Positions 1 to 64,000 of a DNA stretch of 64,000 nt are shown here, one piece after another. Positions within the stretch are counted from its first letter, which is position 1, and each line of letters starts with the position of its first letter. The notes beneath the pieces were generated by a model that was not told the origin of the DNA, made no database searches, and saw only the letters and a list, made by a program, of their open reading frames with translations. The stretch is taken from IMG/VR virus record IMGVR_UViG_3300025815_002670, positions 1 through 64,000 of that record. The stretch is one strand, 5' to 3'. Both the position numbers and the translations under genes were made by a program. This DNA is from a virus.

Positions 1-57
1 AGGCTTGCACTGGGGGTTTTGTCGTTGTTGGAATAATAGCCTTTGTAGCCCTGGAAA

Positions 58-517
58 CCCATAGGAAACCCTAGTAGGAGGTTAGTAGGGCATAGGGGGC
101 GTTGGAGCACACGAAATGGGCGATGTATTTAGCCCACGCTCGCCCAAACTTTCTCCTCGCCCTAAACCCGCCATTCATGCCCCTTTACGCCCTTGCAACC
201 CCAACTATCCCATAGCAACGACCTCTGCTTCCCAGCGATAATAAGCTACCCACAGCCAACCCATAATAAAGCCTATCCCTCCCTTACCCAAAGTTAAACT
301 CGATCCGCCTAGAAAGCGCACTTACAAAAACGCCCTTTTTCCTCTACCCATAGCAATCATTACTTTCCCATAGAACCCATAGAAACTATTCTATCTCGCC
401 CTAGAGCAAACCTAAACTAAACCCGCATAAATAGGGCATCTACAAAAACACCTATTTTCCCAGGTTGCCCCTAGCAAACCCATAGCAGATCCTTCTAGCC
501 CATTCTTCCCATAGCAA
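58..517. repeat. Degenerate CCCATAGCAA repeat region, non-coding
   Basis: Seven copies of CCCATAG followed by CA, GA or AA lie at 58, 209, 347, 367, 376, 479 and 508. A second element, TACAAAAACRCC followed by a T-rich run and CC, appears near 323 and 441, and CTCGCCCTA appears near 156 and 395. Together they look like diverged tandem units with a period near 120 bases. No credible gene covers bases 1-868, which stands out because other gaps are mostly below 60 bases. An origin, a packaging or terminal region, or a non-coding transcript are all possible; the sequence does not decide. Confidence 0.6.
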
Positions 518-585
518 GGCAGCAATAAGCAGCGGACATAAACAAGCGAAAGTTGTTTTGACCAACGGAGCAAACTCCACTATGG

Positions 586-621
586 CCTCCTCCCCTCCCC
601 CTCCCCCCCCGGTATGCCGGG
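586..621. other. Homopyrimidine tract running into a GC hairpin
   Basis: Bases 586-610 are all C or T, with C-runs of 2, 2, 4, 5 and 8. The complementary strand carries matching G-runs separated by single A bases, a pattern compatible with a G-quadruplex. The end of the tract forms a hairpin CCGGG-type stem: CCCGG (608-612), loop TATG, CCGGG (617-621). Structure is inferred from base pairing only. Confidence 0.45.
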
Positions 622-642
622 ATGTAACTACCATATGGGTCA

Positions 643-659
643 GGCCGCCAAAGGCGGCC
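643..659. other. Perfect 7-bp stem-loop
   Basis: GGCCGCC, loop AAA, GGCGGCC. The arms are perfectly complementary. No T-run follows, so it is not a standard intrinsic terminator. It lies in the same non-coding stretch as the hairpins at 608 and 739. Confidence 0.5.
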
Positions 660-738
660 AAATACACTCGCTACACCCACAGAAAAATCCCAGAATATAA
701 AACCCCTACTACCCCTTCATGCCCTTCGCTGCCCTACT

Positions 739-757
739 GCATTCATGCAATGAATGC
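739..757. other. Perfect 8-bp inverted repeat
   Basis: GCATTCAT, loop GCA, ATGAATGC, followed by GTTTTA. It could be a weak terminator, a protein-binding palindrome or part of a structured leader. It lies about 50 bases before a possible promoter for the HNH gene. Confidence 0.45.
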
Positions 758-805
758 GTTTTATCCCTGGAAGGCTTACTACCCCCTTACTACCCAATAA
801 AAGAC

Positions 806-834
806 TTGCTTCCCATATAAAGGCGTGTTAAAAT
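806..834 (+). promoter_or_regulatory. Possible sigma-70 promoter before the HNH gene
   Basis: TTGCTT (806-811) and TAAAAT (829-834) are separated by 17 bases. The -10 matches consensus at five of six positions, the -35 at only three. It ends about 35 bases before the start codon at 869, which has its own GGAGG ribosome site at 860-864. Confidence 0.4.
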
Positions 835-868
835 AATACCAGAATAAAATTCCAGATTTGGAGGATAA

Positions 869-1303
869 ATGAAATGCTGGGAATGTGAACTTGAAACTGA
901 AGTTATACATCATCATCATGTTGTGCCTCAATCTCGTGGTGGAACCAAGACAGTTCCCCTCTGCGAGCCTTGTCATTCAAAAGCACATCATAAAGAAAAA
1001 AATATGACCACCTCAAAGCTTACAAGAGAAGCCATCATAAAATTACGAAAAGAAGGTCGATGGCCCGGTCGCCCCCCTTATGGCTTTAAAGTTGTTAATG
1101 GCTATTTGGAAAAAGATGATAATTGGAATCACATTATCGAGGCATTTAAACTTCGCTCCCAGGGTGCTCGATGGGCTGTCGTCTGCGACAAGCTTGGAAG
1201 AATGTCTCGACGAGGCGCTCGCAGGCTTCTTGAACGTTATGGCGATATTGATGGCTTTATTCATTTTACAAACACAAACTTGAGAAAAGCATCAAAAGAA
1301 TAG
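869..1303 (+). CDS. HNH endonuclease with recombinase-type C-terminal region
   Basis: 144 residues. The N-terminal part is an HNH zinc module: CxxC at 3-6, a run of four His at 14-17, PQSRGG at 20-25, a second CxxC at 32-35, then H36 and H40. HNH modules cut or nick DNA. Residues 65-130 begin GRPPYGFKVVNG and continue with a helical stretch and an RRGARRLLER segment; this resembles the DNA-binding 'recombinase' domain of large serine recombinases, but no serine resolvase domain precedes it. GGAGG at 860-864 supports this start. A free-standing homing-type nuclease is one option, a regulatory nuclease another. The HNH call is firm; the C-terminal comparison is by pattern only. Confidence 0.85.
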   Translation: MKCWECELETEVIHHHHVVPQSRGGTKTVPLCEPCHSKAHHKEKNMTTSKLTREAIIKLRKEGRWPGRPPYGFKVVNGYLEKDDNWNHIIEAFKLRSQGARWAVVCDKLGRMSRRGARRLLERYGDIDGFIHFTNTNLRKASKE

Positions 1304-1313
1304 AACTATTTAC
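1304..1313 (+). promoter_or_regulatory. ACTAYTTAY box, copy 1
   Basis: AACTATTTAC directly follows the stop codon of the HNH gene and ends three bases before the GTG at 1317. It is one of eight similar boxes at gene boundaries. If it is a -10-like element, transcripts would start at or inside the next gene, so its role here is less clear than for copies lying farther upstream. Confidence 0.4.
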
Positions 1314-1316
1314 TAT

Positions 1317-1583
1317 GTGAATAACGAACCACCTGAACCTCAAAAGGGATGGCTTGTCCAAAGGCTGCCTTACAAGGGCGTGATGGATACTTTATATGTG
1401 CCAAAATATTACGGCATTATCCTTACCGTTTATCGATCCAAGAAAGAGGTTGAAGTTATGTTTTTTATTCCTGATTACCGACATAATTCTGGAAGGGCAA
1501 ATACAGCAAAAGTTATAATTCCCTATAATCAAATCAAGGTTATTAGTATTGGACCCGAAGAAAAATACGGGGAAAAAATTTGA
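1317..1583 (+). CDS. Small protein of unknown function
   Basis: 88 residues from a GTG start. I do not recognise a family. It is rich in beta-type residues, with short segments such as GWLVQRLPYKG, YGIILTVY and VEVMFFIP that suggest a small beta-barrel. No good ribosome site precedes GTG 1317. An in-frame ATG at 1383, preceded by AAGGGCG, is an alternative start that would remove 22 residues. It sits between an HNH protein and a nuclease, with ACTAYTTAY boxes on both sides. Confidence 0.55.
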   Translation: MNNEPPEPQKGWLVQRLPYKGVMDTLYVPKYYGIILTVYRSKKEVEVMFFIPDYRHNSGRANTAKVIIPYNQIKVISIGPEEKYGEKI

Positions 1584-1591
1584 GATTTTTG

Positions 1592-1601
1592 AACTACTTA
1601 T
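1592..1601 (+). promoter_or_regulatory. ACTAYTTAY box, copy 2
   Basis: AACTACTTAT lies three bases before the ATG at 1605. An extended match of 16 in 18 bases to copy 3 (5423-5440) runs through a GGAG. In copy 3 the GGAG is a normal ribosome site; here it overlaps the start codon itself. Confidence 0.45.
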
Positions 1602-1604
1602 TGC

Positions 1605-1943
1605 ATGGAGCTTTATGTATATAACGCGAAGCTTGATCGCGTGGTTGACGGCGACACTATTGACGCCATGATTGATTTGGGTTTTGATACCTGGGTTTTT
1701 AAAAGAATCCGCCTCCTTGGCATAGATGCCCCTGAGACACGCACAAGGGATCTGGTTGAAAAGGAAGCCGGCCTGAAAACAAAAGAGCGTTTAAAGGAGC
1801 TTCTCGGACCTGAGGGAAGCCCTTTTGTTTTGCGTTCTAACTCTGTTGGCAAATATGGTCGTGTCCTTGGAACAATCTGGGTTGGTGAAAAAAATATTAA
1901 CGACCTGCTTTTGGAAGAGGGGCTTGCGGAGGTTTATGAATGA
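1605..1943 (+). CDS. Staphylococcal-nuclease-type thermonuclease
   Basis: 112 residues, one SNase domain. VVDGDT at 13-18 opens the OB-like fold. RLLGIDAPE at 36-44 supplies the catalytic Arg36 and Glu44, and KYGRVLG at 83-89 supplies the second catalytic Arg86; these match the Arg35/Glu43/Arg87 triad of the Staphylococcus enzyme. Family members are calcium-dependent and cut DNA and RNA. No signal peptide is visible, so it probably acts inside the cell, perhaps in host DNA breakdown. The start codon has no upstream ribosome site. The stop overlaps the next start (ATGA), so the two are probably translated together. Confidence 0.9.
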   Translation: MELYVYNAKLDRVVDGDTIDAMIDLGFDTWVFKRIRLLGIDAPETRTRDLVEKEAGLKTKERLKELLGPEGSPFVLRSNSVGKYGRVLGTIWVGEKNINDLLLEEGLAEVYE

Positions 1944-2290
1944 GAGAACCTTATTTTATTGAAAACAGCAAGTTTCCTGTTTTCTTGTCCCATTTTGCCC
2001 CGATCGATATCTGGGCTGTTAGTTTTGGTATTTGGGTCTGGTGTGTTGGTGAACTTTCAGGCATTAGCAGAAGACACGAGACCATCCATTATTATCAACA
2101 GTTGGAACTGCTTTTTATTGGACAGTGGGTTCTTTATGGGTTATTCTATTTGATAGCCTTTGCCAAATATGGTGATGGTGCCATGGCTTATCGTAGAATC
2201 CCATTTGAACAAGAAGCTTATGGAAACGAGAAAGACGAATACTATTTATACAATAGAAAAGCGTTTGCATGGAGATCTTATAAGATATGA
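1940..2290 (+). CDS. Small membrane-associated zincin-like protein
   Basis: 116 residues. HETIH at 46-50 fits the HExxH zinc-binding motif, and an acidic IPFEQEAY segment near 87-94 could supply the third ligand. Two hydrophobic stretches, about 22-37 and 57-77, flank the motif, so the protein is probably in or on the membrane. Proteins of this size with HExxH are common in T4-related marine phages but, to my knowledge, lack an assigned substrate. Its start and stop each overlap a neighbour by four bases. The motif is seen directly; protease activity is inferred. Confidence 0.65.
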   Translation: MREPYFIENSKFPVFLSHFAPIDIWAVSFGIWVWCVGELSGISRRHETIHYYQQLELLFIGQWVLYGLFYLIAFAKYGDGAMAYRRIPFEQEAYGNEKDEYYLYNRKAFAWRSYKI

Positions 2291-3978
2291 GACTATTACT
2301 TGAAAAATGGGAAGCATACCTTGAAGAAGGCAAAGCAGACGATATTGTTGCAAAATATCCAAACCTTAAGCCTGCTTTTGACGCCGGAATAAAAAATCCC
2401 CAGCAACTTACCTGGATGTCAAAAAGGCTTGGCGACACTCCTATTGAAGATGCAATCGATGCAGTAAAAGAATTTGACAAAGCAAAGTCTGCTTTAAAAG
2501 CCAAAAAGAAAAATACTGATATCTATGGTTATAAAACTGTTCAAGATCTAAAAGACATTGTTCAATCCATTGGTCCATCAGGAAGTGAAAAAGATGCTCA
2601 ACTTGAAAAAGAAAGAATTCTTGTTGGCGAGTTTGGTGATTGGAAAGTTGAATTGCCGCTTACAACAGCGTCGGCTTGTCAAATTGGAAAAGGAACAGTG
2701 TGGTGCACTGCTGCAACAAAAGTTAAAAACATGTTTTTGCATTATACTGAACAGGGCTATATTCTTTTTCACATTACAAAAAGAGGTGCAGATCCAAGAA
2801 AAGATCCTACTGCGAAACTTAATGTTGGGTTTAAAGATGGAGAGGCCGTTTTAGATGGCAACACTGGTGGTTTATCTGTTGATGCAAAAAATATTGGTCT
2901 TAACACCAATAAATTACAAAAAATCCTCGGAGATCAGTTTGAGCCAATCATGCAAGCTATGCAGGCACAATCGGATGAATTAGGTGGCATTCATCCAGCA
3001 AAGGGCGAAAAAGAAGAAAGAGAAAGGAAACAAAGAGAAGAGACATTGAATGGGGCAGAGCGAGCCGCCAAAGATCCAGAACTAAATAAAGAATTTTACG
3101 AAAGAATCAAAGGACAGATGCCAGACCTTCGTATCACTTATTTAGAAAAACTTTTTGCTTCGGAGCCTATTCCTGAGGTTGTTGACTTTTATGTAGAAGA
3201 GGCTCTTAACGGTCCAGATGACAACGCCGGCATTCGGGTTCTTTCTACTCGTGCAAGGCCCGCTGCAATTGATCGTATTTTTGTTAAATCGAAAGAAATG
3301 GGTAAAGAAATTTCTGCTACTTTTGCTATTTTGCTGTCAAGGAGCCCATATATTCATGCCGAGGCTTTGGTCCGTTTAACAGAAATTCCTGCATTTATCA
3401 ATCATGATGACAGTAGTTCAGTTAGAATGAGTGTATTGGGTAATGATAAGTTGCCACTCAAAGTGGCTTTAAAATATCTTGATAAATACATCGAAGAAAG
3501 AAAGTCTCTGTCATCACAAGATCGCGACCGTGAGAGCTTTTTAAAACGAGTAGAAGCGGATAACGTGATTGAAGATATGGCATCAAGAAAAGACCTGCCA
3601 CCAGAAATGCTTAAAAAATTAGCAAAAACTTCTGATAGTGCCAAAGTTCTCTCTGATGTCGGTATGAATGTCAACACTCCTCCAGATGTTCTGCTTGACT
3701 TGGCAACGGAACGAATTTTTATGATTAAAATGGCAGTTGCTAAAAACCCTTCAAGTCCAGCAAATGTTTTGACAGCGCTATTAAAAAGTATTAAAAAAGA
3801 TGTTTTGGATGGTACTGGAAGAGGTAAACGACGAGCAGAGCAGCTTACAAGCGCTGTTCAAAATAACCCAAATTATACAATAGCGGGCAGAGTTAAGGCA
3901 GGTGCTTCGGATCTTCTTAGAAGACTAGTTAAAGAAGAACTTGAAGCCGTTCTTCGTGAAAAGGGCATAAAAAATTGA
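2287..3978 (+). CDS. Candidate head-cargo protein with WCT domain and LRV-like repeats
   Basis: 563 residues. Residues 1-14 form an amphipathic leader, MRLLLEKWEAYLEE, shared with the next genes and ending in an LxE site of the kind cut by T4-type prohead proteases. Around 127-175 lies GKGTVWCTA followed by FLHYTEQGYILFHI, a pattern I know from uncharacterised phage proteins. Residues about 240-270 are highly charged and helical. The C-terminal third has repeats ending in NVNTPPDVLLDLA and AKNPSSPANVLTALL, resembling leucine-rich-repeat-variant units. The protein ends in a basic/acidic helix (RRLVKEELEAVL). Function unknown; packaging in the head is inferred from the leader. Confidence 0.7.
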   Translation: MRLLLEKWEAYLEEGKADDIVAKYPNLKPAFDAGIKNPQQLTWMSKRLGDTPIEDAIDAVKEFDKAKSALKAKKKNTDIYGYKTVQDLKDIVQSIGPSGSEKDAQLEKERILVGEFGDWKVELPLTTASACQIGKGTVWCTAATKVKNMFLHYTEQGYILFHITKRGADPRKDPTAKLNVGFKDGEAVLDGNTGGLSVDAKNIGLNTNKLQKILGDQFEPIMQAMQAQSDELGGIHPAKGEKEERERKQREETLNGAERAAKDPELNKEFYERIKGQMPDLRITYLEKLFASEPIPEVVDFYVEEALNGPDDNAGIRVLSTRARPAAIDRIFVKSKEMGKEISATFAILLSRSPYIHAEALVRLTEIPAFINHDDSSSVRMSVLGNDKLPLKVALKYLDKYIEERKSLSSQDRDRESFLKRVEADNVIEDMASRKDLPPEMLKKLAKTSDSAKVLSDVGMNVNTPPDVLLDLATERIFMIKMAVAKNPSSPANVLTALLKSIKKDVLDGTGRGKRRAEQLTSAVQNNPNYTIAGRVKAGASDLLRRLVKEELEAVLREKGIKN

Positions 3979-4568
3979 TGAAACTCCTGCTTGAAAGATG
4001 GAACAAATTTCTTAAAGAGGAAAGCAATTCTTTACATCATACCTGCCCAGAAGCAGACCCTGCGGGCTTTAAGACTTATTACAGAATTGACAGGAATGAC
4101 CCGCCATCAATAGAACAGATTTTAAACTGTTGGGTTAAAAACGAAGCTGCTATTTATGATAGCAATGTAAACCATCTAAAACCAGCGCTTTATCAAACTG
4201 GCGATTTGACACCGTACAGAGAGTATCCAAGAGGATACTTAAGAAACCAACCAGAAACACAGCGCTATCAAGATCTGAAGAAAGACATTGAGGAAAATGG
4301 TTTTCGAGACCCAATTATAATTCTACTTGGTAAAAACGGAGTTGCTAAGATCGGTGAAGGAAATCACAGGCATGAAATTGCATTAGAACTTGGAATAGAA
4401 AAGACGCCAGTAAGGTTTGTTTTTTGGCAGAATGTTAGCAAACCATCAACACAAGAACTTGACAACCTCTATGGGGACAAAATACAGGAGCCGGAAGAAA
4501 AGCCCCGTATGTCTGATCAAGAATACGAAGAACTTATGGCTCTAATCTTTGGGAAGGAAAAACAATGA
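3978..4568 (+). CDS. ParB-like domain protein with shared N-terminal leader
   Basis: 196 residues from ATG 3978; a TTG three bases earlier is possible but less likely. The leader MKLLLERWNKFLKE has an LKE site at 12-14. Residues about 95-150 form a ParB/sulfiredoxin-like domain: YQDLKKDIEENGF, then DPIIIL, then GEGNHRHEIALELGI. ParB-like domains bind or cut nucleic acid, or hydrolyse CTP, depending on the family; which applies cannot be read here. The start overlaps the stop of the preceding gene (TGATG) and the end overlaps the next (ATGA). Because of the leader I infer that it may be packaged and injected. Confidence 0.72.
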   Translation: MKLLLERWNKFLKEESNSLHHTCPEADPAGFKTYYRIDRNDPPSIEQILNCWVKNEAAIYDSNVNHLKPALYQTGDLTPYREYPRGYLRNQPETQRYQDLKKDIEENGFRDPIIILLGKNGVAKIGEGNHRHEIALELGIEKTPVRFVFWQNVSKPSTQELDNLYGDKIQEPEEKPRMSDQEYEELMALIFGKEKQ

Positions 4569-5410
4569 AACTATTACTTGAAAAATGGAATAAATATGTT
4601 GTTTCTGAAACTGTTGGTTGGCAAGGTGGAGAACCACTCACTTCTGTTCAGACAGACAATGTTTTGTTTTTGAGCACAGAAGCTGATAATCGACCGGGTT
4701 TTGATTCTTTTCTTGAAAATCAACTCTTTTCAGATGCTGACATTTATCCATTATCGGATCACATTGAAGAGTTAGTGAGGCAGGTTCCTGCTCTTAGTAG
4801 TGAAAAAATAACTTCTATTGCTGGCGTAGGATCAAAAGGCGTTGCTTTAAGGCTAAAAAATGGCAATATCTTAAAGCTTTATGTTGGCGGTTGGCTAGAT
4901 CCCTTAGGCGCCGGCGAAGAAGAAGAGGAATTCTATGCTTCTGAAAAATCAAAGTTATTTGATAAATCTGGAAATATTTCTACATTACCAGTTTATGATC
5001 AGGGAACTGTTGATGTCCACGATGCAATGATAAAATACTCTGAGATGGCAGAAGTTATGCCATTTAATAAATACTTGGATTTTACAGGTCGTAACAGCGA
5101 AGAGGATTTGATAAATATAGAAGCGGCTATTGCAGCTATAAAGCGTGTTATTATAATGTATCAAATTCCAAGTTACTATGGTCCACCTGCAAACAGAGTT
5201 ACTTTACCACAAAGAATTGAAAGATCTATTAGAGCAATTAGAAGGTCTAGCCTAACCGGACCAGAGGTTAAAGGGCTTGCTGTCATGCTCAAATATGTTA
5301 TTACAGAATATGGCCCTGAATACTTAGAAGATTTTCACGAAGGAAACTTTGGTGTTGTTCAGCAGACAGTGGCAACAAATAAACCAGCATTTGTTCTTTT
5401 TGACCCGTAA
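4565..5410 (+). CDS. Kinase-fold protein with shared N-terminal leader
   Basis: 281 residues. The leader MKLLLEKWNKYVVSE matches those of the two preceding genes. After it I see the elements of a protein-kinase or aminoglycoside-phosphotransferase fold: a Gly-rich loop GVGSKGVALRL near 87-97, a lysine strand ILKLYVG near 102-108, an acidic helix EEEEEFYASEKSKL, a catalytic-loop-like EDFHEGNFGV near 256-265, and a terminal LFDP that could stand for the metal-binding DFG. The catalytic loop reads D-F-H-E-G-N rather than HxDxxxxN. AAGGA lies just before the start. It could phosphorylate host proteins after injection, but activity is inferred. Confidence 0.65.
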   Translation: MKLLLEKWNKYVVSETVGWQGGEPLTSVQTDNVLFLSTEADNRPGFDSFLENQLFSDADIYPLSDHIEELVRQVPALSSEKITSIAGVGSKGVALRLKNGNILKLYVGGWLDPLGAGEEEEEFYASEKSKLFDKSGNISTLPVYDQGTVDVHDAMIKYSEMAEVMPFNKYLDFTGRNSEEDLINIEAAIAAIKRVIIMYQIPSYYGPPANRVTLPQRIERSIRAIRRSSLTGPEVKGLAVMLKYVITEYGPEYLEDFHEGNFGVVQQTVATNKPAFVLFDP

Positions 5411-5421
5411 GTCTCATTGAA

Positions 5422-5431
5422 AACTATTTAT
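5422..5431 (+). promoter_or_regulatory. ACTAYTTAY box, copy 3
   Basis: AACTATTTAT lies in the 40-base gap after the kinase-like gene, 19 bases before the ATG at 5451, with a CGGAG ribosome site between. The spacing suits a phage -10-like promoter element. The 18 bases from 5423 match those at 1593-1610 at 16 positions. Confidence 0.5.
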
Positions 5432-5450
5432 TGCACGGAGAAAACTTATA

Positions 5451-7937
5451 ATGAAAGACCTTTTTGGTGGCTGGCGTGGTTTCCTCAAGACGCCCTCTGT
5501 TTTAGAAATAATCAAAGAAGACCTTATTAGAGAATTTAACCAAGCAGACAAAGAGAGTCTATTAGCAAGCGAAGCAGACTTTTCGGTTTCTTATGAAATT
5601 GAACTGGAAAGTAGGACTCCATTAGAAGGACGCGATTACGACGACTATCGTTATGATATGGAGCCAGAGCTTAACTATGAAGCAATGCGCGACTTTATCG
5701 AAGACATGGATTTTCTAGATCAGGTGCTAGAAGAAGATCTAGATAGTTTTCTTAATTATGATCTCAATATTCGAGACGTGAACGAAATGTTAACAGCATA
5801 TTTTGAGTTTGTTCACGGAAGAGAGCCTGCTGGTTCGGAACAAGAAGCAATGTTGCTTGGTCTTGCTATGGATTATAACGAATCCATAAAAGACACATAC
5901 GAACAATTTATCAATGCCATCTCATCGGTTGGAAAAGTAAACAAGCGCCAGCGCGGGGCAAAGATGGAGTGGGCCAAAAAGACAGGTCAATTTTTGAAAA
6001 AAGCGTTTGATTATGAAGACGACCCAGCACAACAAGATTTATTCCCGGATGCTGATGTCCGTGGGCAGAAAATGGTGGACTGGATTACGAAAAATCTTTT
6101 TGATTTAGAAGATCCAGGCGCTGCGCAAAAACGCGGTGAAGTTGGGATAGTTACTCTTCTTAGAAATGTTTATTCTAGTTTTTATTCGATTGGCGAACTC
6201 GAAGATGAGGTCGGAGAATTTTATAATGACTTTGCAAATAGCGGTGGCCGCTGGACGTATGTTAGTGGAGCTAGTGCAATTGGTTCTCCAAACGATGTGT
6301 TTAGAAATAAACTTTCTTATGTTTTAGCTGAAATGGTTGATAAAAAAGCAGAAGAAAAAGCAGATGAAAGGATGCGAGATACATTAGAAGATCCAGAGTC
6401 ATTTTTAAGAGACATTTATACAGATTATGAATTTGAAGAAAGATTTATGACCCAACCAGAACCAGAAGAGGAAGAAGAAGATGATTTGGACCTTCTTCGT
6501 GAGCATCTTCCTAACTTTATGGCAAGATATGAGAACGTTCTAAAATTTGAAGAAGATGCGTCTCTACAAAATGGTGTTGAGTTCTCTATGGATAACCCTC
6601 CTTATCTTACTGGTCTTAATGAAGCTATTGAATTTCTTAAAATATTCTTTGAGGATTTCAATAACCAGACCAACTGGGTTATGTCTGATCGAACTGGCCT
6701 TCATACAAACGTAGGCTACATCCCAACTGTCGCACATGAAGACAGAGACCTGTTCAAAGGAATGCTTTTCCTAAACGACGATATGGCCAAAAGAGGCTTC
6801 GAGAAGCGCAAAAACTCTCGCTGGGCTATGGACATTAAGAGAGACGCTTTGGATATGGTTTCCAAAGGCTTTGGTGATGCTAAGGTAAACATCGGAGAAA
6901 TAATCAAAGATGAAGAGAAAATGGAAGAGCTAAGGCAGCGACTCTCCAATTCAGTAGAAAATTCCGTTCAAGGAAAATATGTCAAGTATCTCGGTATGAA
7001 CATCACTTATTTAGAAAATATGGATTATATTGAATTTAGATATCCTGGGCAAGACGAACCAACTTATCAGAGTATGGTTAACGCTACCCTTTACTATGCC
7101 CACCTTATAAAAACAATCAATGACGAAGACTACAAGAAAAAGGAATACATTACAAAACTTGTTGGTTTCTTCAACAACCTTCGTGCCAAAGATCTAGAAA
7201 CAGACAGACAAGATCTAAAAACTGCTAGAAAGTTTTTCAACCTTCCTCTCGGCACACAGTTTGTCTATGCACCAGATACGAGTATTGGCTCACCATCAGC
7301 AAATGATGGTTTAAGGGCTTGGATTAAAGTTTATTATGAAAATGAATTAAAGCCGGAACTTCTAAAGAAAGCAGGGCCGGATGGTGTTGTTCAGTTTAAT
7401 CAAATGAACATTACAATTGGTGAAGTACCTGATAAATTGGAAAGTCTGATCTTTAGCCAACTCGGCTATGGCGTTAGAATTCCTATTTTTTATGATGGGT
7501 TAAAGAAAAAATTAAACAGACCTGACCTTAAAGGAAAAGATAAATATCTCATTAAGTGGATTTTTCCAAGAGAACAGAAAAGCGGAAAGCCAGACTTTAG
7601 GGTAGCAACTCAAAGTATGGGAATTTTTGTAAGAAGTTTAAACAAATTTCATCTATCAGATCCAGAATATGCTATTAAGAAGTCAGGTATGGAAGTTGAC
7701 TTGAGCGACCCCCTTGAACTACCTGAAATGGGTTACAAGGCTCTGCAAGCGATTCGCGACTTAGGTTGGAGGAGAATGGCGGATAAACAAGACGAAGGCG
7801 AAGAACTTGACGAACTCAAGTTCACGTTTGCTTCCATGAATAATCCTGTCTATGTTAAATTCCTAAGATGGTACAAAGAGCAATACAGAAAGTGGAAGCG
7901 TGGCGATCTTGAATATATGATATCTGGGGGTGAGTGA
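5451..7937 (+). CDS. Large amidoligase-like protein
   Basis: 828 residues. The start MKDLFGGWRGFLK is a weaker version of the leader of the upstream genes and lacks the LxE site. Three segments recall the glutamine-synthetase/GCS-fold amidoligases: FSVSYEIELES near 44-54, TGLHTNVGY near 418-426 (family pattern GLHVHxG), and MDYIEFRYPG near 524-533 (family pattern EFR). Members join amino groups to carboxylates using ATP. The usual GLHVH is changed to GLHTN, which may affect metal binding. Long acidic coiled regions, including a run of Glu near 340, separate the motifs. Target unknown; modification of a host peptide or of cell wall is possible. Family call moderate. Confidence 0.6.
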   Translation: MKDLFGGWRGFLKTPSVLEIIKEDLIREFNQADKESLLASEADFSVSYEIELESRTPLEGRDYDDYRYDMEPELNYEAMRDFIEDMDFLDQVLEEDLDSFLNYDLNIRDVNEMLTAYFEFVHGREPAGSEQEAMLLGLAMDYNESIKDTYEQFINAISSVGKVNKRQRGAKMEWAKKTGQFLKKAFDYEDDPAQQDLFPDADVRGQKMVDWITKNLFDLEDPGAAQKRGEVGIVTLLRNVYSSFYSIGELEDEVGEFYNDFANSGGRWTYVSGASAIGSPNDVFRNKLSYVLAEMVDKKAEEKADERMRDTLEDPESFLRDIYTDYEFEERFMTQPEPEEEEEDDLDLLREHLPNFMARYENVLKFEEDASLQNGVEFSMDNPPYLTGLNEAIEFLKIFFEDFNNQTNWVMSDRTGLHTNVGYIPTVAHEDRDLFKGMLFLNDDMAKRGFEKRKNSRWAMDIKRDALDMVSKGFGDAKVNIGEIIKDEEKMEELRQRLSNSVENSVQGKYVKYLGMNITYLENMDYIEFRYPGQDEPTYQSMVNATLYYAHLIKTINDEDYKKKEYITKLVGFFNNLRAKDLETDRQDLKTARKFFNLPLGTQFVYAPDTSIGSPSANDGLRAWIKVYYENELKPELLKKAGPDGVVQFNQMNITIGEVPDKLESLIFSQLGYGVRIPIFYDGLKKKLNRPDLKGKDKYLIKWIFPREQKSGKPDFRVATQSMGIFVRSLNKFHLSDPEYAIKKSGMEVDLSDPLELPEMGYKALQAIRDLGWRRMADKQDEGEELDELKFTFASMNNPVYVKFLRWYKEQYRKWKRGDLEYMISGGE

Positions 7938-9544
7938 TGGCTGTTTGTAAACTGCAATATTACCAGTCTTATTTTTCTTATTACACCAATCAAACCTCTA
8001 ATAATGCTTCGGTCAATACTTACTTCAATCCATTTGACGATCAGCATTATAGTGGTGGTGTGATCAATAGTGCTTACGCACCTGTCTCTTCCGACGATAT
8101 TTCATACGATTCTAGCACTGGTAGGGTAACTTTTTCTAATAGTGGAACTTACGCAGTTATTTTTAATCCTTCTTTAAACCTAATCGCTGATGGCGGCTCT
8201 GGTCAAGGTTTTGTTGACGCAAGAATAGCTGTAAATGGTTCTACTGTTCTTGATGCCTCCGGTAACAATTATTATCACAATACCTCTCTGACTCCTAGAC
8301 AGCATGTATTTTCGTGTTTAGTGGAAGTTGATTCTGATGATTATTTAGAGGTTTTTGTAAGAACGATAACAACTTCTAGAGCACTAAACTCTAATAGTGG
8401 CACTTCTTTAGCAATTTTTAGAGTTGTTGGTTCTTATGGTCACATAAAGTACACTGGAAACGATAATGGCAGCAATACTAGTGTTTTAATAGGCGATAAT
8501 ATTGGTGCTGGTAAAGTTACTGTGTTAACAGGAAGTGCGATGACATATTCTTCAAATGTGTTTACACCTCCTTCTGGTGCGAAAAAATACTTAATGTTTT
8601 CATCAATTTCAGCGCAGCAGCAAACAGGTGGCACTGAAATACCACTAGATATTGATATGTTAGAAGGAGGAAGCGAAATTGGAGACTCCACACTAAGTGT
8701 TCAGAGTAACCAAGATCCTTATGTTTTAGCCTTCTCATTACTAAATGAGTTTGATGGCACACAAACCGCTATCTCAAGAATCACGACACCAGCTACTAAT
8801 AGTTTTATTTTGAATAAGGCAACTACATTTAGTTTGATAGATATTTCTACTGAAGAAGCAGTAACGGGTGCTTTTCTTAGTCTATCCTGCAATAACGACT
8901 CTAATGGCTTAGGAAGTGGAGATCAAAATTGCTTTGATGACAGTAATTGGACAAGTCTTTCTGTTACAAACCATGTAACGGCGAGTGGGATCACTTATAC
9001 TTCCTCTAATGGAAAGTTTACAGTCGAGAACGCGGGCATTTATTTGTTTATTTGCCACCTAGTGGTTGACCACACAACAACGTCAGACATTTCATTCTAT
9101 GTTAAACAAGAAGGAACGGAAATTTATAGCAATGCTTACAGTCTAAACCCTAACTGGACCCCTAGAGATCTCTCAATTGCAATTGTTGTAAATTGCTCTG
9201 CTAGTGATGAATTTGAATTCGGCATAAAAGGCGGGGCGGCGGGCACGATTTTTAATGCAGGTAGTTCAATTTCGATCTTTAAAATAAATTATGGAACTCT
9301 TCCTGCATTAGATTTAAGTGGTCGCGGGCTCACTCTAGCAACGGAAACCACCCCGCAAGCACAGATCGCAGACGATTTTGACCTAAAAACCTTCGACATC
9401 GACACTCTAACGCCCCAAAGAAGCCGCTTGACCGACCAAGTTCCGTTTGTTTTAGGTGTTCCAGGCCCACTTTCCCTTCGTGGTCGCTGTTTTGGTGGAA
9501 CAGAAGAGCCTCCAATCGTCAAACCGGGCGATAAAAAGAACTAA
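7937..9544 (+). CDS. Virion protein with tandem C1q/TNF-like beta domains
   Basis: 535 residues; ATG 7937 preferred over GTG 7934 because GGGGGTGA lies at 7926-7933. Three related beta-sandwich-like segments are seen, each with a pattern such as ISYDSSTGRVTFSNSGTYAV, repeated near residues 55-70, 200-215 and 350-365, followed by TPRxxxF/L and polar strands. This spacing recalls C1q/TNF jelly-rolls used in phage fibres and head decorations. The C-terminal 80 residues are Pro-rich and unlike the repeats. Serine, asparagine and threonine are abundant, as in fibre proteins. Head fibre or receptor binder are the leading options. Confidence 0.6.
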   Translation: MAVCKLQYYQSYFSYYTNQTSNNASVNTYFNPFDDQHYSGGVINSAYAPVSSDDISYDSSTGRVTFSNSGTYAVIFNPSLNLIADGGSGQGFVDARIAVNGSTVLDASGNNYYHNTSLTPRQHVFSCLVEVDSDDYLEVFVRTITTSRALNSNSGTSLAIFRVVGSYGHIKYTGNDNGSNTSVLIGDNIGAGKVTVLTGSAMTYSSNVFTPPSGAKKYLMFSSISAQQQTGGTEIPLDIDMLEGGSEIGDSTLSVQSNQDPYVLAFSLLNEFDGTQTAISRITTPATNSFILNKATTFSLIDISTEEAVTGAFLSLSCNNDSNGLGSGDQNCFDDSNWTSLSVTNHVTASGITYTSSNGKFTVENAGIYLFICHLVVDHTTTSDISFYVKQEGTEIYSNAYSLNPNWTPRDLSIAIVVNCSASDEFEFGIKGGAAGTIFNAGSSISIFKINYGTLPALDLSGRGLTLATETTPQAQIADDFDLKTFDIDTLTPQRSRLTDQVPFVLGVPGPLSLRGRCFGGTEEPPIVKPGDKKN

Positions 9545-9546
9545 AA

Positions 9547-9789
9547 ATGTTCATTGAAAGCGAAACTTTCGGAAAAAAAGACAAATTTAAGGTTGGAGAT
9601 CTCGTTTGGTGGAATAAAATTGGTAAAAATATGTCTGGTGTCGTGCAAAATCTATTTTTGAAAGATGTCGGAGGTCGAAAAGTTGCTTTTGCGATAGTTT
9701 TAGACTTCAATGACCAGACACACAAAGAAATTTTGTGTATAAACTTGAAAAAAATGCCTTATCAAACAAATACAATGGAAGAAAACTAA
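9547..9789 (+). CDS. Small SH3-like conserved phage protein
   Basis: 80 residues. The segment FKVGDLVWWNKIGKNMSGVV near 14-33, followed by further short strands, is typical of a small SH3-like barrel and resembles short proteins common in T4-related marine phages. No catalytic residues are apparent. It starts two bases after the preceding stop. Function unknown. Confidence 0.65.
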   Translation: MFIESETFGKKDKFKVGDLVWWNKIGKNMSGVVQNLFLKDVGGRKVAFAIVLDFNDQTHKEILCINLKKMPYQTNTMEEN

Positions 9790-9797
9790 TTATTACA

Positions 9798-10598
9798 ATG
9801 AAATATCGCATCATCAACAACTCCAATCTTGATATGAACGGAATGAAACCACTTTTGAACAGTTTTCTTCCGTTTGCGCGTCAAAAAATGGGCTTTTCTA
9901 AGCCTGTTTGCATAAAATTCGTTCACGACGATCAAAATGCAGCAAACCCACTTGGAAAAACTGCCTTTTATGACCCAAATGACTACTCAGTGACGCTTTT
10001 CACGACTGGAAGACACCCAAAAGACATTATGAGGTCGCTTTCGCATGAGTTGGTGCATCACAAGCAAAACTGCGATGGAAAATTTGATCAAAAGCCTACT
10101 TATGGCGAAGATTATTTCCAAAATGACGATTATTTGAGAGAAATAGAGCGCGAAGCCTATGAAAAAGGAAATATGTGCTTTAGAAACTGGGAAGAACAGT
10201 ACAGAGCACAGTTGCAAGAATCTACTTATTACCAAAAAGGAGAAACCAAAATGAAACTCAACGAGTGGAAGAACAAGGAAATGTTCGAGCGTCTTACCGA
10301 GGCTTACGGCTACGGAAAGATGAAGGAAGAAGAAGTAGTTGAAGAGTCAAACTGCATGGGAGAAGGCGAACTTGGCGAGTCAAACTGCATGGACGAGGGC
10401 ATGTGCCCTACATGCGGTATGAGACCTTGCGGCTGCCCTATGATGGAAGAGGAAGCCAAGCCAGATTTCCTAGATCTTGATAAGGATGGCAACAAAGAAG
10501 AGCCAATGAAGGATGCTGCTGCTTCTGCAAAGAAGATGAGCGAGTCCCAAATTCGTTCCCTTGTTCGCGAAGCCCTCAAGAGAACACTCGCCAAGTAA
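9798..10598 (+). CDS. Zinc metallopeptidase with acidic Cys-rich tail
   Basis: 266 residues from ATG 9798; an in-frame ATG at 9735 lies inside the preceding gene and is rejected. SHELVHHKQ near 78-86 carries HExxH, and REIEREAYEKG near 114-124 could give the third zinc ligand. Residues 152-266 differ: they begin MKLNEWKNKEMFERLTE, hold two SNCM segments and a CPTCGMRPCGCP cluster, and end SESQIRSLVREALKRTLAK. This second part has its own ribosome site and start and may also be made alone. The protein could mature virion proteins or act after injection. HExxH is clear; the substrate is unknown. Confidence 0.75.
   Translation: MKYRIINNSNLDMNGMKPLLNSFLPFARQKMGFSKPVCIKFVHDDQNAANPLGKTAFYDPNDYSVTLFTTGRHPKDIMRSLSHELVHHKQNCDGKFDQKPTYGEDYFQNDDYLREIEREAYEKGNMCFRNWEEQYRAQLQESTYYQKGETKMKLNEWKNKEMFERLTEAYGYGKMKEEEVVEESNCMGEGELGESNCMDEGMCPTCGMRPCGCPMMEEEAKPDFLDLDKDGNKEEPMKDAAASAKKMSESQIRSLVREALKRTLAK
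10251..10598 (+). CDS. Possible nested product of the metallopeptidase gene
   Basis: An ATG at 10251, in frame with the metallopeptidase, is preceded by AAGGAG at 10237-10242 with 8-base spacing, a better ribosome site than that of the full gene. It would give a 115-residue protein starting MKLNEWKNKEMFERLTE, which resembles the leader of the 2287-5410 genes and has an LTE site at 15-17. The product would hold the CPTCGMRPCGCP cluster and the basic C-terminal helix. Separate production, with a role as internal head protein, is an inference. Confidence 0.45.
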   Translation: MKLNEWKNKEMFERLTEAYGYGKMKEEEVVEESNCMGEGELGESNCMDEGMCPTCGMRPCGCPMMEEEAKPDFLDLDKDGNKEEPMKDAAASAKKMSESQIRSLVREALKRTLAK

Positions 10599-10609
10599 GG
10601 AACAACAAA

Positions 10610-12580
10610 ATGACCTCTATTCTTTCCGAAGGTGGTGTCGCTGGACATATGAACCACCTTTATGACAACCCAGAATTAACATTTGCAGAGATGAAAAACA
10701 TCTTTCAAGCAGCCTCAAGTGGAGAACTTGATGGAACAGAGAAGACTGATGGCCAAAACCTTCAGTTATCCTACGATGTTAAGACTGGAACTGCCCGTGC
10801 TGCCCGAAACAAGGGCAACATTAAGAGTGGAGGTCTAACTGCTGCCGGTCTTGCTGAGAAATTCGGAGGTCGTGGACCACTAGAAAAAGCTTTTACCGAA
10901 GCATTTGCTGCTTTTGAGCAAGTTGTTAGTCAAATGTCAGAGGAAGAGCAGATCGAGATCTTTGGCCCAAACACAAATATCTACTACAACGCTGAGGTTC
11001 AGGATCCAAGATCCGCTAATGTTATCAACTATGACCTTCCCACTTTGACTATTCACCGAGTTGGGCATAATGAATATGACCGTGAGACGGGTACCCCAAC
11101 AGGAAGGGATGTTTCCTCTAACGCTTTTAAGTTAGCAAATGCCTTAGAAAGCCAACAAACAGGAAGAGAGGTCGGAAAGTTCCTTGTTCAAATGAACGCT
11201 ATTCGTAAGTTAAGCGCTTTGAGCGATGACAAAGCAGTTGCTGTCGCCAACGCTCGCCTTGAAAAAGTTATTTCTGATGCTGGAATCTCTGACAACCAAA
11301 CTGTCGCTGAATATATGGTTTCTCGCGTAAGCGATATGGTTGATAAGAGAATAGACCTACCATTAGACGTTAAAAAAGAACTTATGAAGCGCATTTTTAA
11401 GGAAGAAGGTGCGAGTCTTGTAAAGGTTCGCAAGTTAATCCCGGCTGGTGATACCCAGATGCGCAAGGCTGTTGACGAGTTAGTCAAGGCTGCTGGAAAT
11501 TTGAAGAAGGCTGCTATTTCTCCAGTGGAAGAGATCGTGCACGACTTCTCTGTAGAGATGCTTAAAGGGCTTGAGAGCGCGTTCATTTTAGATAACAAGG
11601 CAGAGGTCGGAAGACTTCGTGCGGAACTTCAGAAGGCTATTGAGGCTATTGAGGCGAGTGGTTCTGATGAGGCTATGGCGATCCTACAGAAGCAGATGAG
11701 CAAACTCAAGTCTATCGAAGGTGTCTCAACAGCAGCCGAAGGTTTTGTATTTGATTATGATGGTGTAACCTATAAGTTCACAGGAAACTTTGCACCAATG
11801 AACCAGTTGCTCGGACTTTTCAAATATGGTCGTGGTAATGTTCCCGCTCTCCGCAAGTTGGACGAGGAAGAACAGACCGGAGGACAGACAGTTGCGGTTG
11901 TTCCTGGGGCCTTTAAGCCTCCTCACAGGGGTCATCTTGAAATGGTCAAACATTACGCAAATCTTGCTGACAAGGTTGTTGTTATGGTTTCACCACTTCC
12001 AAGAAGAACACCAAGTGGTCGCGATATTGATTTTAGTGTTTCTAAGGCAATTTGGAATTTATATTTAAGAGATGCTGGACTTTCTAACAAAGTTGAAGTT
12101 ATTCGATCTCCTGTAAATTCTCCGGTTTCAGCAACTTACCAGTTTGTTGCAAACGAGGACAACAAACCAGAGATGGCTCAGCCGGGTGATATTGTTATTC
12201 CTGGTTGCAGCACTAAGGGCGGTGACGAGGCTCGTTTCAAGGCTAACTTTGAAAAGTATGCCCGTGAAGGTGTTATGATAGAGGATCCTATTAGTTGTGC
12301 CTTTGTCGCGTCCTCTGATGACGCTCTGAGCGCTCGTGATTTTAGGGCGGCTCTTGATGCCGGCGCTGGCTTAGAAGACTTCATACCGGACGAGACGAGC
12401 CCTGAGGAGGTTCTTTCTATCCTGGGTGTGGAGCCTGGACCGGAAGTGCCTTTGGATGAAATGTCCTCTATGGCTGCTGGGTCTGTCGCTGGCTACTCTG
12501 GAAGCCCTGTTAGAAAGAGAACTGACGAGGTTGTTGAAGAGGTTCTAAACTATTTAATAAGTAAGGGAGTCTTAAAATGA
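10610..12580 (+). CDS. Ligase-like nucleotidyltransferase fused to a cytidylyltransferase-like domain
   Basis: 656 residues with two nucleotide-transfer modules. The N-terminal part looks like the covalent nucleotidyltransferase superfamily (DNA/RNA ligases, capping enzymes): EKTDGQN at 44-50 would hold the reactive lysine, EGFVFDYDG at 377-385 fits motif IV, and YKFTG just after fits motif V. A helical insert of about 200 residues separates them. The C-terminal part has VPGAFKPPHRGHLEMV, with the HxGH signature at 439-442 of NMN adenylyl- and cytidylyltransferases. The combination suggests work on RNA ends or on a nucleotide cofactor; which one is not visible. The stop overlaps the next start. 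Confidence 0.75.
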   Translation: MTSILSEGGVAGHMNHLYDNPELTFAEMKNIFQAASSGELDGTEKTDGQNLQLSYDVKTGTARAARNKGNIKSGGLTAAGLAEKFGGRGPLEKAFTEAFAAFEQVVSQMSEEEQIEIFGPNTNIYYNAEVQDPRSANVINYDLPTLTIHRVGHNEYDRETGTPTGRDVSSNAFKLANALESQQTGREVGKFLVQMNAIRKLSALSDDKAVAVANARLEKVISDAGISDNQTVAEYMVSRVSDMVDKRIDLPLDVKKELMKRIFKEEGASLVKVRKLIPAGDTQMRKAVDELVKAAGNLKKAAISPVEEIVHDFSVEMLKGLESAFILDNKAEVGRLRAELQKAIEAIEASGSDEAMAILQKQMSKLKSIEGVSTAAEGFVFDYDGVTYKFTGNFAPMNQLLGLFKYGRGNVPALRKLDEEEQTGGQTVAVVPGAFKPPHRGHLEMVKHYANLADKVVVMVSPLPRRTPSGRDIDFSVSKAIWNLYLRDAGLSNKVEVIRSPVNSPVSATYQFVANEDNKPEMAQPGDIVIPGCSTKGGDEARFKANFEKYAREGVMIEDPISCAFVASSDDALSARDFRAALDAGAGLEDFIPDETSPEEVLSILGVEPGPEVPLDEMSSMAAGSVAGYSGSPVRKRTDEVVEEVLNYLISKGVLK

Positions 12581-13416
12581 AAGACAGAAACGACTTTATT
12601 GCTGAGCAACTTTTAAGAGAAAATATCAGAAAGGCTTTAACAACTGTTAAGACCAAGAAGGCCCAAAAGGCACTCAACGAAGAGACTGAACTTCGTGGTG
12701 TTATTCGTAAGCTTCTAAAAGAAAAGATTGCTGTTGGCGATGAAGTCCCTCATCAGAAGACTGGAATCAACAAACTAAGGGACACTCTTAAGAAAATTGT
12801 TCCACAGATCCGTGATGACTATTTGAACTTAACCACTGACGAGTCTCAGAGAAAGTCTTATATCGCTCACCTTGTTAATGGTATTGATAATCTATTAGCA
12901 CCTATTAACACTAATATAGATGCTCCTGAGCCAAGTGACAAGCAAGATCTTGAAGAAGAGATCGAGATCAGTGTTAGTGATGAAAAAGCTGCTGATGACG
13001 AAAACTTCATTGATATTGGAGATGATATTCTTCCATCTGGTGAAGAAGAGGAAGATGAAGAAGGAATTGAAATTTCCGATGAAGAAGAATTAGTAACTCG
13101 TGGTTTAGATACTGATGAAAATGATGAAACTGGAAGAAATGCTGCTATTGAAACTTTCAAGCAAATCCAGTCTGCTATTGTTACTGACTTTAGTGTATTA
13201 GCAAATGATGAAGATCGTGAGATCTATCATGACTATCTAAAAACTAATATTCTTCTTTGGAGAGATAGATTTGAAGAAGTCCTTACAAAGAACTTACCTG
13301 AACCTACAACACCAGAATATGAAGAAGAGAAGGCTGGTGTTCAACCAGGAGAAGATAAAGAAGATACTGGTGGAGAAGATAATTTAGAAGATCTATTAGA
13401 GATTATAGATTTATAA
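12577..13416 (+). CDS. Acidic protein with T4-like capsid-targeting leader
   Basis: 279 residues. The start MKDRNDFIAE closely resembles the capsid-targeting sequence of T4 internal proteins as I recall it (MKTYQEFIAE), which the prohead protease removes after the Glu. Further helices follow (ENIRKAL, LRGVIRKLLKEK). The middle and C-terminus are strongly acidic, with runs of Glu and Asp near 120-175. An internal head or core-scaffold protein fits the composition. GGGAG lies 7 bases upstream of the start, and ATGA overlaps the preceding stop. No enzyme motif seen. Confidence 0.55.
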   Translation: MKDRNDFIAEQLLRENIRKALTTVKTKKAQKALNEETELRGVIRKLLKEKIAVGDEVPHQKTGINKLRDTLKKIVPQIRDDYLNLTTDESQRKSYIAHLVNGIDNLLAPINTNIDAPEPSDKQDLEEEIEISVSDEKAADDENFIDIGDDILPSGEEEEDEEGIEISDEEELVTRGLDTDENDETGRNAAIETFKQIQSAIVTDFSVLANDEDREIYHDYLKTNILLWRDRFEEVLTKNLPEPTTPEYEEEKAGVQPGEDKEDTGGEDNLEDLLEIIDL

Positions 13417-13417
13417 T

Positions 13418-13771
13418 ATGTCTTGGAAGAGAAAGAAAGAGAGGAAAGGACGCAATACCTACTATAGTCTAAGTAAGAAGTTGCGTCAAGAGAAAAGATC
13501 AAATGATGAATTCGAGACTATGCTCTCTTCTCTGAGTTTAGAAGAAGTTATTGGACTCAAGCTAGAACTCTCTACAAAACCAGTTAATAGCAGACTCTAT
13601 GGAATTCCTATCTGGTTTAGCTTGACAGACATAGTTAAGGACGCTATATTTAAGTATGCTTACTCTGCTACTAGGACGCAAGTAGAGACAATGCAGTTTT
13701 TAGGATTGAGACACAACGATTTTCATACTTACAAAAATAAGTATGATCCAGTTTCTTACTTTGAGGATTAG
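13418..13771 (+). CDS. Conserved phage protein with a Fis-like C-terminal helix-turn-helix
   Basis: 117 residues. A basic N-terminus (KRKKERKGR) is followed by SLEEVIGLKLEL and LYGIPIWFSLTDIVKDAI, a pattern I associate with a conserved uncharacterised family in T4-related marine phages. The C-terminal TRTQVETMQFLGLRHNDF resembles a helix-turn-helix, so it may bind DNA. Its TAG stop ends on the base directly before the predicted 5' end of the tmRNA, so the two are probably co-transcribed and the RNA then processed. Confidence 0.65.
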   Translation: MSWKRKKERKGRNTYYSLSKKLRQEKRSNDEFETMLSSLSLEEVIGLKLELSTKPVNSRLYGIPIWFSLTDIVKDAIFKYAYSATRTQVETMQFLGLRHNDFHTYKNKYDPVSYFED

Positions 13772-14107
13772 GGGGGTGCACTGGATTCGACAGGGTAAAT
13801 GAAGAGAATAGTGCAGGCAGTCGTGATGACTCAAAAAATCAAAAACAAATTAGTTGCCAACAACAACGCACACTTTGATTCCGTCCGCCTAGCGGCTTAA
13901 TCAAGGAGGCTGATCAGAGCCTTCTATCCAATCTGGTCAACACAACAGACAAGTTGTAAAAATCAAAACAATTCAACGCAACAGGGCGGTGAGCGTTGAT
14001 TTACAACCGCCTACCTTCTCTAGTTTGGATGGTAAAAACTAGACAAGCCTGTGGATGACTTGAATTGAATTTTATTCTGGACGCGGGTTCGATTCCCGCC
14101 ACCTCCA
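13772..14107 (+). ncRNA. ssrA: Transfer-messenger RNA (tmRNA), one-piece, phage-encoded
   Basis: The 5' end reads GGGGGTGCACTGGATTCGAC, the standard tmRNA opening. The acceptor stem GGGGGTG (13772-13778) pairs with CACCTCC (14100-14106), with discriminator A at 14107; CCA is not encoded. The T arm is GCGGG, TTCGATT, CCCGC (14083-14099). AGAATA (13805-13810) pairs with TATTCT (14073-14078) to give helix H2. After TTAGTT the resume codon GCC at 13856 opens a 14-codon tag, ANNNAHFDSVRLAA, ending at TAA 13898-13900. A GGCGGT/ACCGCC stem lies downstream. The LAA end is the usual ClpXP/ClpAP degron, so the RNA looks functional in trans-translation. Confidence 0.95.
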
Positions 14108-14131
14108 TTTCTGTCTTTTCTCTAACAGAAA
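14108..14131 (+). other. Hairpin just after the tmRNA
   Basis: TTTCTGT (14108-14114) pairs with ACAGAAA (14125-14131) across a 10-base pyrimidine-rich loop. No T-run follows, so it is a poor terminator. It may help define the tmRNA 3' end for processing, since no CCA is encoded. Confidence 0.4.
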
Positions 14132-14140
14132 ACTATTTAT
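14131..14140 (+). promoter_or_regulatory. ACTAYTTAY box, copy 4
   Basis: AACTATTTAT lies between the tmRNA and the next gene, 27 bases before its ATG at 14168; a strong AGGGAGGA ribosome site follows at 14152-14159. The position suits a promoter that restarts transcription after the tmRNA. Confidence 0.5.
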
Positions 14141-14167
14141 GAAAGTAAGACAGGGAGGATTCATGTC

Positions 14168-14437
14168 ATGTCTAAAGATGTTATGGACAAAGTTTGGAAA
14201 GTCTTCACAGTTGTCCTCGGTGTTGTGGTAGTTCCACTCGCAGGTTGGGTTTGGAACACCAACATTATGGTTCACGAAATAACCAACGATCTTGGTGATG
14301 CCGAGAAGACCATTGAAAGCTTAGAAAACAAAGTCAAAGAAGCTGATGGAAACACGAAAGCCATCATTTCCATCGAAAAAGACATCGAGTACATGAAAAC
14401 AACCCTCGAAAGAATTGAGAGGTTTGTAACACAATGA
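14168..14437 (+). CDS. Small single-span membrane protein with coiled coil
   Basis: 89 residues. One hydrophobic segment near 10-30 (VFTVVLGVVVVPLAGWVW) is followed by a polar coiled-coil-like stretch (DLGDAEKTIESLENKVKEA, IEKDIEYMKTTLERIERF). The layout resembles small phage membrane anchors and some holin- or spanin-like proteins, but no specific family is recognised. ATG 14168 is chosen over the out-of-frame ATG 14163 because AGGGAGGA is well spaced. It overlaps the next gene by four bases. Confidence 0.6.
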   Translation: MSKDVMDKVWKVFTVVLGVVVVPLAGWVWNTNIMVHEITNDLGDAEKTIESLENKVKEADGNTKAIISIEKDIEYMKTTLERIERFVTQ

Positions 14438-14763
14438 TTGAAACCTGGAGCTTGCTTTTCATCTTAGCCGAAGAGCCAAAAAATAAAGTTTTTCTTGTTC
14501 AGGATGGTGATCTACAAGAAGAGCTTGCCGAAGGCATTGAAGAGTGTCACGAAGAGGTCGAGTCAGCTTACAGAAATGTTAAAGACCTCAGAACATCAAT
14601 GTCTGGTCTTGAGTTCTTTATGAAAGACAGATTTCTTAAAGATGAATTCTGCTCTAATATTGAGTGGGAACAGCCAAGCATCGATATTTACAAAGACGAA
14701 CCAAAGTCCTATCTTCCAGAAGAGTGTCAGAAAGTTCTTGACGAATCAGAGCCAATAGACTAA
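14434..14763 (+). CDS. Small acidic protein of unknown function
   Basis: 109 residues, acidic, with four cysteines or so and a helical middle (EELAEGIEECHEEVESAYRN). I do not recognise it. The N-terminus IETWSLLFILAEEP is mildly hydrophobic but short for a membrane span. It is translationally coupled to the membrane protein upstream (ATGA). Confidence 0.5.
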   Translation: MIETWSLLFILAEEPKNKVFLVQDGDLQEELAEGIEECHEEVESAYRNVKDLRTSMSGLEFFMKDRFLKDEFCSNIEWEQPSIDIYKDEPKSYLPEECQKVLDESEPID

Positions 14764-14783
14764 ACTCTTATTAGGAACATAGA

Positions 14784-14963
14784 ATGAAATTCATGAAACA
14801 ACTAGCCAAGCAGTATTTTGGTTTCCTTTTGGGACTTGTACTTGGCTCGGTTGTTGCAACTTTGACCACTTATGTCTTTTTTGCTTTTTACTACGGAGAT
14901 ATTCCAAAGGTCAATGTTGAAGAGTTTCAGGAATTCCAAGAATGCTTGTTAGATGAGGAATAG
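14784..14963 (+). CDS. 59-residue membrane protein
   Basis: ATG 14784 to TAG 14961-14963. A basic start (MKFMKQLAKQ) leads into one long hydrophobic segment, about residues 11-37 (FGFLLGLVLGSVVATLTTYV and more), then an acidic tail. AGGA at 14773-14776 could serve as ribosome site. The stop directly abuts the next start at 14964. With the two preceding genes it makes a small cluster of two membrane proteins and one soluble protein; a lysis or membrane role is possible but not shown. Confidence 0.6.
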   Translation: MKFMKQLAKQYFGFLLGLVLGSVVATLTTYVFFAFYYGDIPKVNVEEFQEFQECLLDEE

Positions 14964-15419
14964 ATGGGAAAGACAGTAGTAGTTTCAGGAGGTTTCGATC
15001 CAGTCCATGTTGGACACCTCCGCATGATGCAAGAAGCAGCAAAACACGGCGAGCTTATTGTGGTTATCAACTCGGATCCATGGCTCATGAGAAAGAAGGG
15101 TTTTATTTTTATGCCCTTTTCAGAGAGGGCTGAGATCATTTCTGCTTTTGAGTGCGTTTCAAGGGTCGAAGTAGCACTAGACAGCGACAACACCGTTTGT
15201 CAGTCGCTTCGTGTAATAAAGCCTGACATTTTTGCTAATGGTGGAGATAGAACACCCGGCAGAGTCCCAGAGCAGGATGTGTGTGAAGAACTAGGAATCG
15301 AGATGCTTTGGAATGTTGGAGGCGGCAAGGTTCGCAGTTCATCGACTCTCGTAAGAGAAGCAACAGACAATAAGAGAAAGTTAGATCTAGCACATTTTAG
15401 AGAGACAACCGCTATTTAG
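14964..15419 (+). CDS. Cytidylyltransferase-fold nucleotidyltransferase, HldE C-terminal type
   Basis: 151 residues, a single nucleotidylyltransferase domain. SGGFDPVHVGHLRMMQEA at 8-25 has the HxGH motif. VVINSD, a KKG segment, PFSERAEII and a late SSSTLVRE fit the fold of ADP-heptose synthase (HldE C-terminal domain) and glycerol-3-phosphate cytidylyltransferase. Such enzymes attach AMP or CMP to a sugar or polyol phosphate. HldE-type activity would fit the heptose-like enzymes in the 24-34 kb glycan cluster, but the two are far apart. A terminator directly follows. Confidence 0.75.
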   Translation: MGKTVVVSGGFDPVHVGHLRMMQEAAKHGELIVVINSDPWLMRKKGFIFMPFSERAEIISAFECVSRVEVALDSDNTVCQSLRVIKPDIFANGGDRTPGRVPEQDVCEELGIEMLWNVGGGKVRSSSTLVREATDNKRKLDLAHFRETTAI

Positions 15420-15431
15420 AAACTTTCGGAG

Positions 15432-15462
15432 CCCGCCTAAACATAGGCGGGTTTCGTTGTTT
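15432..15462 (+). terminator. Intrinsic terminator
   Basis: CCCGCCTA (15432-15439), loop AACA, TAGGCGGG (15444-15451), followed by TTTCGTTGTTT. The 8-bp GC-rich stem and T-rich tail form the clearest intrinsic terminator in the window. It closes the unit that ends with the HldE-type gene. Confidence 0.85.
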
Positions 15463-15464
15463 AA

Positions 15465-15474
15465 CACTACTTAC
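15465..15474 (+). promoter_or_regulatory. ACTAYTTAY box, copy 5
   Basis: CACTACTTAC follows the terminator by a few bases and lies 38 bases before the PhoH start at 15513. Terminator then promoter is the expected order between two transcription units, which makes this the most convincing copy. Confidence 0.55.
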
Positions 15475-15512
15475 TATGAGCCTGATGAGGGCTAAACGAG
15501 GTACTACTCAGT

Positions 15513-16868
15513 ATGGCAAAAAAAACCTATGTGCTTGACACAAGCGCATGTTTGACAGATGCAGACTGCATCTTTAACTACGCAAATAACGATATCATTA
15601 TTCCGTTAAAAGTTCTTCAAGAAATAGATAAACACAAGAAGAGACAGGATAGCGTCGGTATCAACGCAAGAATGATTATTCGTTCCCTTGACGAACTGCG
15701 CACCAAAGGTTGCTTACAGAAAGGCGTCAGGCTTGGTAAGGGAAAAGGAATTCTAAAAGTTGCTGGTGGGAACCCAGATGTTCTACCATCCGATCTCGAC
15801 TCTAGTGTCCCTGACCATGAAATTATTTCTACTGCTCTGCACGAAGACGCCACTAACGGAAGCAGAAAAACTGTTCTTGTAAGCCGCGATATTAACATGC
15901 GAGTTATTTGCGATTCGCTTGGAATAACGAGTGAGGACTATACCGAGAACGAGGTCATCAAGCGGGAGTCGGATTTTTATTCAGGTTTCACGACTATTCT
16001 TGTAGATGACCAAACCATAGACCAGTTCTATGATGGCAGCAAGATCAAAGTATCCGAAGAAGAAAATCGCGGTTTGTTTCCTAACGAGTTCGTCATGTTG
16101 GTTTCCAGTTCCAACGATAAGAAAACAGCACTTTGTAGGTTTATTGACTACCAGTTTCCTCTAATGCCTGTGGTTCAATTCAAACAAGGACTTTGGGGTG
16201 TAAAAGCAAGAAACAAGGAACAAATGTTTGCCCTTGATCTTCTAATGGACCCAGAAGTCCAAGTTGTCTCACTCGTCGGTAAAGCCGGCTCTGGTAAGAC
16301 CCTAATAGCAATTGCGGCTGGGTTAGAACAGGTTATGAGCACAATAGATGTTAAGTACGGACTAAAAGAAGGAACTTCTAATGATGTCTGCTACAAGCGT
16401 CTTGTCGTGTCTCGTCCAGTTATGCCCATGGGTAAAGACATTGGCTTCCTTCCAGGCACAATGGAAGAGAAGATGGCTCCATGGCTCGCTCCCGTGCAAG
16501 ACAATCTAAAGTTCCTAACTGGCGACGATCAAACAACGCTTGACGAGTACATGCAACGTGGTCTTATTGAAATGGAAGCGCTAACTTACATTCGTGGTCG
16601 CTCCATCGCCAACGCCTTCATCGTCATCGACGAGGCACAGAACCTTACAGCACATGAGGTCAAAACTATTTTGACCCGCGTTGGTGAAGGCACAAAGATC
16701 GTCCTAACTGGCGACATTGAGCAGATCGACAACATTTACATCAACGAAATGTCGTCTGGCCTCACACATGCAGTAGAAAAAATGAAAGAGTTTGGCATTA
16801 CTGGACACGTTACTTTGAAGAAGGGCGAGCGTTCAGAAGTTGCCACACTTGCAGCGAAAGTATTATAA
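15513..16868 (+). CDS. phoH: PIN-PhoH family protein
   Basis: 451 residues. The N-terminal PIN nuclease domain starts KTYVLDTSACL near 3-13, with acidic residues in its pattern, for example DTSAC and VSRDINM near 130. The PhoH ATPase domain has a Walker A GKAGSGKT at 256-263, SRPVMPMGKDIGFLPG, a Walker B FIVIDEAQN near 369-377, and LTGDIEQID. This PIN-PhoH fusion (PhoH2 type) is an RNA helicase/RNase in bacteria and is widespread in marine phages, where its role is debated. It stands as its own unit between a terminator and a sigma-70-like promoter. Confidence 0.92.
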   Translation: MAKKTYVLDTSACLTDADCIFNYANNDIIIPLKVLQEIDKHKKRQDSVGINARMIIRSLDELRTKGCLQKGVRLGKGKGILKVAGGNPDVLPSDLDSSVPDHEIISTALHEDATNGSRKTVLVSRDINMRVICDSLGITSEDYTENEVIKRESDFYSGFTTILVDDQTIDQFYDGSKIKVSEEENRGLFPNEFVMLVSSSNDKKTALCRFIDYQFPLMPVVQFKQGLWGVKARNKEQMFALDLLMDPEVQVVSLVGKAGSGKTLIAIAAGLEQVMSTIDVKYGLKEGTSNDVCYKRLVVSRPVMPMGKDIGFLPGTMEEKMAPWLAPVQDNLKFLTGDDQTTLDEYMQRGLIEMEALTYIRGRSIANAFIVIDEAQNLTAHEVKTILTRVGEGTKIVLTGDIEQIDNIYINEMSSGLTHAVEKMKEFGITGHVTLKKGERSEVATLAAKVL

Positions 16869-16871
16869 AAC

Positions 16872-16900
16872 TTGACAAGATAAAAATAGTTTATTATATT
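16872..16900 (+). promoter_or_regulatory. Sigma-70-type promoter
   Basis: A perfect -35 TTGACA (16872-16877) and a -10 TATATT (16895-16900) are separated by exactly 17 bases. AAAGG lies before the start at 16918. This is the best match in the window to a host housekeeping promoter and suggests early or middle expression of the following genes. Confidence 0.8.
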
Positions 16901-16917
16901 GTTAGAAAGGAGCAAAA

Positions 16918-17262
16918 ATGCTGACAAAAGAGACACTCAGCAAACATGAAACCAACCCAACATTAAAGGCACCGGTCGTCCCAAACACACAGATGAAGGA
17001 ATGGCTGGTAAACTATGTCGGAGAACACTTCGCAGCCGAGAAGGAACGCTTTGAGGAGGCGATGGGACAAGAATTTAAGTGGGACGGCTCGGTGACCGTT
17101 GAAATGGTTGCAGAACTGATGATCCGAGAGTTCCCAGAGTTTATGCTTGCCGTCGCCGAAGAAAACTTTATGAGAGGCTATCGTCAGGCTCTATCGGATG
17201 TAGAATACACAGAAGACCTTGAAAGGCACTTCGTTGGAGCAGAAGATGGGCAGCAAGGATAA
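16918..17262 (+). CDS. Conserved phage protein of unknown function
   Basis: 114 residues, helical and acidic. The segment VTVEMVAELMIREFPEFML followed by AVAEENFMRGYRQAL recalls a conserved but unassigned protein of T4-related marine phages. No enzyme motif is evident. It is the first gene behind a strong sigma-70-like promoter and overlaps the next gene by 17 bases. Confidence 0.65.
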   Translation: MLTKETLSKHETNPTLKAPVVPNTQMKEWLVNYVGEHFAAEKERFEEAMGQEFKWDGSVTVEMVAELMIREFPEFMLAVAEENFMRGYRQALSDVEYTEDLERHFVGAEDGQQG

Positions 17263-17938
17263 GATACAAAAGATCATCGAAAACTCTTTGCAGAACTTCA
17301 ACAGGACACAGAGAGAATATTCGATTCTTGGCAAGATGTTCTACCTCCAACAACATTTCCACGGAGAGGTAGAGGTTGATAAGGTCATCGAAAAGATAGA
17401 AAGGATGATGCCTCCACACCTCTTCGACGAAATAGATATGGTTATAGTTGATGACTATGACTTCCTCCGCGAGAGAGAACTGGAAGCGCTCTACAAGGAC
17501 GGAGCCATCTACTTAACCCCTTTCCTTTACACCGATCGCGATGTCATAGAAAACATCATCCACGAGGTTTCCCACTCTATTGAGGAGCGCCTTGGCAGGA
17601 TCATCTACGGAGACGGAAAGTTAAGAAAGGAGTTCCAGATCAAGAGAGATACTTTAGTTCGCCACCTCGACGCACACGAGTACGACACAAGCGGGTTAGA
17701 TTTTGAAGATGTAGAATACAACCTTGCATTTGACGAGTTTTTACATAAAGAGGTTGGCTACGCAAACTTGAGAAACTTTACAGAAGGTGTTTTTCACCGC
17801 CCATATGCAGCAACAAGTTTGAGAGAATATTGGGCAGCGGGCTTTGAAGACTATTTTATCGGAGACGCCGAAGAAGTCGCCCGTCTAAGCCCGGTACTAT
17901 TTAGTAAAATAGAGGAGGTTGTTTCGTATGAGGATTGA
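17246..17938 (+). CDS. HExxH metallopeptidase-like protein
   Basis: 230 residues from ATG 17246, chosen because GGAG lies at 17236-17239; a TTG at 17219 in the same frame is less likely. IIHEVSHSIEERLG near 111-124 contains HEVSH, and REYWAAGFEDYF near 194-205 offers the conserved Glu of a third zinc ligand. The arrangement is that of a zincin peptidase, without signal peptide. It lies between two genes of unknown role. A processing or host-directed protease is possible. Confidence 0.7.
   Translation: MGSKDKIQKIIENSLQNFNRTQREYSILGKMFYLQQHFHGEVEVDKVIEKIERMMPPHLFDEIDMVIVDDYDFLRERELEALYKDGAIYLTPFLYTDRDVIENIIHEVSHSIEERLGRIIYGDGKLRKEFQIKRDTLVRHLDAHEYDTSGLDFEDVEYNLAFDEFLHKEVGYANLRNFTEGVFHRPYAATSLREYWAAGFEDYFIGDAEEVARLSPVLFSKIEEVVSYED
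17895..17904 (+). promoter_or_regulatory. ACTAYTTAY box, copy 6 (inside the end of a gene)
   Basis: TACTATTTAG lies within the last codons of the metallopeptidase gene, 23 bases before the ATG at 17928, followed by GAGGAGG. The last base differs from the other copies and the site is coding, so it is the weakest of the eight. Confidence 0.3.
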
Positions 17939-18275
17939 AAAGTTTGAAGTAGAGGAGAAGGACAACAAGATTCATGTATTCGTTCAGATACCACATTCCA
18001 GTCAAAACAGAAATATTGAGCGTTTCCGCTGCAAAACTAGTGACGTTCTAGCCATACTTGAAGAGAAGGGTGTTGAGGTTGGAGAGTGTGTTTCGTCCGC
18101 AGAACTAAAGAACTGGAGAGACTATTCCCGTAGAGGAACTTGGGTTTTTGAAAAGAAAGTTGAAAAAGTGCTTGACCCAGACCCAGAACCGATTATAATA
18201 GAAGAAGAGAAACCAGTGCCGGCTCGTAAGAGGCGCACTAGATCTTCAACCACGAAGGTCTCTACTGAGGAATAA
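17928..18275 (+). CDS. Small protein with basic tail, unknown function
   Basis: 115 residues from ATG 17928, placed by GAGGAGG at 17912-17918; an in-frame TTG at 17919 would touch the ribosome site. The first 80 residues alternate charged and hydrophobic residues, as in a small alpha/beta domain. The tail holds a Pro/Glu segment and then a basic ARKRRTRSS stretch, which could contact nucleic acid. It directly precedes a PD-(D/E)XK nuclease gene and may serve with it, but no family is recognised. Confidence 0.55.
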   Translation: MRIEKFEVEEKDNKIHVFVQIPHSSQNRNIERFRCKTSDVLAILEEKGVEVGECVSSAELKNWRDYSRRGTWVFEKKVEKVLDPDPEPIIIEEEKPVPARKRRTRSSTTKVSTEE

Positions 18276-19040
18276 TTGGCCCACGTTTCGTATTCAGAGA
18301 TTAAGATTTGGCACGAGTGCCCCTACAAGCATAAACTACAATACATTGACAAGATCGCAGGCTTCAAAGGCAACCTGCACACCGCCTTTGGAACTGCGAT
18401 TCACTCCGTTTGTGAGCACGGTCTCCTAGACGAAAACCTAGACCGAGGCGCACACTTCTTAAAGGAGTTCGCAAAAGAGGTTGCCTCCCTGGAAGAAAAG
18501 GAAGTTGTTATTGAACTCGATCTCAAAGAGCAGATGATGGGACAGTACAAGCCCATTGTCGATTCTTTCCGTGACGAACTTGACAACTACTTTGAGGACT
18601 GTGAAGTCGTCGCAACCGAAGAGCAGCTTTATGAGGACATTGAGGGCGAAAACATGAAGTTTAAGGGCTTCATTGACCTCGTTGTAAAGACAAACGATGG
18701 AAAGTACCACATCCTTGACTGGAAGACCTGTTCCTGGGGTTGGGACTCCAAAAAGAAGGCTGACAAGATTATTAACTATCAGCTTACCCTCTACAAGTAT
18801 TTTTGGGCAAAAAAGCATGGAGTGCCGCTTGATATGGTTGAGACGCACTTCGGGCTTCTCAAGCGAACCGCAAAGAAGAACAACACAGAGATTTTCAGGG
18901 TTACAAGTGGAAAGATAAAAATGAAAAATGCCTTGACATTTCTTGATAAGGCAGTTAAGAATATAAAAAGGAACATGACCATCAAGAATCGTCTTTCTTG
19001 CAAGGGTTGTGCGTTTTATAAAACGGAACATTGCCGTTAG
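18276..19040 (+). CDS. PD-(D/E)XK nuclease, RecB/Cas4-like
   Basis: 254 residues from a TTG start that has GAGG five bases upstream. FGTAIHSVCEHGL near 37-49 gives the GxxxH helix, GFIDLVV near 128-134 the catalytic Asp, and ILDWKT near 143-148 the (D/E)xK. QLTLYKYF near 168-175 fits motif QxxxY. One cysteine near the N-terminus (HECPYKHKL) and three at the end (SCKGCAFYKTEHC) match the four-Cys layout of Cas4 and AddB iron-sulfur nucleases. Probable DNA exonuclease in replication, recombination or host DNA breakdown. Confidence 0.85.
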   Translation: MAHVSYSEIKIWHECPYKHKLQYIDKIAGFKGNLHTAFGTAIHSVCEHGLLDENLDRGAHFLKEFAKEVASLEEKEVVIELDLKEQMMGQYKPIVDSFRDELDNYFEDCEVVATEEQLYEDIEGENMKFKGFIDLVVKTNDGKYHILDWKTCSWGWDSKKKADKIINYQLTLYKYFWAKKHGVPLDMVETHFGLLKRTAKKNNTEIFRVTSGKIKMKNALTFLDKAVKNIKRNMTIKNRLSCKGCAFYKTEHCR

Positions 19041-19048
19041 AGGTTTAG

Positions 19049-20317
19049 ATGAGTGAAAAGAAGACGATCCTAGTTATCTCGGATCACCCGTTAGCGCCCT
19101 CTGGTGTTGGAACACAGACGAACTACATTATCCAGACACTATTGAGAACCGGTCGCTACAAGTTTATTTGTTTAGGTGGTGCGGTAAAGCATCAGAACTA
19201 CCAGCCCCAGAACATCCAGGGAGACGCATGGGATGACGGCGATTTCGTCGTGCATCCCGTTGACGGTTATGGAAATGCTGACATTATTCGTTCAGTCCTA
19301 TGGACGGAGAAGCCAGATATGCTTTGGTTTATGACCGACCCGCGTTTCTACAACTGGCTTTGGCAGATTGAAAACGAGATTCGTGCCCTCGTCCCAATGG
19401 TCTATTACCATGTTTGGGACAACTACCCACCGCCAAAGTTCAATGCAAAGTGGTATAACTCAACAGATGTCATCGCATCTATTTCCAAGGTCACGCACGA
19501 CATTGTAAGCCAGGTCGCCCCGGATGTTGAGAACCACTACATCCCTCACGCGGTCAATGGCGAGATCTTCCGTAAGTTGGACAGCGAGGTCATTGAGGAG
19601 TTTAAGAACACAAACTTCCCAGACCACAACGACCGGATGATCTTTTTCTGGAACAACCGTAACGCCCGCCGCAAGCAGTCCGGCACGCTCATCAACTGGT
19701 TCAACAAGTTCGCCGAGCGAGTTGGTCCAGACAAGGTTTGCCTCATTATGCACACCGATCCAAAGGATCCAAATGGTCAGGATCTAGAGGTCATCCTCAA
19801 GGACTACGACATTGCCGACGGTCGCATTGTTATCTCCAGAAACAAGATGCCAGCCGAAGGTCTTGCTTTAATGTATAACATGGCTGACTGCACCATCAAC
19901 ATTTCAGATGCCGAAGGCTTTGGTCTTGCCACCCTTGAGTCTCTTTCTTGTGGAACTCCCATCATCGTCAACATGACCGGTGGACTACAGGAGCAGGTCA
20001 CGGACGGAGAGGAGTGGTTTGGTATTGGCCTTGAGCCGTCCTCTAAGGCCCTTATCGGCTCACAGACAGTTCCATACATCTACGAGGACCGTTTGAGCGA
20101 GGAACAAGTTGTAGGGGCCTTAGAGCGCTTCTACAACCTATCACAAGAAGAGCGTGATGCAATGGGCGAGAAGGGTATGGCTCATGTCCAGGCTAACTAC
20201 AACTTTGAGGACTTTACGACTCGTTGGGTTGAACTAGTTGACGACATTGTTGAGCGTCTTGGATCATGGGAAAACAGAAAGGGCTACAAGGCTTGGGAAC
20301 TTAAGGAGGCAATGTGA
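19049..20317 (+). CDS. Family 4 glycosyltransferase
   Basis: 422 residues with a GT-B fold pattern. The N-terminus has SDHPLAPSGVGTQTNYI, a typical acceptor-side start. The C-terminal donor domain contains EGFGLATLESLSCGTPIIV near 288-306, the EX7E-type signature of GT4 enzymes. It would use a nucleotide sugar to extend a glycan in the cytoplasm. GC-richer codon use than the genes from 21.5 kb on suggests that it belongs to the phage core. It is coupled to a second glycosyltransferase by ATGTGA. Confidence 0.88.
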   Translation: MSEKKTILVISDHPLAPSGVGTQTNYIIQTLLRTGRYKFICLGGAVKHQNYQPQNIQGDAWDDGDFVVHPVDGYGNADIIRSVLWTEKPDMLWFMTDPRFYNWLWQIENEIRALVPMVYYHVWDNYPPPKFNAKWYNSTDVIASISKVTHDIVSQVAPDVENHYIPHAVNGEIFRKLDSEVIEEFKNTNFPDHNDRMIFFWNNRNARRKQSGTLINWFNKFAERVGPDKVCLIMHTDPKDPNGQDLEVILKDYDIADGRIVISRNKMPAEGLALMYNMADCTINISDAEGFGLATLESLSCGTPIIVNMTGGLQEQVTDGEEWFGIGLEPSSKALIGSQTVPYIYEDRLSEEQVVGALERFYNLSQEERDAMGEKGMAHVQANYNFEDFTTRWVELVDDIVERLGSWENRKGYKAWELKEAM

Positions 20318-21582
20318 AAAAGACAGTTTTAGTAAGAGGGCCGGCCCTCACACAGTCAGGCTACGGCGAGCACACCCGCTTTGTTCTTCGCGCCCTAAGG
20401 ATGCGAGAGGACGAGTTTGACATCCACATCCTTCCCACAAAATGGGGAGAGACTGGCTGGCTCGCTATTCCAGGCGAGGAGCGAGAGTGGATCGATCAGC
20501 AGGTAAACAAGGCAACAGTCCATCTCCATCAGAATCTTCCTTACGACATTTCTGTCCAAGTCACCATCCCCAATGAGTGGCAAAAGATGGCAGCGGTCAA
20601 CATCGGTGTCACAGCGGGCATCGAGACAAACAAGGTCGCCCCTGTGTGGATCCAGCAGGCCAACCTGATGGACAAGATCATTACGATTTCTGAACACTCC
20701 AAGGCCGGCTTTGGTGCAGTCTATTCAGGCCAGCACCCGCAGACCGGGCAGCAGATTCATCTTGCTAACCAAACTCCTGTGGAGATCGCTCACTACCCAG
20801 TAAAGACTTTTGACGAACTACCTGAACTAGACCTAAACCTTGAGCACGACTTCAACTACCTTGCAGTCGCCCAATGGGGTCCACGAAAGAATATCCAAAA
20901 CCTTATTCGTTGGTTTGTAGAAGAGAACCACGACGAGGAAGTTGGTCTTATTGTAAAGATGAGCTTAAAGAATAATTCTGTTGTCGACCGCGAGTTTGCC
21001 CTCCAGCAAATCGAAAACTCTATCCCCGTTATCCCCGACCGCAAGTGCAAGGTCTACCTTCTACACGGGGACATGTCTGAGAGCGAAATGCATGCCCTCT
21101 ACAAGCATCCTAAGGTCAAGGCAATGGTTTCGCTCACTCACGGCGAAGGCTACGGTCTACCCCTATTTGAAGCCGCCTACAGCGGTCTTCCTATTATTGC
21201 CCCTGGCTGGTCTGGTCAGTGCGACTTCCTTTACATGCCATGGGAGTCCAAGTCAAAGAAGAATAAGGACAAGAAGAAGGCGATGTTTGCCGAGGTTGAT
21301 TTCACTCTTGGGCCTGTCCCTGACGCTGCTCTGTGGCAAGGCGTCATTGAAAAGGGGATGTCTTGGTGCTACCCAACCGAGGGCTCTTTCAAGCTTCGCA
21401 TGCGCCAAGTCCGAAAGAACTATGATAAGTGGCGGGCAAAGGCCGAGGAACTTCAGGCTTGGGTTTGCGAAGAGTTTGCTTGGGATAAGAAGCATGAGGA
21501 ACTTTCTATATCTATTTGGGATAGAAAAGAGTATATTAAACTTCAGGAAGAAATTGATAGTTTATTAGAAGATCTACTATGA
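20314..21582 (+). CDS. Second GT-B glycosyltransferase
   Basis: 422 residues from GTG 20314, with AAGGAGG just upstream. RGPALTQSGYGEHTRFVL at the N-terminus and THGEGYGLPLFEAAYSGLPI near 268-287 fit GT4-type enzymes. It is the same length as the gene before, so the pair may be an old duplication or act in sequence. The last 30 or so codons, from about 21490, turn AT-rich and match the following island rather than the rest of the gene, which hints at a recombination join inside this reading frame. Confidence 0.85.
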   Translation: MKKTVLVRGPALTQSGYGEHTRFVLRALRMREDEFDIHILPTKWGETGWLAIPGEEREWIDQQVNKATVHLHQNLPYDISVQVTIPNEWQKMAAVNIGVTAGIETNKVAPVWIQQANLMDKIITISEHSKAGFGAVYSGQHPQTGQQIHLANQTPVEIAHYPVKTFDELPELDLNLEHDFNYLAVAQWGPRKNIQNLIRWFVEENHDEEVGLIVKMSLKNNSVVDREFALQQIENSIPVIPDRKCKVYLLHGDMSESEMHALYKHPKVKAMVSLTHGEGYGLPLFEAAYSGLPIIAPGWSGQCDFLYMPWESKSKKNKDKKKAMFAEVDFTLGPVPDAALWQGVIEKGMSWCYPTEGSFKLRMRQVRKNYDKWRAKAEELQAWVCEEFAWDKKHEELSISIWDRKEYIKLQEEIDSLLEDLL

Positions 21583-22430
21583 AACCTAAAATTTATTTCA
21601 TCGCGGACATGTTTGCAGAAGATTATATTGGAGGAGCAGAGCTAACAACTAAAGCCATTATGCAGGCGTGCAAGAACTATGAAATTGAAAAAATACATTC
21701 TCATAAGTTAACTCTAGAAATTTTAGAAAATAATAAACAAAATCATTTTATTGTTTGTAATTTTTCAAATTTAGATGATAAGAATAAGATTTATATGTGC
21801 AAAAACAATCATTACTCTATTATTGAGTATGATTACAAATTTTGTAAATATAGATCAACTGTTAAACACAAGCAGGCTGAAGGGATTGAGTGTAATTGTG
21901 TTGAACAAATGCATGGAAAGATCAATAGTGCTTTTTATGGATATGCTTCAAAAATATGGTTTATGAGTCAAGAACAGAAAAACATATTTATAGATAATGT
22001 TGTGACAATAAAGAAAGAAAATTGTAGTGTGCTAAGTTCAGTTTTTTCAGATGGAGATCTTAGATTCATTCAGTCGTTAAAAGACAATGAAAAAAATGAT
22101 AAGTATTTAATCTTAGATTCTAACTCATGGATTAAAAACACTACAGGATGTATTGAATATGCAATCAGTAACAATTTAGGCTATGAGCTAATAAAGAACT
22201 TGCCTTATCATGAGCTTCTGATTAAGATGTCTACATCAAGAGGCTTGATCTTTATGCCAACAGCCCCAGACACTTGTCCAAGATTTGTTATAGAAGGCAA
22301 GCTTCTAGGACTAAAACTACATTTAAATGATTTTGTTCAGCATAAAGACGAATCTTGGTTTTTAAATCCAGAAAGCACCTATGAATATTTGATTAAAAGA
22401 GTAGAATATTTTTGGAGTTTTTATGAATAA
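21579..22430 (+). CDS. Glycosyltransferase-like protein
   Basis: 283 residues. The start KIYFIADMFAEDYIGGAELT resembles the N-terminus of GT-B enzymes. The C-terminal part has YHELLIKMSTSRGLIFMPTAPDTCPRFVIEGKLLGLKL, the position where GT4 enzymes carry the EX7E motif, here with a single clear Glu (VIEGKL). It is shorter than the usual 350-400 residues. Its target sugar is unknown. It is the first complete gene of the AT-rich island. Confidence 0.65.
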   Translation: MKPKIYFIADMFAEDYIGGAELTTKAIMQACKNYEIEKIHSHKLTLEILENNKQNHFIVCNFSNLDDKNKIYMCKNNHYSIIEYDYKFCKYRSTVKHKQAEGIECNCVEQMHGKINSAFYGYASKIWFMSQEQKNIFIDNVVTIKKENCSVLSSVFSDGDLRFIQSLKDNEKNDKYLILDSNSWIKNTTGCIEYAISNNLGYELIKNLPYHELLIKMSTSRGLIFMPTAPDTCPRFVIEGKLLGLKLHLNDFVQHKDESWFLNPESTYEYLIKRVEYFWSFYE

Positions 22431-23118
22431 AAAAACTTTGGTAGTTATGGGAAATGGACCATCTTTAAAAGATATTGATTTTTCACTTTTAAAACATGTT
22501 GATACATTCGGACTTAATTCGGCTTATAGAGCATATCGCAGAATGGACTGGTGGCCAACATATCATGGATGTTTTGATTATAGAGTTACAGACAACCACA
22601 AGGAAGAGTTTATTAACTTGATAGACTCTAAAAAAATACAAAAACATTTCTATATTAGAAACATTAGTTCTGCATCTAATTTTCAGTTTGTTAATCTTCT
22701 AGCTTATGGTTCTACAGATAAGACAAACAATTCTATCCAAGACTTCAATAATTTTCATGATAATGGAAATTCTGGAGCGAATGCCTGTTCTGTAGGGATA
22801 TGCTTAGGGTACAAAAAGATAATACTGCTTGGTGTTGATTGCAATTATATTGAATTTGTAGATGGATGTAAAAAAGACGGACCAGGAGGTCTAGTGATGG
22901 AAAAAACACCAGACAAAAATCCAAACTATTGGTTTGATGACTATCAGCAAAAAGGCGATGAATATAATGTACCTGCTGGACTCTCTTTCCATATGCCTAC
23001 ATGGAACATGTTAGCTTATAGAGCAGCGCACGCAGGTGTTGAAATTATTAACTGTAGTCCCATTACAAATCTTAGATGTTTTAGGAGAATAAACTTACTG
23101 GAAGCGTTAGATGAATAA
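22423..23118 (+). CDS. GT42/DUF115-like sialyltransferase-type protein
   Basis: 231 residues. VVMGNGPSLKDIDFSLL at 7-23 matches the GNGPSL motif of Campylobacter-type sialyltransferases (GT42) and of DUF115/MAF proteins that transfer nonulosonic acids. YKKIILLGVDCNY near 127-139 and a conserved His in LSFHMPTW near 185 fit this fold. Together with a CMP-sugar synthetase-like gene at 28650 this suggests transfer of a CMP-activated acidic sugar. Activity and donor are inferred. Confidence 0.7.
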   Translation: MNKKTLVVMGNGPSLKDIDFSLLKHVDTFGLNSAYRAYRRMDWWPTYHGCFDYRVTDNHKEEFINLIDSKKIQKHFYIRNISSASNFQFVNLLAYGSTDKTNNSIQDFNNFHDNGNSGANACSVGICLGYKKIILLGVDCNYIEFVDGCKKDGPGGLVMEKTPDKNPNYWFDDYQQKGDEYNVPAGLSFHMPTWNMLAYRAAHAGVEIINCSPITNLRCFRRINLLEALDE

Positions 23119-23518
23119 AATATTTTCAAAAATAATTCCTAATAAGTTAATACACACTGTTTTTAAAACAAAAGACATACAAAATAGAATTGATATTTGT
23201 CCTCCTGAGCAGTTCCTTCAGTTAGCAGTACTGAGAATGGATAAAGGTAAAACTTTCAAGCCTCATAAACATATATTTAAAAAAGGTGAAGAAAATGTAA
23301 TTGCTCAAGAGTCATGGACAGTTATTCAAGGATCAGTTAAAGTTTTTTTATATGATCTTGATGACACGATTGTATATACTGATATCCTTAAGCCAGGAGA
23401 CTGTTCTATAACTTTTTACGGTGGACATAACTATGAAATTTTAGAAGATAACACTTTGGTTTATGAACACAAAACAGGTCCGTACAAAGGACAAAAATTG
23501 GATAAAAAGTTTATATGA
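23111..23518 (+). CDS. Cupin protein of the WbuC type
   Basis: 135 residues. PHKHIFKKGEENVIAQE near 52-68 and WTVIQGSVKVFLYD near 70-83 form the two cupin strands, with His ligands at 53 and 55. C-terminal HNYEIL offers the third. Small cupins like this occur in polysaccharide clusters as isomerases or as proteins of unknown role. It overlaps both neighbours. Confidence 0.7.
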   Translation: MNKIFSKIIPNKLIHTVFKTKDIQNRIDICPPEQFLQLAVLRMDKGKTFKPHKHIFKKGEENVIAQESWTVIQGSVKVFLYDLDDTIVYTDILKPGDCSITFYGGHNYEILEDNTLVYEHKTGPYKGQKLDKKFI

Positions 23519-24066
23519 TAAAGGTAAATATTGGCTGTGGTTGGAGAAACTTCGGTTCAGAATGGATTCACATTGATGGTGGAGATTATTCTCATTTAGA
23601 TTACAGAACAGATAGATTACAAGACTTAAGTTTTTTTAAAAGTTGTACCATTGACCTAATTTATTCATCACATGTGATTGAATACTACGATCGAGAAAAA
23701 ATTAAAGACGTGCTGAAAGAGTGGAAAAGAGTTTTAAAACCTGGCGGTGTTATAAGAATTGCCGTGCCAGATTTTGAGGTATTAAGCTATCTATATTCCA
23801 CAAGACAAGTAAAACTATCTCAAATTATTGGACCTCTTTATGGGAAGATGGAAATGGGAGATAAAGAAATATTTCATAAAACGGTGTATGATTTTGATAG
23901 CTTAAAAGATGTTCTAGAGGATGTTGGTTTTCATAGTGTCACGCGTTATGACTGGAGAGAGACCGAGCATGTAAGATACGATGATCATTCTCAAGCATAT
24001 ATTCCTCATATGGACAAAAACAACGGTACACTCATCAGTCTAAACGTCGAGGCATACAAAAAATGA
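23515..24066 (+). CDS. SAM-dependent methyltransferase
   Basis: 183 residues, one class I methyltransferase domain. VNIGCGWRNFGSEWIHID near 4-21 is the SAM-binding motif I with an acidic end, DLIYSSHVIEY near 47-57 is motif II-like, and WKRVLKPGGVIRIAVPD near 69-85 is the post-II motif. It most likely methylates a sugar of the glycan. ATGA overlaps on both ends. Confidence 0.85.
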   Translation: MIKVNIGCGWRNFGSEWIHIDGGDYSHLDYRTDRLQDLSFFKSCTIDLIYSSHVIEYYDREKIKDVLKEWKRVLKPGGVIRIAVPDFEVLSYLYSTRQVKLSQIIGPLYGKMEMGDKEIFHKTVYDFDSLKDVLEDVGFHSVTRYDWRETEHVRYDDHSQAYIPHMDKNNGTLISLNVEAYKK

Positions 24067-24653
24067 ATTTTGATGTCGTAACACAGTTTGAAGATAAGGT
24101 AGCAAATTATTTTGGCTCTCCTTTTGCAATAGCGGTTGATTCATGTACTCATGGATTAGAAATATGTTTGAGATATAAAAACATTAAAAAACTTGTAGTT
24201 CCTAAGAGAACTTACATTTCTGTTCCATTTTTAGCAAATAAGCTCAATATTGATTTAGAATGGAAAGAAGAATCTTGGACCGATTTTTATGAGATTGGGG
24301 ATACAAAAATATTTGACGCCGCTGTATTATGGCGTTATAATAGTTATGTATCTGGAACAATGATGTGTCTTAGTTTCCAATATCGAAAGCATCTTAGTCT
24401 TGGCAGAGGGGGAATGATATTACTGGATGACCCTACGGCTGCGATAGAGTTAAAGAAGATGTCTTACGACGGAAGGCTTCCAGATATCCCTTGGAGGGAA
24501 CAAGATATTAATTCCTTTGGATATCATTATTATATGACACCAGAGACGGCACAACTTGGTTTAGATAAACTACCACAAGCTATAGAATCTGAACCAAAAA
24601 AATGGACAGTTACCGACTGGCCCGATCTTACAAAAATGGAGATTTTTAAGTGA
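24063..24653 (+). CDS. Short DegT/DnrJ-type aminotransferase-like protein
   Basis: 196 residues, about half the usual 370-400. VANYFGSPFAIAVDSCTHGLEI near 13-34 matches the cofactor phosphate loop, FDAAVLW the Asp region, and SFQYRKHLSLGRGG near 104-117 holds the PLP lysine. YMTPETAQLGL near 158-168 matches the end of the large domain. The C-terminal small domain is missing, without an obvious frameshift. It may be a minimal enzyme making an amino sugar, or an inactive remnant; intact reading frame and tight spacing favour use. Confidence 0.7.
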   Translation: MNFDVVTQFEDKVANYFGSPFAIAVDSCTHGLEICLRYKNIKKLVVPKRTYISVPFLANKLNIDLEWKEESWTDFYEIGDTKIFDAAVLWRYNSYVSGTMMCLSFQYRKHLSLGRGGMILLDDPTAAIELKKMSYDGRLPDIPWREQDINSFGYHYYMTPETAQLGLDKLPQAIESEPKKWTVTDWPDLTKMEIFK

Positions 24654-25615
24654 AAAAAGCACTAATAACAGGAATAAATGGACAAGACGGAAGCTATTTA
24701 GCCGAACACCTACTATCACTAGGATATGAAGTCCATGGTATGGTTAGAAGACACTCTGTAGCTGAGAATCAAAATTCTAGACTGCACCACTTAAATGGCT
24801 CTATTCACACTCATTACGGTGACTTGCTTGATTATCCATCTTTAGTAAGAGTAGTGTCCAAGGTCATGCCAGATGAAATTTATAACTTAGGTGCTATGAG
24901 TCATGTGCGTATTAGTTTTGATATGCCATCATTTACCATTCAGACTAACGCTCTTGGAGTATTAAATATTCTTGAAGTATATCGAACGGTTTGTCCTGTC
25001 GCTAAGTTCTATCAAGCCAGTTCCTCAGAGATGTTTGGCAACTCTGTAGATGAGGATGGGGTACAAAGACTAACAACCCCTATGAACCCCGTGAGCCCAT
25101 ATGGGTGTGCAAAGGTAATGGGCTTTAATCTTGTTAGGCATTATCGTCACGCTTATGGTTTACACGCCTGTAATGGTATTCTTTTTAATCACGAGTCTCC
25201 ACGGCGAGGTTCTAACTTTGTAACCAACAAGGTTGTAAAAGGTGCCGTAGCGATTAAGAAAGGTCTTCAAGATAAGCTAGAACTCGGAAATATGGATTCA
25301 TATCGAGACTGGGGCCATTCGAAAGATTATGTTCGAGCAATGCACATGATTCTAAATCATGAGACTCCTGACGAGTTTATTGTCGCCACTGGCGAGACTC
25401 ATTCAGTTAGGGATCTTTGCGAAGTTGTTTTTGCAAAGCTTGGCATGGATTATCGAGACTATATTGTTCAGAACCCAAAGTATATGAGACCAGAAGAATT
25501 GAAATATCTCAAGGGAGACCCTTCAAAGGCTAGAGAAGTTTTAGGATGGCACCCAGACTACACTTTTGAGACTATGCTGAACGAAATGATAGAAAGATGG
25601 GAGACTGAGTTGTGA
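24650..25615 (+). CDS. gmd: GDP-mannose 4,6-dehydratase-like enzyme
   Basis: 321 residues from GTG 24650. GINGQDGSYLAEHLLSLGYE at 7-26 is the NAD(P)-binding start, SSSEMFG near 124-130 and YGCAK near 151-155 give the catalytic Ser/Glu/Tyr/Lys, and FNHESPRRG near 180-188 is a signature of GMD. The usual product is GDP-4-keto-6-deoxymannose; GDP-heptose dehydratases have the same motifs, and nearby heptose-type enzymes make that substrate possible. Gene symbol reflects family, not proven substrate. Confidence 0.9.
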   Translation: MKKALITGINGQDGSYLAEHLLSLGYEVHGMVRRHSVAENQNSRLHHLNGSIHTHYGDLLDYPSLVRVVSKVMPDEIYNLGAMSHVRISFDMPSFTIQTNALGVLNILEVYRTVCPVAKFYQASSSEMFGNSVDEDGVQRLTTPMNPVSPYGCAKVMGFNLVRHYRHAYGLHACNGILFNHESPRRGSNFVTNKVVKGAVAIKKGLQDKLELGNMDSYRDWGHSKDYVRAMHMILNHETPDEFIVATGETHSVRDLCEVVFAKLGMDYRDYIVQNPKYMRPEELKYLKGDPSKAREVLGWHPDYTFETMLNEMIERWETEL

Positions 25616-27516
25616 ATTCACAGAAAAGAGTATGTGTCTTGCAGGTCACTCCTGAAACACCTAACCCTAAGCATGTCGAGTTATTTCACAATAAAGCAGA
25701 TTGTGATTTCTTCTTTGTTACGCACGATAGTCCACACAAAGATGCTTTACAATTTTGTCCAAACACAACTTGGACAGACACGAGAAACATCTTGGCTGCC
25801 AAAGTGACAAAAAATTATGAATATTATGCATTTGTAGATTATGACTATATTTTTCGACCTCTAGGGGAGTTAGGTGTTCTAGAACAAATACTTCACGACC
25901 TTGAGGAATATAATCCAGCAGTCCTTACTTTTTACCCCGGTAATGGTATGACAACGCCTTTTGCCGCTAACGTAGCTTATAGAGATAGCAAAGATTACTC
26001 TATCTTACCCTTCAGCCATTGCGGCTTAAAGATTATACACCACAGCCTTCTCAAATGGTTTTTTCCCATGGTTACGCGCTTCGGCGGTGGAGTAGAGGCT
26101 TGCCATTTATTCAACATACTTGAGATACCCTTCTTGAAAAATGTAGTGTGTAGTCATCAAATGGTTTATGATAATGGAGTGACTGACTTTGACGCTCCTC
26201 ACAATCAAGATGGTGCTTGGAGCGACTATTGTATGAATGAAATGTGGAAGTGGATAAAGCCATCTTTCAAGAAAAACAATCTTTTAGATTCTCAGGCGTC
26301 AAGCAATGCAGAAAAAATGAGTTCACTTCTGATTAAAAAAGTCTTTCAAAACATATTTGTAACAAAAAATATACAACCTCTTAAGAGTGGTAGAGTAGAG
26401 AATTACTTTGACCGTGAGAGGATTGAAAAGTTTTTTAATTTTTTTCACGAAAGATTTCAAAATTTTGACTGTAATTTAGATGCGCAATTGTCGCATATTA
26501 CTTCTGATGATATGGGCAGGGTTACTTCTCGTTTGACGAAGATTGAGTTTGCAGATTTAAATGTGCAAGAAAACCCTTGGATCCAAATCACAGCGGATAT
26601 AAACAAAGAAATTAAAGAAAGCAGAAAGCTTACGACATCTGAAGTTGTTGAAATATACCAGAAGACAGCAGGTTCTTCTTTGTTTTACAACTCTCACAAT
26701 AAAGATCCTAGACTAGAAGAGTTTCTAAAAGACAAGAGGGTGGCGTTTGTTGGACCTGCACCGTATCTTAATGGAAGCGGTAAAGGTGCTTTGATTGACT
26801 CATACGATGTAGTTGTGAGAATACAACATGGTATACCCAATATAGAAGATTACGGCTCTAGAACAGATGTGGTTCAAAGCTGCTTGAACTCAAATTATGG
26901 CCCACCTTTGGTGAGATACTTGGAATCTATTCCACCAGAACAACGACCAGATTTTGTTATTTGTAACGATACAGCGAGTCAGCAAAAAAGAGATGGAAGC
27001 TGGGCTCTTGTAGATGAAATCTATGAGTCTATTTTTGAAAATCTTTCTATACCTTTTGTGCATTTGAAAAACCAAGATTCCACTTGGGATCGCTGGGGTT
27101 TGTACTGGGAAATCTACGCTAAACAACACATTGAGAAGTTTGCAAAAGGCAGTTATACAATATATTCTGCTAATTTTAATTCTGGATATGGTGCCCTAAA
27201 TGTCTTGCTGGGCTACCCTTTGAGGGAGTTAGCAGTATTTGGAGTTGACTTCTATAACACAGGAATACCACAAAATGATGCACAAAAGTACAATAATCAG
27301 TATACTAGTACATATGGTGCCTCTGGCACCCCTAACGGTCCAGATAAAGTCCTCCACGATCAGATTTCACAAATAATGCATTGTAAAAATGTTTTATTGA
27401 GAGATTCTAGGTTTAAATTGGATGAGCCTGTACTTAGACTGTTGAATCAAGAAAGTATTAATTCTAGAATCAACAAATTTGTATTGTTACCAAAATTTAA
27501 AAACGAGACGAGATAA
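25612..27516 (+). CDS. Two-domain glycosyltransferase with GT29 sialyltransferase-like C-terminus
   Basis: 634 residues from GTG 25612. The first 250 residues look like a glycosyltransferase-type domain with YAFVDYDYIF, a possible DxD, and AANVAYRD. A helical linker follows. From about 375, VAFVGPAPYLNGSGKGALID and SYDVVVRIQHG resemble the sialylmotif L of family GT29, and SANFNSGYGALNVLLGYPL with AVFGVDFY near 518-545 resembles motif S. GT29 is mainly known from animals, with scattered bacterial and phage relatives. Domain order is seen; sialyl transfer is inferred. Confidence 0.7.
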   Translation: MNSQKRVCVLQVTPETPNPKHVELFHNKADCDFFFVTHDSPHKDALQFCPNTTWTDTRNILAAKVTKNYEYYAFVDYDYIFRPLGELGVLEQILHDLEEYNPAVLTFYPGNGMTTPFAANVAYRDSKDYSILPFSHCGLKIIHHSLLKWFFPMVTRFGGGVEACHLFNILEIPFLKNVVCSHQMVYDNGVTDFDAPHNQDGAWSDYCMNEMWKWIKPSFKKNNLLDSQASSNAEKMSSLLIKKVFQNIFVTKNIQPLKSGRVENYFDRERIEKFFNFFHERFQNFDCNLDAQLSHITSDDMGRVTSRLTKIEFADLNVQENPWIQITADINKEIKESRKLTTSEVVEIYQKTAGSSLFYNSHNKDPRLEEFLKDKRVAFVGPAPYLNGSGKGALIDSYDVVVRIQHGIPNIEDYGSRTDVVQSCLNSNYGPPLVRYLESIPPEQRPDFVICNDTASQQKRDGSWALVDEIYESIFENLSIPFVHLKNQDSTWDRWGLYWEIYAKQHIEKFAKGSYTIYSANFNSGYGALNVLLGYPLRELAVFGVDFYNTGIPQNDAQKYNNQYTSTYGASGTPNGPDKVLHDQISQIMHCKNVLLRDSRFKLDEPVLRLLNQESINSRINKFVLLPKFKNETR

Positions 27517-27944
27517 TGGGTATTAAAACTAATTCAGACTCTAACCTTGTTAGTGTCTTAGAAAATGATGGAGTTCCATACTCCGAACTTATAAAATATG
27601 AAAACTATTCAACAGTTAATTTGCAAGAACTTAGAGAAGATCTTGGTATGGGTTCTTGGGCAGTAAGGATTGCGTACAATGATTTGTTTGGTGGTGTTGT
27701 TATACAGCAACACCCCGGAGAAGGAAACAGAAAGCACTTTCATCCAGATGCCGATGAAAATTGGGTAATCTTGGATGGCGAATGGGAATGGTGGATTCAG
27801 GGGATAGGAACTCGTAGAGTAACCAAGAATGACATCATTGTGGTTCCAAAGAATACTTGGCACCACATAAGATGTGTTGGTGATAAGCCGGGTGTTAGAT
27901 ATGCCATTACTCGTCCTGATGTGAATCATGTCTACGAAGAGTGA
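27516..27944 (+). CDS. Cupin domain protein
   Basis: 142 residues. HFHPDADENWVILDGEWEWW near 69-88 carries the His/His/Glu metal ligands of cupin motif 1, and VPKNTWHHIRC near 109-119 is motif 2 with its His. It is a single cupin, perhaps a sugar epimerase or isomerase, or a metal-dependent enzyme acting on the same precursor as the neighbouring SDR. Its start overlaps the preceding stop (TAATG), and its end overlaps the SDR gene by 17 bases. Confidence 0.75.
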   Translation: MGIKTNSDSNLVSVLENDGVPYSELIKYENYSTVNLQELREDLGMGSWAVRIAYNDLFGGVVIQQHPGEGNRKHFHPDADENWVILDGEWEWWIQGIGTRRVTKNDIIVVPKNTWHHIRCVGDKPGVRYAITRPDVNHVYEE

Positions 27945-28650
27945 TATTTGTTTTAACTTTTCTGGTAAGACTGTGATTGTATTCGGTGGAAGTAGAGGGA
28001 TAGGTAAAGAAATCTGTCGCCTCTTTTCCGATTCTGGAGCCACGGTTTACAATGCTTCTAGAACTCCTTCATTATTAGAATCTGTTATTGATTTAAAATG
28101 TGATTTACAGAGCACAGATGAAATAAAAGAAGTATTTTCTCAATTTAAAAAAGTAGATTTTGTAATCAATGTGGCCGGCACGAATCTATGTGAACCAATT
28201 GAAAAAATTAGTGTTGATGAGTGGGACAGATTAATGAACGTTAATCTAAAATCTTTTTTTATAATTTGTAAAGAAGCCGTAAGGGTAATGAAAAAGAACA
28301 ACTATGGAAAAATAGTCAATGTCTCGTCAATAGCCGGAAGGAGCAAAAGTATTGTAAGTGGAGTGCATTACACTTCCAGTAAATATGGTATAATAGGTTT
28401 AACAAAGCAGCTTTCTAATGAAGTTTCGAAATTCAATATACTTGTAAATTGTGTTTGTCCAAGTCAAACAATGACTAAAATGCTGCAAGAATCTATGTCC
28501 ACTGAGGCCATAATGAAATTAGAAGAAAAAATACCTGTTAGAAGAGTAGCTACAACAACCGAACAGGCTCTTCCTGTTCTATTTTTATGTTCGTCTGCCG
28601 CTTCTTATATTGCAGGGACAGTGATTGATATCAATGGAGGGCAACTCTGA
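27928..28650 (+). CDS. Short-chain dehydrogenase/reductase
   Basis: 240 residues. GGSRGIGKEICRLFSDSG near 16-33 is the TGxxxGIG cofactor loop, NVAG the NNAG strand, VSSIAG the catalytic Ser, and YTSSK the YxxxK pair. The fold is that of FabG-type SDRs. In glycan clusters such enzymes reduce or oxidise a keto sugar; the exact substrate is not visible. It sits between a cupin and a CMP-sugar synthetase-like gene, which suggests one short pathway. Confidence 0.9.
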   Translation: MSTKSDICFNFSGKTVIVFGGSRGIGKEICRLFSDSGATVYNASRTPSLLESVIDLKCDLQSTDEIKEVFSQFKKVDFVINVAGTNLCEPIEKISVDEWDRLMNVNLKSFFIICKEAVRVMKKNNYGKIVNVSSIAGRSKSIVSGVHYTSSKYGIIGLTKQLSNEVSKFNILVNCVCPSQTMTKMLQESMSTEAIMKLEEKIPVRRVATTTEQALPVLFLCSSAASYIAGTVIDINGGQL

Positions 28651-29318
28651 TGCCAAGAGAAGTAGATATAAACGTCCTGATTGCTGTCCGTGGTGGCTCA
28701 AAGAGAGTTCCAAGAAAAAATATTAGACCCTTCGGGGGTTCTAACATGCTTACGTTAAAAGTGCAACAGGCTCTTAGACTCTCTAATGTCAACAAGGTAA
28801 TTGTAACATCGGACAACGAAGAGATGTTGAATATTGCATCAGAACTTGGTGCTCATGTAATGAAGAGAGACCCATATTATGCTAGTGATACTGTGCCCAT
28901 GGGAGATGTTTATGTTCATCTTGCCTCATCTCTAGATTGCAAAGATATTCTCTGGACACCAGTTACGAGTCCGCTTGTCAAAGACGAAACAGTGCAAGAA
29001 TGTATACAAACTTATATTGATAATGAGCAGCATGATTCAGTTGTAACAACAAATATAATAAAAGAATACATGTGGCTTGGAAACAAAGCAATAAATTATG
29101 ATCCCAAGAATCACCCACGTTCTCAAGATTTGCCGAATATATATGCTTTAAATTTTGCTGTCAATATCTTGCCACGAAAACTAATGATAAAGAATAAAAA
29201 TATATTAGGAGACAATTTTTATCCATACACGTTAGATGAAGTAGAGGCGGTTGATGTTGATACAGAGTTTGAATTTATGCTTGCTGAAACACTATATGAA
29301 AAGTTAAGAAAAAAATGA
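28650..29318 (+). CDS. neuA-like: CMP-nonulosonic acid synthetase-like cytidylyltransferase
   Basis: 222 residues. IAVRGGSKRVPRKNIRPFGG near 11-30 is the N-terminal nucleotide-binding loop of NeuA/KdsB enzymes. KVIVTSDNEEM, a RDPYYASDT segment and TPVTSPL near 108-114 fit further motifs. NeuA enzymes activate sialic, legionaminic or related acids with CMP. No NeuB or NeuC relative is seen in the window, so the acid would come from the host or from another gene. ATG overlaps the preceding TGA. Confidence 0.85.
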   Translation: MPREVDINVLIAVRGGSKRVPRKNIRPFGGSNMLTLKVQQALRLSNVNKVIVTSDNEEMLNIASELGAHVMKRDPYYASDTVPMGDVYVHLASSLDCKDILWTPVTSPLVKDETVQECIQTYIDNEQHDSVVTTNIIKEYMWLGNKAINYDPKNHPRSQDLPNIYALNFAVNILPRKLMIKNKNILGDNFYPYTLDEVEAVDVDTEFEFMLAETLYEKLRKK

Positions 29319-30244
29319 AAAACATAAAAGTTTTTATTGTCACCTACAGAAGACCTAAGATTCTTAATCAAACATTAAGAAGGCTATTTAATGAGACAGA
29401 TTTTGCAAATGTCAAGAATACTGAGGTAAACATCATCAATAATCATAGCGAGTTTACTCTTGATGATGAATTTGCAGATAAAATCAATGTGATTCATAAC
29501 AATGCTAGACCTGATTGGGATACTGGCAATCTTGCAAGAAATTGGAATCAAGCATTAATTCACGGCTTCAAGGATCTAAACAATCCAGATGCTAAGATTG
29601 TTGTAACAATGCAGAATGATATTGTCCTGAGTTCAAATTGGGTTTCTAATCTTTTAAGGATGCATCAGAAATATACGTTTATTACTGGACAGCTTGGCGA
29701 TAACATCATAAGTTATCGTCCAGAGGCAGTTAAAAAGATAGGTATGTGGGATGAGAGATTTCTTACGCCTGCCAATAAAGAAGCCGACTACTACATTAGG
29801 GCTCTAATTTACAATAAAGAAAAGTCGATGATTGGCGATAAAGTTCATGGCAGGCTCCTCAATTCTCATGATGCTCTTGAGTTAGATACAAGTGAATATC
29901 TTGGAGACGAAGCAAAATGGAGAAAAGAAAAAAGCAATGATATATCACGCGAAGCCTGGTATCATACATCACAAATTTTTTATTGGAAATGGAAAGATAC
30001 TTGGAAGACCCAGCCTAGCTATTATGGGTGGCTAACAAGGTGGAGTAAAGAATTTGTTGATAATCCTCCAACCCCACCAAAAGTTCCAAATTTTATACAA
30101 TACTATTATTTTGAAAAAGATATTGAACTTAGTGACAAAAATTATGTAGGATGGAGAGAGGGTGATTGTTGGCTAGATGCCAATAAGTGTCTTGACATAG
30201 ATACCCACCCATTTAAAGAAGAGCAGAGATTTAGAAATGATTAA
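29315..30244 (+). CDS. Family 2-type glycosyltransferase
   Basis: 309 residues, GT-A pattern. IKVFIVTYRRPKILNQTLRR at 4-23 and VNIINNHS are typical GT2 starts. The usual DxD region may be QNDIVLS near 103-109. The C-terminal half is Trp- and Tyr-rich (YYGWLTRWSKEF, GWREGDCW), perhaps for acceptor binding. ATGA overlaps the CMP-sugar synthetase-like gene. Confidence 0.75.
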   Translation: MKNIKVFIVTYRRPKILNQTLRRLFNETDFANVKNTEVNIINNHSEFTLDDEFADKINVIHNNARPDWDTGNLARNWNQALIHGFKDLNNPDAKIVVTMQNDIVLSSNWVSNLLRMHQKYTFITGQLGDNIISYRPEAVKKIGMWDERFLTPANKEADYYIRALIYNKEKSMIGDKVHGRLLNSHDALELDTSEYLGDEAKWRKEKSNDISREAWYHTSQIFYWKWKDTWKTQPSYYGWLTRWSKEFVDNPPTPPKVPNFIQYYYFEKDIELSDKNYVGWREGDCWLDANKCLDIDTHPFKEEQRFRND

Positions 30245-31607
30245 ATTAGTTGTATTTGATTTAGATGGCGTCTTGGTTGACGCCCGTGAGCTTCACTATG
30301 ATGCTTTAAACCTGGCTTTGGCAGAGGTTGGGGAAGAATATGTTATAAATCGTTCAGAGCACCTCTCTACTTACGATGGACTCTCTACCAGAAAAAAGCT
30401 TGGAATGCTTACTCTCAATAAGGGTTTGCCTGAAAATATGCATGACTTCGTGTGGAGAACAAAGCAGAAAAAGACAGTAGAAATTATCGATGATTTTGCA
30501 CCAGATTTTAGAATACAAAACATACTAAAGAAGTTGAAGTCTGATGGCTACATGGTTGCTTGCGCTACAAATTCTATTAGAGAAACAGCTAAATTACAGT
30601 TAATTAGAAAAGGATTTTTTGAATACATCGATTTTCTTTACACCAATCAAGATGTAAATAAGCCTAAGCCAAGTTCCGAAATCTACATGAGGTGTATGCT
30701 AAAGGCTGATGTAGATCCAAACGAAACTCTTGTTGTAGAAGATTCACATCATGGCAGAAAGGCTGCCCTTAACAGTGGTGCTTACCTTTGTCCTGTTAAG
30801 AATAGTGGCGATGTAACATATGAAAAAATTAATGAGCATATCCAAAATATAAATAAAACCAATATAATAAAGCCAAAGTGGCAAGGTGGTAAAATGAATG
30901 TTCTAATTCCAATGGCCGGCGCCGGCTCTAGATTTCAGAGCGCGGGCTATACTTTTCCAAAACCTCTTATCGAAGTTAGGGGCAAACCCATGATTCAACT
31001 CGTTGTAGAGAATCTAAATATTGACGCTAGGCACATCTTTGTTGTTCAGAAGTCTCATTATGAACAATATAACTTAAAACATCTTTTAAGTCTCATATCT
31101 CCGGGCTGCGAAATAGTTCAAGTAGATGGTATGACTGAAGGTGCAGCTTGTACTACTCTATTAGCAAAACAATTTATAAACAACGATGAGCCTCTAGTAT
31201 TTGCTAATTCTGATCAGTTTCTGGATTGGGACAGCAATGAATTCATGTATTCTATGGAAGCAGATGAAATAGATGGCGGTATGTTAACATTTAAAGCCAC
31301 ACACCCTAAGTGGAGTTTTGCAAAATTAGACGAGTACGGATATGTTTCTGAAGTAGCAGAAAAGAAAACTATCAGTGATATCGCAACAGCAGGAATTTAC
31401 TATTGGAAACATGGTAGAGACTATGTTAAGTACGCTGAACAAATGATAGAAAATAACATAAGATTTAATAATGAATTCTATGTCTGTCCCGTTTTTAATG
31501 AAGCAATAAGCGATGGAAAGAAAATCAAGACTTTCCACTTTGATGGGATGTGGGGTATAGGAACTCCAGAAGACTTAGATTATTTCAACAAATTTCATAA
31601 GAGGTAA
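30237..31607 (+). CDS. HAD phosphatase fused to sugar-phosphate nucleotidyltransferase
   Basis: 456 residues. Residues 1-215 are a HAD domain: FDLDGVLVD at 7-15 with the Asp pair, CATNS, NKPKPSSE and VVEDSHHG. Residues 220-456 are a nucleotidyltransferase: PMAGAGSRFQSAGYTFPKPL near 225-244 and GKPMI, the type of HddC/capsule NDP-sugar synthetases. One polypeptide could remove one phosphate and activate another, as in the heptose pathway. An in-frame ATG at 30895, preceded by GGTGGTAAA, could allow separate synthesis of the second domain. Domain identity is firm, substrate inferred. Confidence 0.85.
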   Translation: MIKLVVFDLDGVLVDARELHYDALNLALAEVGEEYVINRSEHLSTYDGLSTRKKLGMLTLNKGLPENMHDFVWRTKQKKTVEIIDDFAPDFRIQNILKKLKSDGYMVACATNSIRETAKLQLIRKGFFEYIDFLYTNQDVNKPKPSSEIYMRCMLKADVDPNETLVVEDSHHGRKAALNSGAYLCPVKNSGDVTYEKINEHIQNINKTNIIKPKWQGGKMNVLIPMAGAGSRFQSAGYTFPKPLIEVRGKPMIQLVVENLNIDARHIFVVQKSHYEQYNLKHLLSLISPGCEIVQVDGMTEGAACTTLLAKQFINNDEPLVFANSDQFLDWDSNEFMYSMEADEIDGGMLTFKATHPKWSFAKLDEYGYVSEVAEKKTISDIATAGIYYWKHGRDYVKYAEQMIENNIRFNNEFYVCPVFNEAISDGKKIKTFHFDGMWGIGTPEDLDYFNKFHKR

Positions 31608-31610
31608 ATA

Positions 31611-32306
31611 ATGGAACTAAAAGAATTAGAGATCATAGATGCATCACAGAAACTCTATGATGCATTTAATGGGTTCATACTTAGTTCGGACACAAAAGTC
31701 TTTGGGAAACTGTTAGCAAGAACGCTGTTAATGAATCAGGTAAAAGACTTGCCTGGAGACATTGTTGAATGTGGAGTGTTCAAGGGCACAGGGATGCTTT
31801 CTTTTCTTAAACTAAAAAGATTTCTCTGCCCAAACAGTGGCAAAAAAGTTATTGGATTTGATTTTTTTAATTCTGAAGGCTTAGTTGATAGTCTTTCTGG
31901 CCAAGATAAAGAGGCTATGTCTACATTATTTGAAAAGAGAAATTACAAACACGATGCCGAACATGTAAACAAGTTTAAAGATGTAATTTTGAACTTTGGA
32001 TTTGAAGAATATGAGTTTGAACTTGTGCAAGGCGATATTGCATCCACTGCACATTCTTATGTCTCGGAAAGGCCGGGATTTAGAATATCACTTTTATATC
32101 TTGATTTAGATTTAGATGTTCCAACATATGAAACACTTAGCGCCATGTGGGATAGGGTTGTAAAGGGCGGGATTGTAGTGTTTGACGAATATGCTTTTCA
32201 CAAGTGGTCGGAAGCTGCTGGTGTTGATCGATTTTTTTCTGACAAAGAAGTGGAAATTAAAACTTTAAACTATATTTGTCCATCTGCTTATGTTATAAAA
32301 AAATGA
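31611..32306 (+). CDS. TylF/macrocin-type O-methyltransferase-like protein
   Basis: 231 residues. GDIVECGVFKGTGMLSFLKL near 45-64 is the SAM loop of TylF-type enzymes, KVIGFDFF the next acidic strand, and LLYLDLDLDVPTYETL near 163-178 the metal-binding Asp region. VKGGIVVFDEYAF completes the family pattern. Related enzymes O-methylate sugars and need magnesium. It probably methylates a sugar in the glycan or its precursor. Confidence 0.8.
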   Translation: MELKELEIIDASQKLYDAFNGFILSSDTKVFGKLLARTLLMNQVKDLPGDIVECGVFKGTGMLSFLKLKRFLCPNSGKKVIGFDFFNSEGLVDSLSGQDKEAMSTLFEKRNYKHDAEHVNKFKDVILNFGFEEYEFELVQGDIASTAHSYVSERPGFRISLLYLDLDLDVPTYETLSAMWDRVVKGGIVVFDEYAFHKWSEAAGVDRFFSDKEVEIKTLNYICPSAYVIKK

Positions 32307-32758
32307 TTTTAATAGCACACCGTGGAAACACTAATGGACCAAACCCAAAACAAGAAAATAATCCTAAATATATTGACTATGCGATTAAAAAAGGTTATGA
32401 TGTAGAAATAGATGTAAGAGGTTCTTCTTTGTCTGAAATTTATTTGGGACACGACTATGAACAATATAAAGTATCGTTTAATTGGTTAATAAAAAGAATT
32501 AAGAATTTATGGATTCACGCAAAAGACATAGAAGCTTTATACCAGTTTACGGAGCCAGGAATAGAATGGAACTGTTTTTGGCATGAAGAGGACAGGCACA
32601 CATTAACAACACACGGCTATATCTGGGCATATCCAGGTAGCGCTTTGACACATAGATCAATATGCGTAATGCCAGAGGCTGCTCCTACTCAATATACACA
32701 GAGTGAGATACAACTTTGTGCTGGTATTTGTTCAGATTTTATAGAGAAGTATAGATGA
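32303..32758 (+). CDS. Short glycerophosphodiesterase-like protein
   Basis: 151 residues from ATG 32303, which overlaps the preceding stop (ATGA). ILIAHRGNTNGPNPKQENN at 2-20 and GYDVEIDVR near 33-41 match the HRG and ExD motifs of GDPD/PI-PLC-type phosphodiesterases. The protein is shorter than typical members (about 230-250 residues). It could act on a phosphodiester-linked glycan or lipid, or have lost catalytic function. Confidence 0.65.
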   Translation: MILIAHRGNTNGPNPKQENNPKYIDYAIKKGYDVEIDVRGSSLSEIYLGHDYEQYKVSFNWLIKRIKNLWIHAKDIEALYQFTEPGIEWNCFWHEEDRHTLTTHGYIWAYPGSALTHRSICVMPEAAPTQYTQSEIQLCAGICSDFIEKYR

Positions 32759-33435
32759 TTTTATCTTGGCAACAAATACCATCAACATTAATCTCTGAAA
32801 TCATGTGTCATAATTTTGACGGGGTGGTTCTAGACACAGAACACGGATGCTACAGTAATGAAACTCTTTATTCTTGTATTCAAGTAATAAAACGCTCAGG
32901 AAAAAAATGCTTTGTGCGCTTGACAGAAATTTCAAATACTTTAATAAGATATTGTCTGGATGCTGGTGTAGACGGGCTTATTTTTTCAACCGTGGAAACA
33001 AAAGAACAGTGTAAAAAAATAGTTGAATATTGTTATTATTCTCCAAAGGGCAAAAGAGGATTAGGTCTCGTTCGTCAAAACATGTGGGGAGAAAAGTGTT
33101 TGATCCAGCCAGAACCGATAATCATTCCACAGATTGAGACAAAAAATGCCATTGATAATATAAAAGACATAATAAACTTTAATTTTGATTACTACCTGAT
33201 AGGACCATATGATCTATCTTTATCTTTAAATACTCCAGGAATGTTTGACAACTCACAATTTAAGCGTTATATTAATGAAGTTAACAGCAAGATTCCTAAA
33301 GAAAATTTAGCAGTCCATATTCCTAGCGATATTAAGGAACAAATTAATAAATATGAAGGATATGGAATAAAGTGCTTAGGAATGGACACTGTAGCGATAT
33401 TAGAATTTAATAAAGAGAGTAAAAAGTATGCTTAA
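32755..33435 (+). CDS. HpcH/HpaI-family aldolase
   Basis: 226 residues. FDGVVLDTEHG near 20-30, CFVRLTE, VDGLIFSTVET, SPKGKRGLG, IIPQIET with its metal-binding Glu, and LIGPYDLSLSL with its Asp are all in the family order. HpaI-type aldolases join pyruvate to an aldehyde to give 2-keto-3-deoxy acids. In this cassette it could make a 3-deoxy-ulosonic acid for the CMP-sugar synthetase-like enzyme, which would explain the lack of NeuB; this link is a hypothesis. Overlaps both neighbours. Confidence 0.85.
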   Translation: MILSWQQIPSTLISEIMCHNFDGVVLDTEHGCYSNETLYSCIQVIKRSGKKCFVRLTEISNTLIRYCLDAGVDGLIFSTVETKEQCKKIVEYCYYSPKGKRGLGLVRQNMWGEKCLIQPEPIIIPQIETKNAIDNIKDIINFNFDYYLIGPYDLSLSLNTPGMFDNSQFKRYINEVNSKIPKENLAVHIPSDIKEQINKYEGYGIKCLGMDTVAILEFNKESKKYA

Positions 33436-34405
33436 TTTTGAAAACATTGGTCAAAGATTCGTCGATGTTGTGCACTCAGAAGAGTGGGCAGAACTACAAG
33501 AAAAGTTTAATCATTCTGACGATATTTATGTCTTAGGTCATGGCGGAAATTTAGCAATTGCCGACCACGCTGCTGTAGATATTACAAGATTATCAAACGG
33601 GACCAAGAATGCTATGTGTCCAGGTAGCGCTGTTGTTGCCACATCTTTAATCAATGACACTAGTTTTGATCAGTGGATGGTTTCATGGTTATCATCCAGA
33701 ACATCTACAAGAACAAAAAGGCAAATGAAAAAGTCACTAGTTCTTGGAGTGTCTTCTTCTGGTTCCTCAAAAGACGTACTAAAAGCGCTGCAATGGGCGA
33801 AAGAACACGGAATGAACATCGCCATGATCACTTCAAAAGATATACCACTTCAAATTTCAGGTTTAACTAAGGTGATTTTAGGTGCTGAATACTATCATAC
33901 AGCAGAAGTTCTAACACTACTTTTAACTTATCAATTGACTCATGGCTCTGGTCATGTTTGTCCTCCTATTGGGAAGAACAGTCCACAAGAATTGGAAAAC
34001 CTAAACTGGAAGGGTGGAAAGATTCGAGAACACAGTTATCCTGATGAGACGATAAATATTGGTGTAGATTTTGATAGAGTCATACATAAGTGTTCTAAAG
34101 GTTATTACGATGGGACAATTTATGATGATCCGGTTGACGGAGCAGAAGAATTACTTAAGCAATTGTCGGAGAAATATACTGTAATTATTTATACTTGCAA
34201 AGCTAGGAAGGATCGAGGATTAGTCAACGGAAAAACTGGTACGGAGCTAGTTTGGGACTGGCTATGTGAGCATGGATATAATAAATATATCTCAAAAGTT
34301 ACTGCTGAAAAGCCAAGAGCAGTCTGCTACATTGATGATAAAGCAGTTAGGTTTGAAACTACAAGTAAAACAATTGAAGAACTAAAGGCTTTGGGAATTT
34401 TATAG
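33428..34405 (+). CDS. SIS-domain isomerase (GmhA-like) fused to a HAD-like domain
   Basis: 325 residues. Residues 1-190 form a SIS domain: LGHGGNLAIADHAAVD near 36-51 and SSSGSSKDVLKALQWAKEHG near 107-126 recall phosphoheptose isomerase GmhA. Residues 208-325 are HAD-like: IGVDFDRVIHK, YTCKARKDRG and AVCYIDDKAVRF, with the Asp pair as DFD. The union joins steps that are separate proteins (isomerase and phosphatase) in the bacterial heptose route. Substrate inferred. Confidence 0.8.
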   Translation: MLNFENIGQRFVDVVHSEEWAELQEKFNHSDDIYVLGHGGNLAIADHAAVDITRLSNGTKNAMCPGSAVVATSLINDTSFDQWMVSWLSSRTSTRTKRQMKKSLVLGVSSSGSSKDVLKALQWAKEHGMNIAMITSKDIPLQISGLTKVILGAEYYHTAEVLTLLLTYQLTHGSGHVCPPIGKNSPQELENLNWKGGKIREHSYPDETINIGVDFDRVIHKCSKGYYDGTIYDDPVDGAEELLKQLSEKYTVIIYTCKARKDRGLVNGKTGTELVWDWLCEHGYNKYISKVTAEKPRAVCYIDDKAVRFETTSKTIEELKALGIL

Positions 34406-34406
34406 T

Positions 34407-35231
34407 ATGAAAATACTAGTAACAGGGTATAAAGGCTACATCGGAAGCCACCTATTCCGTGCTCTAGATAATGGAATAAATGTCGTACACGGCATCGATC
34501 TCAAAGACGGGAATGATATTCTACACAACCTTCCAGATTCGTCTTATGACGTAGTTTTCCACATGGCAGCACTCCCACGGGTTCAGTTTTCTGTAGAGCA
34601 ACCATCTTACACTTTTCGTCATAATGTTTATGCAACATCTGTTCTTCTCGAATGGGCTAAGAACCATAACGTAAAGAGAGTAATTTTCTCCTCTTCATCG
34701 GCAATTTACGGCGACGGAGAAGGCCCGAACTCTCCTTATGGTCTACACAAGTTGCTGTCAGAACAAGAGTGTCTCCTATATTCAAAGATCTATGACTTGG
34801 ACACAGTAAGTCTTCGTTACTTCAATGTTTATTCGGAGGACCAGGAATATGGAGGTTCATATTCAACAGTCGTAAGCGCTTGGATGGAAATGGTTCGCCA
34901 AGGGAAACCTTTACGCATTGACGGAGACGGCGAACAAACAAGAGACTTTATTCACGTTGACGACATTGTGAAGGCAAACATTTTTTGTATGAATCACAAA
35001 GAAAACTTTAATGGACAATTCTATGATGTTGGTAGCGGAGATGTTTATTCATTAAACAATATAAAAAGTTTGATTCAAATGGAAAGAAGAGTTTCATTTT
35101 ATAATGGACCGAGAAGGGCAGGAGATGTTCTTCACACGAGAATGACCGAAAAAAATCTTATGACTTTGGGCTGGGAGCCCACAAAGAATTTTGAAGAAGA
35201 AATAAAGAACTATTTCAAGGAGCAAAAATGA
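34407..35231 (+). CDS. NAD-dependent sugar epimerase/dehydratase
   Basis: 274 residues. VTGYKGYIGSHLFRAL at 5-20 is the Gly-rich NAD loop, HMAALPRVQFSVEQP the AA strand, SSSSAIYGDG the catalytic Ser, and YGLHK the YxxxK pair. RYFNVYSEDQ and RDFIHVDDI are typical of GalE-like extended SDRs. Codon use changes back to the GC-richer style at its start, so it may belong to the older phage part of the cluster. It ends the glycan region. Confidence 0.9.
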   Translation: MKILVTGYKGYIGSHLFRALDNGINVVHGIDLKDGNDILHNLPDSSYDVVFHMAALPRVQFSVEQPSYTFRHNVYATSVLLEWAKNHNVKRVIFSSSSAIYGDGEGPNSPYGLHKLLSEQECLLYSKIYDLDTVSLRYFNVYSEDQEYGGSYSTVVSAWMEMVRQGKPLRIDGDGEQTRDFIHVDDIVKANIFCMNHKENFNGQFYDVGSGDVYSLNNIKSLIQMERRVSFYNGPRRAGDVLHTRMTEKNLMTLGWEPTKNFEEEIKNYFKEQK

Positions 35232-35422
35232 AAGATATGTATTTAACAGACCAAGCGCTCGCAGCCCTAATGATGGCGCTACAGAAGTCCCTAATGGAGC
35301 AGTCAGATATTGTTCCGGTCCTTAAGGGCTTCAAGTTCCGCCTTTCAGACCAGGGTTTGGTCGTTTTGAACCCGCCTCTTGTAAAGATGGGGCATAATTT
35401 TGATGAAGAAGGGGAGGAATGA
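35228..35422 (+). CDS. Small conserved phage protein
   Basis: 64 residues. LTDQALAALMMALQKSLMEQ followed by SDIVPVLKGFKF and VLNPP resembles a short protein conserved in T4-related cyanophages and marine phages. Function unknown. AAGGAGC directly precedes the start. Confidence 0.7.
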   Translation: MKDMYLTDQALAALMMALQKSLMEQSDIVPVLKGFKFRLSDQGLVVLNPPLVKMGHNFDEEGEE

Positions 35423-35423
35423 C

Positions 35424-35678
35424 TTGCCGCGTTATACTTATAGGTGCGATGCTTGTGCCGAGTATTTCGAAGTCTTCCATTCCATTCACGACCGTTTAAC
35501 TGATTGCAAGTGCGGCAGTGAGGGTTCTCTAAAAAGAGTTCCTTCACTGCCTTTTCGTGTTTCCGTAAACCAGGGCTCTCAAAAGCCTGGTGAAGTCGTT
35601 AGAGAGTTTATCGAAGACACAAGGAGAGAAATCGAAGAGGAAAAAAGAAATATGAAGGGTGATCTTAATGATGTTTGA
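35424..35678 (+). CDS. FmdB-type zinc-ribbon protein
   Basis: 84 residues from TTG 35424, chosen because GGGAGG lies at 35411-35416; an in-frame ATG at 35400 would overlap the preceding gene. PRYTYRCDACAEYFEVFHSI, then CKCGSEGSLKRVPSLPF, is the pattern of FmdB-type zinc ribbons, with CxxC and CxC pairs. Such small proteins are often called putative regulators. The acidic/basic C-terminal helix is not part of the ribbon. Confidence 0.75.
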   Translation: MPRYTYRCDACAEYFEVFHSIHDRLTDCKCGSEGSLKRVPSLPFRVSVNQGSQKPGEVVREFIEDTRREIEEEKRNMKGDLNDV

Positions 35679-36012
35679 GGTTTTTATTGTTGTTTGTATC
35701 TTGTCTCTTGCTGTAAATGCGGGCGGGGCTTGGTACCTTAGAAATGTTTTGAGGAACTTTTATGATATGACCTCAAATATGAAAGACCTAACCGAAGAGG
35801 TTATGGACTTTGACGAGCACCTAAACCAAGTTCACGAAATGGAAATGTTCTATGGCGACGAGATTCTTGGCGGCCTAATCGCTCACTCCCGAGCCCTCCG
35901 TGACACACTGGAGGACTTTGCCGACATCTATGCCCTCATTGACGAGGACTATGACGAGGTTGAGGAGGATGAAACAGAGGAGGTGCCTGATGATGCCGAA
36001 GCCGATGCCTAA
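35668..36012 (+). CDS. Membrane-anchored acidic protein
   Basis: 114 residues; ATG 35668 preferred over GTG 35659 for spacing from AAGGGTGA. One N-terminal hydrophobic segment near 4-24 (FIVVCILSLAVNAGGAWYL) is followed by a helical acidic region and an acidic tail. Similar small anchored proteins accompany gp55-like genes in marine phages in my recollection; function unknown. Its 3' end overlaps the sigma factor gene by 23 bases, and AGAGGAGG for that gene lies inside it. Confidence 0.65.
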   Translation: MMFEVFIVVCILSLAVNAGGAWYLRNVLRNFYDMTSNMKDLTEEVMDFDEHLNQVHEMEMFYGDEILGGLIAHSRALRDTLEDFADIYALIDEDYDEVEEDETEEVPDDAEADA

Positions 36013-36694
36013 GAGAAGTCGTAGAAGAGGAAGACTTTATTTTACCGAAGAGCACGAAGACGCAATAGTGAGGTATGTCGCCTCCAACTGCATAAAAGAG
36101 CGATCAGAACTTTACAACGAACTTATTGGTCCAGCGTTCAGTGAGATGGTCGACAAGATCGTTTACACCTACAAGTTTACAACTTTACCGAATATTGAGA
36201 CGCTACAAGACGAGTGCAAGATCTACCTCGTAACGATCCTGCCAAAGTACAACAAGCAGAAGTCAAAGGCGTTCTCTTATTTTTCAGTCATTACAAAGAA
36301 CTGGTTTATTCACAAGGTTAAGAAGCAAGGCAAGAAACGCAGAACTGAGATGGAGATCATCGAGGAACTACCAAAAGAACTGGAACTCAAATACCTCTCA
36401 ACCAGTAACCCCTATCCAAAGAAGAGGGAGCACGAGGAGTTTTTCAACCACCTTATGACCGAGATCAACTCTTGGGAAGACGAGAAACTGAAAGAGAACG
36501 AAGAGAAAGTTTTGAACGCCATTAAGATACTTTTTGACTCTGCTAACGACATAGAAATTTTCAACAAGAAAGCTATTTACTTATACCTACGAGAGATAAC
36601 TGGCTTAAATACAAAGCAAGTTGTCAGCAACCTTAATAGAATGCGTGTTAAATATGTAGTATTTAAGGAAAAGTGGGATGAGGGTGAAATGTGA
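35990..36694 (+). CDS. Late sigma factor, gp55-like
   Basis: 234 residues; ATG 35990 chosen from AGAGGAGG at 35976-35983, with ATG 35993 equally possible. LQDECKIYLVTILPKYNKQ followed by SKAFSYFSVITKNWFIHKVKK (about 85-125) has the look of sigma region 2, as in gp55-type late factors of T4-related phages. T4 gp55 is about 185 residues. Such factors direct host RNA polymerase to late promoters with the sliding clamp. The ACTAYTTAY boxes in this window are candidate targets; that link is inferred. Confidence 0.7.
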   Translation: MMPKPMPKRSRRRGRLYFTEEHEDAIVRYVASNCIKERSELYNELIGPAFSEMVDKIVYTYKFTTLPNIETLQDECKIYLVTILPKYNKQKSKAFSYFSVITKNWFIHKVKKQGKKRRTEMEIIEELPKELELKYLSTSNPYPKKREHEEFFNHLMTEINSWEDEKLKENEEKVLNAIKILFDSANDIEIFNKKAIYLYLREITGLNTKQVVSNLNRMRVKYVVFKEKWDEGEM

Positions 36695-36975
36695 AAGATC
36701 TTGAGACATACCTCGAAACAGCCATAGACAACGTTCAAAATGACCGAGAGGTCACCAGAGAGCTTCTGGACGACGTGATGCGTTACCTCGCTAAAGACGA
36801 ACAGAGACACGCACAGGTCGGTGCGGTGGCTGCTAAGTATGTTGAGACGCTTCAGAGGAGCAACGAACAACTGGTTAAGATCGCCAGCCTCGTTCACAAG
36901 CAGCAGTCAGGCGATGTTGGCCTGTCTGACAAGGACAAGGCTGATATCTTCGATCTGTTGCAGGAGGAGGGCTGA
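36691..36975 (+). CDS. Small helical protein next to the late sigma factor
   Basis: 94 residues from GTG 36691. Wholly helical and charged (YLETAIDNVQNDREVTRELL, VAAKYVETLQRSNEQLVKI). It ends with KADIFDLLQEEG. T4-type late transcription also needs a small coactivator, gp33, but no residue pattern here proves that role. Translationally coupled on both sides. Confidence 0.6.
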   Translation: MKDLETYLETAIDNVQNDREVTRELLDDVMRYLAKDEQRHAQVGAVAAKYVETLQRSNEQLVKIASLVHKQQSGDVGLSDKDKADIFDLLQEEG

Positions 36976-38174
36976 TGGCAACCGGGTTTCCTACAATAAC
37001 CCCCGAACAAGTAAAAGAGTTTGTCGATGGACTTGGAGACTCGCTTGGGGTAGACGTAGCCGATCCGATCCTTAACCCTGGAATGATCATAGACAACCAA
37101 AAGGCGGTCTATGATGAACTGGTCAGCAATGCGTATGCAACAGACAAGTTCAAGAATGTCCTAAACTTCAAAGCCATTGTTCTTTGGAAACTCAAAACAC
37201 AGTCAGAGTTTTCTTTATTTTCTGCTCTACGAAGTTTGCTTCCTTTCCTTAACAGCCAGGGCTCTGAATCGTCAATCTTCTTCATTTGCTACATACCAGA
37301 ACTTCACGCCACAATGACAAACCCGCTTTATTTTGCTGGGGATCAACAGGAATACCTAAGGCGCATACTTCGGTTCCCATCTTTCCAAATAAGTTCTGTA
37401 GCGGACAAGACCAACAAAAGTTTGTTAGAAGAGTGCCAAGAGGGATCCGTGGTAAATGTCCGTTTCACTGACAGCAACAGAAGGCTTGGGTATGTAACAG
37501 AACTCGTAACAGAGGGAAACTGGTCAGAAGCGTTAAAGAATTCTGGAGTCTCTGATTCTTCACAGGTTTTTACCTCTGGGGATGCAGTCGTTTCCGAAGA
37601 CGCGGTAGCTTTTTACAATAGGTTGAGATCATCCGGCGCTTTTCAGGGTTATAGTGATGCAATGCTTATGGCTTTGACAGCAAACGCACAAGCAGAGTCC
37701 AACTTCTACTCTAACGCCGCAGGAGACGCCAGGTCGCCAGGTAATAAAGACTATCCTAAGACAATCAGAACGGCCAACGGAACAAATGGAGCAGAAGCAA
37801 ACTATTGTTCTTTCGGATACTTTCAGTTGAACATTTGCCCAGACACAGCAGAGGGCTCTTTGTTTATTGATTTTTTTGGTTTAGATAGGAACAACCCGCA
37901 AGAGGTGCTTGATGCAATTACGAACGAAGAAAAACAGTTTCAATTTATGGCGAACAGATTAACAAAAATCGGAACAATTTCTAAATACTTAACTCAAGAA
38001 GTCGCAGATGGTCTCAGTGAAGAAGAGACTGCCGCTTTCTACGGCGGACTTATCGCAAGAGACTTTGAGAGGTGCGCAGGGTGTGCAGACGGCGGCTCAA
38101 AAAATCAACAAAGACAAGAACTTGCAGCAGCACTCTACAGAGAGTTGAGACAAGAGAGCGAGGCTAACGCATAA
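36975..38174 (+). CDS. Baseplate-type lysozyme/transglycosylase protein
   Basis: 399 residues. The first 200 residues form a beta-rich domain that suits a tail hub or OB domain. From about 205, LRSSGAFQGYSDAMLMAL, then NAQAESNFYSNAAGD near 235-249 and SFGYFQLNI near 275 match phage tail lysozymes with a catalytic Glu in the AQAES segment. It would thin the cell wall during infection, as gp5 does in T4. It opens the baseplate gene block, with its start overlapping the preceding stop. Confidence 0.75.
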   Translation: MATGFPTITPEQVKEFVDGLGDSLGVDVADPILNPGMIIDNQKAVYDELVSNAYATDKFKNVLNFKAIVLWKLKTQSEFSLFSALRSLLPFLNSQGSESSIFFICYIPELHATMTNPLYFAGDQQEYLRRILRFPSFQISSVADKTNKSLLEECQEGSVVNVRFTDSNRRLGYVTELVTEGNWSEALKNSGVSDSSQVFTSGDAVVSEDAVAFYNRLRSSGAFQGYSDAMLMALTANAQAESNFYSNAAGDARSPGNKDYPKTIRTANGTNGAEANYCSFGYFQLNICPDTAEGSLFIDFFGLDRNNPQEVLDAITNEEKQFQFMANRLTKIGTISKYLTQEVADGLSEEETAAFYGGLIARDFERCAGCADGGSKNQQRQELAAALYRELRQESEANA

Positions 38175-39343
38175 TGGGAAATAGAACAAGAAGTTATTCA
38201 AGATACACTCAAAATGTTGAAGAAGGTTTTGCAAATGCAGACTTTTCACAAGAAGTCTACACCGAAGAGCAACTACCAGTTCCTGAAACTTCTAAGAATC
38301 TTCTCCCCCCACCCGAGCAAGATGCTAGGATTGGTGAAGCAGGTTCTAGCGATACTCTCGATCCTTATGACGGGAGTCTGGAGCCCTTTGAAAATGCAGG
38401 CTTGCAGAACAAGAAACTCAAAGAAAAACTACCAGCCTACAATGCCTCGGACAGCGAGACAGTAACATCCGGCCAGAACAACACCCACATCATCCTCGGC
38501 AGGGATCGTTGGGGCGGTCCTGAGACGGGCTACGGTGGCTTAGGGCACACGCGAGCAGGTGCAATAGACATTGTGGTCGGCTTACAGGGCTGGAGCCCTG
38601 GTGAGGCTGGTAAGACCGGAGAGAGAGGTGAGTGGATCCCTGGTCGAGCAGATAAGAACTTTGGTTCACTTAACCGAGACATTTCACCGGGAGATGCAGC
38701 GCGAATCTACATTTCTCAAAGAGCCGACATTGATGATTATTTTGACATCTGCGATGGCTTCGTCGGACGTTCTTATTCTGACTCCGCGATCGCGATGAAG
38801 GCAGACTCAATCCGAGTTATTGCAAGAAAGGGAATCAAACTAGTAACGCAGAAGAACCCTCCAGGTCGAAACTCAATAAATGGTAAGATTGGGACAGTCT
38901 ATGGAATCGACCTAATCGCCGGCAACAGAGACTTCAAGACTGGACTAGAAGGATTAACTATTGGAAATCCAGAGTTCCCCGGTGGGAGAGAAATAAACTA
39001 CTTACAGCCGATTCCAAAAGGCGACAACCTACAAGAGTATCTTTCAAAACTTCACGACAATGTTCAGTTACTTAACAGTATTTTGTCTGGTCTTATTCAG
39101 ATAACTTGGAACATCGCAGATAACACCATTAGTCCAGATGCGGTCATAGGTCCGCTATCTTTCGGAAGTTTCACTGTTCCGCCACCATCCGATTTCACAA
39201 ATTGGTTTGAGTATGTTATTCTTTCACTAAAGCAGTGGTTCAAATTGTGGGCGACAAGACAAGAGATGCTTGCTTACAAAATTGACTATTTAGAACCTGT
39301 TGGCTCTCTATATATTAATAGCCGACACAATAGGACAAACTAA
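38174..39343 (+). CDS. Baseplate or spike-related virion protein
   Basis: 389 residues. A Pro/Glu-rich N-terminus is followed by THIILGRDRWGG and GLGHTRAGAIDIVVGLQGW near 98-140. AIAMKADSIRVIARKGIKLV near 200-220 resembles the strands of gp5/VgrG-type beta-prisms, so it may form or cap the central spike next to the lysozyme gene. The C-terminal third is helical. No close family is recognised. Confidence 0.6.
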   Translation: MGNRTRSYSRYTQNVEEGFANADFSQEVYTEEQLPVPETSKNLLPPPEQDARIGEAGSSDTLDPYDGSLEPFENAGLQNKKLKEKLPAYNASDSETVTSGQNNTHIILGRDRWGGPETGYGGLGHTRAGAIDIVVGLQGWSPGEAGKTGERGEWIPGRADKNFGSLNRDISPGDAARIYISQRADIDDYFDICDGFVGRSYSDSAIAMKADSIRVIARKGIKLVTQKNPPGRNSINGKIGTVYGIDLIAGNRDFKTGLEGLTIGNPEFPGGREINYLQPIPKGDNLQEYLSKLHDNVQLLNSILSGLIQITWNIADNTISPDAVIGPLSFGSFTVPPPSDFTNWFEYVILSLKQWFKLWATRQEMLAYKIDYLEPVGSLYINSRHNRTN

Positions 39344-42300
39344 TGACAATAAGAGTAAACAGAAGTGGCAGATCTGCCTATGAAGAGTTTGCAACAGAAG
39401 GCGAGTTAGAAGAACTTAGGAACTCTAACTTTAGTTTCGGCCAGGCTGGTCCGGCAATTGACCAAGCGGGGGCTGCTCTCGATGTTCAGCCGCCACCTGC
39501 TCCCCGCTCGCTGGGTCCAGATCCGTTCAGCCCTGTCCTAACCGAAGCCGCATTGGCAGAGGCTGGTCTCGATGTTGAACGTTTCAAATTTCTTGTTTGT
39601 GATCCACGCCCTGGCCTAGAAGAACCTGATCCTTGTCCTATTTGTCGTCCAAACCCGTTTGCCTATGTCCCAGATTATCGAATGATGGGCGAAGGCGAAA
39701 CATTCTTTGACGGCAAAGACTGCACGCAATGCATCGTCTATACCTTTGATTCCCCGGCAGTCGAAGGCGGTGTTCCGATCGAGAAGTTTGAGAGAGACGG
39801 AAAGTTCATTAATGAACAGAAAGAGCGCGCTGTAAAATACGCTCTTGACCTATTCAATAAGTCTGAGTTCATCACTGTTTACACTTATATTGAGAAGCCG
39901 CCAAGAGTCGACAAGTTCAACATTCTTGGAGGAGCAGCAGTTGGTGCTGTCGTCGGTTCAGCAGGAGGCATCCCTGGCGCTGTCATCGGAGCCGGCATCG
40001 GTGGTGTCTTAGATTACATGATTCCTCCAAAGGTTCCTGGCTACGACTTGGAAACTAGAGAAGAGAATGTCGTCGATTCGCTCGTCGCTCTTGCAACAAC
40101 AGAATATCATGTTCCAATCCAAAGAAAGTCTCGCACAAGACTTCTAATCAAGATCCCTGTCGAGGTTTTTGATCGCCTACCAGAGCGACTAGTCCAAGAG
40201 CCAGACACAGAGTTCGAAACAAAATTAGAAGTTACTTATCAAGGAAACCAGTTTGTCCCTACTCTACGTCGCATCTCCAAGGCTTTCAATGTCTACCACG
40301 GAGAGTCAAAGCGCTGGGCGACCTATGAAGGTGGACGTTTCGTTACAGCAACATCGTTCGCTGAATCTTCTAACAACTCAGACACAAGGGAGCGTGTTTA
40401 CCTAAATCTTGAGAAAGAAGCAGATCAAATAGACATTTTTAGAGATGCAGTAAAAGACTGGATTACCAGGAAAGAAATCGGAATGTCTTTTAGTCCTCTA
40501 CGACCAAACCGCGTTCCAGAGAAGATAACGTTCAAGTTCAAGAAAAAGGACAATAACCCGGAAGAGATCGAACTAAGACAAGTTGTCTTCAATAAGCCTG
40601 GCTGTGAAGATGTTACGATCGGAAAGAACGGGCGCTACAAGGGCCTTTTTAGAGAACTAAACGCATCCATAAAGAGGATCGACTCAAGGACTCTTTACTA
40701 CATCGGTTCAGGCCCAGAAATAGACACAGATCTAACTGCAAGAACCCCCACGCCTTGGCTACAAGTCGTCACCGACTACACTTACCCGCCATTGGAAGTT
40801 CTTTACGGAAGCAACGGAAACACGATCTACGATCAGAACAGAATAGACAAGTGCCTTGTGAAGAACACGAGCGTTGATGAAGACTTCGACCAGTTGATGT
40901 CCGGCATTGAAGACACTGTTCTTGGCGCACCAGATGCGTTCTTGGAGGCTTTCTCTAGGGGTGACGACCCTCTCTCCTGTAACACGGAAGGAAACGCTTT
41001 AGAAAAGGCTGGGCAGGCGTTTGCAACGACACCTGAACGCGCTTCGCAGATCCTAAACGCTTCCATCGCCGAAGCAAAGAGGAAGGTCGCAGTAGACGAT
41101 CCTTATCTCGCGATTGTCTTAGACGAGATCGGTGCAGCAGCAAAGGCAGCAAGGTCTTCTACAAACCAGTTCTTTTCGGAAGACGCAGTTGATTTAGGAG
41201 ATGGCGTGACTGTCAGCAATGACAGCGGCCTGGAAAACACCCCAAAGAATAGAAGAGAGACCAGAAAAGCTTTTAGAGACTACTACCGAGACAACCAGAA
41301 AGGCTTTATGGCTCGCGTCAACGACCGCATTGGTTGGTGTGGTTGGCTCGCACTTATCAAAGCAGCCGCTGACTGTGTTGCCAAGGGTCTTGGAGAAGAG
41401 AGTTCAACAAAGGCTCTTGCAAAGGCTGCCTTTGGCGCAATGGACGACAACTACCTTGGAAGGTCTTTCCTTGGCCTCCCACCAGAAGAACAGCAACGCA
41501 TTGCAGACAGGATCCAGTCAGAACTTGGCGACGTTCCTGCTCCTTGGGACATTGGTTACCAAGCAGGCAACTATGCAGGTGGCTCTTTCTCACTGAGAGA
41601 ACGCAAACTTGCAAACCAAATAGCAGACGGGACATTACAGCCTGGGACTACTGAATATGAAGAGGCTGTTGCAGAGTTGAATTCTACTGGATTCAACGCC
41701 TTGCCAACGGCGGAACAATTAAAGCAAGCAGAGGCTATTGACAGCGGCGAAATCACTGGTTTTGAGGCCGAAAGAATAGGAGAAGAGCTTGCAGCGACAG
41801 GGTTCTTCGAGTTTGGTGTCCTAGAGTTTGAAGGCGAAAAAATCTATTCCATCGTCAGAACAACTGATTCAGAACAAGAACTCCTACAAAGACTAAGAGA
41901 GTTCAATCAAAACTTTGTCTTCGACAGCGAAAGTGTCGGCGGCTTTGGACTGGACTCGGAAGGCGAACTTGCTTTCAACCAACGAAACTCATCACAGGGT
42001 TCAGGCGGAACTTATGGTGAGGCCCTTGGTGATGTTCAAAAAGAGATCACCGATGCTTACCGCAGAGTGATCCTTGACACGGTTGGGGCCGACTCTCTGC
42101 TCCAGACAATGAATAGGATCCCAGGTGCTCCCATTGTCGCAAGACTTCTAAAGAACAGTCCTTGCAAAATCAACTCCCCGATCAAGGCGAACCCAAGACT
42201 TGACAACTTCCTAAACACTTTGGAGTTTGACATTTGTCAGTGGGATGTTGATCTGACGTTGCCAGTTTTCTCGACTGGCCCACTGGCTATTGGTGCCTTC

Positions 42301-45300
42301 TTACAGGATCTCACAACAAGACTTCTGCTTGCCTTAGTGAACACTATTATTGACACTGCTCTTGCTATTTTCGCGCAGATTCTAAAGTTCATCCTCGACA
42401 AACTACTTTCCCTTGCTTGTGAAACCCTCGGTGCTCTCGGCGCAAACCTTGCTGGCCTTGCTTCCGGCAACAACCAGTTCCTAAACCTTCTCCGCGAAAA
42501 CCTTTGCCCAGAGGCGACAGAAGAGGATCTACTTGAGTCTCTAAAGAAGTTATTCTCGGTTCTTGGCGGCGACAACTACCCATGCTTGCAGGAACTCTCT
42601 AACCAAGAAATGGCAAACTTTATCGAAGACATGTCCCTCATGCTTACACAGGGACAACTTCTTCAACTCCTTGCTGGTGAGGCGAACGAGGAAACGATCA
42701 GGCTTGCCCTTGAGGTTGCAGCAACCAGCAACTCTCCTTGCATCCGTGACGTTTTCAGTGATCCAGGTTCTATTCAGAACTTCTTCCCAGCCCTCGGCAC
42801 ATTCATCCCAGACCTCGATCGCCTTCGCGATGTCATTGGAACAACCCCGGCGGCTCTACAACCCATTTACCCATGTGCTCCAGAAGTCCTAACAAGGATC
42901 GATGATCTACGCTGCGATCTTCTCGGTCAGAAGGGACTTACAAAGCGTCAATGCCGCGAAGAGTTAGACAAACTAAAGGATCAGGCGGTTCAGGATCTAC
43001 AAGATCTCCTTGACCTCCTACAGAACGGCCCAATGTCTAACTTCCCTCCACTTAACAGCGAGCCTGGTTGTCCGCCAAATGGTTTCCTCCCAGCGGTTGA
43101 TCCGTTCCTTGCAGATGCAAACTCACAGATTACAGGCATCCTATTTGATAAGGTTGAAGAGGCCCATCTAAGAGATCTTATGGGTAACATTAACTTTGCA
43201 ACTGGTCATGGTGGAGTCTTAAATGCAGTTCTTTCAGACACGATGGGTCGAACGTTTAAGAAGCACAACTATGTTATTAGACACTTCGGGGCTCCATTAG
43301 CAGAAGATCTTGGATTCTTTGAAACCTACAGTGACAGCGCCATTCGTGAGCCTGGTTCAACTGGAAAGGGTAAGCCAATAGACATTTATGGCAATCAACT
43401 TACTGACGACGAAATTGGAAACTTTGCTAACTACTCAAGAGGAGGTTATCCTCCAACAGTCGGCGCTTGGCTTGCACAAAACTACAGAACATTTGAGCCA
43501 GAGTTCAAAACCGTCAATATTCCAGGCGGCTACGACAGTGTTGACGAGGCCCTAAGGGAACTTGAAAAGACAGAAAAGAAGAACAGAGAAAGAATCAAAG
43601 CACGAAAGAAGTACCTAAGGCTTTGGATCGATGAGTTCAACTTTGATAGAAGAAAGACCTGGCCAGAGAAATACCAAAGAGCAGCAGACGACCTACTAGT
43701 CGGTGCAGAAAGGGAAATCTTTGGGCCAGACCCGACAAAAGAGACGATGAAGCACGAGGTCAACTCTCCAGAACAGAGAGCGTTCAACGCGCTAAACGGA
43801 AAGAACATCAGTGTTGCCGGCGTTCTAACAGGAAACAAGGTTCCCAAGAAGTGGGACGACGACCTGAAGAGGAAGTTGAGAGACATCAAGATCGAAGGAA
43901 AGAGATTCGATCCCGAAGAGCATAAGTCTTTTGTCGACGCTTTCGGCAAAAAAGCAAGACTTATTCCGCTTCCAGACACTTCTTCCGCAGATGTTCGTTT
44001 GAAGTATGAGTCTTTCCCGGTTCAGAACAACAAGGGAGAGGATTTAGGTTCTCCTTACTCAGTTTCCGTGGAATATGATTACAACTTATTTGATGAAGAC
44101 GGGGAGTTGATCAAGGATAATGTTTACAACCTCAAAGTTGTTGAAGAGATTAGAAGTATCAAGGGTGATCCTCTAAAGAAAAATGAAATAAAGAAGGTTG
44201 GGCCTGACCTACCTCCCGAGTCGATCCTTGGCGATGAGTACAGTTTCACAAGTTATAACCTTAAGATCAGAGGAACTGACGACCAAGATGTTGTAAGGCT
44301 TCTTGAAACGCTAGACGCTTCAAATGACATTCCAGATTCTTATCAGATAGAATATCTTTTCAGATATTTTGAAAGTATCTACCGAGAAGCAACAGACAGC
44401 ACAGACAGGAGAATAAGAGAGGTTTCATCGGAGGCAGGGCTAAGAAGATACTTCAAGGGTCCAAAGTCACCAGATGAAAAAATAAATGTTTTTGACTCCA
44501 TAAACTCTGGTTTCTTGCAAAGACTTTCTTACCTTATTTCAACCGGCCAAACTGGAAAGGGAAACAAGGGGCAAAAAGCACCTGAAGATTATGATGTTGG
44601 TAGAAGAAAAGAAAATCAAAACGAAGACAGAAGAAACAAAATCGATCTAAACCAGTTTTCAAAGGCGTTCAAGTTTGGCTATGACCCCTACAAGCAGCCA
44701 AAAATCACTTACATGGATGCTGAAAAGTATGGTGGTCTTCTTGGAAAAAGAGATCCTAAAAATGCTCCAAAGCCATTCTATGTCGAGGCCCGTCGATATG
44801 ATGGTTGGATGGACATAGCGGACGCCCTTATCCCGGAGTTAGACGGGTGTGAACCATCTTCTAAGCCAATCTTTGAACTGTCCGATGTAAAAGAGATTGT
44901 TGACAACTTTACAAACACAGTCCCAAGAGACGAGCGCCTTCAAGGAGATCCGCTATGTGTGGTCGAAGCACCTTTTGACAGAATCTTAGCACCAGAAGAT
45001 GCAGGCCGAATCGAAGGAGCAATCCGAGCAATAATCAGAATCTATGCTTTAGACGTATTTTTGCGAGCAGTTCCGGTGCTTACAGCTTTCGAAGTCAACA
45101 GCGTTAACTATGATAACCTTCTTGAATCTTTCATTGCAGAGAGAATGAGGCAAGGACTCTATGAAGACGGTGTTCGCCGCTCAAACGCCACAGACGAAGA
45201 ATACTACTTCCGTTTCATTGAGCAAGTTGCTAATAACACAGTAAGAAAGATCGATGCCGGCCTCTTAACAAGAGAGAGCGAGCCAGGAGCAGCCGACGGA

Positions 45301-46890
45301 GACTTTAACGCAGCAGAAGAAGAGGCCCTTAATAGAATCATCAAAACCGTCAACGGCTACTACAGGCAGTTCGCCGGTCAACCAGAGACACTTTCCGATG
45401 TTGCCATCAAGACACAGGACGCATTCAAGAGACTCTTCTCTACACCAGCTTCAAGCAAGGTTATTCAGGTAGGCTCAGGAAGTTCCAGGTTCAGCAAGGT
45501 TCAGGCGAAGGCTGCTAAGAGGTTGGCATTTGAGCAGACACTGAGAGAAAATGAAGCAGACGCTCTTGTCCTCCTTGGTCCATACATCAGAGAGGAACTT
45601 GAGGCTCTAAAGACTAAGTTTGTTGGAACGCTACCCGCTCTTGTCACAAACGTGGATCACCTTTTCTGCGTAAACAACGAGTGGATCCGAGGGTCTGTCT
45701 TTGAAGGCGGCCCATTTGATGTCCAGTCAGATCCGAGAGACGGAACGACACACAACATCCAAAAGTTGAAGACCAACGGCGAACTTCGTCCAAAGCAGTT
45801 CAACCCTAACTTCAAGCGCTCCCAGCCAGACACGGAGTGGCCATTTGTTCTTGAAAAGTACATCAAGATCGAAGACAAGTCGCGACGAGTCCAAGGTGTT
45901 TCAAAGCGCGCAGAAAACCTTTACAATGTTGTCAACATTAAGGACTGGGATCGTTATGTCAAGGAAAAGAAGGCCGAGGGCCTAAGGGGCGACATTTCCG
46001 AGTTCTGGGGTGAGCCAACACCTTCTGGCGAGACCGAGTTCATCGAAAACCACAACCACACCTACGAAATCGATTTCAAGGGTAATGGAAGAACGTCAGT
46101 TCACACCGATGCTCTCGGAAACACTCACTATCACGAGATTGTAAATGGGGAAGTCCAGAGGTCAAGGTTAAATGCACAGGACAACGGACACGTTCACAAC
46201 ATTCCCGTCGAAGGCTGGAAGTTTGGTTTGAGAATCTGCTACATGCCGACAAAGGCGTCTCATGGGCCGTTTGTTGAAATGAACAGGGAACTCATAACAC
46301 AAGAACAGATCATGAACAACAAGGCTTTCAGCGTAACAGGCAAGGAAGGCAACAATAGAGTTCTAATCCCGATCGCTTCCGCAGAACTCCCAATCCCAGA
46401 TCAGGAGTTCACGAACTTTGACCCGAACTCTTACGATGTCTACTGTCTCATAGAAGAACTCGTAAAGACCCCAGAGTACAAGACATTATTCAAGTACATT
46501 TTCCCCATCCCAAGATACACCTCGCTACTCGCAGTTCACAGCACTATGTCATTCTTTGACGCAATCGGCAATAGTGGCTACCCAAGCGAGGGTGGAGACA
46601 TGTGGGAAGTTGCCGGTGGAAGAAAAGGCAAGAAGTTTAGAAAGTGGGTTCGTGGACCGCAGGCTTTCAAGGATTCACGACAAAAAGCAAAGATTCTTTT
46701 CACAAGTCTTTACGAGTCGGCACAAGCCATCGACTTCGACGCTGGCAACCCAACTGACCCCGTAAGAGGTCCAGATTCTATTAGAGAACTAATTAGACCA
46801 AAGGTTAACTTTGAAGACGGCTTACGTTGGTGGGAGAGAGGAAGACTATTGAGTCGCCCGTTCAATAAGGACGGAGAGGAATGCGAATAA
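39343..46890 (+). CDS. Giant virion protein, 2515 residues
   Basis: Position between the lysozyme/spike genes and gp25 marks it as a tail or baseplate protein. Near 85-125 it has two Cys pairs, CPIC and CTQC, as in a zinc knuckle. Residues about 195-225 form a glycine zipper (AAVGAVVGSAGGIPGAVIGA). Residues about 976-1041 are strongly hydrophobic (LLLALVNTIIDTALAIFAQI). Near 2235-2286 lie many His (ENHNHTYEI, GNTHYHEI, NGHVHNI). The hydrophobic parts could enter the host membrane during DNA entry, as tape-measure-like proteins do; this is inferred. No frameshift seen. Confidence 0.65.
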   Translation: MTIRVNRSGRSAYEEFATEGELEELRNSNFSFGQAGPAIDQAGAALDVQPPPAPRSLGPDPFSPVLTEAALAEAGLDVERFKFLVCDPRPGLEEPDPCPICRPNPFAYVPDYRMMGEGETFFDGKDCTQCIVYTFDSPAVEGGVPIEKFERDGKFINEQKERAVKYALDLFNKSEFITVYTYIEKPPRVDKFNILGGAAVGAVVGSAGGIPGAVIGAGIGGVLDYMIPPKVPGYDLETREENVVDSLVALATTEYHVPIQRKSRTRLLIKIPVEVFDRLPERLVQEPDTEFETKLEVTYQGNQFVPTLRRISKAFNVYHGESKRWATYEGGRFVTATSFAESSNNSDTRERVYLNLEKEADQIDIFRDAVKDWITRKEIGMSFSPLRPNRVPEKITFKFKKKDNNPEEIELRQVVFNKPGCEDVTIGKNGRYKGLFRELNASIKRIDSRTLYYIGSGPEIDTDLTARTPTPWLQVVTDYTYPPLEVLYGSNGNTIYDQNRIDKCLVKNTSVDEDFDQLMSGIEDTVLGAPDAFLEAFSRGDDPLSCNTEGNALEKAGQAFATTPERASQILNASIAEAKRKVAVDDPYLAIVLDEIGAAAKAARSSTNQFFSEDAVDLGDGVTVSNDSGLENTPKNRRETRKAFRDYYRDNQKGFMARVNDRIGWCGWLALIKAAADCVAKGLGEESSTKALAKAAFGAMDDNYLGRSFLGLPPEEQQRIADRIQSELGDVPAPWDIGYQAGNYAGGSFSLRERKLANQIADGTLQPGTTEYEEAVAELNSTGFNALPTAEQLKQAEAIDSGEITGFEAERIGEELAATGFFEFGVLEFEGEKIYSIVRTTDSEQELLQRLREFNQNFVFDSESVGGFGLDSEGELAFNQRNSSQGSGGTYGEALGDVQKEITDAYRRVILDTVGADSLLQTMNRIPGAPIVARLLKNSPCKINSPIKANPRLDNFLNTLEFDICQWDVDLTLPVFSTGPLAIGAFLQDLTTRLLLALVNTIIDTALAIFAQILKFILDKLLSLACETLGALGANLAGLASGNNQFLNLLRENLCPEATEEDLLESLKKLFSVLGGDNYPCLQELSNQEMANFIEDMSLMLTQGQLLQLLAGEANEETIRLALEVAATSNSPCIRDVFSDPGSIQNFFPALGTFIPDLDRLRDVIGTTPAALQPIYPCAPEVLTRIDDLRCDLLGQKGLTKRQCREELDKLKDQAVQDLQDLLDLLQNGPMSNFPPLNSEPGCPPNGFLPAVDPFLADANSQITGILFDKVEEAHLRDLMGNINFATGHGGVLNAVLSDTMGRTFKKHNYVIRHFGAPLAEDLGFFETYSDSAIREPGSTGKGKPIDIYGNQLTDDEIGNFANYSRGGYPPTVGAWLAQNYRTFEPEFKTVNIPGGYDSVDEALRELEKTEKKNRERIKARKKYLRLWIDEFNFDRRKTWPEKYQRAADDLLVGAEREIFGPDPTKETMKHEVNSPEQRAFNALNGKNISVAGVLTGNKVPKKWDDDLKRKLRDIKIEGKRFDPEEHKSFVDAFGKKARLIPLPDTSSADVRLKYESFPVQNNKGEDLGSPYSVSVEYDYNLFDEDGELIKDNVYNLKVVEEIRSIKGDPLKKNEIKKVGPDLPPESILGDEYSFTSYNLKIRGTDDQDVVRLLETLDASNDIPDSYQIEYLFRYFESIYREATDSTDRRIREVSSEAGLRRYFKGPKSPDEKINVFDSINSGFLQRLSYLISTGQTGKGNKGQKAPEDYDVGRRKENQNEDRRNKIDLNQFSKAFKFGYDPYKQPKITYMDAEKYGGLLGKRDPKNAPKPFYVEARRYDGWMDIADALIPELDGCEPSSKPIFELSDVKEIVDNFTNTVPRDERLQGDPLCVVEAPFDRILAPEDAGRIEGAIRAIIRIYALDVFLRAVPVLTAFEVNSVNYDNLLESFIAERMRQGLYEDGVRRSNATDEEYYFRFIEQVANNTVRKIDAGLLTRESEPGAADGDFNAAEEEALNRIIKTVNGYYRQFAGQPETLSDVAIKTQDAFKRLFSTPASSKVIQVGSGSSRFSKVQAKAAKRLAFEQTLRENEADALVLLGPYIREELEALKTKFVGTLPALVTNVDHLFCVNNEWIRGSVFEGGPFDVQSDPRDGTTHNIQKLKTNGELRPKQFNPNFKRSQPDTEWPFVLEKYIKIEDKSRRVQGVSKRAENLYNVVNIKDWDRYVKEKKAEGLRGDISEFWGEPTPSGETEFIENHNHTYEIDFKGNGRTSVHTDALGNTHYHEIVNGEVQRSRLNAQDNGHVHNIPVEGWKFGLRICYMPTKASHGPFVEMNRELITQEQIMNNKAFSVTGKEGNNRVLIPIASAELPIPDQEFTNFDPNSYDVYCLIEELVKTPEYKTLFKYIFPIPRYTSLLAVHSTMSFFDAIGNSGYPSEGGDMWEVAGGRKGKKFRKWVRGPQAFKDSRQKAKILFTSLYESAQAIDFDAGNPTDPVRGPDSIRELIRPKVNFEDGLRWWERGRLLSRPFNKDGEECE
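41278..41300 (+). repeat. 23-base exact repeat, copy A
   Basis: These 23 bases, coding for DYYRDNQK in the 2515-residue protein, recur exactly at 61258-61280 in the last gene. The reading frame is the same in both. The flanking sequence is unrelated. Confidence 0.7.
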
Positions 46891-46902
46891 AGGAGGAGAA
46901 TT

Positions 46903-47304
46903 ATGGCAGAGGGACTATCCGTTGCACTACCACTTAGAATAGATCCAATTGACGGTGCTTATGGACTGAACAGGACACTAACCCAGGTAGCCGCACAGAA
47001 CTTGCGAATGGTTATTCTGACTTCTCCAGGGGAAAGAATAATGTTTCCAGATTTTGGCGTTGGAGTAAGAAGATATTTATTCGAACAAAACACCAGTGCA
47101 ACTTTAGGGTTGATACGAAGTAGAATAGAACAGCAGGTGTCGACATATCTTCCATACATTAGGATCCTTGATTTAAGCGTTGATAGCCCTGAAGTTGTTG
47201 GAGCAGTTGTCGAAACAGATAAGTCAACAGTTCTCATAAGAATTCGTTATTCAGTCCCGTCCGCCAATGTCGTTTCAGACTTAACTATTCCTGTTTCAAG
47301 TTAA
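46903..47304 (+). CDS. 25: Baseplate wedge protein gp25-like
   Basis: 133 residues. LRMVILTSPGERIMFPDFGVGVRRYLFE near 35-62 is the core motif of the gp25/GpW family, and the flanking strands fit its length (132 in T4). It joins the baseplate wedge to the sheath. AAGGAGGAG lies before the start. Position before the gp6-type gene is as in T4-related phages. Confidence 0.93.
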   Translation: MAEGLSVALPLRIDPIDGAYGLNRTLTQVAAQNLRMVILTSPGERIMFPDFGVGVRRYLFEQNTSATLGLIRSRIEQQVSTYLPYIRILDLSVDSPEVVGAVVETDKSTVLIRIRYSVPSANVVSDLTIPVSS

Positions 47305-47310
47305 GTTTTG

Positions 47311-47320
47311 TACTATTTAT
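47311..47320 (+). promoter_or_regulatory. ACTAYTTAY box, copy 7
   Basis: TACTATTTAT lies in the short gap between the gp25- and gp6-type genes, 17 bases before the ATG at 47338, with CTGGAG between. It would restart late transcription inside the baseplate block. Confidence 0.5.
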
Positions 47321-47337
47321 AACTGGAGAACCTTTTT

Positions 47338-49137
47338 ATGGCTAAAAGAACATTTCCTATTGACTACACAAGTCGCGACTTTAGTTCTATCCGCGACGAT
47401 CTCATAAACTACACAAAGAGATATTACCCTGATACTTTCAAGGATTTTAGTGAGGCATCTTTCGGTTCTCTAATGCTTGATACAGTCGCCTACGTCGGCG
47501 ACATTATGTCTTTTTACCTTGATTATCAGGTAAATGAGTCCTTCCTTGATACTGCATCAGAATACGACAATGTTCTTCGCCTCGCAAGACAGGCGGGCTA
47601 CAAATTTACAGGACCAAACTCCACAACAGGAATGGTCTCGGTCTATGCAGTAGTTCCGGCAAACTCAGTTGGTCTTGGGCCAAATAATGATTATTTGCCC
47701 ATCTTAAAGAGAAACACAACCTTCTCTTCCACCTCGGGCGCAAGTTTCATTCTTTTAGAAGACATTCGTTTTGATGAACCTTCTAACGATGTCGTCGCAG
47801 CAAACATTGATGATGCAACAGGAAACCCATCAAGTTATGCTGTGAAAGCAATGGGCCAGGTCATTTCAGGCGAGTTTGGTGTAACAAATATTGACATTGG
47901 CGCTTTTGAGCGTTTTAAAAAGGTCCGCATAAGTGAACCAAATTTAGTTGAAATCATCAGTGTTTTTGATTCAGAGGGTCACGAATACTTTGAAGTCGAA
48001 TATCTTTCACAAGATGTGGTCTACAAAGCAGTTCCGAACAGAGACGAAAACACCAGAGACAATGCCCCGTCTTTAATAAGACCTTTCAACGCAACACGTC
48101 GCTTTACAGTCACAAAAAATAGAAGAACGACAACCCTACAGTTTGGCTTCGGCTCGGACACAGAGATCGCAACACCTGGCCTTGCTGAGCCGTCAAACGT
48201 TGTTCTTCAAAGACAAGCAAAGAACTACGTTACAGACGCGATCTTCGATCCATCTGACCTTGTTGGGTCGGACAAATTGGGCATCGGGCCGGCAAACACA
48301 ACTCTAACCATCACTTATCGCTTGAACACCTCGAACAACGCCAACGCAGCCATCGGAGCGGTCAACAGGATCACAAACTCTCTTGTTGAGTTCAATAATC
48401 CAAGCATAGCAAACAACTCAACAGCAAGAACAGTCGCTGCTTCCTTTGAGTGCTTCAACGAGGAGCCAATCGTCGGCTCTGTAAGGAACCCAAACGTTGA
48501 GGAAATAAGACAGCAGGCTTTAAACATCTTTCCAGCCCAGTCCCGCGCCGTCACTTCTACAGACTACGAAGCAATGGTTTACGCAATGCCAGGACACCTT
48601 GGGGCGGTAAAGCGCTGCCGTGTCCTAAGAGACCAGGACTCGATCAAACGAAATCTAAACGTCTACGTCATTTCCGAAGACACACAGGGCAAGTTGGTTC
48701 AGTCTAACTCCGCTTTGAAAGAAAACCTCAAAATCCATCTCAACCGCTACAGAATGATCAACGACACAGTTGACATCCTTGACGCCAAGATCGTCAACGT
48801 CGGCATCGAGTTTGAGGTTGTTGCCTCCGAAGAGATCAACAAGTTCGAAGTCCTTGACAATGCAACAACAGCGCTTATTGCTGCTTTCGGATCAAAGACA
48901 ATGTTCATCGGCGAGCGTTTCTACATAACGGATGTTTTCACCGCCCTCAACAAAGTAAGAGGCGTGGCAGATACAGCGAAGGTCAAACTAGTTAGCAAGA
49001 GGGGAACGAACTACTCTTCTTCGACACTTAACATCGATCAGTTTATGTCCCTCGACGGACGCTACCTTTCAGTCCCCGACAACGTGATCCTTGAGATCAA
49101 GTTCCCAAGAATTGACATTAGAGGAACCGTAAGATAA
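47338..49137 (+). CDS. 6: Baseplate wedge protein gp6-like (baseplate J family)
   Basis: 599 residues. The start FPIDYTSRDFSSIRDDLINYTKRYYPD and FSEASFGSLMLDTVAYVGD, FYLDYQVNESFLDTA near 38-78 are the N-terminal signature of gp6/baseplate J proteins. The middle has IRQQALNIFPAQSRAVTSTDYEAMV near 389-413, also typical. gp6 forms the ring of the inner baseplate. Length is close to T4 gp6 (660). TAATG couples it to the next gene. Confidence 0.92.
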   Translation: MAKRTFPIDYTSRDFSSIRDDLINYTKRYYPDTFKDFSEASFGSLMLDTVAYVGDIMSFYLDYQVNESFLDTASEYDNVLRLARQAGYKFTGPNSTTGMVSVYAVVPANSVGLGPNNDYLPILKRNTTFSSTSGASFILLEDIRFDEPSNDVVAANIDDATGNPSSYAVKAMGQVISGEFGVTNIDIGAFERFKKVRISEPNLVEIISVFDSEGHEYFEVEYLSQDVVYKAVPNRDENTRDNAPSLIRPFNATRRFTVTKNRRTTTLQFGFGSDTEIATPGLAEPSNVVLQRQAKNYVTDAIFDPSDLVGSDKLGIGPANTTLTITYRLNTSNNANAAIGAVNRITNSLVEFNNPSIANNSTARTVAASFECFNEEPIVGSVRNPNVEEIRQQALNIFPAQSRAVTSTDYEAMVYAMPGHLGAVKRCRVLRDQDSIKRNLNVYVISEDTQGKLVQSNSALKENLKIHLNRYRMINDTVDILDAKIVNVGIEFEVVASEEINKFEVLDNATTALIAAFGSKTMFIGERFYITDVFTALNKVRGVADTAKVKLVSKRGTNYSSSTLNIDQFMSLDGRYLSVPDNVILEIKFPRIDIRGTVR

Positions 49138-50639
49138 TGGCTATCAAAAGATACTACGCTTCAAAAGACAACACAATAACAAACGCCTTTGAAGAAAACC
49201 TATCAACTCGTGGGACAGACGCCAACATGGGCGCCGCCGACATCCTTGAGGTTTTCTCTATCTACGGCCAAGCATCTTCTGCCTCTGCTGAAGCGTCAAG
49301 GGCTCTAATCAAGTTTGACTGCACAGCCTCCACAAACTCGATCCAAGCAGACAGAACAGCAGGGGTCATTCCGGCAAGCGGCAGTGTCTCTTTTTACCTT
49401 CGCCTCTACAACGCCCCACACGGACAAACCTTACCAAAGTCTTACACGATGGATATTTCCGCAGTTTCCGGCTCTTGGACCGAGGGCACAGGTCTTGATA
49501 TGGAACTCTACAAGGACAAGGGCTCGTCAAACTGGGTTTCATCTTCTGACGGCAACACCTGGACAACAGCCGGCGGCGACTATTTCACCGACACTTCCTC
49601 TTCTTTCACCGCTTCTTTTGACGACGGAACAGAGGACATAGAACTCGACATCACAACACTCGTCGAACAATGGCTTGACAGCGCCGGCAACGTTCTCGGA
49701 TCTAAGGAAGATGAGGGTGTTGGCATCAAGATCTCAAGCGCCTACGAAACCGCAACTCGTTCCTACTACACCAAGAAGTTCTTTGCCCGAGGCACAGAGT
49801 TCTTTTTCAAAAAGCCCTGCATCGAGGCTCGCTGGAACTCCTCTGTCCAAGACGATCGAGGCAACTTCTACTATTCCAGTTCACTCGCAACTGCTGCCGA
49901 AAATCTACAGACGATCTACCTTTACAACTATTTCAGAGGTCGTCTCCGCAACATCCCAAGCATCGGAACCGGAGCCATTTATGTCAACCTTTATTCAGGT
50001 TCAACGGCACCAACTGGCTCAGCCATTACGCTTGTCGCTGACGGAACTTATGTCACATCCGATTCTCCAACCTTCGTAACCGGAGGCTGGGTCTCAACTG
50101 GCATTTATTCAGCATCTTTCGCTATGACTGCTGCATCTACGCCACTTGAAACCGTCTTTGATGTTTGGAACGACGGATCTGGAACACAGTTCTACACAGG
50201 TTCTTTCGAGCCAACAGTTCTTTCACCTTCTGCGGTTGCTCCGTCAGAAGAATATTTCATCTCAATAACAAATCTGCGCCAGTCCTACCGTAATGATGAA
50301 ACGGCAAGGTTTAGAATTTACACTCGCCAAAAAGATTGGAACCCAACTATTTACACAAGAGCGGTGGCAACACCCGAAGTTCAAATAGCGGAGAGTGGTT
50401 CTTACGAAATTTATAGAGTGGTAGATGACCTCAAGGTCATTCCTTACGGGACAGGCAGCGATAACCAAACAGTAATGTCTTATGACGCCTCTGGTTCATA
50501 CTTTGACTTAGATATGAGCATGTTTGAAACTGGCTACTCCTATGGAATAAAGCTTTCATTCTATAACCAAGATGTAGGAGCCTGGGTTGAACAGCCCGAA
50601 ACATTCAAGTTTAAAGTGGAATCAAGGCAGAATAAATAA
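49137..50639 (+). CDS. Virion protein with DNRLRE-like N-terminal domain
   Basis: 500 residues. The first 190 residues include KDNTITNAFEENLSTRGT, GAADILEVF, ASRALIKFD, VSFYLRLYN and LVEQWLD, the order of DNRLRE-type beta domains. The rest is a series of beta-sandwich-like strands (ARFRIYTRQKDWNPTIYTRA). It follows the gp6-type gene, where baseplate and fibre-attachment proteins lie in T4-related phages. Function beyond structure not readable. Confidence 0.6.
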   Translation: MAIKRYYASKDNTITNAFEENLSTRGTDANMGAADILEVFSIYGQASSASAEASRALIKFDCTASTNSIQADRTAGVIPASGSVSFYLRLYNAPHGQTLPKSYTMDISAVSGSWTEGTGLDMELYKDKGSSNWVSSSDGNTWTTAGGDYFTDTSSSFTASFDDGTEDIELDITTLVEQWLDSAGNVLGSKEDEGVGIKISSAYETATRSYYTKKFFARGTEFFFKKPCIEARWNSSVQDDRGNFYYSSSLATAAENLQTIYLYNYFRGRLRNIPSIGTGAIYVNLYSGSTAPTGSAITLVADGTYVTSDSPTFVTGGWVSTGIYSASFAMTAASTPLETVFDVWNDGSGTQFYTGSFEPTVLSPSAVAPSEEYFISITNLRQSYRNDETARFRIYTRQKDWNPTIYTRAVATPEVQIAESGSYEIYRVVDDLKVIPYGTGSDNQTVMSYDASGSYFDLDMSMFETGYSYGIKLSFYNQDVGAWVEQPETFKFKVESRQNK

Positions 50640-53600
50640 TGAGCATCAGAAAACTTTTTGACTCAAATAAGCCGCAAACGGTCTTAGTTTCTACAAACCT
50701 CGAAGAAGAGGTTGTCAAAAACGCCCCGGAACTTGAGTCTGCGGACAATGTTAGAGAGCAGATCAAGCGCATCAACCGCTACATCCCGGCGGTTGACTTC
50801 TCCGATCCAGCAAACTTCGTCACTTACGGCTCGGCACAGTCCTATTACGAAGACGCCGTTTCCCGCATTTACCGTGAGTTTCCTTATGACGGCTCCGAGG
50901 AAGAAATAACTCGCTTCCACAACGAGTCAAATTACCTCGATCTCTACATTTTTGACAACCGCTACCCACGCACAACCGGTTATGCCATTTTCTCCTCTAA
51001 CGGCTGGGGCACAGCAGGCTCGGCAGTCAGCGGCTGGGGCTCTTCCTCCGCACCCGAATATATTTCATTCGTAGGCGGCCCACACACCGCTTCTGGGGGC
51101 ATGCCAGCCGGAACACTACACTACACCTTCACCGGCTCCAACTACTACGACACGGACATTTACGGCACTGACGGCACGCTTGCTCTTGACCGTGTTGGTT
51201 CCCGCGAGTCAAACCTAAACTACGATCTTTCCAAGGGCGTCTCCGTTGAGTTCTGGCTAAACAAGGACACTTGGCTTACCGCTTCTACCGAAAAAGAAGT
51301 CATTTTTGACCTTTGGAACGGCTCTGTTTCCTCCTCTGCCGGTTATGGTCGCTTCCTCCTCTACGTCACAGGCGCCACTGACGGTGCGGATCCGCTTTAC
51401 CTTCACCTTGGATCCGGCTCCAACACAGCAGACATTAGCCTACTTTCCAGTGCCTACACAACCGCATCCATCGCTGACGGTGCTTGGCACCATTACGCCG
51501 TCACAGTTCAGTCAGGCTCTACGGGGCTCACAACAAAGGCTTACGTCGATGGCACACTAAACAAGACCACGACATCGGCTATTGACTTTGGAGCCGTCAC
51601 AGGGTCGCTCAAGGCTTTCATAGGGGCATTGCAAACCGCTCCGTCCGGTGCTGCCTTCGCTGGCACAACGATGACCGGCTACGGCAAACTTTCTGGTTCT
51701 ATTGACGAGTTCCGCTACTGGAAGTCCAAGCGAGACGAGAAAGACATCCAAAACAACTGGTGGACGCAGGTTCGCGGCGGGACAAATGAAGAGATCGCCA
51801 ACGCAGAACTCGGTGTTTACTACAAGTTCAACGAGGGCATAACCAGCGTCACGGCGACTGACTCCGTTGTCCTCGACTATTCAGGCCGCATCACAAACGG
51901 AACCTGGGTTGGCTACCCTGGCTCCTCTGCTCGTTCCACAGGGTCCGCTATTGACTCCTCCACAGCAGTCGTTGCGGACACGGTAGAATACAAAGATCCG
52001 ATTATTTACTCCACACACCCGGATGTGAGCGCACTTTACGACGAACTTTCTTCGTCCGGTAGCGTCCACGACTATGAAAACCAGGCAAGCATCAAGGACT
52101 CTATTCCGTCTTGGATCATCGATCAGGACGAAACACAGGGCTCAAACGAGGTTACGCGCCTCACACAGATCGTTGGTTCCTACTTCGACACACTAAACCT
52201 CCAGATCAAGGCACTTCCACACCTAACCGACAACACTTACCTAACTTCCAGCGCCAAGCCAACCCCATTTGCTCGCAACTTGCTTTCCTCCAAGGGCCTT
52301 GAAGTCCCAGAGATCTTCGTTGACGCTGACATCCTTGAGCGTTTTGCTAACAGAAGGTCAGACAGAGCCTACGAACTCGATCTAAACGAGGTCAAAAACC
52401 TCATTTACCAGAACATCTACAATAACCTTACTTACATCTACAAATCAAAGGGAACGGAAAAGGCGTTTAGAAACCTTATTCGCTGCTATGGCATCGGCGA
52501 TGAAGTCGTTCAGTTCAACGCTTACGGCAACAACGCAGAGTTCAAGTTCGAGGACACAGACTACTCCACGATCACTCGCAAGAACTTTGTTGATTTCAAC
52601 CACCCAGATCGTTTTGGTGGCATCGTTTACCAGAGTTCTTCTGCTACAAACTCCGAAACAACTGGCATTACACACGTCACAGGAACAGCCCGCTACCTTC
52701 CAAACACAGCCGAAGTAGAGGTTTTCTTCCCAAGAAAGTACGAGTTCAGCAACCCGCAGTATTTCCACACTCCGTTCCTAAGTTCTTCCATTTTTGGACA
52801 CCACAACTCCCAGGGCGAGACAAACTTTGACTGGCTCACTACTGCTGCTGACGACAAGAACTTCCAACTTTACTTTGTTCGCACCTACCTAAACTCAAGA
52901 GATGGCTACTTCCAACTTCGGAACAGAACAGGAACACTAAACCTCACAAGTTCCGTTTACAGCAACGTCTACGACAACCAAAAGTGGAACTTTGCTGTCC
53001 GAATCAAACACGAAAAGTACCCTTACTCCAACGGTCTAACTGGTTCAGCGTCAGACACGCATATCCTCGAATGGTACGGCGTCAACACAGAGTTTGGTGT
53101 TGTCAAAAATGAGTTTGAAGTCACAGCAAGCGGTCTCGGAAACGAGTATCTTACCAACGATCGCCGCTATTACATCGGTGCAGACCGCACAAACTACTCC
53201 GGTTCCGTCGTCACAAACTCGGATGTCAAGGTTACATCCATTCGTCACTGGGCTTCCTACCTTGAAAACGAAGTCATCGTCGAACACGCAAAAGATCCTG
53301 CTAATGTCGGAACCAAGTTCCCAAGCAGAAATATCGCTTTCAACGCGGATTCAACAACTGCCGGCGTCGACAACCAGACTATTCCAAACATCGAGTCCCT
53401 CGCCATGCATTGGGACTTCGCACAGGTCACAGGAACAGACGCAGGTGGCGCTTTCACCGTTGAAGACGCCTCTTCTGGTTCAGTATCACTATTCTCTCGC
53501 TACTCCAACGACGGCAACCTTTCCAGAATTATCAATAGTCAGTACGCTGGCGTTGCCTACTTCCCGGCAGCACTTTCCTCCACAAGCGTCATCGATAAAG

Positions 53601-56600
53601 AATTCCTACCAACAAACCGTCAGCGTTTGCCCGAGGTCATAAACTCCGCAGATGCTGTCAATGTCCTTTCCAGGGACGATGAACTTTACCCAAGAGACGC
53701 TGCGCCTTCACAGATGTTCTTTGCTTTTGAGAAGAGCATGTATGGCATCGTTTCCCAGGAAATGGTTAACTACTTTGGAACGATCGTAGAGTTCAACAAC
53801 CTCATCGGCGATGTTGTCAACAAGTATCGCGGAGACTACAAGGGTCTTCGCCTCCTTCGCCAACTCTTCTTTGAGAAGATCCAAAACAACCCAGACCTCG
53901 ACAAGTTCATCGAATACTACAAGTGGATCGACAACTCCCTTGGCATCTTCCTCCAGCAACTCGTCCCCGCTTCTGCCGACGTTTCCGACGAAATTAGAAC
54001 AGTCGTGGAAGACCACATCCTTTCTCGCTCCAAGTACGACCACAAATACCCGCAACTCGACTACAAGGGCAACGAGCGCTTTGGTGGTGACGAAGCCAAG
54101 TTGGAAGCCAGGGTCAAGGGCATCGAAGAACTTACTTACAACTGGGAGTTTGGCCACGCACCACTCAATAACCTACAAAGCACAAGCGGTCGTTGGTGGA
54201 AAGAAAGAGCCAAGCGAACCAACACAGCCTTTGGCACGGCAACAGCCATCGACACAGCCCGCCAAGACCTCAACGACATCATCCTAAGTTTTAACTCTGC
54301 TTCTGCCGAGGAGTTCAACCAGAGCACCGGCATCGGAAACACCTACTTCGGTTCCACTTACGCCCTACGCAACTTTGCGCAGACAACCAGAACAACGGTT
54401 CACCTAGACAAGAAGATCGGCGGTGGCTACAACTACCCACCAGGGCACAGGCCAGACGCGCTATTCTCTATTACAAAGCGTGGAACAGCCGGCGCAGATC
54501 TACTAACAGTATCTAAAGGCAACTTCCAAGACCTTGACATTGCTGAAACTGGCGAGCCCATCGTCACCATCAAACGCCGCTTTGACGATCCTCTCGGAAC
54601 CGACAACCAGAACCAAAACGGCTACTCAACCGGCAAAAACAGCCTACCGGCTGTCCTTTACAGTTCCTCAGCCGGAACAACCGGTTACAGATCCGAGACT
54701 ACTGGAATCGAGTTTGCCGGCTTCCACAACGACTCTTACGGACCAGAATACGATGTTCCGATGCAGGGTCCGTTCTCCGACGCCCATGTCGGCGGTTACA
54801 GGCATCGCCACGAAGATCTTACCGGAGATCCTACTCTAACCTCCTCTACAACCAGAGCCGAGGCTTGGTACAGAAACGGCGCGAACTACTCATCTGCTGA
54901 CTACAACTTTACAAGACCCTCTGCTTCTCCACAGTACCGCAGAGGCGAAGGTGTCAAGCGCCCACTAAACATCGAAAACATCCAGCACAGGACCGGCTCC
55001 AACACGATCCGCATGGGCAACTTCGACAAGCGTTACGAAGTTGTTATGACAAACTCTCGCAGAACAAATAACTCCCAGTTTGTTAAGAACGAGGGCTTCT
55101 CTACCGCCTCTGTGACCTCCGATGTTCTCGGCTATGTCGAAGCCCTTGTGGACTATGCAAAGCCCGTCAGAGCACGCACAGAGCACGTCATCGTCAACCG
55201 TTTCTCTGCTCCCGGCGGCCCAGAGACTGCTGGTGACGCACAGGGTGGTGCGGGACTTGATTACGTTTCTTCCGAGTTGAGCCCTTACAACAACCTAAAC
55301 TACAGAAATCTAACGATCCGCCAGCCTCTCCGCACACTCCTTACCGAGCGCTCCGAGCAGTTTGGTCTTCGTTCTGGTTCAGCGGTTTCAGCCCTGGACT
55401 ACACAAACGTCACGGCAAGTTTCCACAAAATCAACAGAAACGGCATAAAGCAGTTGGAGTCAAGTTCTGCCGGCGGCATTGTGACTTCTTCGGTGTTCGA
55501 CAACTACTATGTCCAGCACATGATCCCGCAGTCCGACTTCCAATACACTTGGATCACAGCGTCTTATGTCTCCACAGTCGGCGACATCTACGGCTACCTT
55601 CCTTACGACGGCTTGGCATCCTCCTCAACGGGGCTCATTAGCGCAATCAACTTTGTTAGTGGTAGTGAGATCACTATTGCTGGGAGTTTTGTTGATTTTG
55701 TCAATACCAACACAATAATTGTCGATCCAATAAATACCTCTGATTTTACAACAGGCTATTCACTTCCTACTGATGTTGATGAATATGTTCCTGGGACATC
55801 GCTCGGAGCCCAGCGGAGTAAAGTCTTGAATGGACTTGTTGCTCACCGTGGAGGAGTATACGGCTACAACACTTGGAAGCAACAGAGGGTTGGCGAAGGC
55901 AGGCTCCCACGCTACTTCCGCGAAAACAACATCTACACCCACACGCCAAAGGTCGGTGAACCAATAACAGTGACGACTCCTGGCGGAACAACAACGGTTC
56001 CAGTCAGAAATAGAGCAACCTTGGCTGTCACACAGTCCTCTGTCGACGTTGCATTTAGGCCACTTTCCTACAAACTCGTCGTCAAAACGGGCGAAAACGA
56101 CAGAGGCGAAGACATAAACTCGATCGCAGTTGTCAAAGCAAGTTTCGGAAACAACCTTGCGTTCTTCGAAGACTCCGACTTCAACGAGGCGATCGGGGCA
56201 CAAATAGATTTCAGAGACACGCCTTACAGAACTCTCCTAAACCTCTACGGCAGAAAGAACAACCAAAACTCTTCACTTCCGATCAAGCGTCTTTCAGAAC
56301 TCCGCTACTCAGAAGTTGTTTACCCATCCAGGGCAAACATCTACAGAGACATCATCCGAGGTAGAACAAGTTTTGAAAACAACTTCTGGCGTGATGCTCG
56401 TGCAGATCGTGTTACCAAGGGTGAGGCGAAGAAGCCAACAAACGTTGCGCAAGTTACAGTAAGCCAAAGCGCATGGGCATTAGATGCGCACATCAATTTT
56501 GTTTCTATTGCAGACACAGTTTTTTCTGGCGGTTTAGCAAGAAACAACGAAGACGGTTACAAGCCAGGAGAATTGCAAAACCTTTATGTGCACTTCCACG

Positions 56601-59600
56601 CAGGCACTTCTTCAAACGCTCAGCCAGGCTTGCTTTATTCCAGAAAACAGATCTATCCCTTAACTAGTGCTGTGGCCCCTGTGTGGGGTATGGAGATTCC
56701 AGAGATTGCAGCGTCATCAGATCCAAACCTTTTGCAGCCGAAATCAATGTTCCGTGGTGAAGCCCTCTGGGAAGCTGCTGCACAAGCCGGTGCTTACGAA
56801 GGAACGTCAAGCACATTCGTTTCTTCCGCAGCCAACCCGTTCTACGACGACTACGAGGCTTACTTTGCCGACATCAGAAGCAAGGGCAAGGACTACTCCA
56901 TCATTCCAGAGTTCAGGATCTCCGAGCACATTGACTTCTACGATGCAAACTCCGACGACTTCCTCAAAGAAAACCAGAAACTATTCTCCATTTTCGGAAC
57001 ACCAACCGCTTCAACAGTTCCGCAGAACAGTTCAGAGGCTGACTTCTTCAAGGTCTTTACAAACTCAGACTTTATGAAGCATTTTGAACTCATAAAGAAC
57101 GACCACGAAAGAATCGCAGATCCACACGCCATCACCTTGAAGTGCAAGGCAATCAAGAAGTTTGTTCCTTACGACGGCTTCTACCCTGCTGAAAGAACAA
57201 CGGAGATGGTAGAACAGTTTATTCAAGATTATTCTGGTTCTGTAAATAAGATCAGCGGCGAAAACTTAGGAGAGGATGCTTCATTGAGAACGGTCTTAAA
57301 GCCGCTCTTTGCACCGGGCATTCTTTACAACACTATCAAGTCAGGAATCGCTGTTGATTATCCAATTTTGCAACAAGGGTTAACCCAACAGATCGGCACT
57401 AATACTCCAAAAAGAGGAGTGACTTATGATGCAACTTCATTCACTGCACAGGTTAATGAATTTATCACATCTGCCTCTTTCGCCATTATGTCAAGCACAA
57501 AACCAGAAAGTAGAAATGCCGTTTCTAGAGTAGTCGACCACTCAAGAGGCTGGGATAAGAGAATCCCATTCGAAGCAATAATTGATCCAGACAACTACCT
57601 TGCAAGCGTAAGAGTTGCTGATGACGAACCAAGCAACTGGGCAAGAATAAGAAGTGTCGTGTCATTTGACGGAACTGGCGGTTCAAAATACAAAAAGATG
57701 ATTAACAACTTCTTTGCTGAGAGTGTAAATTTCTTCTTACCAAACGGACAACTTACAACATTAGAGTCTCTACCGCAAAGAGAGTTCAAAACAGTGACTC
57801 CTGGAGTGCCATACGGAATGAGAATCAAGATGTGGCGCTCTATGGACCAGCCACGCCTATTCAGTGGTTCTTGGGGTGATTTTGAGGTTCCACAGAACAC
57901 TCCAGAGTCTGGTTCTACCGAGTCAAGAGCAGCAAGAGAAACCTTCACGATGTATAGTCGACCAGGCGCATTTGGTGTTCCGTTGGCGCTCTATGCGAGC
58001 GGTAACCACAACTTATGGCCTGGTGCAGACACGGTTCCAGGCACAAAATATGACTTCTCACCAGCAAATGGAATTTATGGATCACACACACCGCCTTATT
58101 ATGACGGTGAATGTTGGTTTGACATTATTTTCTGGCCCCGGGGCGTAGAAACAGCACTAGAGCCCTCTCCACCACAAGTCTTCCAGTTTAAGGCAGATGA
58201 AACTGGTGAACAATACAGACCAACTCTAGATGAGATATTCGCTTCTCCACACGAATCAATTTTTTATGTCAGCGGAACTCAAAACAACAATGTCCCACTC
58301 GCCGGCTCTTTTACAAGAAAATGGCGATATGATCAGGAAGCTCTTAAAAACATCGCTGGCTCTTCTTACCACGTCAAGTCTTTCACAGGCGGCGCCGCGA
58401 CGGTTCCATACGTTGGGCCAGCCTCTGGCCCGTTTATGAACGAGTGGGCAATGCAGCTTGATTCTTGCCTCAACATTTTCCGTAAGAATGCACGAGGAAA
58501 CAAGTGGTCTATTCAGACAAAATTTGAGACACCAATGCTCAACTTTAATCACGTCAGTACGGGAAGTAACACGTTGACCGTAACCGATGATGCCGATGCG
58601 AATTCTTGTATCCCAAGAGGTATGTGGCACCAGTTTGGTCGCCTACCACTTGACGGCGAGGGTGTTTATCTACAAATTACTGACATTCCGACGCAATGGC
58701 TTGAAACTCACCCAAGCGCTACGCTAGTTCCCGATCTGGCTGGAACTATTTCTTCACTAAATAAGAGCCCTTATGTGAACAATGAGTCTGATGTCGCAAC
58801 ATATTTCAACGGCTATACTCTTCCGATCGGAACAGTTTCAGATGATGGTTCGTCTACTAGTTACATTAGACCAGAAGTCCAATCTCTTGTAGACATCTGC
58901 GGCTTTAGCACCGATCCGGTTAGAATTGGTGAGATTCGCGATCGCAAGTTCCTGAGAGAAGCTGTTGTAGCCGTTCCATTCAAGATCGTTGACGGAGAAA
59001 GAAAATTCTACAGAACATTTGATCCGAGACGACCAGAATCACGCATTTCCGGCAAGAGTTACAGAAACCTTGTTGATGCGATGCAAAGATATGTTTTCCC
59101 ACCGACATTCGACTTCGTAAACAACCCAGAAGTCACACCGGTCTCAATGTATGTCTTTGAGTTCAAACACGAACTTACAAAGGACGATCTTTCCAAGATC
59201 TGGCAGAACGTCACGCCAAACATTGGCACAGAAGCACAGGCTTCTTTCGCAACAATAAGCCACGAACTTCTCGCAAACGAACTGCTTGGAGATATTGAAG
59301 AGGCCAATGCAGCAACCGCTGCAAACATTCCTTACGACGATATGGATAACCAGATCCAGTGGATGGTTTTCAAGGTCAAGCAAAGAGCCCGCAGCGACTA
59401 TTTTGAGGATGTTGAGAACAAGGGCCGCTCAATGCCGTTCTACACCTACAACTGGCCTTACGACTTCTGCTCCCTTGTTGAACTTGCACAACTTGAAGTT
59501 TCCATGGACTTCAAGAAAATCCCAGACACAAGAAAGGTTCGCGCCAAGCGCGTCGATCTACCTGACGAGTTGGCTCTCCTTGACAGAGGCGCAGGAGCAG

Positions 59601-59926
59601 GCCGCGAAGGTACATTTGTTGGAGATGTAAGTGTATTCGCAGAAACAAGTCTTCGTCCAGACCTTGAAGGTACTGGTCGTTCTACCGCAACCTTCAACCA
59701 GGGCGGCGATGTTGTTGAACGAGGAGGCCCAACAATTCTCGGACCAGGAGGCGTTGTGGACGCTGAAACTGCTGCCTCACAAACCGCCGGCGGGATTATG
59801 GATACTCTAGAAGGTGGCCGTTCTGGAATAGCAGGAGTTAGAAACGACACAGTTGGAGGACCACAAGGTCAAGCACCCGGCACAAACAACCTTGGTGGCA
59901 TAGGCGACCAGGACATAGACGGATAA
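50639..59926 (+). CDS. Giant virion protein with LamG domains, 3095 residues
   Basis: Residues about 200-375 form a LamG/concanavalin-like domain: VSVEFWLNKDTWL, AWHHYAVTVQSG, KAYVDGTLN, GSIDEFRYW. A second related domain lies near 750-890 (KWNFAVRIKH, RRYYIGADRTNYSG, VTSIRHWASYL). Such domains bind glycans, so host recognition is possible. The last 100 residues are Gly-rich and low in complexity. Most of the gene has C-ending codons, but 55650-55860 and 57180-57800 are AT-rich and look patched in. The frame is intact throughout. Tail or baseplate location is inferred from neighbours. Confidence 0.7.
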   Translation: MSIRKLFDSNKPQTVLVSTNLEEEVVKNAPELESADNVREQIKRINRYIPAVDFSDPANFVTYGSAQSYYEDAVSRIYREFPYDGSEEEITRFHNESNYLDLYIFDNRYPRTTGYAIFSSNGWGTAGSAVSGWGSSSAPEYISFVGGPHTASGGMPAGTLHYTFTGSNYYDTDIYGTDGTLALDRVGSRESNLNYDLSKGVSVEFWLNKDTWLTASTEKEVIFDLWNGSVSSSAGYGRFLLYVTGATDGADPLYLHLGSGSNTADISLLSSAYTTASIADGAWHHYAVTVQSGSTGLTTKAYVDGTLNKTTTSAIDFGAVTGSLKAFIGALQTAPSGAAFAGTTMTGYGKLSGSIDEFRYWKSKRDEKDIQNNWWTQVRGGTNEEIANAELGVYYKFNEGITSVTATDSVVLDYSGRITNGTWVGYPGSSARSTGSAIDSSTAVVADTVEYKDPIIYSTHPDVSALYDELSSSGSVHDYENQASIKDSIPSWIIDQDETQGSNEVTRLTQIVGSYFDTLNLQIKALPHLTDNTYLTSSAKPTPFARNLLSSKGLEVPEIFVDADILERFANRRSDRAYELDLNEVKNLIYQNIYNNLTYIYKSKGTEKAFRNLIRCYGIGDEVVQFNAYGNNAEFKFEDTDYSTITRKNFVDFNHPDRFGGIVYQSSSATNSETTGITHVTGTARYLPNTAEVEVFFPRKYEFSNPQYFHTPFLSSSIFGHHNSQGETNFDWLTTAADDKNFQLYFVRTYLNSRDGYFQLRNRTGTLNLTSSVYSNVYDNQKWNFAVRIKHEKYPYSNGLTGSASDTHILEWYGVNTEFGVVKNEFEVTASGLGNEYLTNDRRYYIGADRTNYSGSVVTNSDVKVTSIRHWASYLENEVIVEHAKDPANVGTKFPSRNIAFNADSTTAGVDNQTIPNIESLAMHWDFAQVTGTDAGGAFTVEDASSGSVSLFSRYSNDGNLSRIINSQYAGVAYFPAALSSTSVIDKEFLPTNRQRLPEVINSADAVNVLSRDDELYPRDAAPSQMFFAFEKSMYGIVSQEMVNYFGTIVEFNNLIGDVVNKYRGDYKGLRLLRQLFFEKIQNNPDLDKFIEYYKWIDNSLGIFLQQLVPASADVSDEIRTVVEDHILSRSKYDHKYPQLDYKGNERFGGDEAKLEARVKGIEELTYNWEFGHAPLNNLQSTSGRWWKERAKRTNTAFGTATAIDTARQDLNDIILSFNSASAEEFNQSTGIGNTYFGSTYALRNFAQTTRTTVHLDKKIGGGYNYPPGHRPDALFSITKRGTAGADLLTVSKGNFQDLDIAETGEPIVTIKRRFDDPLGTDNQNQNGYSTGKNSLPAVLYSSSAGTTGYRSETTGIEFAGFHNDSYGPEYDVPMQGPFSDAHVGGYRHRHEDLTGDPTLTSSTTRAEAWYRNGANYSSADYNFTRPSASPQYRRGEGVKRPLNIENIQHRTGSNTIRMGNFDKRYEVVMTNSRRTNNSQFVKNEGFSTASVTSDVLGYVEALVDYAKPVRARTEHVIVNRFSAPGGPETAGDAQGGAGLDYVSSELSPYNNLNYRNLTIRQPLRTLLTERSEQFGLRSGSAVSALDYTNVTASFHKINRNGIKQLESSSAGGIVTSSVFDNYYVQHMIPQSDFQYTWITASYVSTVGDIYGYLPYDGLASSSTGLISAINFVSGSEITIAGSFVDFVNTNTIIVDPINTSDFTTGYSLPTDVDEYVPGTSLGAQRSKVLNGLVAHRGGVYGYNTWKQQRVGEGRLPRYFRENNIYTHTPKVGEPITVTTPGGTTTVPVRNRATLAVTQSSVDVAFRPLSYKLVVKTGENDRGEDINSIAVVKASFGNNLAFFEDSDFNEAIGAQIDFRDTPYRTLLNLYGRKNNQNSSLPIKRLSELRYSEVVYPSRANIYRDIIRGRTSFENNFWRDARADRVTKGEAKKPTNVAQVTVSQSAWALDAHINFVSIADTVFSGGLARNNEDGYKPGELQNLYVHFHAGTSSNAQPGLLYSRKQIYPLTSAVAPVWGMEIPEIAASSDPNLLQPKSMFRGEALWEAAAQAGAYEGTSSTFVSSAANPFYDDYEAYFADIRSKGKDYSIIPEFRISEHIDFYDANSDDFLKENQKLFSIFGTPTASTVPQNSSEADFFKVFTNSDFMKHFELIKNDHERIADPHAITLKCKAIKKFVPYDGFYPAERTTEMVEQFIQDYSGSVNKISGENLGEDASLRTVLKPLFAPGILYNTIKSGIAVDYPILQQGLTQQIGTNTPKRGVTYDATSFTAQVNEFITSASFAIMSSTKPESRNAVSRVVDHSRGWDKRIPFEAIIDPDNYLASVRVADDEPSNWARIRSVVSFDGTGGSKYKKMINNFFAESVNFFLPNGQLTTLESLPQREFKTVTPGVPYGMRIKMWRSMDQPRLFSGSWGDFEVPQNTPESGSTESRAARETFTMYSRPGAFGVPLALYASGNHNLWPGADTVPGTKYDFSPANGIYGSHTPPYYDGECWFDIIFWPRGVETALEPSPPQVFQFKADETGEQYRPTLDEIFASPHESIFYVSGTQNNNVPLAGSFTRKWRYDQEALKNIAGSSYHVKSFTGGAATVPYVGPASGPFMNEWAMQLDSCLNIFRKNARGNKWSIQTKFETPMLNFNHVSTGSNTLTVTDDADANSCIPRGMWHQFGRLPLDGEGVYLQITDIPTQWLETHPSATLVPDLAGTISSLNKSPYVNNESDVATYFNGYTLPIGTVSDDGSSTSYIRPEVQSLVDICGFSTDPVRIGEIRDRKFLREAVVAVPFKIVDGERKFYRTFDPRRPESRISGKSYRNLVDAMQRYVFPPTFDFVNNPEVTPVSMYVFEFKHELTKDDLSKIWQNVTPNIGTEAQASFATISHELLANELLGDIEEANAATAANIPYDDMDNQIQWMVFKVKQRARSDYFEDVENKGRSMPFYTYNWPYDFCSLVELAQLEVSMDFKKIPDTRKVRAKRVDLPDELALLDRGAGAGREGTFVGDVSVFAETSLRPDLEGTGRSTATFNQGGDVVERGGPTILGPGGVVDAETAASQTAGGIMDTLEGGRSGIAGVRNDTVGGPQGQAPGTNNLGGIGDQDIDG

Positions 59927-59937
59927 AGGACTAAAAA

Positions 59938-60975
59938 ATGAAGTTTTTTGACTCAAAAGAAGAAGTTTTAGATGTCCAAATAACCAAGTATGGTCGTCAT
60001 ATGCTCTCACAGGGCAGGTGGAAGCCGACCTACTATGCGTTTTTTGACGAAGGCGTTATGTATGACGCAAACTATGCCGGCATTACAACCGAAAATAAGA
60101 ACTCCGCAGAGTCAAGAATCCAAGAGGACACTCCTTACCTAACCACGCAAACCAACTTTACGGGCCGTGAAGAATATTTGTTTGATGGTGTGGGCGATAT
60201 CCAAGACAGGATGAGACTCGGTGTTTATGAAAAACTAAATGTTATGCCACAAAGCCTCGGCACAACAACGCTCGAATCAACAAAGACACCCGCCTACAAG
60301 ATCCGCTTCCTTGAAGGCAGGATCCAGAACCTTGAAAACTCCCTAACCGGCAATGTTCGCACGGCAAATACAGGTTCATCCACAATAACCAACTATTCCC
60401 AGCAACTTCTCAACATCCCACAGATCGATCTTGACGTTGAGTTCAAGATCTCCACAGAGGAAGTCGGCTCAACTCCAAAGTTTGAGTTCGATCCAGCACT
60501 GACACAGGGCAGGACTTACCCAGACAACTACCAAGTTTTCGTTGGACCGGATCAACTTCTTTTCATCATCGAAGAAGAGAACGCCTCTTTTGACCACGAG
60601 AACTTTGAGATCGAGATCTTCGAAATAAAAGACGAAACTGGCAACCTCGGCGAGCCAGTCCTCGAACAACTTTCTTTCATCAAGCCAGTTCAGACAGTTG
60701 TTGACAACAAACTTATTGACGAAAGAAGAGCACAAATAATGGCAGGTCGTCCAAATGGTCAACTTCCAGAACTGGATCCTACTTACGTTGAATATTTCTT
60801 TGATGTCAATGTCGATTCCGAGATCGATCAAAACATCATTTGTCGCTCTCTCAAGAAGGTCAAGTCCAAAGACCTATTCAACGACATTGAGGTTAACTGC
60901 CCAGACCTTAGAACAGTTATTAACACGAACATTTACGGCACCGATGCTCTATCCGATAACTGTCCAGATTATTAG
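59938..60975 (+). CDS. Virion structural protein, unknown role
   Basis: 345 residues. The start MKFFDSKEEVLDVQITKYGR followed by MLSQGRWKPTYYAFFDEGVMY recalls structural proteins of marine T4-related phages. The middle and end are acidic. AAGGAC lies before the start. It sits between two giant virion genes and probably joins the same assembly. It ends at a gap with an ACTAYTTAY box. Confidence 0.65.
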   Translation: MKFFDSKEEVLDVQITKYGRHMLSQGRWKPTYYAFFDEGVMYDANYAGITTENKNSAESRIQEDTPYLTTQTNFTGREEYLFDGVGDIQDRMRLGVYEKLNVMPQSLGTTTLESTKTPAYKIRFLEGRIQNLENSLTGNVRTANTGSSTITNYSQQLLNIPQIDLDVEFKISTEEVGSTPKFEFDPALTQGRTYPDNYQVFVGPDQLLFIIEEENASFDHENFEIEIFEIKDETGNLGEPVLEQLSFIKPVQTVVDNKLIDERRAQIMAGRPNGQLPELDPTYVEYFFDVNVDSEIDQNIICRSLKKVKSKDLFNDIEVNCPDLRTVINTNIYGTDALSDNCPDY

Positions 60976-60980
60976 AAAGA

Positions 60981-60990
60981 AACTATTTAC
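60981..60990 (+). promoter_or_regulatory. ACTAYTTAY box, copy 8
   Basis: AACTATTTAC follows the stop of the 345-residue gene and ends 18 bases before the ATG at 61009, with ATAGGACAC between. The spacing is similar to copies 3 and 7. Confidence 0.5.
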
Positions 60991-61008
60991 ACCATAGGAC
61001 ACTAATCG

Positions 61009-64000
61009 ATGGCAACAAGAGTAGATTTTTCAAGCGTATTTGACACTGTTCTCCCAAATGTTTACATTAGGAACGTGTCGCTTGCACACGCAAGTTTGGC
61101 CGATCCAAGGCGAGGTGTCGAATACGACGACGATCAAAACTACGTCTTCGAAAAGAACGAGTTTGGTAAAAGGTTTTTTCCAAACTTGCCTCCACAAGAT
61201 GTCCAACTCATAGCAGAGGGCAAGTTTTTAGAAGTCAAGGCACAGATCGTCATCAAGGACTACTACCGAGACAACCAGAAGAGCCTATGGTTTGAAAATG
61301 ACGAGGTTCTAAACCTTCTAAAACTCCGCGTCCTCCTAAGCACCAAGGCACAACTAACAGACGATCTTCGAAATAGAGGTCTTACAGAGAAAAACATTGA
61401 AGACTCAAAGGCAGAAGGCGGCCTAAAAGAGCAGATCATCTCACTCAAAAAAGTCCATAAAACAAGCCTTATGGACTTTCAGAAGCAAGAAATAGACGGG
61501 AGAACGGTTTACACTCTTACTTACGATGTTTCTTTTAAGGTTTACCGTCCAAACCCAAGACATGTTGCTATGTTCGCAGGAACCTTTATGGATCTGAACG
61601 AATATGCCAGAACAAGAGAATCACTAGCACAGTCAAGGAGACGTTTCCTTTATGGCAACTTCGCTGGTCAACTGCTCGTAAATAAAGGCGAACGTCCACT
61701 AAACTCAAATGTTTTCATCCAACCTGACGGAAAAGCCTGGGCTGGACCGGTTCACTTCCAACAAGAAACAAACTCTTTTATGGCCGGTGCTTTCCACAGC
61801 AGTCAGCCACATCCCCGCCTCGAAAGAAAGGTTATTGGGAACACAACAACGCTTGACTACCGCCTCCTAGACGGAGCAGAGGAAGCAACAACCCTCCTCC
61901 GACCCTACACACCACGCAGTCGTCGAAGAAGAAAGGCTATGTCGAGGCAAGAAGACTTCAAAAAGATTATGAAGTCCGCTTACATTTCAGAGCCAGAATA
62001 CTCAACAAACCGTTTGGGCGAAGTCTTTATGACTTTCCACATAAACTTTGACAAGATCATAAAAGAAAAGACACAGTTTGGCGCCATTGCAGTCAAAGCA
62101 GATCCAGATGCTCTAAATGATATTCGAGGTCTAACTGAAATAAAAACAGTCAAGGTTTACAGAAACAGGGTAAAGAAAGGTTTCATACCAGGAACGTCAA
62201 ACCTTGTGGATTTTGAAGACAGAACAGAGCTTATTGCCGAAGCCACAGGCGCACAACTAGACGACGGTTTGAGTGTTCCGCTTGAAAAAACAGTCAACTC
62301 TTACGACGAAGAAGCAAGAAAGATCACAGTCGGCCAAATAAGAGAAATAGACTTGCAGTATCGAGGCGCAGTCGGCATTAGAACCTTTGGCGTTTCGGAT
62401 CTCGAAATGGACAGAAAGACAGACGGCCTCTATTCTTATTCAGTTGAGTTTGAGATGGTCGATGGAACAAAGGTCTTTGCGGTGCAAGAGTTGGACAAAC
62501 TCATCCAGGCCAAGAACCTAATGATCGAATACCGCGATATGGCCTCCAAACCAGACAACACCGACGAAGAGACTGGTCTATTCACAGACGCTTTCCGCAC
62601 CAGGGTCAACGAACTTTATGATGAACTCGCCCCAAGGGAAGCAACTGGCAGAAACAGAAGGGAACGACGCCAGGCAATCCGCCAGAGTTTCGTCAACCTT
62701 CCTTGGAATAATGCTGTCGCGGCCTACATTGATGTTCTAGGCAACGCAACGGCTTTCAGCAACAGGAACATCGCCGGCCTCTCAACTCTTCTCTATTCGC
62801 TTGTCAGGCCCGACACGGGAAGTGTCGAAGGCATCAACACAGTGATCGGTCTAATGGAAGCACTCGAAGCAAAAATGTCGAGCGCTCTTGGAAGAAAGGC
62901 TGTCCTTGTCAATGAGGTTGATTACGGCGACAGAACCAGGGCTTACAAAGGAAAACTGCCACAGAGAGATCTATTCATAGAAAAAAGGTTCCAAAAGATT
63001 TTCAACAGCAATGTTCAAAAAGATGTTGGTTTTGACTTCCTTGGAGACCTTGGATCCCGAGAGAACGCGGGACACCTCGAAATAACTGTCCAAGATATAA
63101 GAGGTCGTTTCGCAGACGAGAACAGAAAGTATTTCATCACCTCAGGTCTTGGTGGTGACTCACTCTTGCCAGAGGGACTAACCAAGGGTTTAGATCTGGA
63201 ACCAAACTTCTTCTCTTTCCTAACACCAGCAAGAGCAAGGATGGGCAAGGGCGTCTCTCTTTCCACTCTACAAAAAGGAAACTCCATTTTAGACAAGGGC
63301 CAGTTTGACGTTATTTCTACAACTCGTCTCGCGATGAACCCACGAGCAGCAGCACCGAACAAAAAACTTAACACACCAGCAGATCCGAGCAGCAACATAG
63401 GGGAACTCATGCCGCCTGTGAACTTCTCGGTTGGTTTCAACCCCACGCTTTCAAACTTGTCAGAGGAAGACTACACTATTTCCACAGCGATGTCTCCCAT
63501 TATGGCTGCTGCCGGCATCTCTATTACGACACCTACTTTGGCAAATGCAGAGAGGCTTTCTTTCACTGCTCTAGACGGCCAGACAGAAGAAAAAGAAGAT
63601 GGTGTTGATCCCAAGGAGATTCTAGGCGACAACACGAACTTCTCCATTGACCCCTTGCCCAAGAAGGATGTGGACGAAGAGGAAAATCTAACACCAGAAC
63701 CAAAGCAGCAGTTCAACGAACTTGAAAAGATCTTTGTTGGTGCGATGGTCGATTCGGAAGACAGCCTTTTTGATGGCAAGAAGCGGGCAACTATTGAAAA
63801 AATCTCAAACCCAAGAAGGATCTTCTCCAAGGATTTAGAAGTGGATGATGATTCTACTGCAAAGCAGGCAAGATTCTACAACGGACTTCCAAACCAAATC
63901 AAGTCACTTTTCCTAACACAGACACCATTGGCGAGAGTTAACTGGGTAGAAAGATACAGACAAACGGGTGAAGATATTCTAACAAGCCCCTCTTTGGCCA
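61009..64000 (+). CDS. Large virion protein, 3' end outside the window
   Basis: At least 997 codons remain open to the window edge. The start ATRVDFSSVFDTVLPNVYIR is preceded by ATAGGACAC. YRPNPRHVAMFAGTFMDL near 179-196, an Arg-rich TPRSRRRRKAM near 304-314 and charged helices follow. Position after the giant virion genes suggests a tail or baseplate component. The DYYRDNQK segment near 84-91 is coded by the same 23 bases as in the 2515-residue protein. I do not recognise a family. Confidence 0.75.
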   Translation, partial: MATRVDFSSVFDTVLPNVYIRNVSLAHASLADPRRGVEYDDDQNYVFEKNEFGKRFFPNLPPQDVQLIAEGKFLEVKAQIVIKDYYRDNQKSLWFENDEVLNLLKLRVLLSTKAQLTDDLRNRGLTEKNIEDSKAEGGLKEQIISLKKVHKTSLMDFQKQEIDGRTVYTLTYDVSFKVYRPNPRHVAMFAGTFMDLNEYARTRESLAQSRRRFLYGNFAGQLLVNKGERPLNSNVFIQPDGKAWAGPVHFQQETNSFMAGAFHSSQPHPRLERKVIGNTTTLDYRLLDGAEEATTLLRPYTPRSRRRRKAMSRQEDFKKIMKSAYISEPEYSTNRLGEVFMTFHINFDKIIKEKTQFGAIAVKADPDALNDIRGLTEIKTVKVYRNRVKKGFIPGTSNLVDFEDRTELIAEATGAQLDDGLSVPLEKTVNSYDEEARKITVGQIREIDLQYRGAVGIRTFGVSDLEMDRKTDGLYSYSVEFEMVDGTKVFAVQELDKLIQAKNLMIEYRDMASKPDNTDEETGLFTDAFRTRVNELYDELAPREATGRNRRERRQAIRQSFVNLPWNNAVAAYIDVLGNATAFSNRNIAGLSTLLYSLVRPDTGSVEGINTVIGLMEALEAKMSSALGRKAVLVNEVDYGDRTRAYKGKLPQRDLFIEKRFQKIFNSNVQKDVGFDFLGDLGSRENAGHLEITVQDIRGRFADENRKYFITSGLGGDSLLPEGLTKGLDLEPNFFSFLTPARARMGKGVSLSTLQKGNSILDKGQFDVISTTRLAMNPRAAAPNKKLNTPADPSSNIGELMPPVNFSVGFNPTLSNLSEEDYTISTAMSPIMAAAGISITTPTLANAERLSFTALDGQTEEKEDGVDPKEILGDNTNFSIDPLPKKDVDEEENLTPEPKQQFNELEKIFVGAMVDSEDSLFDGKKRATIEKISNPRRIFSKDLEVDDDSTAKQARFYNGLPNQIKSLFLTQTPLARVNWVERYRQTGEDILTSPSLA
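61258..61280 (+). repeat. 23-base exact repeat, copy B
   Basis: Identical to 41278-41300, and in the same reading frame, coding for DYYRDNQK in the last gene. Surrounding bases and residues differ. Confidence 0.7.

Follow-up and report, generated by a model that had tools for sequence, protein, structure and literature searches.

Proteins carried inside phage heads are known from few model phages, usually through virion proteomics. In bacteriophage T4, the first ten residues of the internal protein IPIII are enough for packaging, and mutants of this capsid targeting sequence (CTS) indicate that residues 4 and 7 mainly serve targeting and residues 8 and 10 govern processing (PMC9026906). The protease gp21 cuts after L/I-X-E, and a protein altered at residue 10 can still enter the head, remaining unprocessed (PMC9026906). 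Fusions to the T4 CTS get packaged and delivered (PMC9026906, PMC3012670).

Here we describe a leader in uncultured viruses whose bearers are, judging from several sequence features, probably packed in the phage head as cargo. The window, that is, the whole stretch of DNA analysed, covers the first 64,000 bases of a record from an uncultured virus; this record, 77,670 bp long, is a fragment without head genes.

Leader-bearing genes of the window

Near-identical leaders had been proposed for three consecutive genes (2287, 3978 and 4565; Table 1) in a sequence-only reading of this DNA, and all three are indeed present. They are real and far above chance. These genes account for three of the seven pairs of look-alike N-termini among the 79 genes of the record, with dissimilar bodies, and rank first, fourth and fifth when the genes of the window are scored with the leader profile. 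The L-x-E end is perfect in 2287 (next residue Gly) and 3978 (next residue Glu) only, the V-S-E of 4565 being displaced by one residue. The ATG of 3978 lies 3 nt inside an ORF started by TTG. The three genes overlap stop on start by 1-4 bp and so look translationally coupled.

Table 1. Features of the window around the leader-bearing genes
Feature	Position	Strand	Remarks
Leader-bearing protein 1, 563 aa, WCT motif and LRV-like repeats	2287..3978	+	
Leader of protein 1, MRLLLEKWEAYLEE	2287-2328	+	predicted cut after Glu14
Leader-bearing protein 2, 196 aa, ParB/Srx-like domain at ~67-148	3978..4568	+	
Leader of protein 2, MKLLLERWNKFLKE	3978-4019	+	predicted cut after Glu14
Leader-bearing protein 3, 281 aa, kinase/APH-like	4565..5410	+	GVGxxG, LKLY, DFHEGNFGV, LFDP
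Leader of protein 3, MKLLLEKWNKYVVSE	4565-4609	+	site VSE, one residue late
Amidoligase-like protein, 828 aa, degenerate leader MKDLFGGWRGFLKT (5451-5492)	5451..7937	+	phrog_7469 amidoligase, E 0.0037
Metallopeptidase-like gene, conserved, leaderless, downstream edge of cargo locus	9798..10598	+	
Cytidylyltransferase-like protein, conserved, leaderless, downstream of cargo locus	10610..12580	+	
Acidic family starting MKDRNDFIAE, rejected as leader	12577..13416	+	

In the relative L002, the leader is present on each of the three genes (its proteins are 68% identical to protein 1 and 92% identical to protein 2), and two further, different genes carry it. A distant relative of protein 1, in L008, bears the leader as well. 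For protein 3, all PDB matches listed belong to the kinase superfamily, with low TM-scores, and since the pLDDT of its AlphaFold model is only 53, the kinase assignment relies on motifs, together with a weak match of the fold.

The weaker leader proposed for gene 5451 stands in part. It keeps the Trp and Phe; the site lacks Glu and any (L/I)xE, with LKT instead. As the homologue in another virus, L097, begins with the complete leader MKLLFENWRKYIAE, the version found in the window represents a degenerate form.

Several other features of the window deserve mention. C1q/TNF-like beta domains are encoded at window positions 7937-9544 and at L002:8229-9833. Their bodies vary, overall identity being 39%, but the C-terminal stretch (TPQAQIADDFDLKTFDIDTLTPQRSRLTDQVPFVLGVPGPLSLRGRCFG) is nearly identical, as if this end served as a second type of attachment tag. 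A complete phage-encoded tmRNA (13772-14110, + strand; Rfam RF00023, 112.8 bits, tag peptide ANNNAHFDSVRLAA) lies just downstream of genes 12577 and 13418. A long glycan-pathway block with glycosyltransferase, sugar-nucleotide dehydratase/epimerase, cytidylyltransferase, SIS-isomerase and methyltransferase-like genes spans 19049-35231.

Two leader classes and their match to the T4 CTS

Search for more bearers of this leader revealed a large family. With two patterns, at least 364 non-identical proteins in at least 149 unrelated body clusters were found in uncultured viral contigs. A degenerate leader pattern occurs in at least 119 stretches of the viral contig collection; in bacterial and archaeal genomes totalling 257 billion bases, the same pattern gave two matches, neither of which opens a listed ORF, and these are therefore taken as chance. 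Up to eight leader-1 genes are found per 15-kb stretch.

The consensus of this leader (leader 1), derived from a profile over 107 unrelated body clusters, is MKLLLENWRKYLNE, or M-K-L-L-(L/F)-E-N-W-R-x-(Y/F)-(L/I)-x-E. Trp8 is present in 100% of clusters, Phe/Tyr11 in 96%, Leu/Ile12 in 90% and Glu14 in 85%, positions 10 and 13 being free. Conservation drops off after Glu14 and little of it is left from about residue 15-16 onward. Because positions 12 and 14 were preset in our first pattern, Glu14 was also read in two subsets free of this bias, where it occurs in 39 of 57 and 77 of 109 cases. Short variants retain the core alone; examples are MNYKWNKFLTE, which precedes NUDIX bodies, and MLKKWKQFLSE, which precedes a HAD body. 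The core W..[FYH][LIV].E was also counted in 4057 genes that lack the full leader: their first 20 residues contain it 65 times, and every later bin of 20 residues has 0-3 occurrences.

The bodies behind leader 1 match, among others, NUDIX, P-loop kinase, protein kinase, tRNA nucleotidyltransferase, DUF192, GDSL, zeta-toxin, RNase T, HAD and ParB-like families, and the majority have no known function. The leader itself carries no name in Pfam or PHROGs, and no published description of it was found in the literature searched. Its exact form was found in none of 50,697 phage records of isolates, a 14-mer being near the detection limit of tblastn.

When sequences are aligned from the Glu, Y4, F7, I8 and E10 of T4 coincide with W8, F/Y11, L/I12 and E14 of the leader, the most conserved positions of that stretch. 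A profile of the seven-position leader core ranked IPIII and IPII first and second among the 49 T4 proteins fetched. The proposal of a T4-like leader ending at a gp21 site is thus borne out at family level, by a motif in register with the mutationally mapped CTS residues.

A second leader class was detected in the same record. Five consecutive genes at 71,853-73,775 (L001:13854-15776) start with MKITKxQLRxIIKEEL; they fall outside the window and so were absent from the list of the sequence-only reading. In two scans, this class (MKITKxQLKxIIKEEL) yielded 568 non-identical proteins in 411 body clusters, with a median length of 115 aa. It has Ile-x-Glu at positions 12-14, and about half of its members possess a second (L/I/V/M/F)xE ending at residue 21 or 22. 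Yet another repeated start, M(A/S)(R/K)K.LLTE.E(L/I/V)R, was seen on acidic proteins of about 200-300 aa (G010 record 176114, G004 154927, G022 63029) and may be a third leader or a single conserved family.

Prohead protease and head operon

A gp21-type protease was to be expected in these viruses if the leader is processed as in T4. In the window's own record, a 77.7-kb fragment, no S77 protease was found. PF03420, the Pfam family to which T4 gp21 belongs, was found in every one of the 12 leader-1 records that reach 130 kb, and of the 14 records picked for leader 2 or for the 12577 family, 13 have it. Large contigs chosen by arbitrary patterns contain it in 2 of 15 cases overall and in 1 of 4 at 130 kb or more (leader-1 versus arbitrary contigs at this size, Fisher 0.007).

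Nine head modules show the order terminase, portal, two small genes, membrane protein, protease and more small genes. In six of them (L132, L133, L134, L135, L137 and L138), leader-1 or leader-2 genes stand directly before or after the protease, a position whose T4 counterpart is occupied by core genes 67 and 68. The two leader classes substitute for one another at this place. Two major capsid proteins carry KELLRE|AST at residue 59, comparable to SFLTE|A at residue 65 in T4. The S77 proteases of modules L131-L139 have a common N-terminal LLRE(Y/F)..(L)C..G.C.D(L/V/I)LTExEK, in which (L/I)LTE may be a self-processing site.

Avoidance of the protease site

A protein body exposed to a protease cutting after (L/I)xE is expected to avoid this tripeptide. 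We measured the ratio of (L/I)xE to its mirror motif Ex(L/I), which serves as a control for composition. This ratio is 0.70 for leader-1 bodies and 0.71 for leader-2 bodies, compared with 1.01 for other genes of the same loci (1389 clusters). The effect was replicated in clusters unused at first, both for leader 1 (0.73; 47 clusters, bootstrap P 0.004) and for leader 2 (0.70; 171 clusters, P<0.001). Between leader proteins and their leaderless homologues, the latter cleaned of short leader variants, the ratios over aligned parts only are 0.72 and 1.08.

The depletion is specific in character. Nothing comparable was found in leader-protein bodies for (V/F/M)xE, (L/I)xD, (L/I)xQ, (L/I)xS or (L/I)xxE, and small dips were seen for (L/I)xK and (L/I)E. 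In an open scan of 1010 combinations of residue pair and spacing, LxE was the most depleted (z -5.4), followed by IxE (z -4.3). As a positive control, (L/I)xE occurs exactly once in each of T4 IPI, IPII and IPIII, and this single site is the one in the leader. The depletion in leader bodies amounts to about 30%, is not total as in the T4 internal proteins, and is a property of the family that cannot be read for single proteins.

These numbers bear on whether leader proteins might be scaffold or core components degraded during maturation, like T4 gp22, instead of retained cargo. Some leader genes adjoin the protease in the head operon, and gp21 of T4 cleaves the core proteins gp67 and gp68, as such a role would have it. 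However, scaffolds are rich in (L/I)xE (16 and 23 sites in those of these phages, at least 14 in T4 gp22), whereas leader bodies avoid it, which argues for retained cargo; moreover, the bodies include folded enzymes. We regard general degradation as unlikely, and it could apply to a minority of leader proteins, such as L137:4978.

It is very unlikely that the leader is a docking tag for some other phage or host machine (polymerase, ribosome, membrane or tail) unrelated to the head. An amphipathic N-terminal helix by itself fits many roles and the bodies do resemble metabolic and host-takeover enzymes, but from such a tag one would not expect the terminal (L/I)xE, the resemblance to the leaders of T4 internal proteins, the link with S77 proteases or the avoidance of (L/I)xE in the bodies.

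Two further starts read earlier as leaders were dropped. The nested start at 10251 lies in-frame inside the conserved metallopeptidase-like gene and is still fused to it in L002. The MKDRNDFIAE start of 12577 belongs to a family whose N-terminal conservation continues past the Glu (RNxLIAEQLIREHIRKRI), so that no leader can be separated from the body; this family does not avoid (L/I)xE, with 137 sites against 143 mirror sites.

A probable cargo locus and possible DNA-level spread

In 42 loci with leader-1 genes and a homologue of the metallopeptidase-like gene (window 9798-10598), most leader genes on the same strand lie upstream of the latter: out of 99 such genes, 74 are within 6 kb upstream and five within 6 kb downstream.

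Codons are also more alike among leaders than among bodies (0.59-0.65 versus 0.43), which holds within and between contigs and suggests that leaders may spread by DNA-level recombination too. In the window, the leaders of 2287 and 4565 share a long stretch of identical DNA, and in 3978 other codons encode the same residues. Part of leader identity may thus reflect shared DNA ancestry and not selection. That the leader is mainly a recombination seed, 5' DNA shared for cassette swapping and devoid of protein function, would account for the codon identity and for the stretch common to 2287 and 4565, but is extremely unlikely given the different codons of 3978, the conservation of W8, F/Y11, L/I12 and E14 while positions 10 and 13 vary, the short variants that retain the protein core alone, and the avoidance of (L/I)xE in bodies. 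Recombination seeding may act in addition to the protein function.

Discussion

We consider it very probable that the 14-residue leader is a capsid-targeting propeptide removed by a gp21-type protease and that the bodies are head cargo, probably ejected. The helical end of the leader (W8, F/Y11) would dock the protein onto the prohead scaffold core, and the gp21-type S77 protease would cut after (L/I)12-x-Glu14, releasing the body within the head. The freed body would remain there with the DNA, with probable ejection into the next host. The leader would act as a module fronting many small proteins and enzymes that are unrelated to each other (NUDIX, kinases, HAD nucleotidases, nucleotidyltransferases, nuclease-like folds, and many of no known function), their genes would cluster in a hypervariable cargo locus, and leader class 2 would supply the same compartment.

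The steps differ in strength. Head targeting and removal of the leader after (L/I)xE are strongly supported by the match to the CTS motif, the S77 proteases in relatives, the position in the head operon and the avoidance of (L/I)xE in bodies of two leader classes. These features, like the family itself, are seen in the sequences, whereas targeting, cleavage, packaging and injection are inferred. Injection and effector function are plausible by analogy with T4 (IPI, Alt) and given the enzyme-like bodies. The leader-targeted head packing put forward by the sequence-only reading is well supported for the family through CTS match, protease, operon and avoidance; in the window it loses 10251 and 12577 and retains 5451 in degenerate form. 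The gp21-type protease it called for is found in all leader-1 records of at least 130 kb and not in the 77.7-kb fragment itself. No virion proteomics for these viruses was found.

It seems likely that a whole clade of large T4-type phages, as yet uncultured, has a modular code for packaging, with at least two interchangeable leaders, by which the head is filled with a fast-changing set of hundreds of distinct proteins, including many enzymes; avoidance of the site would then find cargo from sequence alone. Leader and independent footprint, the avoided head-protease site, together point to cargo in viruses that have never been grown. This would yield several hundred candidate injected proteins, many without known function, and would give an objective cargo test for any phage with a known prohead protease. 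The generality of the T4 internal-protein strategy becomes directly testable, as a cultured relative is available.

That relative, Flavobacterium phage vB_FspM_immuto_2-6A, has the nearest cultured terminase (46%). It resembles the viruses described here in having an annotated prohead core serine protease and repeated N-termini of its own; its leader differs in being longer and without Trp. Two repeated leaders are discernible (NC_055915 102294, 102880, 103806, 113188, 117631, 118632; L303, L308): three genes start with xFxLxxFL(V/T)ENKLT, among them one annotated as cobalamin adenosyltransferase, and three with an MKKSxLxxIIKE-like sequence. The literature searched gave no packaging data for this phage. 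In Microcystis phage Mel-JY01, a near terminase relative, the protease is present and such a leader was not found.

SPN3US and phiKZ, according to published accounts (PMC10052503, PMC7411985), likewise pack many proteins in the head, process them with the prohead protease and eject them into the host, but they belong to another phage lineage.

The closest counterpart is found in T4 itself, and the leader system appears to work like the T4 CTS, agreeing with it at family level in tests at the sequence level. As in T4 IPI, IPII, IPIII and Alt, a short N-terminal leader is common to unrelated bodies; the core [WY]xx[FY][LI]xE is shared (MKTYQEFIAE in T4 IPII and IPIII), and so is the S77 protease, here in leader-bearing relatives. 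In contrast to T4, these viruses are uncultured, with terminases less than 50% identical to those of any isolate searched. The leader has 14 residues instead of 10, an MKLLLEN segment being added and Trp replacing Tyr, and it is accompanied by a second leader class and by far more cargo families, many of them enzyme-like.

Follow-up and report, generated by a model that had tools for sequence, protein, structure and literature searches.

A phage fusion of an RNA-ligase-type domain with a HIGH-type nucleotidyltransferase, a probable head-packaged precursor

Virus record IMGVR_UViG_3300025815_002670 of IMG/VR (77,670 bp) contains, in the 64,000 nucleotides analyzed here (positions 1 to 64,000; the window), a marine phage gene that joins two nucleotidyltransferase domains in one chain (Table 1). 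Its open reading frame (ORF) begins with an ATG preceded by AAGGA, and its stop codon shares bases with the start codon of the following gene (ATGA at 12577). The 656-residue protein carries KTDG at residues 45 to 48, EGFVFDYDG at 377 to 385, YKFTG at 388 to 392, and PHRGH at 438 to 442. Genes for a zincin-type peptidase and an acidic protein flank it in a cassette. Fewer than 400 bases after the cassette, at 13772 to 14110 on the plus strand, lies a tmRNA gene (Rfam RF00023, 112.8 bits; tag ANNNAHFDSVRLAA), a position that would fit translation stress and that we do not count as evidence. Farther along the plus strand, at 14964 to 15419, another HIGH protein is encoded on its own; it is close to heptose-1-phosphate adenylyltransferase (PHROG 7878).

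Table 1. Coordinates in the window of the fusion gene, its predicted parts, and the adjoining cassette genes
Feature	Position	Strand	Basis or remark
Upstream zincin-type peptidase (HELVH, M91-like), cassette member	9735..10598	+	Homologues upstream in relatives; fused in L026; Pfam M91 below cut-off
Fusion gene	10610..12580	+	656 aa, 71.1-kDa precursor; ORF and translation, relatives
Predicted N-terminal propeptide MTSILSE, cut after E7 to give a GG N-terminus	10610..10630	+	E/GG pattern of relatives; disordered in model
RNA-ligase-type covalent nucleotidyltransferase domain	10631..11845	+	Residues 8-412; alignment, model, fold matches, weak Pfam RNA_ligase
Motif I, EKTDG, predicted nucleophile Lys45 (10742-10744)	10739..10753	+	Invariant in 79/79
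Motif III, YYNAEV (Glu129)	10982..10999	+	At least 90% conserved
Helical insertion between motifs III and IV	11231..11707	+	About residues 208-366, about 160 residues; model secondary structure
Motifs IV (EGFVFDYDG, Glu377) and V (YKFTG, Lys389)	11738..11785	+	Invariant residues
Linker LDE, predicted cut after E419	11858..11866	+	[LIM]xE in linkers; within pLDDT<50 segment 417-424
HIGH-superfamily nucleotidyltransferase domain	11882..12433	+	Residues 425-608; Pfam PF01467, NMNAT/CoaD profile matches, VIA Z about 15
HxGH (H439, H442)	11924..11935	+	Alignment
Second HIGH-family motif LSARDFR (SxxxxR type)	12326..12346	+	R579 at least 90% conserved
C-tail motif LDE/MSSMAAGSVAGY, predicted cut after E617, matching the capsid-protein maturation motif	12452..12496	+	Motif scan
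Downstream acidic protein, cassette member, start overlapping the fusion stop	12577..13416	+	Homologues downstream in relatives

Searched alone against PHROGs and Pfam, the window protein returned nothing for its N-terminal half. An alignment of that domain found at least 579 related stretches in IMG/VR and, when scanned against genome contigs, four contigs binned as MAGs, which are probably viral. Among annotated phage records, the domain was found only in a single cultured phage and in two genomes from uncultured ones. E44, K45, D47, G48, R66, E377, K389, and G392 do not vary across 79 non-redundant, divergent ligase domains, and E129 is nearly invariant; Lys45, which the initial annotation had named as the nucleophile, is thus never lost. 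An AlphaFold2 model of the domain alone, built with its alignment, has a pLDDT of 95.4, and its top Foldseek matches are RNA ligases, the fold expected from the earlier motif assignment. The best 50 matches listed by VIA-align 2 against the PDB are all polynucleotide ligases or ligase domains, led by Naegleria RNA ligase (Z 9.2 over 188 residues at 4.0 Å) and including T4 Rnl1 (Z 8.8), Z values that are moderate. The titles of the Naegleria entries give K170-D172-E227-E312-K326, in parallel with the order K45-D47-E129-E377-K389 here. The Pfam family touched by most members is RNA_ligase (PF09414), with weak matches in 22 of 79 (best E 5.6e-4) and no match for the window member. The domain alignment met no fitting model in PHROGs, and its profile gave only chance matches to PDB sequences and did not match phages S-PM2 and immuto. 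Conserved residues and the model together identify residues 8-412 as a covalent nucleotidyltransferase of RNA-ligase type, divergent in sequence and complete in its catalytic residues; the domain is without a Pfam or PHROG model and previously unrecognised.

Residues 425-608 are assigned, likewise from alignment and predicted fold, to the HIGH-type nucleotidyltransferases. The match to Pfam CTP_transf_like (PF01467) is a narrow pass (21.5 bits against a cut-off of 21). A profile search matched NMNAT and CoaD, with an archaeal NMNAT as the best match, and CoaD and NMNAT match equally by fold (Z about 15), so the substrate of this domain cannot be named. Both domain assignments of the initial annotation, and the motifs on which it based them, were thus borne out. 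Its expectation that the HxGH histidine would be retained holds in the subfamily of the window protein and fails beyond it: within a set covering both domain orders, at least a dozen relatives have GxHH, with the first His replaced.

A scan of IMG/VR with the whole protein found 29 loci with relatives, mostly full length, and an alignment of 23 relatives keeps both motif sets. Since full-length relatives occur there at 35 to 94% identity, the fusion is not a chance product. It had been taken for an unusual arrangement, which it is in kind; it is not peculiar to one phage, being widespread among uncultured marine phages. In Mel-JY01, a cultured phage of Microcystis, the two domains are present in the opposite order, encoded about 2.6 kb upstream of the large terminase gene. 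The chemistry is familiar, and the likely deployment is unusual. The two domain kinds occur in either order, as neighboring or overlapping genes, or with a different ligase-like domain. The neighborhood counts rest on 71 non-redundant loci whose ligase domain is N-terminal, 62 of them with enough upstream sequence. Homologues of the zincin gene lie upstream in 45 of these 62, and homologues of the acidic gene lie downstream in 59 of the 71 (17 of these in the ORF of the fusion itself). Cassette genes thus occur separate or fused; L026 encodes a 1563-aa protein in which a zincin, the ligase-like domain, DUF4116 repeats, and the HIGH domain are combined and LxE marks the domain boundaries. In L031 and L028 an extra ParB-like domain (DGHHRW) is C-terminal to the HIGH domain, and the window gene starting at 3975 is weakly ParB-like. 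Two partners known from other systems, the RNA-repair protein RlaP and NadV (PF04095), were sought in 16 records and not found; Rnl1, also sought as a partner, was found only in Mel-JY01.

In T4, the prohead protease gp21 cleaves on the C-terminal side of L/I-x-E (PMC9026906). The window protein has four (L/I)xE sites, of which three (E7, E419, and E617) fall in the pLDDT<50 segments 1-12, 417-424, and 611-640; shuffling residues inside such segments gave this type of placement in 0.8% of trials. The ligase domain begins at GG in the 92 distinct sequences examined. The preceding residue is E in 54, with L, I, M, or V at P3 in all 54; GG directly follows the start Met in 26 and an internal Met in 6, and Met, Val, Ser, Ile, or Cys precedes it in some relatives. 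Cutting at E/GG in the 54 and starting at Met-GG in the 26 would both leave GG as the mature N-terminus. The E/GG pattern holds when the domain sits mid-chain in longer proteins, and relative L004 begins MKFLKSYEEFLNENLILE/GG. Six loci (L095, L104, L105, L111, L112, and L116) have an internal LLLM instead of LLxE before the GG, which may mean that cutting follows a different specificity or that translation starts internally. In the linker between the domains, [LIM]xE is present in 54 of 60 relatives against 26.2 ± 3.6 expected from shuffled linkers, a comparison in which the relatives are not independent samples and the linkers are otherwise highly variable; LxE is absent from about 10% of linkers.

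The conserved C-tail motif LxE/xSxMAxGxVxGY is found again in the relatives' capsid protein gp23, where it reads LLKE/ASTMAGGDVEGF and occupies the predicted maturation site just ahead of the shell domain. From this position and the L/I-x-E form we infer that the gp23 motif is a cut site. A scan of 867,000 residues of ORFs found the motif 42 times, against 4 in a shuffle, and nearly all matches are in the fusion family, the HIGH proteins of L029 and L030, one L018 protein, and the relatives' gp23. Nearly all near-complete relatives encode the gp21 protease (Peptidase_S77, PF03420; 14 of 16 records) and gp23 (PF07068; 13 of 16). Neither Pfam family was matched in the 77.7-kb record of the window, which is probably incomplete. 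Elsewhere in the window, the adjacent genes starting at 2287, 3975, and 4565 encode unlike proteins that begin MRLLLEKWEAYLEE, MKLLLERWNKFLKE, and MKLLLEKWNKYVVSE, and similar starts (MKLLMENWREYMTEE and MKLLIENWRKFLNE) are found on unlike proteins in L015, L016, and L032. These shared starts are a possible capsid-targeting sequence. An aromatic-xx-aromatic N-terminal motif occurs in 14 of 563 N-termini against 27 of 2883 internal windows, a difference too weak to stand alone.

A related arrangement occurs in cultured phages. By tblastn, DUF6267 is present in 465 phage records, mostly from cyanophages, in which the DUF6267 gene (T4-GC71) overlaps or abuts the gene for the cytidylyltransferase T4-GC190. 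T4-GC190 is a distant homologue of the window HIGH domain (E 2e-8 to 1e-5, Z set to 1000) and was detected in S-SM1 cyanophage virions (PMC3037559). DUF6267 has K-W-D-G, QGD, EG[YF]V, and, 13 residues further, a Lys, at a spacing near that of the window domain. The S-PM2 protein (BFVD) compares with the ligase-domain model at TM 0.40. Sister phage L030 keeps a HIGH domain 67% identical to that of the window, with the same neighbors, and has DUF6267 in place of the ligase domain. Motif spacing, fold, and this replacement relate DUF6267 to the ligase domain, and the replacement suggests that DUF6267 is a second ligase-like family. An hhalign comparison of the ligase-domain alignment with DUF6267 was not significant (E 0.17); the DUF6267 profile did not match the window protein and was not among the families listed for the ligase-domain alignment. 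No mention of DUF6267 or Mel-JY01 was found in the literature searched.

Several single loci add to this picture. DUF6267 (T4-GC71), which looks like a second ligase-type family, stands beside T4-GC190 in L130 (796-2564) and L126 (526-2305); in the S-PM2 record (AJ630128) the two are encoded in different frames as p138 and p139, and S-PM2p140, considered as the ligase gene, was rejected for having no motifs. In L030 (3925-6756) a single ORF encodes a nucleotidyltransferase (NTase) that starts LLE/GG and that we read from its motif as Pol-beta-like, together with DUF6267 and the HIGH domain. The combination is reminiscent of RNA-repair sets, but neither RlaP nor NadV turned up in the 16 records. 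A protein of Flavobacterium phage immuto (L002, 4299-7022), annotated as NadR-type, combines a Pol-beta-like NTase, a HIGH domain, and an M91-like zincin.

We consider it probable, with moderate confidence, that the fusion is a precursor packaged in the head, cut into two enzymes, and injected with the DNA. We infer, strongly, that the chain would enter the prohead with the neighboring cassette proteins and that the gp21-type protease of the phage would cleave it C-terminal to E7, E419, and E617, which would free a 44.9-kDa ligase-like enzyme beginning GG and a 21.3-kDa HIGH enzyme, both to be ejected into the next host along with the DNA. This reading draws on the three of four [LI]xE sites in disordered segments and the excess of LxE in the linkers, the C-tail motif shared with gp23 in relatives that mostly encode gp21 and gp23, and the virion detection of T4-GC190. 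It draws too on the L, I, M, or V at P3 in every E/GG case, on cassette genes that are separate or fused with LxE between domains, and on the LLE/GG that in L030 precedes an unrelated domain. What follows ejection is more tentative. The ligase-like enzyme could self-adenylylate on Lys45 with ATP and seal or adenylylate RNA ends before phage gene expression, host tRNAs cut by defence nucleases being possible targets, an activity that we regard as possible and somewhat doubtful. The HIGH enzyme might, independently of the ligase, couple an NMP to a small phosphorylated substrate, perhaps an NAD precursor. Against head cargo, L/I-x-E is a short motif, packaging and cleavage in the window phage are predictions from sequence and model, and the capsid-protein-like C-tail motif could act as an assembly signal without cleavage. 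The linkers that have no LxE, the other residues ahead of GG in some relatives, the lack of a gp21 or gp23 match in the window's own record, and the searches for RlaP and NadV that found neither count on the same side. A wider proposal, which we hold doubtful, is that a widespread phage class packs a nucleic-acid repair kit (zincin, ligase-like enzyme, HIGH enzyme, and acidic partner) as a polyprotein that bears a capsid maturation signal and is cut by the prohead protease, with RNA sealing before phage gene expression, and that the cyanophage DUF6267 system is the cultured form of this kit.

The initial annotation envisaged one protein that makes a nucleotide cofactor and then attaches it to RNA or protein. 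In that case the chain would stay uncut as a late-made bifunctional enzyme, its HIGH domain supplying a dinucleotide or activated cofactor that the ligase-like domain uses on RNA or protein in the infected cell. A linked function is suggested by the recurrence of the domain kinds together, in both orders and as overlapping neighbor genes, and by the replacement of the ligase-like domain by another beside a closely related HIGH domain. The conserved LxE in the linker and at both ends, the varied domain arrangements, and the head-maturation signature oppose this and favor a precursor that is cleaved to release separate enzymes. Same-ORF partners that include zincin, ParB-like, and repeat domains also fit cargo better than a single pathway, and the failure to find NadV in the 16 records weighs on the same side. 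We judge a lasting bifunctional enzyme quite unlikely.

It seems unlikely that the gene is an NAD-protection kit. Under that reading the HIGH domain would act as an NMN adenylyltransferase to replenish NAD+ after a host NADase defence, and RNA repair would fall to the ligase-like domain. In its favor are the archaeal NMNAT at the head of the profile matches and the existence of phages that have enzymes for NAD salvage (PMC9503650). The equal CoaD fold match and the GxHH relatives count against it, and, because NadV was not found in the 16 records, an NAD role is without genomic support. The domains might alternatively have become parts of the head scaffold or core, with their chemistry of little weight. 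T4 RNA ligase 1 also promotes tail-fibre attachment, as the name of its BFVD entry states, and the head-type processing motifs and the conserved cassette with its acidic protein would suit such a morphogenetic role. Structure alone would not require the invariance of all ligase catalytic residues, and the ligase domain is swappable for DUF6267; a purely morphogenetic role appears very unlikely. Among these readings, packaging as head cargo remains the one we prefer.

Marine viromes are rich in the ligase-like domain, yet neither Pfam nor PHROGs has a model for it. If it is head cargo, catalytic RNA chemistry would join what phages are thought to inject, and bearing the cut site of the capsid protein would be a simple route for loading cargo. 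The comparison also offers a testable function for DUF6267 and for the virion protein T4-GC190, both of which can be assayed in cultured phages.

The window protein can be set beside several known systems. It shares with RNA ligases (Naegleria Rnl, T4 Rnl1, T4 Rnl2, and PF09414) KxDG, the motif III Glu, the motif IV EG, and the motif V Lys in order, and the fold (Z 8 to 9.2 over about 190 residues), and differs in its large helical insertion between motifs III and IV, its conserved GGxxGHM N-terminus, a sequence identity of about 12%, and its link to head-type processing sites. The HIGH domain has the HxGH, the SxxxxR-type second motif, and the fold of NMNAT and CoaD (PF01467), but is built into a predicted head-type precursor. 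DUF6267 (PF19782, T4-GC71, part of PHROG 455) presents a like series (K-x-DG, E/D, about 250 residues, EG, 12-13 residues, K) and adjoins or is fused to a HIGH domain, whereas it forms a separate Pfam family and usually has its own gene. Polyvalent proteins, as part of their description has it (PMC5512222), are likewise multi-domain, with zincin and ParB-like partners and predicted injection with DNA; no RNA-ligase-type domain is noted in that part, and the domains of the window type are instead bounded by gp21-type sites. The T4 internal head proteins and Alt, gp21 substrates with a capsid-targeting sequence, are comparable in processing: L/I-x-E sites lie near both termini, as for Alt (PMC9026906), and relatives of the window phage carry gp21 and gp23. 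Against the targeting propeptide of 10 to 19 residues of T4 internal proteins, MTSILSE is short and many relatives start at GG. Unlike those proteins, the window precursor comprises several enzymes with a site between them, and its C-tail resembles the maturation motif of the capsid protein.
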